Source: Neelides folsomi (Eukaryota; Arthropoda; Collembola; Neelipleona; Neelidae). Taken from it: 64,000 nt of DNA. Where the stretch lies: NCBI GenBank assembly GCA_034687125.1, contig JAQGBZ010000289.1:18229-82228 (forward strand), read 5' to 3'. Made by a program: the position numbers and the translations under genes. This document shows, piece by piece, positions 1 through 64,000 of this stretch; positions within the stretch are counted from its first letter, which is position 1; every line of letters starts with the position of its first letter. The notes beneath the pieces are model-generated. The model did not search any database, was not told the DNA's origin, and saw nothing but the letters and a program-made list of their open reading frames with translations.

Positions 1-3000
1 ATTATATTCTTGTCTTCTATGCCTTGAAAGAATACGAAAAGAGATGAAAATAAAGGCAAATAACTATTTATACCTAAGTAGGTAAGTAAAGTAGTTATAT
101 TTATAGGATTTATAGGATATAAGAAGAGCTATGATAAAGGTAGCTTTATATTGTAATTTCATATGATGTGAATTGGAAGCTCAGTCTGTTTGTATTGTAA
201 TAGCTGGGAGGGCCGAGCGTATAAAAATGCTAACGGGATGTTTTGTAAAGAAGAATGGGCTTCCAAATGTGAGATCCCCTTACAAACACACACTCCCTTA
301 AGTGCAGAGATTCTATTTACTCCTTTTCACTTTTACTCTGCCTTTTTATGCAACTCGGCCCTTAACTTTCCCAGATACATCATCTGCACATATCAGCCCT
401 TTAAACCCCTTAAGGGCTCTTCGTATTTAAAAATTCTTGATTTTACATCTATCGTTATCAGTTATCATTATATAATATATATATTTCAGTATAAGCATAT
501 TTCTCCTCTTTATATGACTTTGCTCTGTAATTTGAGCATAAATATTAGATAATAAAATGTAACATACGTCTTTTTAGTTCAAAAGATTCAAATAAAAGCG
601 GAGCAACAATTTTATGTTGGAGGATCAACAAGTGGGATTTTGGACCTTTATGAACTAATAGAACTGGAACTGAACACAGAAAACTTATATGAAACATTCA
701 ATACATTCGTGTACCTATGTACATTATGTTGTACTTTGTACACAAGAAAAGTTATATAGTACATTTGTAAGTTATACATAAATAGTAAGTCTACGATATA
801 TTATATTAGATATAACTTTAAATTCTATTACGAGAGAGATCAAAGCTTCGGAAGAGCAAACATGAAAATTTTTACGATAATGTGGTCTATTAAATTTTTA
901 CTCTCAGCCTGGATATCACCTCAGTATTTACAATCAGTTCCTGCAAAGATCAGAAGAATAAAAATGAGTTCCTGAAGAATAAAAAATCATAAATGAAATA
1001 CAAAAGGAACAGTTTTATGTCTACGCGGCGATTTTGATTTTTTGCAAATTCATTTTTTGTTTCATTGATGAGGATGAAAGGGAAATGTGGGCAGAGAAAT
1101 GAAGATGAAATGAAGAAATGACAATGTGGGGGCTTCCTTTATTTCTTTTCATTTGTGGGTTCGAAGAAGATCCTTTTTAAACCATTCCATACAACCGCAA
1201 CTTTAAACTTACCTGTGTATAACATTAATACTTATAGTACTTAATATATAGCAAATCATTATATCATAAATATCTTCGAGTTGTATCTGTATAATGTAAC
1301 ATATAATTTAATTGTATAGATAGTAAAGACTTATATAATAATAATAATACAGGAATTTAAAGTCGTATGGATAAAGATAAGATTATAAGAATGAGATGTA
1401 TAATCTAGAAGGCATAATATGTTCGAATAGGAGGAGGATGGTTGAATAATGAATGGAAGAAGGTTTGAGAAAAGGAAGTGTGTTATATAATGGGGGTTGG
1501 TAAGTAGGGCGAACATGAGTCACGAAATCCACGGCGGAGTGTGAAGTGGATTCGCGGATTAATATTCAAGAGATAGCAAATGAGTGATCAAAGAAGGAGA
1601 ACTTTCATTTCCCCCTTTAGTAGGTCACAATCACCTGAAGACCACCACATAGGAATTCCATTATATCACCATTCTTTTTACATCTCCTATTACGTCTAAT
1701 ATTCCCCGCTCTTCTCTTCACCTACACACTTTTTTCATACATATCCATACATATATTGATCCATTGTGTGCAGATATACAATACTTCCATTAGGTCAACA
1801 TTATACTTAATTATATTACCTGTGATTTTTTAATGCTTTACCTATAAGGAAGATTTGGAATGATAAAGATTTTTATTTAGGAATTAATAGATAAACCTCT
1901 TGGAATAAATATTCGAGCTTTACTGCTGTATTTATACAATATATCCGTATATCCGTATTGTACATAAATATATTACATACATCAATACATCAATAAGAAT
2001 TTAACAATATGTAATACTAAAATACACTTTTAACACTATCAGTAATTAATGTCGTTCTAATAGCAAAGAAATATTCATTTATTCATTCATAGGAAAAATC
2101 ATCAATTGTTTTGGGGATTCATTTGGGTTCATTATGTCATTTTTGGAACTTTGTTATTAGAGATTTAGGAGTGTTATATAATGCTATACTTTTGTATTAG
2201 AGATGAAGTTACTAATATTACATACGCTACAAAGATTTCCGATATATGACAAATGCTTGAATTACATTCTGTATACAAGTTGAATGTTTATCCCCACGTT
2301 GGAGTCTGTAGGATGTGAAATGTGTTTGTAGTAGAGGGATGATTTATACCCAAAATGGGAGAGTAGGTCAATTGACTCTTGAAGCAACAATTCCTTATTT
2401 TTTATATCTCATTTCTTCTTCATACTTTCAGACTTTTACTCTCAAACTCCTCCAACTCTTACTTTCTATACTTCTACTTTAACTTTACTTTAATTGGACT
2501 TTAAATGTGAGTTAACTCACATTTAAAGTCAGTGAAGTGTGTTAACAAAATAAGGAAAAACAACAGAATTAAACCTAAACCCGCATTGAACGCATTTCCT
2601 AAAATCTTGCTTGAATTTATAATTTAGGTAGTTTTACGATAAGGTTAAAGATATTTGGTAAATTAATAAAAATGAAATATTTTTATTAATTATTTTTATT
2701 GTGGACAATTTTTTGCGTTCTTCCGTAATCACCTGAGCTGGCAGTGGTAATGATAATGAGGAATCTCTCTTGGATTCTTCGTCTGAGGAAAGGAGGTCAC
2801 GCGGCCAGGATTATGCAGATCGTTATGTGACCAGACCCCATTGTTGCATGAAAGTGAAAACCTACCGTTAAAAACAACCCTACCTCACTTACACTTACTC
2901 CTTTAATAACTATACATGAACAGATATGTAGGTAGATATAAATTCATTTACAGGTATAGCCTATACCTTCATTTAATACTTGCTCTTCGTATAAAATACT

Positions 3001-5723
3001 TATAACGTTTAATGTTCATAAAATTTACATTATAAGTAATCTGAATATTTTTCTTACGGCCAAATCCGCGTTAATTTTTAAAAAGTTTAAAAACGAGCAT
3101 TTATACAAAAGCAAAATGTTTACAATTCTTTGTTTTGGGCTTAATAAAACTTATAGAATGTTAAATGAATAATGAATAATATGTTAAATGAATGTAATAC
3201 TTACTAGCGGGTCTCACATAAACATCACATACATAAATACATACAGGTAGTATATGGTGTATATGGAGTATTTGTAGTATATGGAAAAAGTATAAGTATG
3301 TAAAGTGTTTAGTTTAAGATTCAGCATTGGCATTTGAATGAGCAAAAGAGAAATGCATTAATGAAGTGCATAATAAGTGTAATGACAAAGCATGGAGATC
3401 CACTCGTGAGATTCAATGGAGATTCTTCAATGGAGATCTCCATGCATTAAGAGAACGCTTAAATGAATTCCATGCCTCAGTTTTTCCCGTGCGTCCTAAA
3501 TTCATAAATAGGGTTAAGAACGTCACTCGAGAGAGATTCAAGTTTACTGGCTCTTAACCTCAATTACTTAATTTATTTATTAATTCTAACTTTTAACTGC
3601 TTTTAGTATTTTTAATGTTGCTTTGTTCAAGTTTATTCAAAATTTCTGACTAAAGTACATTCGAATACAATTAGTAGCTATTTTTACCAATTGTTTCGTA
3701 CATTACTTAAATAAATTAGATTAACTTTAACGAGATAGATTAACTGTATTCATTGTCTTCTTCATTTTAGCATTATTGTCCCAAATTGAATGTTCGGGAA
3801 TTGAATGTTAGCGTGTTGAGGTAAAAATTGTAATTGAGAAGAACAAATTAGGTGTAATTTGTCAAAGTACCGGCTTTTAATTTTATTAAAAAGAGAACCA
3901 GCTTTCAATATTTCCTGCTTTGGAAGCGTTTGGGTGGATAAAAAAAGTCATTCATTTCCCTGTCAAAAATCTCCCCGCGTGAGAGATCCATCACACTCTG
4001 TCTCTCGCTCAAGAGAGAGATGGTGAAATTTATATTCTGTTTTATGACAATTCAATTATTTAATTTTATTGCATAATCCGCAAGTTCGTGCTCCACATTT
4101 ACGCATTTCAATTTGACCCGAACACACTCAAATAGAGGAAATGTATAGAAAAGAATTAAGGTGAATACACACGTAATGAATCACTTTTGTCACTTTACAC
4201 ACATTTTAAAGTTTTAACAAATGGTCAATATTTCACTTAAATGTTAGCTCAGTTTCATTCAATTCATTCAACTTCAATTTATACTTCAATTCCCATTCAA
4301 TTTCTATTCAATTTCCTCCTTCTGTACTTAAATGACCAACATTACAGTCAATTACTTTTGAGCCATTAACAATGCTAAAGCTTTAATTAATATTTAAACA
4401 TAATTACTATTTAAATATACGTTAATCATTAATTAAATACCTTTTAAACAAATGCCTTAAACGGTATAATATTGCTATATTGTAATATGCAAAATATTCC
4501 CCTTAATGAATTTATATGCAATTTTTCAATTTAGGCTAAGTCAATAGAAGTCAACTTGTAAAGATGCATACAAATACAGTAATTGCGTTAGATAATTTCA
4601 CAGGTAATGGAGATTATGTTTAATAAAGGTTTTCCTATTTCTTACGAAGGTTGTCGTTTGTGGGCGTTTGGAAATATTTGCACGAGGGAAATTGTAGGAG
4701 GAGTTTGACCAAATAATCCGACAATTGGCGGATATTCCATTTCCTAATCATCCAAGAAAATAAACAAAGATGATACGCATTTTTAACTTGTAACGTCTTT
4801 AAGCTTTAATTACTTAAATTAAATATTCTAATTACCTTTGATTATTTTATTTTGGCTGTTAATATTTAAGTAAAATAATATATGTGATTTAAAGTAGTGT
4901 AAGTTAAGAAATGTAAAGTTAAGTTAAGCATTAAATGAATTTTAGAGATTAATTGGAGTTTGTAGCATTTGTAGTTTTAGAATTATCGGAGTGACAAACT
5001 GCGGTGATTTTAATCTCAACTACTTCCTTCCCTCAGTTCCTTCCTTTTGCTCATCCCTCATTCAAACACCTTTGCCCGTCTCCGGTACGGCAATCAGTTT
5101 TGTATCTAGAGTCTCCGGCTCACTTAATTTATTTAAATCAGTCACATTTTATCTCTTAAACAAACTTCCTCAGTGAATAACTTTTGATAAAACGCACACT
5201 CGCACTTGTGTAATCAATTAAATGAAAAAAGCTTTAAATAAAAATACACAACTAAACTATTATTTGGATCCATTAAAAAATAATCGTTTGTAAGGACAAA
5301 AACCTCATAGGACCAATTAAATACTTGCTATTTGGATTATGATATTGAACATTTCTGAAATGATCCAAGTTGTTTCCTTCAACACTTGTCCTTCGCATCC
5401 TTCCGATAGTTAAAATAGAAGGACTTTTGCATTTTTACCACACTTGAACTCTGATGGGAAGTTTAAAAGGAATTCCTTCATTCTTTCCCATCCTTATTCG
5501 AAAGCCATTTAAAACTCATTTAGACTTCCATCCAATAATTTTATTAATAAAAACCACAACAAAAAAGATCGCTGAAATTATATAATTTTACAAAATATGA
5601 AAGAACTTTGCGATTAGATTAAAGCAACATGAATAAATACATACAGAATGAGATCTAATTTCCAAAATTCGACGTAATTAATTTTAATTTTACATACGGT
5701 CGAATTTTTCATCTTTTTATCAA
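1..5723. other. Intergenic, no recognisable gene
   Basis: AT-rich sequence with poly-A/T runs, TATGTATA-like microsatellite islands and scattered purine-rich or pyrimidine-rich blocks. No chain of splice-linked reading frames or familiar protein motif was found on either strand. A 63-codon open frame at 3366-3557 has a protein-like amino-acid mix but no supported exon borders. Confidence 0.6.
2497..2530. repeat. Perfect 34-bp palindrome
   Basis: Each 17-nt arm, starting GACTTTAAATGTGAGTT, is followed directly by its exact reverse complement with no spacer. It could be a cruciform-prone site or a dimeric protein-binding site. No terminal duplication suggests a transposon. Confidence 0.9.
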
Positions 5724-6342
5724 ATGTCCATCGAACATGCGAATCGTCTCAAAACATCCACCCCTAATGTGGAAAACAAAGAAAGAACCATTTTATATTC
5801 AATTCATGAATCGAGTTATCAAATTCGGAACAAGCGAATAACAAGAGTCATTGAATGTATAATTAATAAAGGAGATCTACCAAATTATTCACTTGACCAT
5901 GTCCAACAAAATTTTAATCGTTTGCAAATGAAGGAATTATTTAATTCTATAATACAGATATTGTAATATACGATATCGTATAATAGCACAGTGAAGAGTA
6001 CGAGTACGAGTACATAGGATATATCATATATGTGCAATGTGCATATATGTAAATATACGAATGAATTTGAATTGAAAATACAAAGTATTTGTGTGGGAAG
6101 CTCAAATATCAAACACAATTGATCCGAATTATAAATGGGTAAATGGGGAGATAAACGTGGGCCCTTCATTGCCTCATACGTTGATTATTCCCCGTTTGAT
6201 TGACGATTATAAAAGAAGAGATTTTAATCTCCCCATTCCTAACGACCCGTTTAATCGACATGGATTCAAATATTCATCAAAGACAACAACCGTCGTCCAC
6301 ACAAATCCGCTTTTGACTCATTCAATAATTGCGAACAATTGA
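5724..6342 (+). other. Possible coding block, structure unresolved
   Basis: Two neighbouring plus-strand open frames have mixed, protein-like composition unlike the hydrophobic shadow frames around them. The first (5724-5966, ATG start) encodes 80 aa rich in Glu, Asn, Arg and Gln. The second is open from 6076 to a stop at 6340-6342 and contains residues such as DDYKRRDFNLPIPNDPFNRH. The frames differ. The only splice acceptor that opens the second frame (AG at 6084-6085) needs a phase-1 donor, and the best one in the first frame (AATC/GTTTGC) is weak. It may be a small gene with a missed exon, or a decayed copy. No family was recognised. Confidence 0.3.
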
Positions 6343-7150
6343 ATTTATATTTTGCCAACATGCAAATTCCCCAAGGCCACTTTTCCTATGTATTCCGATT
6401 GGCTTAATTCTCAAAATCACTTTCTTGACTTTTACCTTTTAATTGTAAGTAAAATTGAGTATATACAATAGTGTACAATATAAAAATATAATTTTGTTTA
6501 AAAATTTGCAAATACTGATTACTCGGTAATTAATTAACTATCAGAATAAATATTCTGATAATATTCTAAATAAATATTCTAAATTAATATTAATATTACA
6601 ATTTTTACAATACCAAATATTCCAGATCTTAAGTTAAAAATGTTTTATATAAAAAGTAGTAAAGTAGTCGAATGGGAAGATTAAGAGCTCAAATGGAAAT
6701 GTTGAAATCTACTTATGAAGAATTGAAGAGTCGGTGAAGTATGAAGATGAAGCAATTCCTTTTATTCTCCTTCAATTCCCATTTTTACCGCCCATTTAAT
6801 AAATGAAAGAAACGAGATCTTCCTCAAAAGATCCAATAGATAAAAAAGAGTAAAGTATAGAATTTATCATATAATATAATGTGAAGTATATGAAAGGATT
6901 GTGAAGGATGACAATCATGAAGGTTATTATGAGAATATGCAAAGTGGCGGTGACCGTGTCGGGGAGAAAAACGGATTTTTCCATCCACTCGACTTTGCTC
7001 GGTCCGCCATATGAAGTGAAAGGGAAATGTTTCTGCTAATCCTCTAAAACCCCCACAGGTAGACTTACCCATGATAAATTGAACCTTTTAAAACCATTTG
7101 TTGTAAAAATATCCACACTTTTTACTTTTTCGGACCGCCGAGTTTTCCCA

Positions 7151-7240
7151 TAACATTCCCATACATTGCCATACACTCCCATACATTCACATACATCCCC
7201 ATACATTTCCATACACTCCCATACATTCACATACATTTCC
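7151..7240. repeat. Minisatellite, 10-bp unit x9
   Basis: Nine in-register copies of a 10-bp unit close to ATACAYTCCC. A 30-bp higher-order unit (ATACACTCCC, ATACATTCAC, ATACATNNCC) occurs at 7171-7200 and again at 7211-7240. This suggests the array grew by duplicating a trimer. The minus-strand open frame across it is an artefact of the repeat. Confidence 0.9.
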
Positions 7241-8624
7241 TTATTCATCCATCATATACCTATTTCAATGTCCAGTTCTAAGTGGATTTTATATGTAGAT
7301 CTAAGCGTAAGGATTTATATTCATCAATTCATCATATAAGTATGAATTGATCCTATATGGATTCATATATCATTTGGGATTTTGAATCATACAGGTAAGA
7401 TCATACAAGTGGGTTTTAGCTCACAATGGGATTTTATATGGTGTAACCAATATTGTATACACATACCTATACATAAATGTATGGTATATGGTATGTATTT
7501 ATATAGTGAATTTGCGAGGTAATATTTACTCTCATCCGCTCCTGTGGAAAGGAGTAAAAATCCTGACATGTATCTGGATATTGAGAAGGGGAAAAAGTGG
7601 TTTGACCGGCCCTCTCCGCCCAAAGTCCCACCAAACTCCACATGCGGCTCAATAGAAGCCGACAATTCCCATCAGACTCCTTTCAATCCCAACATGAGCT
7701 AAAAATATGACATTTTTAAGATTTGTTAATCAAACCCTTCATCATAGATATTTGGAAGTCGATTAATCCACGGAACGTTCATTGAATATCCTAAATAAAA
7801 TAATTGTATAAATCATATTTTAAATATTGTTCAACTGTTTAACATAAAGAATGTAAATAGAGAAAATGGAGAGCAACTTAGAAAGAAAAAACTGAATGGG
7901 AAAACTCCATTCAATTCCTTTCCCATTGATTTGGATTTGGTTGTTCAAAGGTGATTGGGAAATGTTCTTGTCCGGCTATGAGTCTTTTCAGACGCCCGGC
8001 CTTTCACGGCCTTTTCCTCTTTCATTCCGCCTTAGTCTTCAGAGGAGACTCGAGAAGGACTATAAATGATATATATGAGACCTTCAACTCCATATAAAAT
8101 TTAATGATTGTAAAACTCTATATTATTTAGGTACTAATTAAATGACAAAAATTACTGGTTGGACCTTAAAAATATTTTTACAAAGCAGACACTTCTCAGA
8201 ATATATTGTGTATGCATATATTAGGTTAACAACCTTATGAATTTAACAAACTGACTATGAATTTAATATTACTTTAATCATAATTGATATAAAAAATATA
8301 TATTATTAGAAGAAATTACTTGCCGCTCCAAATTTGAACTATCGCCGTTTTTAGTCCAAATCCGCAAAATTGGAAAAAGAATTAAGGAAATTCAAAAAGC
8401 CCAATTAACAAATGTTGATTAATCTTTGAAAAGTTGGGAGATTTTAAATTAAAAATTATTTTTAGATCAACGGAAAATGCCGAATCCGAATAAACTTAAC
8501 TTTCTATGAACAATTTTTATTCATTATATCATTAGCATCGACTTGGATTTTAAATAAGAATGAGCAAATAGAAAAGCATGAGGATTAATATTTAATTAAA
8601 ACTCGCTTAACTTTTTATAAAATA

Positions 8625-8657
8625 AGGAGCTATGGAGCTATATAAGGAGCTATATAA
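8625..8657. repeat. Short tandem repeat of GGAGCTATATAA
   Basis: The motif GGAGCTAT occurs three times, the last two copies with the full GGAGCTATATAA. It is a small local duplication in non-coding DNA. Confidence 0.75.
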
Positions 8658-9352
8658 GAATTAAGTAAATCAATAATGGAGAATTTTAATAAAATGAACT
8701 TTCTTATACCAATAATCTCAATTAACGGTAGTATTAATATTATTTAAAATGGGTAATAATCTTCTCTTCTAATTTAACGTCGTTTACTATAATTTTAAAA
8801 ATCCATGTTATAAATTCTTATTCAAGTAAAATAATAATTCTTCAGATGGTTGTGTCGTTAAATATACAAGCTTTGTATGTTTAAATATATGAAGATCATA
8901 GAAAGTCTTAATAAATGTGTAATTGAGTATCTGGACGTTAAAAATTGTTCTTATTCTTCTGAAGAGAAAGAGCGAAGTAATGTGATCTATGAACGGGGCG
9001 GTTATCCAGGTGTGACTAACGAGAAAGAACCGAACATTATTTTTCTGTAAAAAAGAAGGAAACCACAATCACACCCTTTCACAGCTCACCTTTAACACCA
9101 TCAATCCGACTTTTTTACACCTACATTCAAACTTCCGCTCCGAGTAATGTGAGAAAGGAAAAATTGGAAAAGAAGTTCATAAGCTCCTTTACTCCTCCAA
9201 AACACGTTTCTTTTACAACCACACACCGACATTTATTTTTCTTAAAACACATGTGGACCGATTAATAATCAAAATCACTTCCATTTATCCTCCAGTTGAA
9301 CTTTGAAATAAACTATTAAAATTTAATGGTAGTTAACTATATAGCTATTTAA

Positions 9353-9388
9353 CAAACTAACAATTAACAAACTTTAATTGTTAGTTTG
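9353..9388. repeat. Small perfect hairpin
   Basis: The arms CAAACTAACAATTA (9353-9366) and TAATTGTTAGTTTG (9375-9388) pair perfectly over 14 bp with an 8-nt loop. There are no element ends or terminator context, so the function is unknown. Confidence 0.8.
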
Positions 9389-9906
9389 ATTGTTAATTTA
9401 ATTATTAATTTAATCGAACAAAAGACTAATTTTAGATAATTAACAATTTTTAACCAACATTTACAAGTTTAAAGAACCCTTTAAAGAATAATACAGTATT
9501 TATACTGACGACAAACGAGGAGTAATTCGAAATGTAAATACTTCAACACAATGACATTCATTGAGACAATAAAGAATGAATAAAAAGGGAAACGAGGGTT
9601 GTTTAGAACTAAATGGCACACTTGGTTTATTGTAAAACTCCCATTGAGTGGAGAGATTAGACATGTGGATTGTAATTCAATTTAATTACTCGCTTGACAC
9701 TTCTAATGAATTTGAAAAAACAGTAGGGATGGAACTGGTTCCAGTACATTTACATAGGAAACTACAATATAATTGTATAACATACATATCTACCATATTA
9801 CCATACATTGTGAATATTTCCATTTTAAATTCAAAACATATAAAATAGTATTACATTACATATCCAATGGTTTGATTACCTTTATAAAAGTAAGCATAAT
9901 ATGACA

Positions 9907-10328
9907 TACCGCTTTGGCTTGAAAGTTAGACGGTGCTTAAAAGATAGCGGGGGTTCATTGTGAGATTTTAAATGATAGCCGGGTCTCAAAAGTTAGCCGG
10001 GTCAAACAAACATTTTCCTATACTATGTTGGTATAAATACTTGCAGTATAGGGAAATGCTTGTTTGGCCAGAGTAATTTATCACAGGTGTAATGAAAATG
10101 AATGTTTTAGCTGTGAACACACATCTAAAACATTCAATATTAATCGAGACAAGTAAGAAAACGGAAGAAAGGCTATATTAATGAATGTAATATCATAAAA
10201 GTTTTCAACAAAAGTTGAACTATTTTAAGATAGCCGGTGCTTAAAAGATAGCCGGGTTCGATAGATAGCCGGGGGTAGGACCTGATTTTTTAAAAGATAG
10301 TCGAAAGATATTTCGAGCCAATGCGGTA
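9907..10328. mobile_element. MITE-like element with TIRs and TA flanks
   Basis: The two ends are inverted copies. Left CATACCGCTTTGGCTTGAAA and the reverse complement of the right end, CATACCGCATTGGCTCGAAA, differ at two of 20 positions. Each end contains a TA (9907-9908 and 10327-10328) that fits a TA target-site duplication, as in Tc1/mariner-type elements. The interior is non-coding. It has six copies of a GATAGCCGGG-like motif in one orientation (about 9943, 9974, 9992, 10229, 10247, 10264), a 21-nt imperfect inverted repeat (10003-10063) and a perfect 12-bp hairpin (10099-10136). No transposase is present, so it would be non-autonomous. The family is not determined. Confidence 0.7.
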
Positions 10329-13300
10329 TGATGTTTTTAATAATGGACCCATGTGCATAATGATATGAATACGCGAGTGTAAAACAGTGGAGAGGAGAAA
10401 GAAGAAAAATCCCCCTCTTTAACTCATCTTTAAATGGTGGTTTAAGTAGCTCTGGCTCTCCCAGGGATCCTTTTTTTATATCTATAAATTCGGGTGCTCA
10501 CCAACCATTAAAAGAGTCGTAAAACCAAGAATGAATTCCTCTTTCTTTTCCATGTTATTTTATTGTCTTTTTAATATATTTTGTGATATTTTGTAATAAA
10601 TTAATATTTTAAAAAACTAAACTTATGTTCTTATTTAATTACAATTCATAAAATTGAAAAAATGAGTCATTTTATAACATTTTGAATTTAATATTTTTTA
10701 ATAATGTATAGACATTTTAAGTAAATTGAAACTACAAGAAGTTTTCGGTTTATTTTTTTCTTGCGGTTGGTTTTTTCTTATGCTTTGCATATGTACATTA
10801 AGTGCACTCATATTAAAAGGTCTTCAATTGGACCTGGAAGAGAAGAATTATTTAAAATTGCGCTTGTTTTGGACCAAATTGTGTTTTTAATTCCGCCCTT
10901 CTGAAAGTCGAGTCGCTGCCTTGGTTCGTTCTCGGGGGAAATTCATCCAAATGGGATGATAATAAATAGGAAAAAGGCGTGTGAATTTGCCACACGCAAG
11001 ACACCACACAACAAAATTATTTCCCTTACAACTACACAAAACACTTACAACCAAATTTTCTATTTTTTCATTTTATTCTATCAATGACTTCAATGATATT
11101 GGAGGATGTATTTCTCCCTCTAATAGCTTACCTGTATTCCTATTATATAACTATCCTAACTATGATTTAACTATCCTATGGCCATATTTATAACAACCCT
11201 TTTCGAGGTAAATTACAGGTGAAATTGACGGACTCCAAAAACTCTAAATATGTTTAACAGCTTCATATTCATTTCAACCATTTTTTTTACTTGTATTATG
11301 AAAATTATGCGCTTTTGATATTCAATCATTATTGTCCAATACTACGTTATTTATACGCTTTGATCATTATTTTCATTAAATTGAGTTCGAAACATTGGAA
11401 AATGATGCGCGAAGGTAAAAGGTGTAATTTAAACAATTTCACTCGAAAAAGTAAAAATTGAATCTTTGACACGCAAATTACATTTTTGGGTCTTGGAGTG
11501 TTTGTTTATAAAGTTAAAGGGTCTCTATAAACATTAACATTTCATTTAATAGCATGGAATTATTAAAGAAAATCTCAAATACCAATTTCATGAATTTAAA
11601 ATTAAATTGTTTCATAATTTCAAAACCTTACTGATAATAAAAATTCGAATCAACTATATAAATTTTAATTTAACATCTTAAAAACATCAATGAATTTTTT
11701 TAAAATTATTTTATGAGGATTATTAAATAGCAATATTTAAAATAAGTATTAAAATAATCTAATGAGTATTTGTTCTTGGTATATGAATTATATTGAATAA
11801 TAATCTCTTGGTTTTTTAACGATTACAACAGGAATGTCGAGTTATTATAACAATTAAATTGACAGATGGAGAGGTCTTTGTCCTCAAGGTCACTAAGTCA
11901 ATTGCATTTCATGTCAAGCTAATTTTATAACGAGGGTTGTTAATTACACTTCAACTTCTCTTCACTCTTGTTGCACAAATAACAAAATACAATACATATC
12001 ATTGAACGATATGTATGAGAGAATATCATTAAACGGTTTAACGATGACGATACGCTAACTTACAATTAGTAAGTAGAGCCGAAGAAAAAATTCTGTAAAA
12101 GCAGAAAAGTTGAAAATAGTAAAAAAAATTTACAGCACATTATTTGTATCTTAAATAGTAACAAATCTCATTAATTAATTATTTAATAAACATTTAATAT
12201 TTAGATGGGGGAAGAGTATTTAAGATTATAAATATGGGAAAGAGAGGAATAATGAAAAAAGAGGTAAAAGTGAAGATTTGGTGAATTATGAGTAAGGTGA
12301 TGTAATTTGTAAGCGTGTGGGATGAGAGGGAGAGTGACCCAAAAGCCTCAATTCCGCCCTCACTCAACGTTCTTAAGTAGAGGAAACTCCATTTTCAAGA
12401 ACTGGGACGACGATGACGAAAGGCTGACACTCACATTCTTCCCTTCCGCTTCTTTATCATGTCCCATTTATGGTTTTTAATGGAACACTCGGTCAATGCG
12501 TCTACACACAAACAAAACTACAATCAACAACCCAACTATTAAAATTGTGATTTACACTTTTAATAAAAATTATTTAATTCCTACATAATTAAATAATTAA
12601 CTAGCTAGACATATTGTAATCTTATTAACTGTACATAAGAAGTAATCAAATGTTAAATTCTACAATTGTAATTAAATATTTAGGTCTTTTACAACCTCAG
12701 ATTAAACCTGGAATAAATTGACAGATCCTTCCTAACATAATATGAAAATAATATTTGACATTTTGGTATTTAATAAAGCTGATAAAGGTGATAAACATTA
12801 ACGTTTTAATATAGAAATAGTAAATGGACAATTTTGTTAATATGAAATGGATTTCTTTAATATGGTAGGGATTTTCATAATTTTTAATTATTAATTTTTC
12901 CCCTTGTTTTTGTTTCATTTCGCTTGAATAAAAAGTAGATTATGCAAATAGACTTTCATTTTTTTCTCATTAAATCTCTCTTATAATTTGAGAATGTTTA
13001 CTTTTGTTTTAATTAGTTTTTAGCCCATTTTTTAAATTATGCAGACGAGACATATTTTAATAAAAATCCTCATTGAGTTAAACGTGAATGTAAAGGTTTG
13101 GCCCATTTTTTAAACAAATTGCATCATAACTCTCATCATAGAAGCCTCGTCTTGAACCCACAATTGCGTTATTAATAAAATTGTAAATAGGTATATAACT
13201 TATTCTAACTATTATTAGTAAGTCGATATATTATATTACTATATAATATGGTTGCTTATACCACTTTATAAAGATACTAAATAACATTTAGATCTATAGA

Positions 13301-16300
13301 TCTACAAATATAGTTGTAAATGTTGATAAAATTGTTGTAAATGTAGAGAACTCCGTTAAATAAACAAAATATAATGAGAGGTTTTGGCGGTTTTAAATCT
13401 TTTCCGAGAATTGGATTATAAAAGACCCTTGAGAGAATGGCGAATTTTATCCAAAACCTTCAAATTAATTAAAGCTTAAATTACTTAAATTAGTAATTTA
13501 GCTTTGACTGGATAAATACGATAATTTTAAAACTAATGCATTTTAATTAAATTAATATACCATTTATCGTTAAAATGTTAATGTTCAGTCTCACAACTCT
13601 ATTGCCAGTTATAAATATTAATATTTCCCAACTTCAAAATTCCCATCAACATCATCCTCCGGATAAAGAATCTCTTTGAATAGATTGGATTAACAGAGTC
13701 AGATAAAAGTCACATGTGTCTATTTTGACTCTTTATTGAAACGTTTAAAAATGAATGAAAGCCGTCTCGGAGTCAAAACCGATTTGGGTTCCATATGTTT
13801 ATTAATGGGATTTTAACTGAAGCCATTCAACGAGTTGTGACCCTTCCCTGTACGATCCAGAACGGAGGGAGCGTTGGATTCTTCCAATGACAAATGGGAA
13901 AGAAATTGAATAAAAGGAAGCGTGAAAGTGAAGCGACGGGGTGAGAAAAGACCTCCGTCCCTTTCACACCTCACACCACAAAAATCAAGGAGAAAAGATC
14001 CAAACACAATCGAGAAAAAATATCCAGACCGGTCAAGTTAAAAGGTCAAGTTAGGAAAATAAAAGAATGAAATGAAGAAATAAATAAAAACTTTGTTGTG
14101 ACTTTGATTAATCCCAATTTATGATCTTTTAAAATTCCTTCTTGTTTTTACATTTATATTATTTTTAAATATGTTTTATTTTTACGTAAGTATTATTTTT
14201 CCATTGGGGTTTCATTTAAGTATTTAAAAATTAATTTTCTTGAAAGAAGGATCATTGATGCAATAAATGGATACAAAAAGATTAGCATAAATTAATGCAT
14301 GCGTAAATAACGTTCCATTTTTAGCCCATTTATGTAGATTAAATAATATATTAAAATGGGCAGAGAATGAAGAATTGATGAGTAAATGAAACTGACACGG
14401 TTTTGAGTCATTAACTCATTAAAGTGCTGTTAATTAATTGGAGTAAATGAAAATATCCCTTTTGTCACCTAATTACTCATACTGCTCTCCCGTCCACTTC
14501 CCCATTTAGATATTAATTCTCATTGTGAATTGTGGGAAAATTTGGGATGGGACGAGATCCCAAAATAGGCGCATTATTAACTCCCATCTTTTCCTATTAT
14601 TTAATTAAACATCCATTATTTTACATGTTCATTTGTTAATACATAGAAAACGTACTATGTAATTCGACTTTACATTTTCCTGTACTTTTCATTACACATT
14701 TACGTTTAGTTAAAAGTTAATTCATTTTTATACATTATAATATACCATAGAGTAATATTTATGTTTATGTATAGTACTGTATTATAATTGTGATATAAAT
14801 TGTATAGTGTTTTATTAAATATATTGTATAATATATTATGTATATTAATAATTCACTCATATTCATTATCCCATATATGGTGTATGGCTGTATGGCTAAT
14901 TAAGCTTCTTCCTCAATAATGGTTCGATCCCGAAGGCGACAAAAGAAGTCATTTTCGACCTATTTATCAATGGGATTCCCACCAACATGACCAAAACATG
15001 AAACCCCAAAACCAAAATGAGTTCAAATGTCCAACATTAAACATTGGCTATTTATTCAGACTCTATGTCTCTTGGCTGTATTAACACTTAACAATTGTTA
15101 ATTCCGCACAAGTTGGGCAGAAACCACAATTTGAAATTCGGAAATTCCTCCAAAACATTTTCCTGTCGGCCTCATTTTCTCATTTGGGTCAAAAACGCCA
15201 ATTACTTTTAAGAGTTTAAACATGCAAATATTTAATTTTTGTACATTTAAATGTATTATTTACATTATCCTTAATTAATTTAAATATTACAATACTTTAC
15301 TTAGATTCAATATTGAGATTGAGCTGTGGAAGGTTAATGAGTAAAATGGGAATCAAAGGGAGATGATAATAAAATGCAAGTTGATTGGTCATTGGGAAAT
15401 TCGGACTTTAAACGTGACCCATATGGGGAATATCTGGTTATAACCCGGAAATGGATGGATTTCATCAGGTGTAAGTCAATAGGTCAAGTTGCAAGGTAGA
15501 GGCGGAGAAGGAATTGATGGGAATTGGGAATTGAGGTTCACCCACTGCATTTACATGACAAACTCCCCCATTGCATCACAAACACTCTGAACAATGTCAA
15601 TTAGAATTTAACTAAATTAAATTTTTAATAACACTCCTATCCTACTTACAATTAGTACTTACATAACATAACCAAATTAATAATCCTTATAAAACATTAA
15701 TATCGGTTTAAGTCAACTTCATTAATTCATTAAATCGGTCATTACTTATGCAAATCTAAAATTTATATACAAAATAGACTGAAAAACCGCGCTAAAATTT
15801 AAATATGAAAATTTAAATAAAAGAATTTAAAGTTAACTAGGGCATGAAGGTAGTTATTTAATCAGAATTGAGCTTTAAGCTCCGTCGGCTCATAATTTGA
15901 AGTGAAAAAAAAGAAAAGGAAAGTGGGTCAGGAAGGGATTTGGTCTCATAATAATAAGAAGAAGAATGAGAAAAGAATGATTTATTCAGAACGAAGAGGC
16001 GATTCAGAAGAATTTCTTGGTTATGACGAGACAATTGCCCATCTCATCACGTTGTCATTCCTTCCTCGAATTCCTAGACGTCTCTACACCTTTACCTTAA
16101 TAAAAATTACTTCAAATTAGCGGCTGTCATTTAATAATAAATTCCAATTAAATCTAACCTTGTTTTAATCATATTTATAATTAAATATGTTTGTTAAATA
16201 TGTTGTTAATTACTACAATTAATTACGATTAAATTTGCAATACATTTTAATGCAACATGCCATAAGCTGTAAACATGTGAAATGAATTATGGAAGGAATT

Positions 16301-19300
16301 TTACTTTTTGTCAGGGATTGTTTTTATATTCTGAAAAGGGGATTTATAAAATGAATTCCGTCCACGTAGATCCTTTCGTTGGAAATGAAAGAAAAAGAGG
16401 GAAAGTGGTTTGATTTGACAAACGAGCCGCGTCTCATTACCATTTATACATCTCCGCTTCATGATGGGAATCTCGGTATATTTTAATAGTCAATATCAAA
16501 GTGAATCAGGTCTTTTATTCAAAATAAATCCAAGTGTGAATTGTCTCACAAACCCAGATTAAAAAACCATTATAGAAATTCTTTCCGTTTTGTCACATGT
16601 AAAGCAAGGGGATGAGATTATATAATGTTTTTTATTTTATTTTATAAGCCTTTTTACGAAGAATGAAAAGTGTAAATAATTAGTTGAAAGTCACTCGCGG
16701 CCTACTTTTATTTTAACATCTTTTTAACATCCTTTACAAAATGAAATTTTAAATAAAAATTATAAATACACAAAAAATATATTCTTTATAATTTCCTCAC
16801 AAATTATATGTAACAAAAAATTTCTAACATGAAATCATGTTTGATAAGTTTAATGTGAAATTTAAAAATATACTAAAAGTTATATTATATTTAATTGACA
16901 TTTTCATTAATTTTAGAAAAAATCGCATTTATAAGCTCACTCAGTCACTTATTGTTAATGTTAGTCAGTTGGAGAAATTGATAATTGTAAATTATTATTT
17001 TTTTAATATACCTATTGATTTTTCTGTAATTGATGTAAAGGAACACGTTTTTATTTTCCTTATTACACGGGTTTTAAACAACTGTGTCAGATTCCAAGAG
17101 ATCAAATTCAATTACCAATCCCCATGTAATAAAATGAATATTAGCGTTATGTATTTCATATAGCATTTATTATGAGAGCATGTAAATGTATTCATTACTC
17201 ATCTCTTCATACTCATTATCTCCACACGAAGTCGGAGATGAGAGATTTATGCATTGAAAGAGAAAGTGGAACTCTTCCTATATTCAACTTCTCAGTAATT
17301 TCCTATCCCTCAATATGCTTCCAAATCCTCGTATATACCATATATATAAGTATCTGTATTATCCCCACCACTCTCATACCTCACCCATGAATGGTGGAAT
17401 ACGACCAATAACTATTTAAAATTAATAATACATGTAGTTATCGCTTATAGCTAATCCTATACCCAATGACTTAAATATTTATGTCATGTTCTTAATAACA
17501 GGTAAAATGCGTGTAAGAGGAGAAGAGAAGAAAAAACTAATTTGTCGGAATAATGATTTGCAAAAATAATGATTTGCAAATGTAGTTAAGTGGCATTTAT
17601 GTGTTTTAATTATATTATGTATAAGCCAATAATTTTACACTTTGTGCGTAAAAACTGAAAAATGGAATCTAATTTGTTATGAGTTGATGAGATGATTTAA
17701 AATATTATTCTATATAAATCTTGGCCCATTTAAAAAGTAAAGAGTTGCAGTTTAAATACTTGAAATGAAGTCATATTTGCTTGAATAACTTGCAGTTATA
17801 GTTAGATATGTAAATGCTTAAAATGGGCATTTTAGTTGAATATTTTCAATTCATCTTTTCCCGACAAAGACCTTTTAAATTGTAAACATTTTCTTCCCTA
17901 ACTCACCTTTGTATCTTTGCGTTTGAAATGAAATTGAAAGTAAAATTTAATCAGAAATGAAAGAATGGAGACATCGCGAAACTTTTTATTTGGAAAAGGA
18001 TCAAAAGAGTTGATCGAAAATTGAAATTGTAAAGCACCAACGATGTTTTTAATAAAATTATAATGAGACGTACATTTGAAGCCAAAAAGGTTGTCAAAAT
18101 AAGGTCAACTATAAAGCGGAAGTTCATCATTGAGTCATTGAGATATGTGGAAGGAAATTGGCGCCTTCTTTTCAATTCTTGATGTCCCATTGTCATTATT
18201 CATCCTTTCAGACGCCGGTGGAGGAACGGAAGTAGGTCAACCTCAGATTTAATCAAACAATTTTTTTACCATCTTTAACCATGTACATTAATTATTATAG
18301 CAAATACAATTCATCTGTATTAAAAATCATCACTTTAATCACAGTCGTTAATCAATAATAATAAAATCAGTTTGAGCATAAACAACACTTTTTAAATTTA
18401 ATTGTAAATGCTTCAGATTTAAAGGTTCTTCTGTTTATTATTCTGCTACATTTACACTCTTTTATCTTAATCTTCGATACTTTTGGATATTTTGGGTCTT
18501 GTCAAATTACATAATTTATGAGGAATGTTGCGGAAGGTAATTAAAAGAGGAAGGATGGAAAAAATGAATAGTAATAATAGCAATAATAATAATTGTAGGC
18601 GTATGAAAGGATGTAATTAGGGTCGTTGTATAATGAACGTCTCCTGTGGGTGTCGGGCGGTGGGTCGTGGCCTAGTTTGTGCCAAAAGTGAAAGTTATCC
18701 CCATCAGGAGATTATGCGAATCATTCAAACTCTTCCTTAAACCCCTCATCCCCCCATTTACAACAACTCACCCCTTTCCTTGTTTTATTCCATTCACTAT
18801 CATATTATTATACAAACTCCCTTATATAACTCGCTTTAAAATTTCAAATATCTGAATATTACAAAGGTAGTATGTATGTATGTACAGATACATTATGTTA
18901 TACTACTACATATGTATATATTCATTTTTATTCCTATTGTATGTATTTGTGCGATTTAACCCTTAAACAATTATAAACACAATGTAAATTATACTTACAA
19001 ACAATTTAATAAGCACAACAGTTATACAAAACAGAGTTGTAATATATGTACAACTATAGACTATAAAAATTATACTACAACAATACAATGTTTTTTATAC
19101 TTATAATTATTAATAATTAATATTTATGTATTAATGCAAAATTTTAACAATTTCACTTTACAGTAACTTAAATATTCAACAATACTACTAATACAAATTG
19201 GGAAAAGGGAAATATTAATTGAAACGTTGTAGAAAATTTCTATAGACGGAATATTTTGCATTATTAAATTTTTAGTAAAATGCTAAATGTATTTTAAAAT

Positions 19301-22300
19301 TGAATCCACGTCAATCGCGTTTGAGAAAAAGTGTTTGGTTTTAAAATTTTAATCTTAGGAATTGTTTGAATAGTGTGGTGATTGAAGAAGGAGCTTTGAA
19401 GTAATTAGCAATTGAGTTAGGATTTTTACGTGCAAACATGAAAAGAACTGAAAAGTGCAAATATGAACAGTTTTTAATTTCCCCTCTGGACATTCTTATA
19501 AATTATGACTTTTATATTTACCTGTTAGAGGAATAAAATGAAAATGCATAAAATAATTACATATTATGTAAGAGTATTATTATTTATTATGTTATACTAA
19601 ATTAAAGCTTGGAACTTGGAACATTATAGCGTTTCCAAATTCCATTACATTAGAGTAAATTCAAAATAATGCCATTTAGTTTTAATCTCATTAGGACGAA
19701 ATGAAATTCAATTTTATAAAATATATACCAAATGGATACATATTTTACATATCTCACATTCAGATATGTTATGTTGCATACAGGCATTTGTGATTTGTTG
19801 ATTAACACGGTTTTAACTAATGTATAAACTAAAAGGTAGAATGTGGGAATCATTGAGAGGGGAGAAAAGGAATTTAATTTTATTTGAAACTCCGCTCTTA
19901 TCAAATCTCAGATCATGTTAATTTTGATGAGGGGAAAAGTGGGAGATTAAAAGCTGCTTACGTCTGTCCGATCCGCTCCGTTAATTTTATATATTATACA
20001 CTCCAGACATTCCACAAGCGGGGTTAATCTTCATTTAATTCCCATTTGAAACAAAATAAAGATAATTAATCTACCTATCTAAAAACTAATTTTTACCATT
20101 TTCGATTTTATTTTGTTTTCCTTATTTCGTTCCTACTCAAGATCAAAATGTACGAATTTCTCCTTTCTATATTTCAATTATTCTAATGACTCTACTGACC
20201 TCGAGAGTGGTAAGTCAAAAGATGTCAAAGGAATCTTTCGTGGTTTTGAATAGAAATCTTATCGATGAACCGAAAGCGATAAAAAGGAGAGGGAAATGAG
20301 ATCATGGGGCAGAATGTCAATTGATAGAAAAAGAATGGAAAAGGTGAGAGGATTCAAAGGCTTCCGTTCAATCTTTATCATTTTGAAGGCGAGAGGAAGA
20401 AGAGGAACAAAAGAATCAAATTGAGTTTGAATCGGTTGGCCCAAATCTCAAAACTTCCGTCAAATACAAGTATTTGCAAGTATTTGTATGTTTTTGTCAT
20501 AAACTTTGCTAAACAATATTAATCTCTTAATCTGAGAAAAATATTTTTGCAAAATATTAATTAAACTGCAAAAATCATCATTTGAAAATTTGCAATATTA
20601 TATAAGTTAATATAAGGCTTAAGTTTTAAGGTATAGCTTTTAATGCATAATGTATAGCAGGAGACGCCAGGCGTCTAAAAGCATTATCCAACATGTAAAA
20701 ATGATCCAACCAACAATGAACGCCAAGGTGTATAAAGAAACATTGTTCTTCTTATAGTGGGTTGGTGTTTACCTTCTACCCAACTTTCCCTTTTTCCTTT
20801 TGAATCTTCATCTTGGGCGCCTGGGGTTGGGTGGTAAATGGGCCAGGGGATTAATAATGATCAAAGTGAATCTTTACGGAAGGGATGGAGGAGCAAGTGG
20901 GACGAAAGGAGGAAACGCCCCAATTCACAACACACAACTCATTAAACCATTTATTTATCCCCAACCATCAACCTGACCTACATTACACACTAAGACGCAC
21001 CTCGTTAAATAAGAAGTTAAATAACGACCATCTTAATAACACTTACCTTTTTATTAACCTGAATAGAAATCCAATTGTTGTGATCTTACCTTATTAAAAT
21101 TAAAACATTTTAAAGTCAAGCTAATTTATTAATGTTATTTTATGACTAAAATTTAGTTTAATTATTTCAGATTGTTATTCTTGACTTCATGAGATTGAAA
21201 TTACTACAATTATTATTATTCTGTTATTAATTAAATAAATAAAAATAAACACAATAAAAATATTCAAATGGCCCATTTAATTATATTTTTCGCAATTAAA
21301 TCTGCATTGGAATTTAATTAGGATAATAATTAGGAAATTCCACACCTACACCGATGACGATGATCAGCGTTGTTGGAATTGTTGAGGAAAAGTTTGATAA
21401 AACCGCGACCTTTTAACGTTCAAATTGTCCGGTTCGCCTTCTCCAATTATGTCAATTTCAATCATTTCCATTGCGTCACCTTCACTAATCCTTTTCCTAT
21501 GAATGACCCGCTTAATTAAAGTGACATTCAACTCCCGACAGTATTTGTTGTATTTACAGTATTTGTCTTCATACAGTAGTATTTAATTATAATATAATTA
21601 TTTTCCATTTATTAACCCAACGACATTAATAATGTTTATATTTTTAGATGTAAAAACGTGATGTTATAAATGACTTCAAGAAACCGCTGGATGAACTCTT
21701 TCAACTTCCTTTATTTTACACATTTAAGGAAATTGCAATTTAATCTCATTTATTATTGTCAATGAACTTCAATTAGAGTAAAAGTAATAAAATAGTTAAG
21801 GAAAGGAAGCCTATTAAAATAATGTCATTATAGGAAGTAGATAAATTAGGATAAGTATCTGTATATAAGTATGGACATTAGACATTATGTATTAGCAGTA
21901 AATGGTAATTAAATTGATGGATTGGATTAATCATTTTTGATCAACCTGCCAATTATCTTTTTCATCCCCGGAGGTTTTTGGAGTGGAACACGAAAACATG
22001 CCATAGGAGAATCAATCATTGTGTGCTTCATGAAGGAATTAGCCAAAAAGGATCTCTTCATTATTTTCCCTTCTTCTCACGTTCCATCAATTTGTCCACT
22101 TCTCTCTTTAACAATCCGCTCATATTTCAATTTTTACTTAACAAAATACTTCAAACAAATATTCTATCAATTTAACTAAAATCTGCCTTAACTAAAATCT
22201 GTCAATTTAACTAAAGACTCTCCTTTTATGATTTTTAGAATTGCTGAAAAAATCCTCGAGGTATGTATTTTATATGTTAATGTCGCATGTTTCTATTTTC

Positions 22301-24794
22301 ATGAAAATCCTGATCAAATCCTGAACAAATCCCAAGTCAAAGCCAGAGAAATGAGATTCTGAATAACGAATGATTAAATATGAAGTCTGGAAATTTTGAT
22401 TGTTTGGGACCGAAGTACTTAAAATCCATTAAGCCCAGACGAAGGTGACAATTAAAAGAGTTATTATGAATTCTATTTTAATAACAACTTTTCCCATTAG
22501 CGATCGTCAATAAACATCTTTTCACTCAAATCCAATATAATAATTTCCTACATGAAGGGAAATAAAAGCCATGTTGATTTATGTTTCTTATTTCTAAATT
22601 TCACCATGAATTACAGGGAAGTGAAAATTTATAAAAGCGGGAGGGAGGTGAAACAGAAAACCGGGAGAAGTGGAGGAGAAACAAAGAAAGGGACGTTGAG
22701 TTCAAGAAGCCACTCAAAGGAGAGAAAGGAATTTCAATTAAAAATACAATCAACTTCAATTCCCTCCCTAACAATGAGCCTTCAAAATCCCACAAGTTCT
22801 CCACAAGTCCTTCATAAGTTGTCAATTGTCAAACATGGTAAATGGTCATCAGAATTATCGAAACTTGAGTTATTTATTAAATGCTTTGCAACTTTACATG
22901 CAATTTATTAATTTCCTCTAATACAGATATTTGTAAGTATTTGCTCAGATTCGTAATAATTTGTTACAAATTAATAATCCTTGTTTATACCAATATAATA
23001 TTTATACCTGTATACCTACTGTAGTTACCATATACTTACAAACATACAGAGATATTTTCAAGTATTACGCTTTTCCATGATCCAGATGTTTAATATGTAA
23101 ACCTGTATTAAAGTATTAATACTAATGGTAAAATGCTCGGGTGTTTGAGAACTCTTCCAAGAGCAATTCGTGGGCAAATTGAGTGGTTTGAGAATAAAAG
23201 ACTCAAATTGGTTTTTTGTTTTCGGAAATATCGATGAAGAAACCGGAGTAGATCAATCATATTCACTTACCAAAATACATATTATTTACCTAGTTCATCT
23301 TTCACTTACTATTCATTTAATCAAGACTCAATTGAATTAATAAATCAAACCAAATAAGAATCAATATAATATCAGTAATTGAATGATTCATATTCATTCC
23401 ATGTAAGTTTAAGTATTAAGTATTCAAAGTTGAAAAATAATCAAACTCATTTAACATTAGTAGTAAAATTTGTTTGTATTAAAATAAATGCTGAGTAAAT
23501 ATACCATACATAAATAAATAATACATACCAATACCGAGTTAAATAAACATTAATAAGTATGTATTATCACCGCCGTATTATGTAATATCATCTTCGTTCA
23601 ACTTGTTTCCGCACAACCAAAATCATCAAATTCCAATGACACTCATTGAGTAGTTGACTACCGATCTCATTGTCATCCACATAGTTCATTTGAATCACAT
23701 GCGAATAAAGAGTTTGGAATGCATTCATCCACATCGTCTCAATTACCATTAAAGATATTTAATATATGGTACGTATTTTTAAAAAATGAATGACAGATTT
23801 TTTTATATTTTTGGCCTCACTCATTCATTGCAGTTGTAATGCATCTTTTACATCAATAAATGGTTCATTCTTAAATAACAATGAATCATTATTATTTATT
23901 TTATGGTTAGTTAAAACATATTTATGTTCAAATATAGTCTCTAGTCGTAAGAAAGATCCTTAATAAAAGACGCGTGTCAATGTCGAGAACATAAAAAATA
24001 ACTAAAAATGTAAATCGAACAAAACTGTGTCAAATTTTTATGTATAAGCAAGGATACTATAAGAGAGATTACCTAAATATGTATAAGTTACATACATAAT
24101 ATGTATTATTAAAATCTAATTGGGACCCGAACTTAAGAGAACCCATTTAAGAATTTAATGCAATACAACTCTTTTTAGTTTTTACTATTATCTTTAAAAG
24201 TAATCTGTGAGTAAATGGCGATTTATTATAACATTAACATATTTTATCAAGTAATGCGAATTATTAGTGTGTCTTTGTATTATTTGTTTAAATAGTGAAA
24301 ATTTTAAATATTGATAATTGAAATATTTAGAATATTTGAGTCAAGTTCATTTCAATTTTATTATATTGAATCATTGAAATGAACTGGAATGTGCTTGTTT
24401 GAAAGCCTTGAAATTTCCAAACATTTAAGCTACTACCTATGTTTAAAACAAAACTTCATATCATGTCATACAATGAAGTTGATATTTAACAATAAAATAT
24501 TATTCATCTTCATCAATCAAATTACCTACTTATATGCCTAAATGAACATTTCTACGACTTCCTTTAACTTTCCACATCCCCACGTTCCTTCTCAATTTGT
24601 CAATGTTCAGAAATGATCAAACAAACTCCATTCACAACTTTGAAGAAGAATTCTATTAAATAGATTTTAAATCTTTCATTTTTTGTATGATTAGAAATTA
24701 GAATGGTTACTTACCATCTTATTTTAAATAAGATTTACCAAATGCTAAATGCAATTAAAATCTTTATATTAATTTACACATTATAAGATTATAA
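10329..24794. other. Gene-poor intergenic stretch
   Basis: Fourteen kilobases of AT-rich DNA with no supported gene. Open frames up to 108 codons occur but are low-complexity and lack splice context. Small structures include a 9-bp hairpin at 11992-12016, a duplicated AATAATGATTTGCAAA near 17550, a GC-rich palindrome AGACGCC-A-GGCGTCT at 20662-20676, and a TTAACTAAAATCTG repeat near 22170-22205. A more GC-rich block at about 18640-18720 could be regulatory. Confidence 0.5.
24344..24385. repeat. Small perfect hairpin
   Basis: The arms AGTTCATTTCAAT (24344-24356) and ATTGAAATGAACT (24373-24385) are exact reverse complements around a 16-nt loop. It lies about 400 bp upstream of the much longer foldback at 24,795. 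Confidence 0.8.
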
Positions 24795-24963
24795 CTATAC
24801 TCTATTCCATTTGAGAAGATTATTGAGAATTAAATCATGTTACTTGACCGGGCAATCGAAATAATTTCTACAAGAAATAATATCGGTTTATTTGAATTTC
24901 TAATGACTTGCCAAGTAACATGATTCAATTCTCAATCATCTTCTCAAATGGAATAGAGTATAG
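24795..24963. mobile_element. Foldback element, 52-bp near-perfect stem
   Basis: The arms 24795-24846 and 24912-24963 are reverse complements at 50 of 52 positions, around a 65-nt loop. The outer ends read CTATACTC and GAGTATAG, which would fit insertion at a TA. A non-coding 169-bp unit like this is typical of a MITE. As RNA it would form a long duplex of the kind that feeds hairpin-derived siRNA production in arthropods. The few mismatches imply a young insertion or selection for pairing. A transposon origin is inferred, because only one copy is seen here. Confidence 0.65.
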
Positions 24964-26456
24964 CATATGCTTATTATACATTTTGAACTTGAACATGAGA
25001 AATGTTGAATGTCGAACTTTTGATTTGATTTGTTGAGAAAGGGTTTAGGTTTTGTGGATTTCTTCCCACCCGCCCTTCGTCGCCTCTTGAGTGTTGTTTT
25101 ATCTTTGATCCGCCTTCACCACTTTTTTTCCCTGCTCCAACTGGCCTTATCAAACCCGGGATCTCCCTCACCTCCTCACTCTCCCTATCTCCCATACATC
25201 CATCATTGAGAATTGACTCTATTAACTCTATTTAAATTACAACCCTCTCCATTATGACATGAAAAACTAAAACATTCCCGTGCGACTTTTCTGCAAATCC
25301 TCATTTATATGGCGAATTTTGAGTGTGAAGCTAAAACTCATAAACTATACCTCTTGTATATATCTCATATCTCATATCTTAAACTTAAACTATCTTATAT
25401 GGATCCTACTGATATCCAATCCTCAGTATTTATATTCGCAAAAAGATAACCTTTGTATAGAAATATACACATATTAATAGTTCATCTTATACTCATATCT
25501 TCTCATATACAGTACATTAAATATGCTGTATACTTATATACTATACATATTGTAAATATGGAGGTACTATACTTTTAATATATTTGTATATGCAATTTGG
25601 TATAATAGGCAAATATAACATAATATAACAATTAATAAATTTTTATTCGGCTTAATTTGCATGAAGCATTTTAACAAGTTTCAACTTTGCATGTGAATTA
25701 AATTGAATGGATGGAGTTGGGCATAAAAAGAGAAGGTTCATCCGCAAGTAAAGAAAGATAAGAATTTTATCAATTCTGGAGATCTCCTTGTTCCATGTTG
25801 AATCTCAACAGGACAAAATTAGTGGTTGGATCAAAAGAGATTTAGATCAGAACCGCCAATTCTCACGGGAATTCACATTCCAATTAAATCCTCCACAACT
25901 TGGACATTTGTCATTTCCTTCCATCAACAAATCAACCTCGATGAGATTTATTTTTAAGATCATTAAGACAATGAATTAATTCAAGTCTCTCAAGTCATTT
26001 CATTTCCCCACCTTTGTCTTTACAATTACTTATTTTTTTAAATTAATTTTTCGTTATTCTAAAAGACTGGAATTGAAACATTCACTTACTTACAATTAGG
26101 TATATCAGTATAGTATGTATGATTATAATATAGATTCTTTCAAGTAAATGACTATCATGTCACTAATTAAAAGTTTGTAACAACAGAACATAAAATTTAT
26201 GTAATTGGTTAAAAATTAAAATAAGTAATATGGGATGATGTAAATCAAACAAACTGTTAGTTAAAATATTATTTTTAATGCTTTACTTTTTAAAATAACG
26301 TTGTTTAAAATGAATCGATATATGATAATGACAAAAAATTGATAAAATGAGGATTAAAATTGACGGTATAATGAAGATATCACAATGTATGGTAATATGT
26401 GTAAATATTATAAATTCTTATTATATCTAGGAGTATAATTAAAAGTGATCACATTT
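24964..26456. other. Intergenic, 3' flank of the OB-like gene
   Basis: AT-rich sequence downstream of the minus-strand gene that ends at 26,457. A pyrimidine-rich block lies at about 25,050-25,200. No gene was recognised, and no convincing AATAAA for the neighbouring gene is seen close to its stop. Confidence 0.5.
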
Positions 26457-29164
26457 TTAAAACAGCCTTTTACAATTTTGTTCGGCTTTACTTTCTGAAC
26501 TTCCTGGAAGAGTTGAAGTAATCCAACTGTATTTATCAACACTTGCAGTTCCTGAAATTATTTTAATATGACGATAAAAACTAATTGTTAACCAAAATAT
26601 ATTCGTAAATATAAGATACAGATCTATAGATTAAATTATTATTATATTAATAACGAAAAAACTCATTCAAAAATGTTAAATCAAGAAAAGGTAAGTTTAA
26701 GTTTAAGTTTAAGATAAATGATTTCAAATTTATTAACCTCTGAATAATCGCAGCATTGAAATCTTGACAATTTCTTTTGATTTGATAAACCCTTTGTAAT
26801 TGTCAATAGGGAAAAACGCGGAGTAAACGATTTGGAGAATTTCCCCGGTTTCATCTTTCACGTAGAGTTTGTTTGAGTCCATCTTTTGCATTCTCCCGTT
26901 GAGCCACACGCGAGTATCAACTGAACTTTGGATCTTCACAAATCATTCATTTTAGTATTTTATAATAATTATTGAAAGTTTAAAAAACTAATGTTTCGGA
27001 ATCACCTTTAAAGCATTTGAAATATCCACAATACAACTTTGCTTTGATCCGTCTGAAGACACAAATGGAATTCGAGCTTCATCAGGGGCATTTTCATAAC
27101 TGCTAATTCCCTCCAAAAACATCAAATTGTAATGAAATCTTTGTTGGCAGCCGTAAGCAGAAAAGACAGCGAAGATCGGAAGCCACCTGAATTTTCAGTT
27201 AAAACAAATCTCATTAAAATAAATAATATAACTTTAATGTTAATTGCATTAAAGAAAGAGTTAGAGACATTTTGAGTGTGACTTTCCCAGAAAATCCAAG
27301 GTTGTGAAAAGAAAATCTTTTCCCAGGAGAGAATTGAGCTCTTCGGATTTGATTGAGGTTTGAGGACGTCGGGTCCTCGGGCACATCAAGGATTTGAATG
27401 AGGGAACAGAAATTGTCGGAATCCTTGACCAAAACCTCAAACATCCCTTCACCTTCAATCAACTGACAAACAACGACGTCCAAGTCAACTTCTTCTTTCT
27501 CACCCCTTGCTTGTTTCTTCGCCGTTTTCTCATTCCTGATCCAATATGGAATGATTGTATAGAAAATCGTGTCAGCTTCTTCGATTTAATATAAAAATAA
27601 AGTTGTTTATTTTAATGAATATTTATTGTAATGATATAATATTTATTTTAATGAAATAATATTTATTTTAATGAAATTAAAAGAATAAAAGGATAAGTAT
27701 ACTGATGATGATAATTGATAAATATTAGATTTAATGGACAAATAATGAAATACAATAAAAATGCGACGCCTCTAATCCTAAAATTATATAATGAAAAAGA
27801 GATTGATATCTCAAAAGATATTTAAATGCATTTAAATTGATTTAAATAAAGAACTCAAAGGTGAGTTTAATACGTTATGTGTGATAGTCAAATTAGAGGA
27901 TTTGTAATTCAAGGTGAATGATGCGTATCGGAGGAATCTGAAATGAATTTAAATTTTCCTATTATGAGATTCCTTTGGCTCGGAAGGTTTTAAAGGGCAA
28001 ACTGAAGTATTACAATTGTAAATCCCATTTTATGCATTTTCAACACTTGAAAATTTGAAGGGCAGGTAAATAAAAGTAAAATGAATCTCTGACCTTTCGG
28101 CCTTCTTTTAAATTCTAATTCTCTTTATAAATAAAAGACACGAAAATACATAAAACAAGTCGTAAAAAATGATTTTATAGTGCAATGTAGCTAAAGGCTA
28201 GTAGCTATACGATGTATTAATTTTAGGTATAATCTGTATAATCTGTATATAAAAAAGTAGATTCATTGATGAGTTTGAATTTAATATTAAATTTTGAATG
28301 AATCGAAAAAGCATTCAATGATGAAACAGTATTTTACTTGATTAAATTGAATTTTTGACTTAAATGATTTAAGAAGTTTATGATTTAGCAAACAGAAATA
28401 ATTTTATATAAAAAATGTTTTGCCACCTGTTTCCTTCAACATTCCCAAATTTTCTGTAATGAACGGAATTTCCAATCGAGGGTCTTTCATGTCGTCGCTC
28501 TTCTCTAATTTAAAAAAGTCTGTGGAGTAAATGACTTCTTTGCCCAAAATATCAACATAAATCTTTAACCTGAAATATTTTATAATTATTTAACGAAATA
28601 ATAAATCCGAATAATACTGAATAAATAAAATCGAGTAAAAGAACAATAGTGAATGATAAAATGGTAAAATGATATATAATCCTGTAATTAAATATTAATT
28701 ATTTTGTATTTATCGACTTACCACGGAGAAAATAAAGTTAATGACGCTCCAATCTCCAGAATGGTGTCTGGTTTGAAAAGAACCCATATGTTCCCATTTG
28801 TTTCCTCGTTTATCTTCAAGCAGTTTGTTAATAAAAATCCATCAACTAATTGATAAATCTGGCAAATCTTGATTAAAAGTGAATCTTCAAAGTTCAATTT
28901 TCCTTTTTTGACGTCGATAGGAAACATTCTAATTGAGGATTTGTGGGTTGCGAGGAAAGACTTCATTTGAGCTACGAGACCATTTCTGTTTAAATTAAAA
29001 AAGATTAGAATTTATTAATTGTTTGATTTCTGAATTTAGTAATTTAAAGAGTTAATACCCAAGTACTTAATTTTAATTTAGTTCAGAGATTTAGCTTAGT
29101 TTTATCAAATATGTGAGAAAGCATAAACAAAATTTAAATATGTTATATAATATTTAAACTAAAG

Positions 29165-29199
<35 letters not shown>

Positions 29200-29927
29200 A
29201 ATTTAAATATGATATGAAAATTCCATACGAAGTTTTGAGAGGAGGAGAATCGGAAGAATCTACAGTTGAAGCTGACAAATTAATTTCTGGTTCTTGTGAA
29301 GCTTCTTGAGATTTTAGACTTTGATTCAATTTTTGACTAATAATCGACTCGTCGACAACTTCAATCTTTTCGCCTTTTTTCGGTGTGAGAAATTCCGCTA
29401 TGAATTCTGTATTTTGCTCCACAATGATTGGTAGTGGAGTAAAATTGCGATGTGGAGTTGTCAAAATCGGAGATTCGTTCCAACGTCTGGGTGGGGTTTC
29501 AAAGAGAATGACACTTTTTTCCGAATCGTCCTCCACAACTTGGCTTTCAGAGATGTGTGAAAATATTGGCTCGGACTCGAAAATGGTTTGTTCATTTTCA
29601 TCATTTTTAATTTCGTATTCATCGACAGCAGTAGTTGGGCTTGGTGGATTTGAGCGAAAATCGAGTGGATGGAATTTTAAAGGAGATTCTGAACATTCCC
29701 GAGATTCTTCCCCTTTTTCCTTTTCATCTTCTTGCGATCCGTACAGATCAAATGTGAGCCGCTTTAATAAATCAGAACATTATTACATTAATCTTCAATA
29801 AATTTAAGTTTAATAAAATTTACAGTTTAATAGTTATTTAAAATAAACGATTTTGTTTAAATTACATTAAATCAATACAGACCTTTCTTTTTAATCTTTC
29901 TCTTGATGGTGATGGAGGCGAAGTCAT
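26457..29927 (-). CDS. OB-like protein, possibly SPIDR-related
   Basis: Eight exons join in frame to 588 aa: 29927-29883, 29761-29229, 28985-28722, 28569-28427, 27578-27269, 27186-27006, 26933-26738 and 26551-26457. All borders are GT/AG and phases agree; the exon 5 acceptor could also be 3 nt downstream. Residues 1-190 are acidic, Ser/Pro-rich and probably disordered, with basic RERLKRKR near the start and TPPRR and TPKK sites that could suit proline-directed kinases. Residues 193-330 include a VLF...LTLFSPW stretch that resembles the middle of the vertebrate recombination scaffold SPIDR. Residues about 495-545 (TRVWLNGRMQ...LYVKDETGEIL) look like the strands of an OB fold, suggesting nucleic-acid contact. 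The SPIDR link is a weak by-eye similarity. It may be another OB-fold repair or replication factor. Gene structure is much more certain than function. Confidence 0.75.
29166..29196. repeat. (TA)n microsatellite
   Basis: A 31-nt uninterrupted TA run lies in the intron between exons 2 and 3 of the minus-strand OB-like gene. Confidence 0.95.
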
Positions 29928-31177
29928 TCTTGGCTTTTAAGACGCCAACGACAAACTACCATTATAAGAATTATAAATTAAACAAAACTAATTTTTACTT
30001 ATCCATTAATTATGAGTAACGTTTAACGTTTGGGATTTTACTTTTTACTAAATACACAAAATGGGATGATTTAAAATCAACATTTTTTCAATTCTCCTGT
30101 CATGCATTCGAGGCTTTCGAGGAAACTCTTGCTTTCCCGGCTTTTAGAACTTGATTTAGATGAACAACATTATTATCTATCATATATCACATTTAAAATT
30201 ATGTTTTAATGACGTTCTATGTAAATACCTTAAATATCTATTATTATGCAGAATATGAAGTTATCATAATAATCAATTGATAATGAATTGAAGTGGATTA
30301 ACGGAATTTATTATACAATTTATTACATACCCCCTTTAAAGACTAGAAATTCAAAATAAATTGTTAAAGTACAAATTACACACATACTGGTTAAATGGAT
30401 ATAATATATATACCAAATACAATATTTAAACAATTACGTCGAATAAAATTTAAATGGCAATTAAAGGTTAATCAAATTGACTTGAACATCCTAATCACAA
30501 TCACCCAATTTCATTTAATTCCAATCCCGAAATTCTTAATTGTTAATTACATTTTTGGCATTTCCTAATTTTTACAAACATTTTTTACAAATGTAGAAAA
30601 GTGGAAATCGACTTCTTGTGACATTCTTAAAACTTGATGTAAAGCTTAAGGTTTAATTTATTTATTATGAAAAACTTCTAATTAAGAAATTCCATAATTT
30701 AAATGAGAAATTTTATTGAGAAAATCTTGTTCCTGAAATTGAATGATGTGAGCTAACATCATCATTATCAATAGTATTTACAGCACAATTAGTTAATAAG
30801 AAATATTATTACAAAGAAAAAAGTTAAATTACAATTTCAGTTCAAAAAGCTGATTCCCAGTCTTATGAAATTCGTATATTGTGAAATGCACTGATTAACG
30901 TCTGTCTTTTCAATATGACTTATATTACCACGTTTAGCTCATTCACTTTGAAGTGATTTGGGGATATTTAACGAATAATGAGTGTTTTTAAATTATATTT
31001 AATATTTACATATTTAACCTAAAAATGTTAAATAATTGTTAATATAAATCTATTTAATTTAAATTTGAATAAACAAAACATCAAAATTTAAATATTGAGT
31101 ACATTTAACATTTATCCATTTTCTATATACGTAAGTACGCACTTAAAGTTAATTTAGAATGAAAAGATTTTATAATT
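29928..31177. other. Spacer between two minus-strand genes
   Basis: The 1.25 kb between the Dok-7-like stop codon and the OB-like gene start should contain the 3' UTR of the first and the promoter of the second. Minus-strand AATAAA sites near 30,660 and 30,712 are candidate poly(A) signals for the Dok-7-like gene. No further gene was seen. Confidence 0.5.
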
Positions 31178-34100
31178 TTACTGAAGTTTTGTTCGATCGA
31201 TTTTAAAGTATTCCGTCCCAGACCTTGGCTTCTTTACCAAATTTCCTCCTTTGAGCGGCTCTGATTGATTTGTACTTGCATTTGAGCTCCCCGACCTCGC
31301 CGCCCCAACGACGTTCACGTCGACGTATAAATGAGCATTTGAACTCACACTGCTGGACGAGTCCATGAAATAAGGATCAGAATTGTCAAAAGATCCCCCA
31401 CTTGAAGTGCTCAGCCCATCGCCACAATTGGCCAAAAATGGATTTCGAACTCCGCGATCTCGACACATTTCCTTGTCGTTGATTTCTCTCTCGTTTTCAC
31501 TTCGTTTTGGAAGGATGACTGTGGAAGCTTCCTCGAGCGTTTCGTAATGGCGAACTTCGAACCCTTTCCGAATCATTTCGCCTTTGTCTTCTTTTGTAGA
31601 TTTATTTTGTGAGTCGAAAGGGGCTGGGGCTGGAGGTGAATTGCTATGATGTCGCACCGTCTTCCGCGGCAAAGATTCGTGGAGGCAATGACTAATAACA
31701 AATTACATAATTAGTTAATTAAATTACAATTACATTATATTACAATTGAAATGTCCTTATTTAAAAAAAAACAATTTAAGATTTTTTAAATGGATTCTAT
31801 CAGAACTGGGGCAATACTACACAATATCTATCTCCCACCTATTGGACTTTAATAACAACTTTAGTTTTACTTGGTATTAATAATGCAAAATGTCACCAGA
31901 TAGCGCCATAGAAAGTGCAATCTTACCCCAATTTCTCTTTGGACAAATTATTAATTAATTATTATACTTAATGTTAATTATTAACCTCGTGAATTCATGA
32001 AGAACTGTCGGGGACGAAGAATGCGACTCGAAAATTCCACCATCAGACACTCCTGAATCGGAAGAAGAAGAAGATCGCCGATTCCAATTCCCACCTTTGC
32101 AAGGAACGCTTGAAGATCTCCTCAATGGCAAAGTATTCATTTTCTTCTCTTTCCCAATCAAAGGATTTGTAAAAACTTCTTCCTCTGCTTCCTTTGCTTC
32201 CAATTTTTCAATATTTGGTTCGAGATTTTTCTCAATGAGCACTTTTTGAATAGGAACATTTTGAGAACCAGATGAGATTTGTGAAACGGAAGAATCTTGA
32301 ATAATTGCCGGATTCATAAGATTTTGACTCATATGATTTTGACCGGGATTTAGACTCGTATGATTTTGACCGGAATTTTGACTCGCAGGATTTTGACTTG
32401 GAGAATTTTGTCTCATATGGTTTTGAGAATTATTTATAACATCTCGAGAGTTCTCGTACAAATCCAATGAGCCTGCGAATCCCATATTAACATAATTTCC
32501 ATGTCCATCGTCTTTCTTCTTCGGCGGCCTGTTTGGCGGTGGCGGAGTTGCCAATGGCTCTTTCTTCTTTCCATTGGATTTCTCAACAGTTCGACTCTCC
32601 GTCTCGTAATTGAGATTCATATAATTGGGCATGGACTCATTGTAATAAACATGTTCGCAATTGTTCACATTCAGACTTGACTTCGTTTTCTTGCTTTTAT
32701 CCACAATTGCATAAATGGGGACTGAGGGGATGTTGAGTCCAGTGTCCATGTTGACCACGGGCATTTTACCTTCTCCGTTTATTCTCGTTTGACCTGAATA
32801 TCCCGATTGGCCCGAATGACCCGAATGGCCCGATTGGCTCATTGGGTTACAAGTTGAAGGCGGCGGTGTTGAATAATGGGACGCCTGTGGTTGTTGAACA
32901 CATTGGCTACAAGCTGGTGGCGGAGGAACGTCGTAATTTTCCATCGGGTCTCTTGGGATCGAATAGCAATGATCATTGAGTTCAAGTTGGCTATTTCGAG
33001 ATTTTAGGAATTGAGCCTGTGGGCTCATGGTGCCTTGTTGGTGATTGTGATGTTGGCGTTGTTGTTGTTGGAAATTCCCTTGGTGGAAATTCGAAGAGGA
33101 ATGTTGAGAGGAATTGAAACGCCGTGGAGTTTCGTAATATTCAGAGAGGGAAATTGACAACGGGTCGGAATTGGTTGTGTGATGGGAAGAAGCAATAGAA
33201 CTTCGGTCCATTGGTCCTTTCTAGAAAATAAATTTTAAAATTATCAATTAATTAAAATAATTATGAATTAGCTCATTGATCGTGAGCAAACAAATCTTTT
33301 CACAGTAATTTAATTAAAATAAACAGGATAAATGGATAAGTGATAATATAAGGAATACCATTATTGATTATTTTATTATATTGGTAGCTTACTTTGGACC
33401 AATTTATTTCAGACGGTGTTTGTTGAAATCCAGCCAAAATTGCCGGTCCACTCCTTGGAACATCATAATTCTCAAAAGGCCCACATTTCCCATTTTTCTC
33501 ATTAGAACTCAAATTGGCCCGATTCGAATTTCTGCATTGTTGAAGTGGGGAACTTTGATGTTGCATTAAAGAAGTTGCGTAGCTCAAACTCCGATTGTGT
33601 CCATTTGGCGGAGTTGAACTTCTCCCTTTGTTCATCCCCATCACATTGGCCGTGGCATTGTTCCGAGGGTTCTCATAAGAATTCCCTTCATAATAAAGAT
33701 TATTCCCGCTGCTACTTCCATGTGACGAAATTGAGAGTCGATCCGCTCTGTCCGAATTTGACCCACAACTCCCTCCATTTTTGCTGTTCACATTCCCAAC
33801 TTTGGTGTGGGGAAGACAAGAAGGAGAAACGCCGGTCACATGGTTGAGATCCATCGTCCAAGAAGGGGACAAAACATCATGGTGATGATGATGGCCATGT
33901 TGACCCAATTTGCTCATGCAGGACAAACATCGTTCCATGCCAGAAGCCATTGGTTCAACATGTGGAGGGTCGTCGGGTTCTTGAATGTTCATTTGTTGAA
34001 TGGGGGGCAAATGACAGGAATTGCAACAAAGTTCTTCGGCACTGCGACTCTCCCGTGGTTGGGAAACGGGCGATAGAGTGGAAATATAATTCGGATTAGC

Positions 34101-37100
34101 GGAGATCTGATGGCTCACGTTGTTGTGATTTTCAGTCAAACGCGACACAGCTGATTTTCTTGGTGAATCAATTCCTATAATAATTAAACAAGTTTAAACA
34201 AATTATTTAATTAATTTAATATACCTTATTGATAATTAATTTAATATATTGATTTAATTTATTTAATATTTCATAAAAAACTTAATTTAAAGCATTTTTG
34301 AAAATATGAACATTAATATGTAAATTTATGAGAATAGCTTTTACAATGCGGTTTTTTTAATTTTGATAGCGTGAGATTGTGAGATAAATCATTATAAATT
34401 AAAAAATTAAAATTCACCCTCACGCCCGCCGTGTTTCCTTCCTTGCTGGTTGTTGTGATTGAGCGTTCTGGAGAGAAGTCCTTTGGCCGATGAATCCAAA
34501 GCATCCATGATGAGACCAAGCTGAGGGGCGTCGGGAATAAGAACGTGGACGCCTTCGCCCTTCCCGCAACGTGAACCTCCCTCAAAAATTAAACGACCCT
34601 CCACGATTCCATACCGTCTGATACAAGTATAAATTGTAATTAATTATTTTAATTAATCAGCTTAATTGACTAATGTTTAATATACTTTAATATCAGATCA
34701 TATAAATTATGTGTCTTATTGGTCTTATGCAAGATTCAAATTTACATTGGTAACATAGGGAAAATATTCAATTAAATTTTTGAACTATTCGAATAAAATC
34801 AAAAAAGATCATATTTGTTATGTTTTTAAATCGATTCCCTAGTTATAAGTTGTGCAGTTTAATAAATTGAATTTTTTTGCTTCTCCATAAGCACAATAAG
34901 ACACATAATTTGGTATGATCTGATATAATATCAGTATTATGTAGTATATTTGGTATTATTACAATATTAAATAATCATAAAATACCTCAATTGTGTAATT
35001 TCCCATGCTCCTAATAATTTAGGTGGAATTCCTCCAGTGAGACAAAATCTCTTGTCGGTCACATGGAGCTTGACGGGTCCAGGAGTCAATTTGGATTTTG
35101 TAGGAGCTGAAGCCAATTGGACCAAAAACGAATGTCCCTCTCCCAAATTGTTCACAATCCGAACGCTCCATTGAATCAAACGCTCACGGTTGTCAAATGC
35201 AAGAACAACGCTCAGATCTTGGCAAATTAAAGCCAATGTGTGGGATTCTTTATCCAGTGTAAATCCTAAGAAAAATATTCAATTAGTTAATTATTCAATA
35301 ATTACAGATATTTTATTATATTCATAATACTGCATTAAATGTGCACATAAAATATATTGGAGTTAAAGTTAATAATTAGTAAATAATAAAATAAAGGCTA
35401 CAGGTGATTGTAAGTGAATGAAGGAAAGTGATTAATTAAGTTTTACCTGACTCCATTGCAAGGAACTGTTGAAGGGATAATGAAGCTTTGGTGTGTCCAT
35501 TCCTCGCCCGTTCCTTCTCATCTCGGTAGATCTGGAGCTGGAGGCAATCTGGAAAAAACCATTTTTTATTAGAAATCCGCTGGAAAAGGGCCGGAGTTTA
35601 TCAGAGTTTATATGGACAAGATGTAATTAACATGTCGGGTGTCCTCTGCGATTAAAAATGATGGATGAAGTCGCCAGTTGCTTTTTGCCCTTTTATGAAC
35701 TCAATTTTTCCCCTTTATCAACTTATCAATCATGAAGTGCCTTTTGAAAATTCCTTCTAAAGGAGTTTAACATGAACTTATAGATACCAAATGTTAGATC
35801 CAAAAGAATTTCAGATTTTGGTAATTATATAGTTAAGTTCGGATAAAAATCTATTAAACTCAATTATCAGCATATAAATAATACAATTTCTATTTTATAT
35901 AAAAAATATATGGTGTAGATTTTATCTAAGAAATGTATGAGTGTGTTTGTATCTATTCAATAATAAGTTTATTGACAATTTATAAATTAAAATAAAAAAA
36001 TAATTTTGGCTTTTATGCAAATAAATCTTTTTGGCAAAATAAAGCTTTTTAATGTTTAGAATTCTCATTAATTATTTTTCAAATGAATAAAATTTTCAAT
36101 ATTTTGAGTTTATGAGCTTGGTAAAAATATTGGCTTAATGTTGCATGTAGAATTAAAAAGTTTAATTTAAAGTACATATAATGTAAATATAACAATTTGC
36201 TTTACAAAATGAAATGCGTTGGTTTTTTTTTACTTTTTTTAAAGAACTTGTCTTGGAAGTAGATTCAAAGCATTCAAAGAATTTTTACAAAGTTTTTAAG
36301 TCAGAAGAAGTTTGTTTTTTAAGTAGGGAAATTTGTATAAGAGTCCTGTGGGATTCAATTGACAAATTTCCACTTCCAACTCCAACAGCCCTCACAATTA
36401 TTTCCAACTCCTCCCCTTTTCCCATTCATTTCCAAATTTGAGTTTTTGACATATTTTAGAAATCATGATATTTTTGCAAAACAACCTAAAATTAAACCAA
36501 ATGTCAAAACCTCTAAATCAAACGTCAAGATAAAAGATATCAAGAAACCACAAACCACATTAAAGAATGATATGAAGCTTGGTCAATTTTTTTAATTATT
36601 AATGTTCATATTTTAATTAAAGCATGAATTTATAAGATCATATGTAAAATATTTTTGTTCAGAATACGTCTACCTTTAATTGTTCTTTTATCTTAAATAT
36701 TCTGAAGAATTTTTAAAATGTTTCATCCATGCTGTCACGGTTCGCTTCAAACTGGAGCAAGAATTGTTGGAATTGTCGATATGGTTTAAACTTTTCATTT
36801 CCAATATCCAATAACATTATTGTCACATTATAATTGTCAATTACTCATTATTTTTATTTACTTGTTCTAAATAATTAACAATTTTTTTTTAGATTTTTGA
36901 GATAATTTCAATGGGCTTCTTTATCTTCTTCATGGCATGGTTAACAAAACGCGATAAACATACTCCAGGTAATAAAATTATTAAACTTGATTAAAGTTAA
37001 ACTCATTATAAATTTTTATAAGATACCACGGGTATTCTCATTATATTCCTGATCTTGACAATTCCAGCCATTATGGTCACTGCCCTTTTAATTACAGGAG

Positions 37101-40100
37101 TCAATCAAGTTTGGTCCATTTTATAATTAAATAAAATTAAGATTTTCATACCATTTATAATCGTTAAATGTTTAGCATTAAGATTCTCTTTATTCGATTA
37201 ATTTTCAGATGAATCGGCGAAAGATTATTATTTGGCTGGCCGCCTCATTCCCTTTTATGTTAATTAATATCTTCGGAATGATTTTGTTCTTTGTGAATCC
37301 ATCACAAACTTTTGGTGAGATTCATTGGATTGTTGGACTCCTCTTTATGTTCAATACCATCTATAGATTATACACCATCTGGGTTGTGTGGGCATTTATG
37401 GAAGATATAAAAAATATTGAACAATTGGAATAATTATAATTAAGAATATTGCAATACATCAGTTATAAAAATATTTATTTCCAGTCTTTTTTGTAAAATC
37501 ATTTCAATCCATGTTATTTTATAGGATGTGGTGAAGGAAAAATAAAATCTAATTAAAATTACATTTCCCCTTATTCTTATTTTATGCTTTGTATTTGGTA
37601 TTTGTTATGATCTTGATACATACTAGTATATACACTAAAATGAATAAAGACTATTTTAATCAATTCAGCAATATAATCAATGGAAATAATCTTACAAGTA
37701 AAGGGTAAGTGAGACTCGAATGCAATAGGCAATTAGTTAATTACAATTAATTTATATGGTTCGGGGCAATAATTAGGACCGAGAAGACAAATGGAGTAAA
37801 GTTTTAGTTTTATCAGTTCTTGTGGGAGATTGAGTTGAGTTTGGTTGGAGTAATTAGCTGGGAGATCTTTGGAACAGTTGCGTGTGTAAGATAAAGCCTC
37901 TGACTCCTTTCATCCATTTCCTACGAGAAAGGGAGAGAAATCCAATTTACTCTCCAGATCAATAAAATCCGACTCAATTTCATTCTCTTCATATACGAAA
38001 TACCAATTGGTTTATTTATCATTGAATTCACTCCGAGTGGGCGGATCGCAATTAATTACACAAATGCACGCAGTGCAGTCTTAATCAATGAACTTCTCTT
38101 AATTTAATGGAACTTGAGTACAAAAAACTCATGCTTGATAAAAGCTTCGATTATCAACTTGAACTTTTTTGTAATATTGATTGAAATTAGCCAAAATTAT
38201 ATTTTATTTACAATTATCATTTAATGTACAAATATATTTAATTAATTATCAGTATTTCGCTGAAGAATTTGAACAAAGGCCACTGTCCAACTAATTTAAT
38301 TTATTAAATCTAAAATATTCAATTAAAAATTAATATAAAATAATAAAATCGACGTCCGAGGTTTTCTTCGTTATGATAATGTTTGAGAAAGCTGTATGAG
38401 AAATCCAATTATAATAAATCACCTCCCTCGCTTTGGTCACCAACGAGCTTTGCTTTTTACCCGCTTGGGCTATTGGAATTTAACTCGAAAGAGTATAAAG
38501 TGAAGGGAAAGTGAAGCTATGAAGAATCTCAAAATGTTGTAAAGCTCCTATAAAGATCAAATCTCGTATCATCTTCTCCTTATTGTTATTCGACCAAGAA
38601 GGCGATCAATTCTGTAAATTCCCTCGACGCTCAATAAATCCAATTTACATAAAGACATTCTTTACATCAAATGGGCAGAGATAAATCTCAAACTTTTTCT
38701 TCTCCATATAAAATGAATTTTATTGGTATTTCTCATGTTACATTTTCCACATTCAATTTTCAATTTGACATTTTATAGTTAAATACTTAATTTTTTATAA
38801 CGAAAATTCTTAAAGTTTGGATATTGATCATTTGAATATCATGATTTTTAATTAATGGTACATAGGAAATGGATTTGTAATGTCTGTTAATGCCATTGGT
38901 GATCTAATGAGACTGGTAAGGAGTGAAAAGGGAAATGAAGCTTTCCATTAAATGCATTCCACTGAACATCTTTGAACATCTTTTGAGATCTTAAGTTTAA
39001 GTGGTAGAATGGGGGATGGGGTGAGAGATGGAAGAGAGATGAGTCTTTCCGTACTTCACCAAGGTAGATGAATTGAAGGGATTTCTAACTCAATTCCACT
39101 TAATGGCCAACTATTGAGGGTGAATTACGATCTGAGGAGGAGATTAGAAACAAAGCTTCCATCTTCATCTAAATCTCTAAATCCTACAACTTATCCTTGG
39201 CCTCAACGTCTTCAACTTCTTTCACTTCAAATTCAAACTCATATTCAAAAAATTTCCATTAATTTTATCAAACTCCATTTAAATACTTTACTTTATGAAT
39301 CTTATCTCATTTTATCTAATCATTATTTCTTCAATTAGCCAAGTCTAATATTGTAATAGTAAGTCTAAATTAGACTTAATTACCTTAATACTTGGACTTA
39401 ATTGAAAAACTCAAGTTGTTGATTTCAATATAATAGTCATAATTTTATAAAGTACTTTGAACCAAAATCATAACAAAGATTCCTCGAACAAATTAAGAAC
39501 AAATTAGGAAAATTAATTTTAGTCAACCATGATAATAAATAATCAAAGTTGATTAAAAGATATAAAAGTTAATTAAAAGTTCATTGAAATGTGAAAGTGG
39601 AAAGTTAAAGTGGAACTTGCGGAGGAACAATGAAAAGAAAAGTAAAATTAACATCGTAAGTTTTGGGCAAGAAAGAAAAGGGGGCGAGAATCGATAGTTT
39701 TGGGTTCAAGATGGTCCAACCCCTCCTTTTGGTTCATCTTTTCGCATCTTCACATCTTCGCCCGCTCGGTTTCCTTCTTTTGCTTTTTCGCCTTTTCGCC
39801 CTCGAGAATCCCCTCAAACTCCCTCCAGATTTATAGATAGGAGATATACGGACTTGGAGGAGTTTGTAATAATCCAAGGAAATTGGACGACGATTTCACT
39901 ATTGATTCCCACAAATCTACACTTTTGTATCAAACTCAACTTTATAGCCACAGCTACACATTCCCACATTCACTTGCACTTAGGTGTGTACATACAGTAC
40001 GTGTACATGTCTCTAATATTTATATGCATCTATACCATACAAAAGCTATAAGATATAACAAGATATAACCATATAAGATTTAACTTTTACTTACACTTGG

Positions 40101-43100
40101 GTACTGTTCAGGTATATTTATTGTACGTATAAGGTGTATTTGTTATATTTATGTATTTCTACCAGAGATCTTCCCATCATCACTTCTCATTCTTTCCATC
40201 CCTCCAGAAAGGGAGCTGATGGTGGTTGATAATAAAAGAAATCTGTTAGGTTCAATCATCCAAACAATCCAAGCTCAATATTTCCTCATTTCCCCCTCCT
40301 TCCTTTTACTATTTAATAAAAAGAGAAAGCAAATATTACTTCCCCTCCAATTTCCCAAATTCCTAACAAAAATCAGATCAGTTGCGATTTGCAATATTGT
40401 ATTATGTATCATAAATAAATAGAATTTCTAAATATTGAATACTACACATTTTATACAGGTAGTATTTTTACAGTATATAAAAATCGCTATAATTCAGAAA
40501 CTAAATTTTCTTATTTTTATTTAATGTGAAATGATCAGAGGGTGAGTTTAAAAGCGTGAAAGTTAATCCTCTTAACTTTTGAAAATTCCATCACTGTATT
40601 TAATCCTCTTCAAATTTAATGATTTTTTTCCTTCAGCTTATACCCAGATAAGTAACAGCTATGAATATAACGAGGATATTTTTATCATGGTACTTTTGGT
40701 TCTTCCATATAACTAATAAGTATACTTATTATTTTTTAGCATTATGCGAAATACTGGAAATAAGTCGGTAGAAAATATATACCTAACTGTAGTTTTGGTG
40801 TATGATTATGAGTTATGATCTTTATGAAGTTTGAAAAAGGAAGAAATATGAGTATATTTCTTAATAACCATTCTTACGAGTTTTGACATTGAAAGTTTCA
40901 TCGAGCATTTGTGGAGTTCTTTACGAAGGCGAAGTGTTTTATTGGGCGTCGAGGGGGAGAGGATTTGTAAGGATTTACACACTTGGGCGATTGTAAACAC
41001 CACCAAGCTCTTTTTATTTCCAACTATTTCCTTCAGGTTTCTCTTTCTTTCGGAACAAACATTTCCACTTCATTCTGAGAATACTGGGAAATGTTGTTAG
41101 CCCAGGAAATAATGGAAGTAATAGGAAACGACCCTTCCATATCTTTCTTTTCAAACGCTCAAAAGTGGAGAATAAAAGAAATGAAAGAAACACCAAAAGG
41201 AAATAAAAAATCTTAAACGATGAACGAAACTAAAAGAAACGAATTTCTCCGTTTTAATCTCACTAATTGTCTTTTCTTTATAATCAAATAAATCATGTCA
41301 AATTAAGATCATAATTTAATATTAAAAATATTCATTTTATTTTAGTTAACTAATTGTGGTTGGATTTGAGTTTTAATTCTAAAATGTTGTTCAATGGCGG
41401 TTGGATTAAAATTAAAAATGCATGTTGGGAGTGGTATTGAGGTAATTATAGGAAGAGTTGAAGTGTAATAAAACCCAAGTTGTTTGTATTTCTCTTTCTG
41501 GAAATTGGTTGTTTCTTGTTTGGAGAAGGGGAACATTTACTTGATGTTAGAAAGCATTAAACTGTAGGTGACTGTTTTATGTCCCCCGCCGTCCTCCACA
41601 TTAATTAAGGATATTTTATCTCTCTGATATTCTCCGCCTTTCCTTCTTGATATTTATAATGCAAGTTGATTGCAACTCTTCTTCTCCTGAGCTTGGATAT
41701 ATTAATAATGCATTTCCAGTTGGAGTTGAAATAAGGAAAGCATAGACAAAGTTCGGAACACAACTTTACGACTCATTCCATATGTTCAGACCGGCGGACA
41801 TAAAAAGAGTTTCTTTTACGACATCAATTTCATGTGACTCTTTTATTAGACTTAATTTATGCACTACAAAACCCACGTGCTTTATTTGATCACATTGCTC
41901 CATTATCCATAATCCATATAGTAGTATATATCATAATATCATTATATCCATATTACATTAGCAATTTCAATCATATAGCTTTAGTTGAATTAAATAAAAT
42001 GAGAAATTAATATTTAGGATAGGCGAACGGGGATAAGTATAATAATTCAAATTAAATCTAATTAATTGTGGTTTTAAATATTTGATTTAATGACAGAATT
42101 AAATATTTGAATAAAAAGTGCATTACATTATGATAAATTGGGAGTTTTAGAATTTGAAGTCACGTAAAGTTCGTTTGCAGGGGAAGATACGAGCCGAGTC
42201 ATAAATTTGTATTATGTAAGAGGGGAAAGTGATGAGAAATGAAGATAGAAGTTAATGAGGTCTTTGAAATTATAATTAAATAAAACTCCTCATCTCCCTC
42301 CTTTACAACATGGGCCATGTGGGTTTAATTCAATTCCTAGTTATAACCCTCATCAGACTAATCCCATCCCTAACATCCTTCCTTTACAAATTGGAAAATT
42401 CAATTTTGAATACTTAAACCATGTTCTTAATATCTGTAGTTATATCAAGATATACAGATTGTAGAAATGATAAATATGGTAATAACAAAAATGTCGTCAT
42501 CTTTTTAACCGATTCAGTTTTAAATGCAAAATCGTGATGAACACAAGATAGACATATATGAATATTATATGTATTTACAGATATCCAATATATTCTACCT
42601 AATTGTACTGTATAATATAATGTCAAATACAGACCATACATAATAAATATATGGCTACGAGTAAAAAGGAAGAATAAATTATTCCCCTTGTTCCGATTCA
42701 ACCACATGATAATTTCCCAACGGGTTCTCATTATCTTTCCTAACACCCTCCGAGGAGGATTGGAAGGGTCCCTTTATCAATTACGATGATGCACAACGAC
42801 CCTTCGATCCCTTCAACATTTAAATTGGAACATTGGAAGTTCATTCGCCCCTCAAAGGGAATATTTCATCATGTGTAGAGGATTTAACGAGGGATTCAAT
42901 TCTAAATCAACTTCATTGGGAATCCGACATAGGGAATAAATCCATCCCGAACAAAGGCATTAGCACATGAATAGAAAAAACCTTCGATATTCCCAACATC
43001 TCAATGACAGCTCATTTGCTCATTATTTTGGACAACTCTCCTCAATGTTGATTCAATTTCAATATTTAATATTCAAAATTGTTCTATATTTTATACAAAT

Positions 43101-46100
43101 CCATACAATAAGAAAGACGTCTTTCTTTGGTACCTTACCATATAACATTTATTTTACCATATACCGTATACCATATAACAATTATTAGTAGATGGTGAAG
43201 AGCTTATTGTTTAACGCATTTGTTAAATATTTAAGAAGAAACATTTTTCAATAGTTGGCAAAATGAATGGAATGGGGAAAGGGAATGAAGCAGAAGAACA
43301 CAAAGGACACAATGAGACTTGTCACATGTCAAAAGAAATTATTTTTCCGGAGGCGCCGGTTCGAACCCTCGAAGGGATCTTTTAATTTCAACCTCTCCCA
43401 ATTTTCCTTTCTTCCAGCACGCTCCATTTCAATGAAGAATCTCTCATTAAATGTACCCTGAATCATTCAAGTCTTGCAATTGTCCTCGTGCAATTGTGCA
43501 TAAAAATTATGCATGGACAATTGTCCTAAACCCTTGATTTTGCTTTTGGATTTCATATGCAGACTATTAAGCATCTAAATATAATTTATATATGTTTTTA
43601 ATTGAGTCATTTTCGTTTAAAAACTTAACGACGTGTGTTCTTTAATATAGCTGTTTGTTTCAAATTTTTATTTTAAGATTCAAGTCAAAAAGAACACGAT
43701 TAATTAAATTATGTATGATGTGTAGATTTATTAAGGGAATGGCCTGAGGTGATTACCAAGATATGTAAAGGCGTAATCGAATTAAGAAACGCAATTACTA
43801 GGTTAGGTTAGGTTAGGTTGTATTACTCTCCTCAACTTCCCCGTGTCATCCCTAATAAACAAATTGTGTTTACTCAGACTAATCCGATTCCCGATTGGCT
43901 CGAGGGTAATTAAACTATCATGTGCGACCTTTTAATTACAACTTTACAACCAAAATGAATAAAATTCTCTAATTAAGATTTGTTTAACTTGTTGAAACAA
44001 GTCGAAAGTTAATAGTCCGAAAAATATAAAAAGTTCGTTAAACACCTCCAGAAAATACGGAAAAGTTGAGATCTTTTTTGTTGAGAAATACAGGAAGATT
44101 ATACAAAGACATTATAAGAATAAAATGTAAAGAAAGTTTGAAAGTTTGAACTTCCAAATTCTTAAACTTCCTACAGATTTCCTTCAACTTTCCCTATTTA
44201 ACTTTCACGGCAAACTTTGTCAATGAAATTACGCCCCTCCTCCCGCATTTAACTCCGAAAATATGAAAACTTATTTTTTTAAAAAAATTTAAGAAAATTT
44301 CTATTTCTCAAATGTATTTCTCCTTATACTGTAAATATTTCAAGTCGGAGAAATTCAATTTGGAAAATTATATACTTGAGAAATTTTCATTTTGAACAAA
44401 AAGTTGGAAAATGCTAAAATTGGGAAAATTTTCATATTTCATAAAAATGTTAATTGGCGAAAATTTGTCCCTTGAGGATTTCCAAATTGACAATTCCGCA
44501 CATGTCGCAGTTTGCGCATTGAGGTCAGAAGGTATGTAGAAATTTCAATATGCAGAGAAGCAATTTGGTAAATAATTCAAAGAATTTTAACAGCGAGATC
44601 TGACTCGGGTCTTTTTCTTGATCGTAAAAACAACTTTATGACTTCATCAAAGTTAAGGATCTTTGAGATTGAATTACGTCCGACTAATAAATTTTATAAT
44701 TTCTTTATGATTCATAAAGAAAGAAATATTTTAATAGATAAGTCTATCTTTTGCAATTTTACAATATTTTTAAAAAAATGTGCAGAGCAAATTCTAATTT
44801 TTGAGTTTATTGAAAAGATTCGTAAAAGAATTAAAAAGGCCAAGTCGGATCAAGTAACATAACGAGCTTAAGATAAAGTAAAATAACATGCGGTTATGTG
44901 TGTTAATGTCTTCCTGTCTCCCTCCAAGCCATGAACAAAATGGGGATGTAAATAAATATGGGAGAAATCTTTCGCATCTCGCCATTCACAGCTTCCATAA
45001 ATTCCTCCCATTTCCTCCAAGACTTTCCAGAGTCTCCAGATCAAGACAAGATCTCAAGTTTGCTAAAGAAGCTCAACGGAGCTCAGGAGGAGGTAAAAAG
45101 TTTAAAAGGTTATTTTGGCAAATTCCCTCCATCTTCCCGGACGGCTCCTCCGATTACATTTGAATAACAACCATCGACAATACAATTTTTTATGTCCAGA
45201 GCAGACCGAAATCCTAAACATGAAATTCAATGGAGAATCTCACATAATTCCCGCTCGGTCTTCTCCCCAATGTTGGCCCGTTATCTTTCATGTCCTCCGC
45301 ATTCGATTACATACGTTCCTTTCCCATTACTGTTTTTCTATCTTACCAATAAATAATGATAAAGACTAAGGAAAAGATCGCTTATACTATGTATATAAAT
45401 ATTTTAAATTTTCCTAATATTTAAAAAATATTTTTTATTTAATATTATACAATGTTAAATAAAAATATTTATTAAAGAGATAAATATGGCTTTCATAAAG
45501 TGAGTATGAAAGGAATTAGAAATTCAATGATCCTAATAATTTCCTTTCTCAATGTCGCATAACGAAGATGGAATTGTATGAGAAATGGGGCGGAGAAGAT
45601 GGAATTTTGGTTATTAAATGAAGAGGGCCATTAAGATCAAATATCTCATTTCACATTCAGTTCATAAAGAAGTTCATAAAGAATTCTGGGAAGATCTCCA
45701 TGTTAAAATAATGAGGGTGGTGAGATGGAAAACAGAAGGAGGATTAAAAACACCATCACATTATTTTACATTACAACCAGAAATTTAATCCCCACAAACT
45801 CCCAATCCTCCCCTGTGTTATTATTCATATTCTTTCTTCATCTCTAAACCCACAAATATTTCTTTGTAAGATAATACGAGTACTCGTACTTTCCATATAC
45901 TCACATTCACTACACAAGTATCTGTATAACAATGCTAGTTTAATATTTTCCAGTGCATTCTTTATATGAAAATATTCTCCCATTAAATTTTCTATATAAA
46001 ATATCCTGCCTTGTATTCGGCTATACCTTTTTCAATTGTGTTGCATATACCTACAATGTATGGTATTATAATTTTATAATGTATTTGTATTTATAATGAA

Positions 46101-49100
46101 TCCGTGTCTTGTTTAATATAACACTGGTGCTGATGGTTCTATGAGGATTAAGGAATTGTGGAATCCAAGGACCAGATGATGTTTTCATTAACTCATCTGC
46201 AATGTCTGCATCTTGTGCATAACAAATAATAAACAGAGCTTTAGAGTTCTATAAGCTTCTACCAATTGTACAATATAAGACATCTAATATAGGAATAGTA
46301 CTGTAGCGATATACTTTATGGTATGGTTAACAGCTTACTATGGTACAGGTATATCTTATATCTGTATTTATGTATATTTTGTATGTACAGGTTTTAAATA
46401 TGAGTTCAAAGGCTCTGAGCCTTTATGAAATCCATTATGTGATGGAATGGACGCAATGTAAGAATGAGATAGTTAAATTCCCTATCTAAATATTTATAAG
46501 GTTTAAGGGAATTTGAGGAAGAAACTGTGCGGATCTGGTAGAGGCAGAGAAATGTTTCCTCTTTACGTGACTCGGAGGAGACGGGCAGAGAAAAGGGGAA
46601 ATAATATTGACATTCGGGACTCATCTTCATCTGCCACGACGCTCCGAGGGTTGGGAAAGTGAAGGAAGATAAAAGTTAAACCCAACACGTGGACCGCAAC
46701 CCAATTCACAATCCCTCACACAAACTCCCCTGGTAGGTATTGACCCTTGGAGATAAAACCAACGTAAGGTCAAAGTCAAATAGACACTTTTCCCACTAAG
46801 ATCATTTAATTTGGTCCACCACTATTTGCCCGCTTTATCACTTTTCTCCCCAGCTTTTACATTCTTGGAAAGTTATCAAAAATATTTAGTTGTCACCCTT
46901 CTAAAATACTTAAAGTTAGATTGAAAGAATTAGATTGAAAGAAACCTAAATAACTAATATTTTAAATATTTAATGATTTGATTTAAAATTATAAAATTTG
47001 ACGGAATTTGGTGAAAGGTATTTGGTAAATAAGTTTTGAAGTTTTTTTTAAAAAAACCGGTGAAGATGAGAGGGGGAGAAAATTTTTTCGCAAAGATGCG
47101 TCAGTCCCAAAAGAGTCTTTAAACTTGGATCTCTGAGGGAGATATTCATGGAGTAAAAGGGGAAAATTCCAAGTTGAGGTATAGGGAAGATGAATGGGAA
47201 AATGCATGACCCATTCTAATATCCAAAGGATGCTTTTTACGATGATACAAAAGACATCAAAATTCGCTTTTATTGTTTGCTAAATCATTTTCTATTTTCT
47301 ATCCCTTTCATACTCAAAATTTAATACATTCTTTCAACATAAATGATGGGCAACGATTCCTACTCGTTTACGCATATGGCTTCCTTTCTTTTATATCTAA
47401 CACTTATATACATGTATTATGTTTTATAGATACCTATAAAGTATAAATATTTAAATATATATTTATGAGACACATTTATAAAATTTCGTAATGTTGTTTT
47501 ATTTGGATATTGTGAATATGATTCCATATACCATACGGAATGTATACGTAAATTCCTATGTAAGTAATACATTTTCCCAAAGAGCGAAAAGGGGAGATGA
47601 AAAATGGTAAAATTGGGATTCCCTTAAAAGTGGATTTTAAACCTCATCGTCATTTCCCCTCATTTTTGGTAAAGGTCCCCTCGAGTTGAATAGGATGTTA
47701 AGCATGAGATGAGGACAAGAGCGGAGGGAAAGAGTGAAGAGAGTGATGTAAATCAGAGGCAGATTGGGAAGATCTTTTTGTGGAGATTGAAAGGTAGGGT
47801 GAGGAATCTCCCCTTTTCAAACACCCCGAGTGAGATCGTAAATAAATAAGGACATTCTTCCACATGTGTCCACTCATGCAAAATCCCCGACCTTTTATCC
47901 CCTCAGCTCTTTCCAAATCTCGCTGTCACGGGGTTCCTCTCAACTAAATTGAGTTTTCCGGATTTAGAAATAAAGAATCGGAATTTTCTCGATTTGCAGT
48001 TTTCCGTTTAAACTTTTCTGTCCAGTTTGCACAATTTTCCAAAATAACATTTTAGGAATTTATTGGAATGTCAAAATTAATAAATAATAAATTAGCCATT
48101 TTAAATTATATATTTTTTATTTAAATAAAAATAAAGAAACAAGAAGCATGTAGATTGCAGAAATGCTAACGTCAGAATGAAAAAAATCTAAAAGTTCTTA
48201 AAAGTTAAAATTAAGTATTCAGATAACGTTTAATTTAATGTAAATGTTGCTAAAAACTAAATTGCCTTGTTGGAGGTATTTAGATTCCAAAGATTCGAAT
48301 GGAAATTAGGCAGTTCAATTATGCATAGAAGCAATTTTATTTTTTGCCTTGTCTGAAGAGGAACGAAGCGAAAAGCTGTTTGTGAAGCAGAAGGAACATC
48401 AAGTCAATGATGGAAGTGGAAGTTGAACAGAGGCGAAGAAGTTGATGGGAATCTCATAGATAAATAGATCTCCAATGAATGATTTATTGCCCTTCTCTCG
48501 ATCCAATAGCTAACAATGTTAAATGTCACTTTTCTTTATCGCCCATCTTAACCACACATTGAATATTGAATCCGTACATTTCAGACATCTTCCTTATACA
48601 ACTCACTAACTTCATATCAAATTCCACAAAATCACAATATTCATATTCTATACAAATATTTACTATATTCCTTATATGTACATATACATATTATACAGTA
48701 TGTATGTTTTATGCACAGTATTATACAAATAGTATAATATGAATTTTGACACGAGTGAAAAGTTAAAACACACACGGAGTTAAAGTTAAAAAAAGAATTA
48801 AAAAAGCGACAGGAGTGTCAAGTGAGGAAGATGTCAACTCTGGGTATTTCATTGCATGGAGAGTTTGAGAGAGTCAAAGGGCATTATGATTTGACAACTG
48901 ACACACACACGATTCGAATCTTAACAAGCTAACAAGACCAACAACCATCCAAACACAACCAATATAATTTCCAAATCCTACACAAGCCGAAGCTTAAATT
49001 CTTCTAACTTTATTAACAGAAGAACCTCTGAAGACTCTGAAGTTGTTGGAGTAAATTGAGTAAAATTCCCCTCTATGTATCTGCAGATAGTTAAAATTTC

Positions 49101-52100
49101 TAGTGGGAATGAAGATTGAATGGGTGGAGATTTAAGACGTCAAGAGAAATAGAGAATGAAGAAAGGGAGAAAGAAGAAGGAACAATGGAGTCTGATAGAT
49201 CGACCGAACGTGTTTGGGAAGTAAAGAAAAAGTGTGGTGACAGTCAAACTAATTTTTCAACCAGGAAAATCCCCCAAACTAAAGGAAATGACCAGGAGGG
49301 ATCTTTTCCAATGACCATTTCCACCAATTCCAATGTCTCTTTATCTCACATTCGGTCTCTTTTCTCACTCGAACACCTTTCATACTTCTTCATAGATCTT
49401 CTATCATTCTATCTCTCTTCAAATGAGCAAACTTATCTATTTTTATTAAACTTTTTTGACCATGATCTTGATCTTGAATTATGATATCTTTTGACGAATT
49501 TTATATAAACCATTATAAAGACCGTTATATAAGATAAACTCTTGAATTGCATCCATATGGTATATGAGATACATCTGTATTTATGTATGTAGGCATGTAT
49601 TATTAAAATATCATATATTATAAATTAGTCATGGATTTTTATAAGATTTGAATCCCGATTATATAAAAGAAGATTGCAAGGCGTAAGGTAAATGCTTTTG
49701 GTTTTTATCTTATTTAATATCAAGTATCTCCGCTAGTAGAACTCCAACATTTATTGGATGAGATAAAAAATCTTGTGCTTTATAAAAGAGACTGAGGAGG
49801 GGGATGAAAAATTGTAGGTAATTTAACAAAATGTCTCGTTTCCTCCCCTGGCTCAATTCACCGAATTGCACTTCACAAGCTCAAACACGGAATTCCTATT
49901 TGTCAAATTCTTTGGGTTGTAATTTGAAAAGCAGAAGGAATTATTTCATTTAACATAGATTCATGTTATTATCTTTACAATTTCATCTCTTTTAATTTTA
50001 TTTAAGTTAGATTTAAATCTAAATCTATATAAATATTATGACAAGGGGAATTATTTAACTATGCAATACATCAAATATCAAAATTGAGGAAACGAAATTT
50101 AGCATTCGATGTTCTATGAAAAGAAATCCAATTATAAGAATTATTTAAAGTTTAATTATATTAAAGAACGACTTAATTAAATGTTACTAAACAATTCACT
50201 TCTTGACAGGGGAAGTTTATGAAGAGTTTTGATCTTATTGAATGAAGGGTTGAGAAGTTGAGATGATGCGTAAAATTATATTTCAATAAGGAAGTTGTGA
50301 GGAATTGGAAAAGGAAGTTGAATCACACCAAGACCCGACGCCCCTCGAGCCCAATTTTCTTCTCCCCGCATATGGAGGGGAAATTCCAGAACCAAAACAT
50401 CCACCAAACTTCCACACAAATTCTCATAAAATGAGATGGAAATGCCGAGGGGAAAGTTTAATATAAAAAGTTTGGAAATCAAATTAAAATAATATTCTTT
50501 AAGAAACTTTTATCAAAACAAATATTTTACTTCCAACAAAACAATTTCCACTAATCTTATTCTTAAACAGATCATTTTCAATTAAAAATCTTAATCTAAT
50601 AAAAATTACTCATTTAAAAAATATACCTATATATAAAAATGAAAAAATTAAATTATATAATGATAATCCCTTCAATCAAATCGCTTTCTAACAGTTTGAC
50701 ACAAAAATAAGTTTTATGTGAAAATCTTATCAAATATTGATAAAGCTTAAAAGCATTGGAAAATCAATTTTTAACTAACTTTCACCTTCCCTCAAAATCT
50801 CCAATTTTTAATTTAATTTTTCTTGCTCAAACAACGAAGGGGATCTGGGGAAGATCTGAAGGGCAAATCCTCCACACGTGTCATCTGATCTCATATAGAA
50901 ATAGTGTTAAAAGAGAAGTTGTATAAAGAAGGTCTATGATTTCCACCAGGTCTTTGAGACCACCCAGAGGAAATCGAAGTTCCTAAAACTTTCATAACTT
51001 TCCATCTCCCAACCTATAAATATAAACTTGTAAACAATCCAACCAATACAACTTCATATGACACCTTCTAACAATTCATAATATCTTCCCATACATGATA
51101 TTATAAAGACAGCTTCATATATTCCATAATAAGTTTATTGCACTCAAATGCTACACGTGTAACATGTAAGCCATGTTCCATACACTAATGTAATACAGAT
51201 ATGTAATACATACATCATACACCAAAGTAATATTAGTATGAAATTGGCCTTTATTCATGTGATGTTTCTCCTACATTGAGAATATCTCTTTTTGTAATCT
51301 CATCCAGGGGAATTGGAAGAGTTAAAGGAGAAAGCAAATGTATTTATTAAGTAAGGGGAATCTCCTCCTCGGATGTCAACTCCTCTCATTTCAATGCTCA
51401 ATGGGAATTCCTCTTTCATCTTCTTCCTCTGCCGATTAAGCAAACACTTACACAACTCTCCTCTATAATTTTAAACATCATGTGGAAGCAATTGTAATGA
51501 GCAATTTGGTCCGCATTCCGCCCACACACAAATTCACCAAAGAAGACACACATGAGGTCCATTAAGGACCAAATGTTGGAAAAGGGACATCTCCCAAAGA
51601 ATCAATTTCATCCCCTTCCACATCTCTTCCGATCGCGTTCCATATATTTATCCAGCTCCTCCCTTACTTCCGTATGCTCTATACAATACCCACAATATTT
51701 TATATACTCTACTATATAAGTACTCTATATATCCATGTATGGAATATATTGTAGTACAGATATATTGGAATATATGTATAGAGTATCAAGTGGAGAAGTG
51801 CGATACACCCTGATATTCAATACTCATCCTATTGATCTTGATCTTCTCCCTTACTGATACAGATGAAAGAGATATGGTGATATAAATAAAAGATACTTTA
51901 TTATTTATAAAGATGGTGATCCCGATGATGCAAAAGTTCTCCAATTGAAATCTCATGAATCATGAGGGAGAGGGTGAATTGAATGAAGATGACGTTTAAT
52001 AATGACGACTCATCCTCACATTATTATCATTATCTCTCCCCTTATGCCAACAATGACTTTGCTTTTGTTCTCCATATTCACACCCCATAAAATATTTCTT

Positions 52101-55100
52101 TCTCCTTCTGTTGACACTTTTCCTTAAACTCGCTCTATTTAAACTCGATCTCGTATTTACTTTGGTTATTTTATAGGCCGCCTTGTATGTAATTTCTGTA
52201 AACATTCACTGTAATGTAAAACCACACCACTTTCATTTCCAATAAATATTCCAATCAAAACATTTGATTTACTGAGCCAATATTTTTATAATTCAGTCAA
52301 ATATTCTACTATAAATTCATTTGTATAAAATTATAAATACATTGATTTAGTATTTTACTGATCAGTATTTATGGCATATTGCATTAATATTTAATATCTA
52401 TGGATAGATATTCGAACAAGCCATTTGGTTTCTTCGCCCAATGATGCGGGTGAAGATGAATGAAGAGAAAGGAATAGTAAAAGCGTTCTCCCTCTGAAAG
52501 AGATCGGTCGTTCATTTAAGTCTTTTGGGAAGAAGAATGGGAGGAAGGACATCTCATCCATTTCTATGGGGAAATTAGGGACAACTCACCAACCCTCCAC
52601 CCTTACCGGAACTCAGGCCCTTTTCCCTCCAATGCCAAATTCCTCCCATTGTTCCCAATGCTCTAAGAGAACGTCAGATCCAATGATCGTATACTTTATA
52701 TATCTGTATATTCGTATATCTGTACTTGGATTCTGAAGAGAATCTTATACAAGAGAGAATCACTACAAAATGATGCGATCCGTACAACAGCTCCGCTTTA
52801 TTGATTCACAATTACCAACTTGTGACTCATTATTTCTTTTAGTTCAACATTACTATTAATGCTATCCATTACTTAACAGCATAAGTACAAGTCCAATCGT
52901 AAAGCACATTGTTATTAAAAGTACCAGCAGTAAAATTAAACCCAAATTTCTTGACTAAATAGACTCAAAACCATAAAAGCTATTAAAAAGGATAAAGGTC
53001 ATGAAGAGTAATAAAAGTCATAAAGGTCATTTAATGGGAGTTGTTAAAACTTTGAATAACTTGGAAGAGCTCGTAAAAATCCAAGTGTTTGGCTAATAAT
53101 GGTTCCTAATGAAGGAAAAGAGGCGGAAGGAAATAGATTGAGGATTTGAAGAAGTCGTTACAATGAATTGTGATAGCCAGATGCCTTTGAATTTACAGTG
53201 TAAAAGAAGTTGAGGGAAATGATCGTATTTGAACAATGAGTCCTTCTGGCCCTTAAATAAGTTAAATATGGTCCGGAAGTGGAGAGGGCTGAAGATAAAC
53301 AGAAGGACTAATTAGTCTCCCTTTATGAATGTCTTTCTCCACTTATGGCTCATTCTTATTGTTAATGTAAGAAAAGGTTGAAGTATAGATGAAGGAAACA
53401 GAAAACAAAAATGTCTAAATTGCTTTATGCCAAGATGTAACGTCCCGGTAATATGTCAATAGTGTGAATCTTAATGAGTGGGAATTGTACTAACTGTATT
53501 ATGAGTAATGATGAGGAAAGGAAAATGGTAAGAGGAAGTTGACCATTTTTTTAAATTTTTTTACCTGCCACAGGTGACAGTTTGGTCACAACAGCCCAAC
53601 GAGTTTTCCACTGTGAATAATAAAAATTAAATTCTAATTCCAGTAACTATTTAATAATATTATTTTGGTATTGAAAATTATTAAAGTTTAAATAGAAATT
53701 TTCAAGGATTGGATTTTGTATTGAAAATCTGTGTTGAAAATATCGAAAATTTAGAGAGGAAGGGGAATTCTAATTAGAAATTCTAATGGGCTTAAAAAGG
53801 TTATTGAGAGGGTTAGAAAAATTTAAAATTCAATTCATGTATTGGAAAAGACTGGGAGGGTTGGAATCTCAAACTTCCTTAAACTTCAATATAAAACCCT
53901 TTAAATACAAAATCTTAAAATGGGGATTTAAGGAACTCGGAACTTTCATTTACTCTACAATAGTTCCAGCCATTTTCCAATATTTTTCTTGCTTGGGATC
54001 TTTAATTTATTATAAAGTTTTTAGTGATCAAAATGTGAATCCCATAATTCATCACTTTTAACAATCTCACAAAGCATATAATTTTCCCTGTACAAAAAAG
54101 GAATCTTGTGGATTTTGGTCTCAATAATTGGGATCTTGGTGAGATTATATAAATAAGCCCCAAGGGTTTTCTCCAATAGCTATACAATTAAAGATAATTT
54201 AAGTGAACGTGAGAAAACATTCTTGGTTTATCTTTTGAAAAACAAAACTGACCTTTTTCCCATCACGGAATTTGCAGTGACCTTCAATTAACGTGTTTGC
54301 ATCAACCATTTTGATTCTTTTCACCTTTACAAGATCTCCAATTTATCTTTTCATCTCTGATGGTTTTTTCACCTCTTATACTTTACACTTTTTATTGGAT
54401 AATTGCGAGATACTCAAACTTCAATTTGTTTGCATAAATATCCAATTGCTTTTACATAACTCTCGTTAAACTCGTTGCATAAAATTAAAAAGATAATCAA
54501 TTCTCGTAACGAAAACCTTAAGAATTCTTTCCTTTATAATTACACACACACACAATGTTTCATCCATCTCTCAACAATTCGATCGAGAGGAAATGAGAAA
54601 AAATGTCTTTTTATCAGAAGAATGAGATGTGGAATTGACGTTGGACGTCGAATGTCAACTCCTCCCTTTTGATGTCAACTTCTTCACTTTTTCACTCCAC
54701 CACAAATCAAATCAAGAAAGGTGACGTGTGAATTAATGGAAAAACTTCTCTTTTAAACCACACCATCCAAGCTCACTTAAACTCTCTTAATTTTGATCTT
54801 TTAAATGTTATTTAATTTAGCTTAAATATAACTTTTCATAATCTTTGGCCTTGATTAGAGTTTATAAACTCATTCGTTAAATTAAGCATTAGCACAACAC
54901 TTTAATTTTATCAAATATCGTATTGAAAAAATATTAAAAAGTGAGTTCATTCAACTTCAGAATCTTCAGACCTTTTCAATTCAATATCTTATCTTATAAT
55001 AATTAAAGGTCATTTTTGGTTTAAATGACTTTAAGGTTACAAACCTTACACAACATCCACCACATGTACACATGTTTGAATGTCTTTACATCATATAGAA

Positions 55101-57066
55101 AATGTTTATTTTACTAATTGACAAATATTTTTAATTTTATTCCACCCTTATAGAAAAAAGCCGATTGTAATCACTGTTCCAATATGTCAATTTTAATATA
55201 TAAAATATTCACAATCAGTGTATTATTTTGTATGGGTATGAAGATAGTGAAAATATTTATATGATAAGTGGAAGCCGAGGGGATGTTTCTCGTTGGAGAG
55301 GAACGAACCAACTGAAAGACTTCGGAAGGGGGAAAATGGACCATATCACAACACAGCCCAAACTGGAAGTAGAGAGAAACTCGAAAACCAAAAGCTATAC
55401 GGGAATTTGTATATGGAAACATCCACGCTGTTCCCTTCCCTTATAAACTCACAGCCAGAGTAGTCACAGTACAAAATTGCTCAAGTTCAGATCAAATATA
55501 GAGAAATGGAAAGAAGCAGATGGGAAGTATCGGGTTATAACTTTCTCATATAGCTTCTGTATTATGGATATAATTTGGTATGGAAGGAAGGGCATTGAGG
55601 GAGCCTTTAGTTGGTTCACATTTCAAATGAACCCTAACAACCCTCAAAGAGAAGTACGAGGACTTTTCTCGACATCAAGCACAACATTTCACCCCTCGTC
55701 CAACCCTTCATACAATTTCAACACAACTATTTTGGGTCGCAACTTGAGGAATCTTATAAAGGAATTTGTAACTCAAACTATTTAATTTGTAAAGTAATTC
55801 AAGTTGTAATATAAACATCTCAAACAATTCCTTTATTCATCAAATTCCACAATATTTCGGCCAAAATAAGCTTTGACTGATATGTCTGTAGAATAAGATC
55901 TTAGAAGATTTCTTTAATTTCGTAGAATTTTAAGATGAGATTTTCTAAAGAATTTTGAGAATTCAAGATCCAAGAAACCTAAACATTTTTAAATTAAAAA
56001 ATATTGTTTTTAACTCTTTGATAGTAAAAGTTTAAATAATAAGCTACTTGAAAAAATGAATCATTCACACAACAGAGTGTAGAAAATTATGAATTGGGAT
56101 GAATCTAAAGAGGGCTTTGACATAAAAACCCTTCCTTGTATGTATTTGTTGACCGAATAATTTATACGTTAATTGGATCATGTGAAACTGAAATTCGTCT
56201 TTTAAAAAATTATCCACGCATCTGCTTATGACCCTTTTCCCAAATTATTTTAAAGTGCAAACTACATATTTATTTTTTATAAAGAGTTTAAATCTCGACA
56301 ACGAATTCTGATTCCATTCTTTTTGAGTGGAATGAAAATGGGCAAAAAATTGAAATTCGGAACTTCATCCGTTCCATGCTTTGAATTATTGATATTGACA
56401 CGATAGAAGTAGGAGAACGGCGAAATTCTCTCACAATCTGCCATCAATTAATGCTAAATTAATTAATTAGTAATAAATAATTAAAAATATTGTGTAACAT
56501 TTTGTGCATTCGTGATTTTCTGCGAAGTTAATGAAGGAAAAAAGTTTTTCCATAATATCATTTTTTCTAGTTGTGTTAAATGCTAAATGAGTTTCTTGAT
56601 TTTTTTGCAATTAGACGTCCCTAATGCCAAATGGTCCCTGATTGATCGTTTGGAATGTAGCTATATTTATATGCAGGGAAAGAACTAATGCAAGAACAAA
56701 GAAAAACTTTCTTACCTGAAACAGGAGAAAGTTTTGATAGCACAATCCATCTCGTTTTCCACTATAATGAAATAAATAAAATATAACTCATCGAATATAA
56801 CGTTCATCAAAGTTTAAAAAAATACTCTATATATTAACAAACAATAATAAGATTTAGCTATATCTTAATTAACTTTAATATAGCTAAAAAACAAAAAACG
56901 AATAAGAGAAAAATTTCATTAGATCCTTTTATTATAGAAAATGTTTAATTTTTCTTACTTTCTTCCCATCCCTAAACTTTCCGAATCCATCAGCAATTGT
57001 GACATCCGGAAACTGATGGTGCTTCTGAGGAACCTCCACGTCAAAATGTCCAAGACAGCTCCGCAT
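31178..57066 (-). CDS. Dok7: Dok-7-like PH-PTB adaptor protein
   Basis: The common exons are 35548-35447, 35265-34986, 34617-34418, 34174-33393, 33220-31986 and 31691-31178. They are preceded by pair 1a/2a or pair 1b/2b (separate entries), giving 1088 or 1071 aa. Phases agree at every join. Residues about 4-105 form a PH domain that starts KFRDGKKWKTRW, as in vertebrate DOK7. Residues about 110-215 form an IRS-type PTB domain with FEGGSRCGKGEGV. In vertebrates Dok-7 is a cytoplasmic activator of the receptor kinase MuSK at neuromuscular synapses; the partner here is unknown. The tail is about twice the vertebrate length and low in complexity (His, Gln and Asn runs). It carries two ENYDVP sites (YxxP, CRK-SH2 type), a YVNM (PI3K-SH2 type), many YxxP sites and an SSDSGVSDGG motif like the DOK7 tail. 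It ends EYFKIDRTKLQ. An 18-kb intron hosts another gene. Confidence 0.9.
33300..33392 (-). other. Intron read-through frame
   Basis: The reading frame of the Dok-7-like exon 34174-33393 stays open for about 30 codons into the following intron. The donor at 33392-33391 (TCCAAA/GTAAGC) is strong and in frame with the next exon, so this stretch is probably intronic. Retention would give a truncated adaptor with a hydrophobic end. Confidence 0.4.
34690..34926. mobile_element. Foldback MITE-like insertion in a Dok-7 intron
   Basis: This lies in the intron between the two exons encoding the PH-PTB region. The left arm begins ATATCAGATCATA and continues AAATTATGTGTCTTATTG. The reverse complement of the right arm matches it over about 40 bp with a one-base indel and a few changes. 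Weaker pairing (TAACATAGGGAA with TTCCCTAGTTA) continues inward, so most of the 237 bp can fold back. TA dinucleotides at 34691-34692 and 34924-34925 fit a TA target duplication. It is non-coding. Confidence 0.6.
36214..36598 (+). other. Possible coding remnant in Dok-7 intron
   Basis: Two overlapping plus-strand frames have coding-like composition. The first (36214-36441) starts at ATG. The second, to 36595, follows an acceptor-like ATATTTTAG at about 36457 and encodes a Lys-rich tail ending KKPQTTLKNDMKLGQFF, then stop. That ending resembles the flexible, aromatic-ended tails of PCNA-binding proteins but does not match the PIP-box spacing. No strong donor joins the frames. It may be a decayed gene copy or chance. 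Confidence 0.2.
36718..37433 (+). CDS. Small tetraspan membrane protein, nested gene
   Basis: Four exons (36718-36783, 36893-36968, 37023-37108, 37209-37433) join in frame to 150 aa with GT/AG introns of 54-109 nt. The protein starts MFHPCCHGSLQTGARIVGIV. It has four hydrophobic segments at about residues 14-40, 49-75, 80-108 and 117-142, with an acidic end (EDIKNIEQLE). The CC...SL+TG start followed by four membrane passes resembles the insect DUF4728-type small membrane proteins and, more loosely, LAPTM-like proteins. Members are poorly characterised, so no function is assigned. It lies entirely inside the 18-kb intron of the Dok-7-like gene on the opposite strand. An AATAAA follows 108 nt after the stop. 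Confidence 0.85.
37541..37546 (+). terminator. Poly(A) signal of the nested gene
   Basis: AATAAA 108 nt downstream of the tetraspan stop codon, in the same orientation. It is the best candidate cleavage signal for that gene. Confidence 0.6.
43476..43524. repeat. Nested hairpin
   Basis: The outer arms CAATTGTCC and GGACAATTG enclose an inner pair TGCATAA / TTATGCA. Together they could form an interrupted stem of about 49 nt in the large Dok-7 intron. Confidence 0.6.
43799..43819. repeat. Interstitial (TTAGG)n telomere-type repeat
   Basis: Reads TAGG followed by three TTAGG units and TT. TTAGG is the canonical arthropod telomere unit. A short internal run can arise by chance or by telomerase-type repair of a break. 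It supports an arthropod source. Confidence 0.75.
53565..53610 (-). CDS. Dok7: Dok-7 alternative exon 2b
   Basis: A 46-nt exon between ATTCACAG and GTAAAA. It enters in phase 0, leaves in phase 1, and encodes WKTRWAVVTKLSPVA plus one base. It aligns with exon 2a at 32 of 46 bases and 11 of 15 residues. It joins exon 3 (35548) as ...A-D-C-L-Q-L, matching the DOK7 PH domain. Confidence 0.9.
54253..54309 (-). CDS. Dok7: Dok-7 alternative first exon 1b
   Basis: Starts at ATG 54309 and encodes MVDANTLIEGHCKFRDGKK, then donor GTCAGT in phase 0. The start is chosen because it is directly comparable with the vertebrate DOK7 N-terminus, which also reads EG.xK.RDGKK. It lies 643 nt upstream of exon 2b. 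Confidence 0.88.
54310..56715. other. Region between the two Dok-7 exon pairs
   Basis: This 2.4 kb should contain the promoter for exon 1b, since no upstream exon is needed for its ATG. Plus-strand open frames at 55228-55446 and 55477-55785 overlap purine-rich sequence but have no convincing gene structure. Confidence 0.5.
56716..56761 (-). CDS. Dok7: Dok-7 alternative exon 2a
   Basis: A 46-nt exon flanked by TTATAG and GTAAGA. It encodes WKTRWIVLSKLSPVS plus one base, with the same length and phases as exon 2b. If 2a and 2b were both included (92 nt) the frame would shift, so only one can be used in a productive transcript. Confidence 0.9.
56959..57066 (-). CDS. Dok7: Dok-7 alternative first exon 1a
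   Basis: Encodes 36 aa from ATG 57066, ending DGFGKFRDGKK before donor GTAAGA in phase 0. The last 17 residues align with exon 1b; the start of the exon is different. The frame is open further upstream to 57147, so the exact start is uncertain. A likely non-coding exon ends at 57202 (ACAG/GTAAG) and could join at AG 57079-57078, leaving ATG 57066 as first in-frame start after a tiny upstream frame (ATG GAA TAA). Confidence 0.8.
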
Positions 57067-57201
57067 TATTCCATTACCTGCATTCTCACCCAAACTGTCA
57101 AAATGACAGTAGAGAAAATTGCTCAATCTTTTAATTAAATCTTTCAAATAAACTACATTAAATAATTAAACTCGAATTAGAAGTAGATAAAACAATCTTA
57201 C

Positions 57202-57450
57202 CTGTTTGAACAAATGCAAGAAGGAGATTAAAGCTATCAAGATAAATATAAAAACTAAATATTTATTTCAATTGAAATCAACTCGGAGCGAATGTCTAAA
57301 GTCTAAAGGAAAGTTGGTGGTGGCAAAAGTGATGGTAAACCCCGCACAGAAATTCTCCGTCCTTTCTCTCCCCCCTCCGACCAGCATTTCCACTCTCACT
57401 TCTCCCGTTCTACCCGAATTCTCCGATAATCCCACAAAATATTATTTTTA
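57202..57450 (-). other. Dok7: Possible Dok-7 5' UTR exon (form a)
   Basis: A good minus-strand donor (AAACAG/GTAAGATT) at 57202 is followed 124 nt later by an acceptor-like GAATGCAG just ahead of exon 1a. The 5' border cannot be fixed; 57450 is nominal. Confidence 0.4.
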
Positions 57451-57597
57451 ATCCTGATTAAAAACTGAAATTATCTCATCCATTTTATTTAACATCGTCG
57501 GTTCATACCAACTTTGATTATTTCAATTTTGATCTTTTAAATCAAACGAATAGAGAGCCAGTAAATGGGAAAATAATGAAAAGAGAAAATCCATTTG

Positions 57598-57690
57598 ACG
57601 AAGGGTATTTCCGCGAGTTTGCGTGTCGTTCCCGGGCATTTATCCGTTTTCCGCATCTGAACCGATTGAACCGAATATCGGTTTCACATA
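57598..57690. promoter_or_regulatory. GC-richer block upstream of Dok-7 form a
   Basis: A CpG-containing stretch stands out from the AT-rich surroundings upstream of the minus-strand 5' end and of a plus-strand micro-ORF. It contains AACCGA-ATA-TCGGTT (57669-57683), a perfect 6-bp inverted repeat that could bind a dimeric factor. The promoter role is inferred from position and composition only. Confidence 0.35.
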
Positions 57691-57767
57691 TTATGAAATT
57701 ATGATGAATGGACTAATAAATTGAAAAATGCCATTTCCCTAGGATTTTCTTTCCAGAAAAGTAAATC

Positions 57768-57976
57768 ATGTCGGATTTGAGCGTTTGTGCTTTGGATTTC
57801 ATTATTCTAACATTTTCATTATTTTTAGTTTATAAACATTCAATTTTATTCAATACGTTCAATCATAGAACCATCAGGTAAATCAAAAAACGACAATTTT
57901 AACATTGTAGGAATCTTTCGTAAAAATAATCAGTACCATTGTTGACGGAAGTCTTTCTTATATGTTAAGAAAATAA
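57768..57976 (+). CDS. Putative single-pass membrane microprotein
   Basis: ATG 57768 opens a frame encoding MSDLSVCALDFIILTFSLFL and onward: a short N-terminus, one hydrophobic segment at about residues 8-22, then a basic tail. Unspliced it stops at 57881 (37 aa). Using donor CAG/GTAAAT at 57877 and acceptor AATCAG at 57933 gives 50 aa ending MLRK, with stop at 57974-57976 and AATAAA at 57987-57992. An acceptor-like TTCTTTCCAG ends at 57756, so a 5' UTR exon is possible. It sits between the Dok-7 promoter side and the BTB gene 3' end. No family was recognised, and chance is a real alternative. Confidence 0.3.
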
Positions 57977-58268
57977 TAGTTAAAACAATAAAAATGAACT
58001 TAAATTTGATAGTTATATTAAAGTTGGTAATTAAACAGTAATTGAATATTTAGAGTTATAAATTAAAATAACATTTTAAATCACCATTTTAGTAATTACG
58101 ATCTGACTTTCTGTTTAATATTTAAACATTTAGAGCAAAGGTAAAGTTAAAAAAATAAGTGTAGTTGATGAGATTCTGTATATTCAAAAAGGGAACTTCA
58201 AAAGACAAAAAATGACTGAAACTGCTTATAAAAAATTAGCCAGTAATTAAAGTGGAATGATGACAATT

Positions 58269-60158
58269 TTAACGTCTCCTTGGCTTTTTAGCATCTGACT
58301 TAAACAGATATCGTTCACATGGACGAATTTTAACCCGGAGCCGTTTCGCTTGTAAGTTCTTCACAAGAAGATCCGTATTGGAAATCTTCAACTTCTTACG
58401 GGGATTTGTGACACAAAACAATTCATCCAATGATTCTCTATAAAAATAAATAACAATGATCATTAATATTATAAAGTATAATATTAATAATTTGTAATTA
58501 TTATACTAAATATTAATTATAATCTAAAATAAAATGAGAAAAAATAATGAGTGAACCTTTCATCCATGTCCAAAGCCAAATATTGAAAGACGCCCAAACA
58601 TTCCATCGGAGTGAGAATTCCTTTTGGCACAACATGAAGTGCAAATTCTTTCAATGGGATCAACGGGAATCGGATGAGGTTCAAAGCATCCTTCAACACA
58701 ACTCGCTTATTCGCAACATTAATCTCAACTTCGGTCTTCCCACATTCAGACTCGGCCCATCTATAATAAAATTAATCGATATCAATAACACAATAAAATT
58801 AATAAAATTCAGTTTCGATTTTGAAGTAAATAAGGTAAATACAAGTTATTTGTAGCTGTACATTTTTAAATTTTACAAACCTCATGACTGCGTTAAAGAA
58901 TTCAAGTTCGCTAATAGCAATCTCATCAGTTTCCAAAAACTTGCACAAATTATCGTAAGTCGTGTTGAGGAAATCGTCGTGTTGAACAACAGCCCAAAAG
59001 TTCCTTAAAAACATATTCAAAAACTTATTTAAAATATAAAAACTTAACATTATTATTTTGATCGTTATTTATTTAAAATAATGGTTAAGAAATAATAGTA
59101 ATAAAATTTAAATTCTTACGATAAAATGAAAGAAAAGGCCGATTCTTCCAAATTCTTAGCCAAAAATCTCTGACCACATTGGTAGAAAGAAATTGCGTTC
59201 TTTTCGTTGATCTCTTTGATCAAAAACTGTCCAGTTTTATACACCAAGTCCGGAAATTCAAACATTTTTCCCACTTCCAACACACCGCAGGCATTTTCAG
59301 TTGTCACATTGAACTCTCCGGTATAAATATGCTATAAATAAATATAAATAATTATACTTATTATCATTTAATTATGATAATACATTTTATAAGTTTTTTA
59401 ATTTGAATTTACCTGAACGAGTGTTTTGAAAGGTTCAAGTTCAATGTCAAGCAATGGAAAAATATTCTTCGTTGGTGATTCCATGAAGATGCTTTCAAAG
59501 ACGCTAGAAGCGATCATAAGAACTGTTCGGTGAGCTGTCAATTCCTCATCGTTCTTAAGCTTGAACAAAATATCATGAAAGATTTTGTTGTCGAGAGCAT
59601 AGCCAAGTTTCTCGAGGGTCGAAGGGCGGATGAGTCGCCAGCCAAGATCATGCTTCACCTCCACATCATCGTTTTTCTCACCCTCGTCACCCTCTGACAT
59701 CGTTTCAACGTCACTGTCCCCGTAATGACCATTTCCATTCACATTATTTCCATCGGCTACTTGGATTGAATAAAAACAATGAACAATATAATTAAAATAT
59801 AATTCAAACACAATTATTAGAATGAATTTGCATATTATAGTTATACGCATATTATAATAAGTACACACATGTTATACATTTTATAAGGAATAACTACTGT
59901 AATATGTAATACATTATATAAATACATTATTTGTATTATTATAGGGCAAAATATAAATTAAACTTTTATAGGTATATACACATATAATAAAATATTGGTT
60001 CTAATATAATTGATAATAATAATTAGTTTAATTTAAATGTTAATTATAATACCTGTAACGACGGCAGTTTCATCATTTTCCCTCACAGGGTCTTCTACGG
60101 GTCTCACAGGCTCTTCGGCCTCATTCTCCGACCCTGAATTCTTCTCGTGGTCTGACAT
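58269..60158 (-). CDS. BTB-BACK domain protein
   Basis: Six exons (60158-60053, 59759-59413, 59331-59120, 59003-58881, 58760-58557, 58437-58269) join in frame to 386 aa, all with GT/AG borders. Residues 1-75 are acidic and probably disordered. A BTB/POZ domain covers about 86-190 (FHDILFKLKNDEELTAHRTV; IASSVFESIF) and a BACK domain about 190-310. The stretch from WAESEC through NKRVVL..ALNLIRFPLIPLKEFA closely follows the BACK region of the BTBD1/2/3/6 group, typically cullin-3 adaptors for ubiquitin ligation. Those proteins continue into a PHR domain; here it is missing and replaced by about 55 residues of basic tail ending KKPRRR, which could be a nuclear signal. The substrate is unknown. 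The gene lies head-to-head with the SLC5 gene. Confidence 0.88.
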
Positions 60159-61432
60159 GTCGCGAGTTGGTTTTGACTTCAGCTAATTCCCCTTGACTTG
60201 GACTAACGGGAAAGCAGGGAGCGGAGCGTTTACACTTCTTAATTAACAATTAAAAGATAACCAAAGTTGGAGATCCGCCGGGGACCTAAAGGAATTGAGT
60301 CGGCTTCTATTTATTCTCATACTATACTCTAGCAGCGACTTAAATTGGGGAAAACTGAGACTTTTATTTTGAACATACCAATGCAATTTTCAATATTTAA
60401 ATGATAAATGATAATTAAAATAATGTACATCATGACTGGTAAGTCGGTTCGAATTTGTTGCGATTTACCCACACACATTATAACAAACTAAATCAAGCTA
60501 CATCTAATGTATAGTTCCTTTTTGTAGTTTATTACTTTCCTTTATGCCATAGCTATTTTAGACCTGAAAATCAGTAGATTTTTTATATGGCGTCAAAGTA
60601 GTGTCAAAAGATCAACAGATTTTGAGTTAAAATCAACACTCTAAAGGGAAGATTCGTATATTTCCCCTACTATCTTTAAGGAAATTTCTCTGAGGGCTTA
60701 AAATCGTATTCTTCTTTATCGTGACTTTTATAGAATCCACACAGACTCATTTAACAAATCAAACTTTTATTATAAACCCTAAAGAGACCGACAAATGGTT
60801 CATAGTCTTTCATTAGTCATAAATAAACAAAACTTTTTACATCAAACCCGTTAGTTTCAAAGATAAAACTTTAAGCAGTGAATATAAATTCTTAAGTAAA
60901 TTGACATTTAAGTTTTGTTTAAAAGGAAGATTTGCCAAAAATGAAGATAATTTTTCGTATTTGTGCAATTTTGCCTATGTGTAATGGAAATTCCATTCTA
61001 GAGATAATTCGGTCAAATATGATAGTTTTATAATTGTTTGCAAAATGAAATGATGCATCATAAAAGTATAACAATGCCTAATATGCCTAAATACTTACCT
61101 ACTTTCCAGATTAGCATACAATAATATTATCTTATCTATAGTTTTCATATCTCACATTAAAAAAACTTGTGTAAATGACAAATGATCATGATAGGTTACA
61201 CGTTACATACAGTTGCCCATCAATTAGGAATTAGACTACATTAAAATGGATTCATTTTTAAAGTATTTAATAAATTTGCCAAATTAATGTTTAGGTAGTT
61301 ATTTTAACAATTATTTATTGTTAGAATCAATTCTGATATAAGTTATATTACAAAATAAAACAATTATTAAGAACATAATTATTAAAAGTTATACTAATAT
61401 CAAGACTAAAAGTATTATAAAAGGAATCGGAA
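60159..61432. promoter_or_regulatory. Divergent intergenic region, BTB / SLC5
   Basis: 1.27 kb separate the two start codons, which point away from each other, so both promoters should lie here. A GC-richer patch sits within 150 bp of the BTB start; the SLC5 side is very AT-rich with no clear core element. Confidence 0.5.
60307..60316 (-). promoter_or_regulatory. Possible TATA-like box for the BTB gene
   Basis: On the minus strand GAATAAATAG lies about 150 nt upstream of the BTB start codon, followed about 25-30 nt later by an initiator-like CCGACTCAATTCC. Position and order fit a core promoter; the start site is not known. Confidence 0.3.
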
Positions 61433-63818
61433 ATGTCAAATACAGAAGAACCAATTTTCCAAATGGAAAGTCATAAACATAAATTTGACTTTATCGAATA
61501 TTCGGTTTTCTCGGCAGTCCTTGTGGCATCTTTGGGCATTGGAATCTTCTTCGGATGCTTTGGGAAGAAAAATCGAACAAATGAGGAATTTCTGATGGCA
61601 GGGCGGTCAATGTCCGTTTTCCCAGTTACAATGTCTCTCCTCTGCAGGTATAAAAATTTGGGATCAATCTGATTAAATTAATTATTCAATTATTAAGGAA
61701 TATCGGATATAAGCTTTACTGAAATTCATTTTTATTATAAAATGGGATTATTTAGCATTTCATTTTTACAGTTTCGTTTCAGCCATCACTTTGTTGGGAA
61801 CTCCAGTTGAAATTTACAATTATGGGACTCAATATTTCTTCGTAGCTCTTTCCTTCATTCCTTTGTCTCTCATGTTGGCATTCATTTACGTTCCTGTTTA
61901 TTTTCATCTTCAACTCACGTCAGCTTATGAGGTTTTCACTCTTTAAATAAAAACAATACTAACAACAAAATTAGTTATTACACTATTACAATATTTAATA
62001 ATGGTTGGATCTAAAATTAATTTTTCCCTTTCATAGTATTTTGAAAAAAGGTTCAACATCCGAGTCAGATATATCATTTCAATTATTTCAATTTGCCATC
62101 TTGTAAGCACATAAAATAATGAAAATGTTTATGTTATTTCAAATATATTTAAGATTACAATAAAACCAAGCTTCAATTTAACTTGCATAGTATTTTTCGG
62201 AATTTTGTTAAAAGATATAATCGTAGTACATAGTATGTATTTCTAAAAGTGGTTAAGCCAATTGTCAATAAAAAAAAACTTTTACACTAATATGGAATCG
62301 TTGGATTTAGATGGTTTATATGCCCACAGTCGTCTATGGCCCTTCATTAGCTATGGAACAAGGTAAAATAACCTAATGGCCATTTACATGTTGAATTATT
62401 GCCACCTAATTTCCAAATTAAACCACATTAACTTAAAATGTATTTGAATTTACAATAGTTGCGGGACTTGACAAATTCATGACTTCAGGAGTCATTTTCT
62501 TAGTTTGTATCATTTATTCCTCAATTGTAAGACAAACTAAACTTACTTTTAGTTTTGATAATAAAATAATAACATACTATTATTATTATGTATTTATATT
62601 TTATAATTAAAGCATCTATATCCTATAAAAATGTCGTGAATAAGGGAATTTACCAATTGATTTTAGGGGGGATTAAAAGCAGTTCTATGGACTGATGCTT
62701 TACAAGCAATTGTCATGTTGGGCTCACTCATCATCATCAATATCGTCGGAGTGAACAAAGCTGGCGGTTGGGACAAAGTCATAGAAGATGCAGAAAACAC
62801 AGACAGAATCAATTTTTCAAAGTTAGCTCTTTAACCTTCTTGAAATTCACATTCAAATTGTACTAATGTAAAATAATATTAATAGTAATCAAATAACTTA
62901 AAGCTAACAATAAATAAATTATTACTATAAAGTTCTTTAAATTAAACTATAATCCTACCAGCTTCGACACGAACCTCCGGACAAGACACACGTTTTGGAC
63001 TTCAGTCATCGGAGCATATTTTAATTGGATTCACATTTTCGCAGCCACACAATCACAAATCCAAAGATACAATTCCGTTCCAACTCTGAAAAAAGCAAGA
63101 ATGTATTCCGTCATATTAAACTTTTAAATAAAATTATAAATTTTAATGAATCTATTTTTAATGAATTTATAAGAAATGATCTAAAAGTTTTATTAAAAAA
63201 CATTTTAGGACAATTTTCCTCAACATGTTTTGCCTCATGTCAGTTGTTCTCCTTTGTTCCTTCACTGGTCTCGTCCTCTTCTCCTATTACAAAGAATGTG
63301 ATCCAATTGTTAAATCTCCAAAGGATGCGGTATATTTTACATTGACAATTAATTGAAACTCGATAATTATTATTTATTAATGATGTAAATTGTGTTTTAG
63401 AATTTCTCACCAGATCAACTTTTACCACTTTTTGTAATGGATGCTTTAGGAGAAATCAATGGCCTCCCAGGGCTTTTTGTTGCTGGACTGATTTCAGGAA
63501 GTTTGAGGTTTTACAAATCATCTTTTTGTTTCAGCCTAGATATGTTATTAATCATTATAAAGATAGATTAAATACAAAAATATATGATAATTAGTAAAAT
63601 ATGATTTAAACATATTTTGAATTTTGTATGCTTAAAGTACTATATCCAGCGCGTTGAATTCCCTCGCCGCCATCATCACTGAAGATTACGTGAAGAAATT
63701 TAAACCCAATTTCACCTCCGTTCAGCTTGGTCTCACTTCAAAGATAATTTCAGTAACTGGTGGAATCGTAGCGTTTGCTCTCATCTTTGTAATTGCAAGT
63801 GTTGGAGATGTTTTGCCT
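61433..63818 (+). CDS. SLC5-family sodium/solute symporter (partial)
   Basis: Ten exons join in frame to 422 codons: 61433-61647, 61772-61931, 62037-62102, 62311-62362, 62459-62526, 62667-62821, 62962-63102, 63209-63329, 63401-63507 and 63638-63818. The 3' end is outside the window. Family landmarks appear in the expected order: [21 protein letters not shown] after TM1, [90 protein letters not shown] and [18 protein letters not shown]. These fit plasma-membrane Na+-coupled transporters, closest by eye to the arthropod relatives of the monocarboxylate/multivitamin branch (SLC5A8/A6/A12). The substrate cannot be inferred. The last 180 nt of the family's usual length and final TM helices would follow after the window. 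Confidence 0.92.
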
Positions 63819-64000
63819 GTAAAGAAAAACAATCATTTAAATAAATAATCATATTTAAACCATTTAAACAAACATTAAGTCCAAATTACCAAAATTCTAG
63901 AAACTCAAATAATCATTCAGAGAATATTAGAGAGGTTCCTTTTTCAGGATTGTAGGAAATCTGATTGTAAAACGGATTGTAGAGCCGGTAATGACGTCAT
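63819..64000 (+). other. SLC5 intron running off the window
   Basis: The exon ending ...GDVLP is followed by GTAAAG. An acceptor-like CCTTTTTCAG lies near 63948, but the frame after it reads Cys-rich and unlike the family, so the next true exon is probably beyond the window. Confidence 0.5.

Follow-up and report, generated by a model that had tools for sequence, protein, structure and literature searches.

The question raised by this locus is why a Dok-7 gene holds the beginning of its PH domain twice, and how both copies might be put to use. Dok-7 is a synapse-building adaptor that is held to the membrane by its PH domain. Mice lacking it have a compromised nerve-muscle junction (PMC5585400), and in humans several myasthenia mutations map to the PH domain (PMC10117378). 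The window, that is, the whole stretch of 64,000 nucleotides analyzed here from the springtail Neelides folsomi, contains a Dok-7 gene in which the first two coding exons occur as two consecutive pairs, hereafter termed cassettes a and b.

We consider it probable that the two tandem 5' cassettes each start their own transcript and that the PH domains of the two products differ in the vicinity of strands 1 and 2. According to this model, an ancestral pair of exon 1 and exon 2, probably together with its promoter, would have been duplicated long ago. Each cassette would initiate its own transcript, 1a-2a-3 and onward or 1b-2b-3 and onward, giving rise to two Dok-7 proteins that would have the basic membrane-contacting loop, the PTB domain and the tail in common but differ in the surroundings of strands 1 and 2 and in their N-terminal extensions. 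The two promoters, the joining of exon 2a to exon 3, and any difference in expression or in dimer or binding behavior are the parts of the model that we infer.

Gene identity and organization of the locus

Mouse Dok-7 (3ml4) was the best match in the PDB for both spliced forms, with E 2.6e-47 (164.5 bits) for form b and E 4.1e-46 (160.9 bits) for form a. The next protein after Dok-7 was Dok-5, with E 0.0013 for form b and 0.0016 for form a. These matches bear out the identification of the gene as Dok-7 in the preliminary description, being clearly nearer to Dok-7 than to other Dok proteins. In both forms, the alignment to 3ml4 begins at the start of the PH domain and spans the PH and IRS-type PTB domains; for exon 1b, it begins at mouse residue 6. 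A Pfam PH match required the cassette to be joined to exons 3 to 5, reaching 17.2 bits with cassette a and 16.3 bits with cassette b, both below the cut-off of 25.1, while exons 3 to 5 alone gave no PH match at E values up to 1. The Pfam IRS match of form b, at 21.1, was also below its cut-off of 22. Two of the six YxxP motifs in the two long C-terminal open frames read YDVP, which we take to be of the Crk-SH2 type; the third open frame has none. We did not find a second Dok-7 gene in the genome, where one weak match of 33% identity (contig C295, E 0.0099) covered the PTB part, and the protein search of the genome returned one exon 3 alone.

Both pairs were located exactly where the preliminary description had placed them, on the minus strand in the order 1a-2a-1b-2b, followed by the 18 kb intron and the shared exons (Table 1). 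GT is present at the donors of exons 1a, 2a, 1b, 2b and 3, and AG at the acceptors of exons 2a, 2b and 3. The intron between exons 1 and 2 measures 197 bp in cassette a versus 642 bp in cassette b. Across the exon 1-exon 2 joint, the peptides read ...GFGKFRDGKK-WKTRWIVLSKLSPVS in cassette a and ...GHCKFRDGKK-WKTRWAVVTKLSPVA in cassette b, so that both pairs code for one and the same part of the PH domain.

Table 1. Features of the Dok-7 locus with position in the window, strand and remarks
Exon 1a	57066-56959	-	108 nt; coding from ATG: MRSCLGHFDVEVPQKHHQFPDVTIADGFGKFRDGKK; donor GTAAGA
Exon 2a	56761-56716	-	46 nt; WKTRWIVLSKLSPVS + phase 1; donor CAG/GTAAGA
Exon 1b	54309-54253	-	57 nt; coding from ATG: MVDANTLIEGHCKFRDGKK
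Exon 2b	53610-53565	-	46 nt; WKTRWAVVTKLSPVA + phase 1
Exon 3, shared, PH domain	35548-35447	-	102 nt; acceptor TTTTTTCCAG; entered in phase 1
Exon 4, shared, PH end and PTB start	35265-34986	-	280 nt
Exon 5, shared, rest of PTB	34617 to about 34419	-	3' border approximate
C-terminal region	31958-34193	-	two long open frames separated by an intron; 6 YxxP
Further open frame, may be the last exon	31178-31702	-	without YxxP
Interval between 2a and 1b, 2.4 kb	54310-56715	-	1b promoter expected here
Intron between 2b and exon 3, 18 kb	35549-53564	-	seems to harbor a small plus-strand gene
Possible 5' UTR intron of the 1a transcript	57095-57201	-	CAG/GTAAGA ... TTTTGACAG; predicted with a hand-made weight matrix

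Likeness and number of the cassettes

Exons 2a and 2b differ at 14 of 46 bases (69.565% identity) and are equal in length and phase, entered in phase 0 and left in phase 1, in agreement with the 46 nt, the phases and the base divergence of about 30% reported earlier. When the 2b peptide was scored in six frames, exon 2b itself reached 82 and exon 2a reached 67, and the next best place in the window scored 25. The best scores in 20 Markov-1 resampled windows, both strands included, ranged from 22 to 33, and the likeness between 2a and 2b is therefore not due to chance. At the DNA level, the exon 2 alignment covered 80 columns with 72.5% identity (E 2.2e-7), extending about 20 bases into the preceding intron and 12 into the following one. 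No other pair of stretches with E below 0.7 was found between the compared regions of 1.2 and 1.4 kb. The likeness between exons 1a and 1b is recognizable in the protein only, the best DNA row having E 4.4. We rejected an allelic duplicate in the assembly, as the flanks do not align and the introns between exons 1 and 2 differ in length.

When the genome (75.1 Mb) was searched for a third copy of the pair in three protein searches, the known exons alone were returned at the sensitivity used. This genome search scores the best candidates only, and the 1b query missed exon 1a, so a diverged extra exon 1 could escape it. The 38-residue match of exon 1a in the genome was exon 1a itself only. Scans of the window for a third copy yielded five-residue matches with one mismatch that were without fitting neighbors, and scores no higher than those of resampled windows.

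Reading frame and the choice of exon 2

When the exons were joined in silico, 1a-2a-3, 1b-2b-3 and 1a-2b-3 stayed open through exon 4, the last exon joined in this frame test, whereas 1a-2a-2b-3, 1a-3 and 1b-3 reached stops. Including both 2a and 2b or skipping exon 2 breaks the frame, and exactly one exon 2 must thus be used, as the preliminary description had argued from the frame shift on joining 2a to 2b. In our model, the exon length of 46 nt with its phases 0 and 1 would enforce this single use, because double inclusion or skipping would lead to a premature stop. Exon 2a can be used with exon 1a alone, since exon 1b lies downstream of it. The sequence features by which mutually exclusive exons are recognized, namely equal length and phase, homology and a frame broken by double inclusion, were all found in 2a and 2b. 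The choice need not go by cassette, since 1a-2b-3 is in frame as well.

Splice sites and transcript starts

We scored splice sites with a hand-made weight matrix from the general splice-site consensus against a background of 2,906 GT and 2,939 AG sites of the strand. The donors lay at percentiles 96.5 (1a), 99.9 (2a), 98.4 (1b) and 98.1 (2b) among GT sites, and the donor of 2a ranked first among the six that were scored from exon 1a to exon 4. Among AG sites, the acceptor of 2b lay at percentile 97.7 and that of 2a at 91.6, with a low score of 0.88. On the same hand-made scale, no acceptor scoring above 2 was found in the 300 nt upstream of exon 1b. Upstream of exon 1a, three acceptors score above 2, one of which fits a 5' UTR intron from 57201 to 57095. 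This acceptor pattern fits exon 1b being a genuine first exon driven by a promoter of its own, and two promoters, one per cassette, are likely as far as can be judged from sequence.

Another arrangement in which both copies of exon 2 would serve Dok-7 has a single promoter at exon 1a. Exons 2a and 2b would then be mutually exclusive (1a-2a-3 or 1a-2b-3), and exon 1b would be a minor or separate start. The open frame of 1a-2b-3 is in line with this arrangement, as is the sDscam precedent, in which transcripts that begin at an upstream cassette can also join a downstream one to the constant exon (PMC4835542). Exon 1b, with its own ATG, its alignment to mouse Dok-7 from residue 6 and its highly ranked donor, argues against it. 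Moreover, exon 1b would hardly have been kept without transcripts of its own, and the lack of an acceptor above 2 within 300 nt upstream also speaks for a genuine start. We therefore regard a single promoter as unlikely.

A five-codon upstream open reading frame, MQVME, lies at 57083-57066 on the minus strand, out of frame with exon 1a, its stop overlapping the 1a start codon as TAATG. This upstream frame may lower translation from the 1a start. Farther upstream on the same strand, the region 58269-59871 includes a BTB/POZ domain, matched by Pfam BTB at 59401-59871 (E 1.3e-7). The part of this region at 58520-58771 on the minus strand was without a Pfam match. If the BTB gene ends near 58269, some 1 kb remains for the 1a promoter.

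Selection on the two copies

For the comparison of the two copies, we used 27 codons, comprising 12 of exon 1, picked because they could be aligned, and the full set of 15 complete codons in exon 2. The 28 base differences were distributed over codon positions 1, 2 and 3 as 9, 3 and 16 (third versus others, Fisher P 0.0014), and 19 of the 27 residues are identical. The Nei-Gojobori method counted 15 silent and 13 replacing differences, giving a dN of 0.24 and a dS beyond saturation. The comparison of 2a with 2b that had been proposed as a check gave a dN of 0.21 and a dS of 1.84 for exon 2 alone. The first 24 residues of exon 1a lie outside the aligned block and are without a sign of constraint.

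We also simulated a neutral copy a beside a copy b with a frozen protein under a simple substitution model, with 5,000 runs at each of five divergences. At every divergence, the fraction of neutral runs with at least the observed silent differences, at most the observed replacing ones and no stop was 0.0004 or less. Residue identity alone gave P 0.92, 0.33 and 0.046 at 0.1, 0.2 and 0.3 changes per site and lineage. The mean numbers of silent changes at these divergences were 3.2, 5.7 and 7.6, against 15 observed, which excludes such a low divergence. Thus, the rejection of a neutral copy a at low divergence rests on the many silent changes and not on residue identity.

Compared with mouse Dok-7, copy a keeps 17 and copy b 18 of 26 residues, and 19 of the 26 are common to a and b, the copies being nearly as far from each other as either is from mouse. 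At positions 13, 21 and 29, the two copies have a residue in common that is absent in mouse, consistent with a duplication later than the split from vertebrates.

These counts bear on whether cassette a could be a dead or dying 5' fragment of a tandem duplication, with 1b-2b alone in use. The weak acceptor of 2a and the long distance from 2a to exon 3 are what such a fragment might show, and the number of identical residues, taken by itself, is compatible with a neutral copy if divergence is low. The many silent and few replacing differences, the lack of a stop, and the retained frame and splice sites point the other way, as do the simulated counts, which include the 12 exon 1 codons picked as alignable. 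Copy a does not look decaying in its sequence, and we judge a dead fragment to be quite improbable. The claim of an old duplication kept by selection held up as a pattern of purifying selection in the silent and replacing counts, and both cassettes have most likely been kept by selection.

It is very unlikely that 1a-2a belongs to a separate transcript leaving Dok-7, such as a brief PH fragment that terminates within the next intron. Beyond exon 2a, the frame runs on without a stop for 22 codons or more, versus a stop after four beyond exon 2b. However, exon 2a has the highest-scoring donor of the six and a phase that suits exon 3, and the genome search brought up no second exon 3.

How a transcript from cassette a would reach exon 3

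Returning to the model of two cassettes with their own starts, a transcript from exon 1a would have to bypass the 2b acceptor, 3.1 kb away, toward exon 3, 21 kb away. The model explains no mechanism for this bypass, which counts against it. RNA pairing of the sequence after 2a with that before 2b and that before exon 3 was unremarkable, at -25.5 and -29.6 kcal/mol, and 71 of 100 control pairs reached -29.6 kcal/mol. The sequence after 2b (53115-53174) and that before exon 3 (36369-36428), on the minus strand, form a long, imperfect pairing of -44.7 kcal/mol between a pyrimidine-rich and a purine-rich stretch. As one of three pairs tried, it went beyond all eight shuffles and all 100 control pairs drawn from the window, the best of which reached -43.0. 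A BLAST comparison found no inverted repeat between the paired stretches, and the region 53080-53240 matched only itself in the genome. As a lead only, this pairing might favor the joining of 2b to exon 3.

Consequences for the protein

The phosphoinositide site of Dok-7 consists of K18, K20 and R22 of the loop between strands 1 and 2, together with R54 (PMC4961371). K18, K20 and R22 are identical in both cassettes, and the R54 site corresponds to a lysine in the shared exon 3 in the 3ml4 alignment. A differing phosphoinositide contact of the two starts, to which the basic residues of strands 1 and 2 had seemed to point, was consequently not borne out. The cassettes differ around strands 1 and 2 and at position 33, the differing aligned residues being 8, 10, 11, 24, 26, 27 and 33. 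Residues 9, 12, 14 to 20, 22, 23, 25, 28 and 30 to 32 are the same in a, b and mouse. Furthermore, exon 1 contributes 36 residues in cassette a versus 19 in cassette b, making the N-terminus of form a longer by 17 residues.

Position 33 is a serine in exon 2a, and an alanine in exon 2b and mouse. A33V is a human congenital myasthenia mutation that was tested by overexpression in studies cited by PMC10117378, and the integrity of the PH-PTB unit is critical for Dok-7 dimers (PMC10117378). It is conceivable that pairing or stability could be tuned by which cassette is used. One might go further and speculate that position 33 and the residues around strands 1 and 2 tune the formation of homodimers versus heterodimers, not the membrane contact, and that promoter choice would determine how strongly the receptor is activated in each cell type, e.g., muscle versus neuron; we give this idea little credence for now.

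Relation to known gene arrangements

Homologous sets of 5' exons in tandem before one shared 3' part, which characterize genes of the sDscam, Pcdh and UGT1A type, were found here as well. In the chelicerate sDscam genes, a cassette comprises two or four exons and is spliced to constant exons, and a promoter is predicted upstream of every cassette (PMC4835542). The cassettes are proposed to have arisen when 5' segments containing exons 1-2 (or 1-4) and promoters were duplicated (PMC4835542). The Dok-7 gene resembles them in having tandem 5' cassettes of two exons before shared downstream exons (PMC4835542). In contrast, it has two cassettes and encodes an intracellular adaptor, whereas the sDscam account describes many cassettes in Dscam-type Ig/FNIII genes (PMC4835542). 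Skipping or doubling exon 2, 3 or 4 keeps the frame in sDscam, while the frame of Dok-7 forces the use of one exon 2 (PMC4835542). Promoter activity was tested by a reporter for sDscam-beta-6, whereas promoters of the Dok-7 cassettes are predicted from the sequence (PMC4835542).

Alternative 5' exons with their own promoters and a common 3' part are also known from UGT1A (PMC9013439) and the clustered protocadherins (PMC4835542). As those genes are described, they have a single variable first exon, unlike the Dok-7 unit, which is a pair of small exons with a border inside the PH domain (PMC9013439, PMC4835542). Tandem duplicated exon substitutions in human genes likewise involve homologous tandem exons that are used singly and thereby tune a region of the protein, most of the events being called ancient (PMC9741552). 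Those events are described as mutually exclusive splicing, whereas in Dok-7 exon 1 is duplicated too, which suggests promoter choice (PMC9741552). Within the same gene family, alternative splicing is known for human DOK7, where alternative 5' splice sites of intron 4 lead to a truncated protein in which the PH domain is retained, itself unvaried in that description (PMC5585400).

The type of arrangement is thus already known from other genes, and we found no description of duplicated 5' exons of Dok-7 among the matches listed in the open-licence literature. A lineage that has seemingly long kept two PH N-termini in one gene offers a natural experiment on which PH positions are variable and which are fixed. 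With both starts in use, the layout of two-exon 5' cassettes known from chelicerate sDscam would extend beyond genes for cell-surface recognition.

Other features of the window and genome

The 18 kb intron of the Dok-7 gene contains what seems to be a small gene at 36700-37440 on the plus strand, with short exons recognized by eye. Within it, a hydrophobic open frame (37182-37433, plus strand) gave weak Pfam matches below the cut-off to DUF3267 (E 0.0074) and Ni_hydr_CYTB (E 0.013). Further open frames lie at 61421-63848 on the plus strand, of which 61421-61669 was without a Pfam match; by eye, they look like a sodium-dependent solute transporter.

Elsewhere in the genome, a contig of 15,157 bases (C742) is apparently the mitochondrial genome, with COX1 found by Pfam and ND2, COX2 and ATP6 recognized by eye. 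The genes are in the order ND2-COX1-COX2-ATP6, and COX1 and COX2 are separated by about 37 nt, which is too short for a tRNA. ARAGORN returned zero tRNA at this mitochondrial locus and is therefore uninformative on the gap. Arrays of TTAGG are present in four contigs, with 19 overlapping matches versus 0 in the control.
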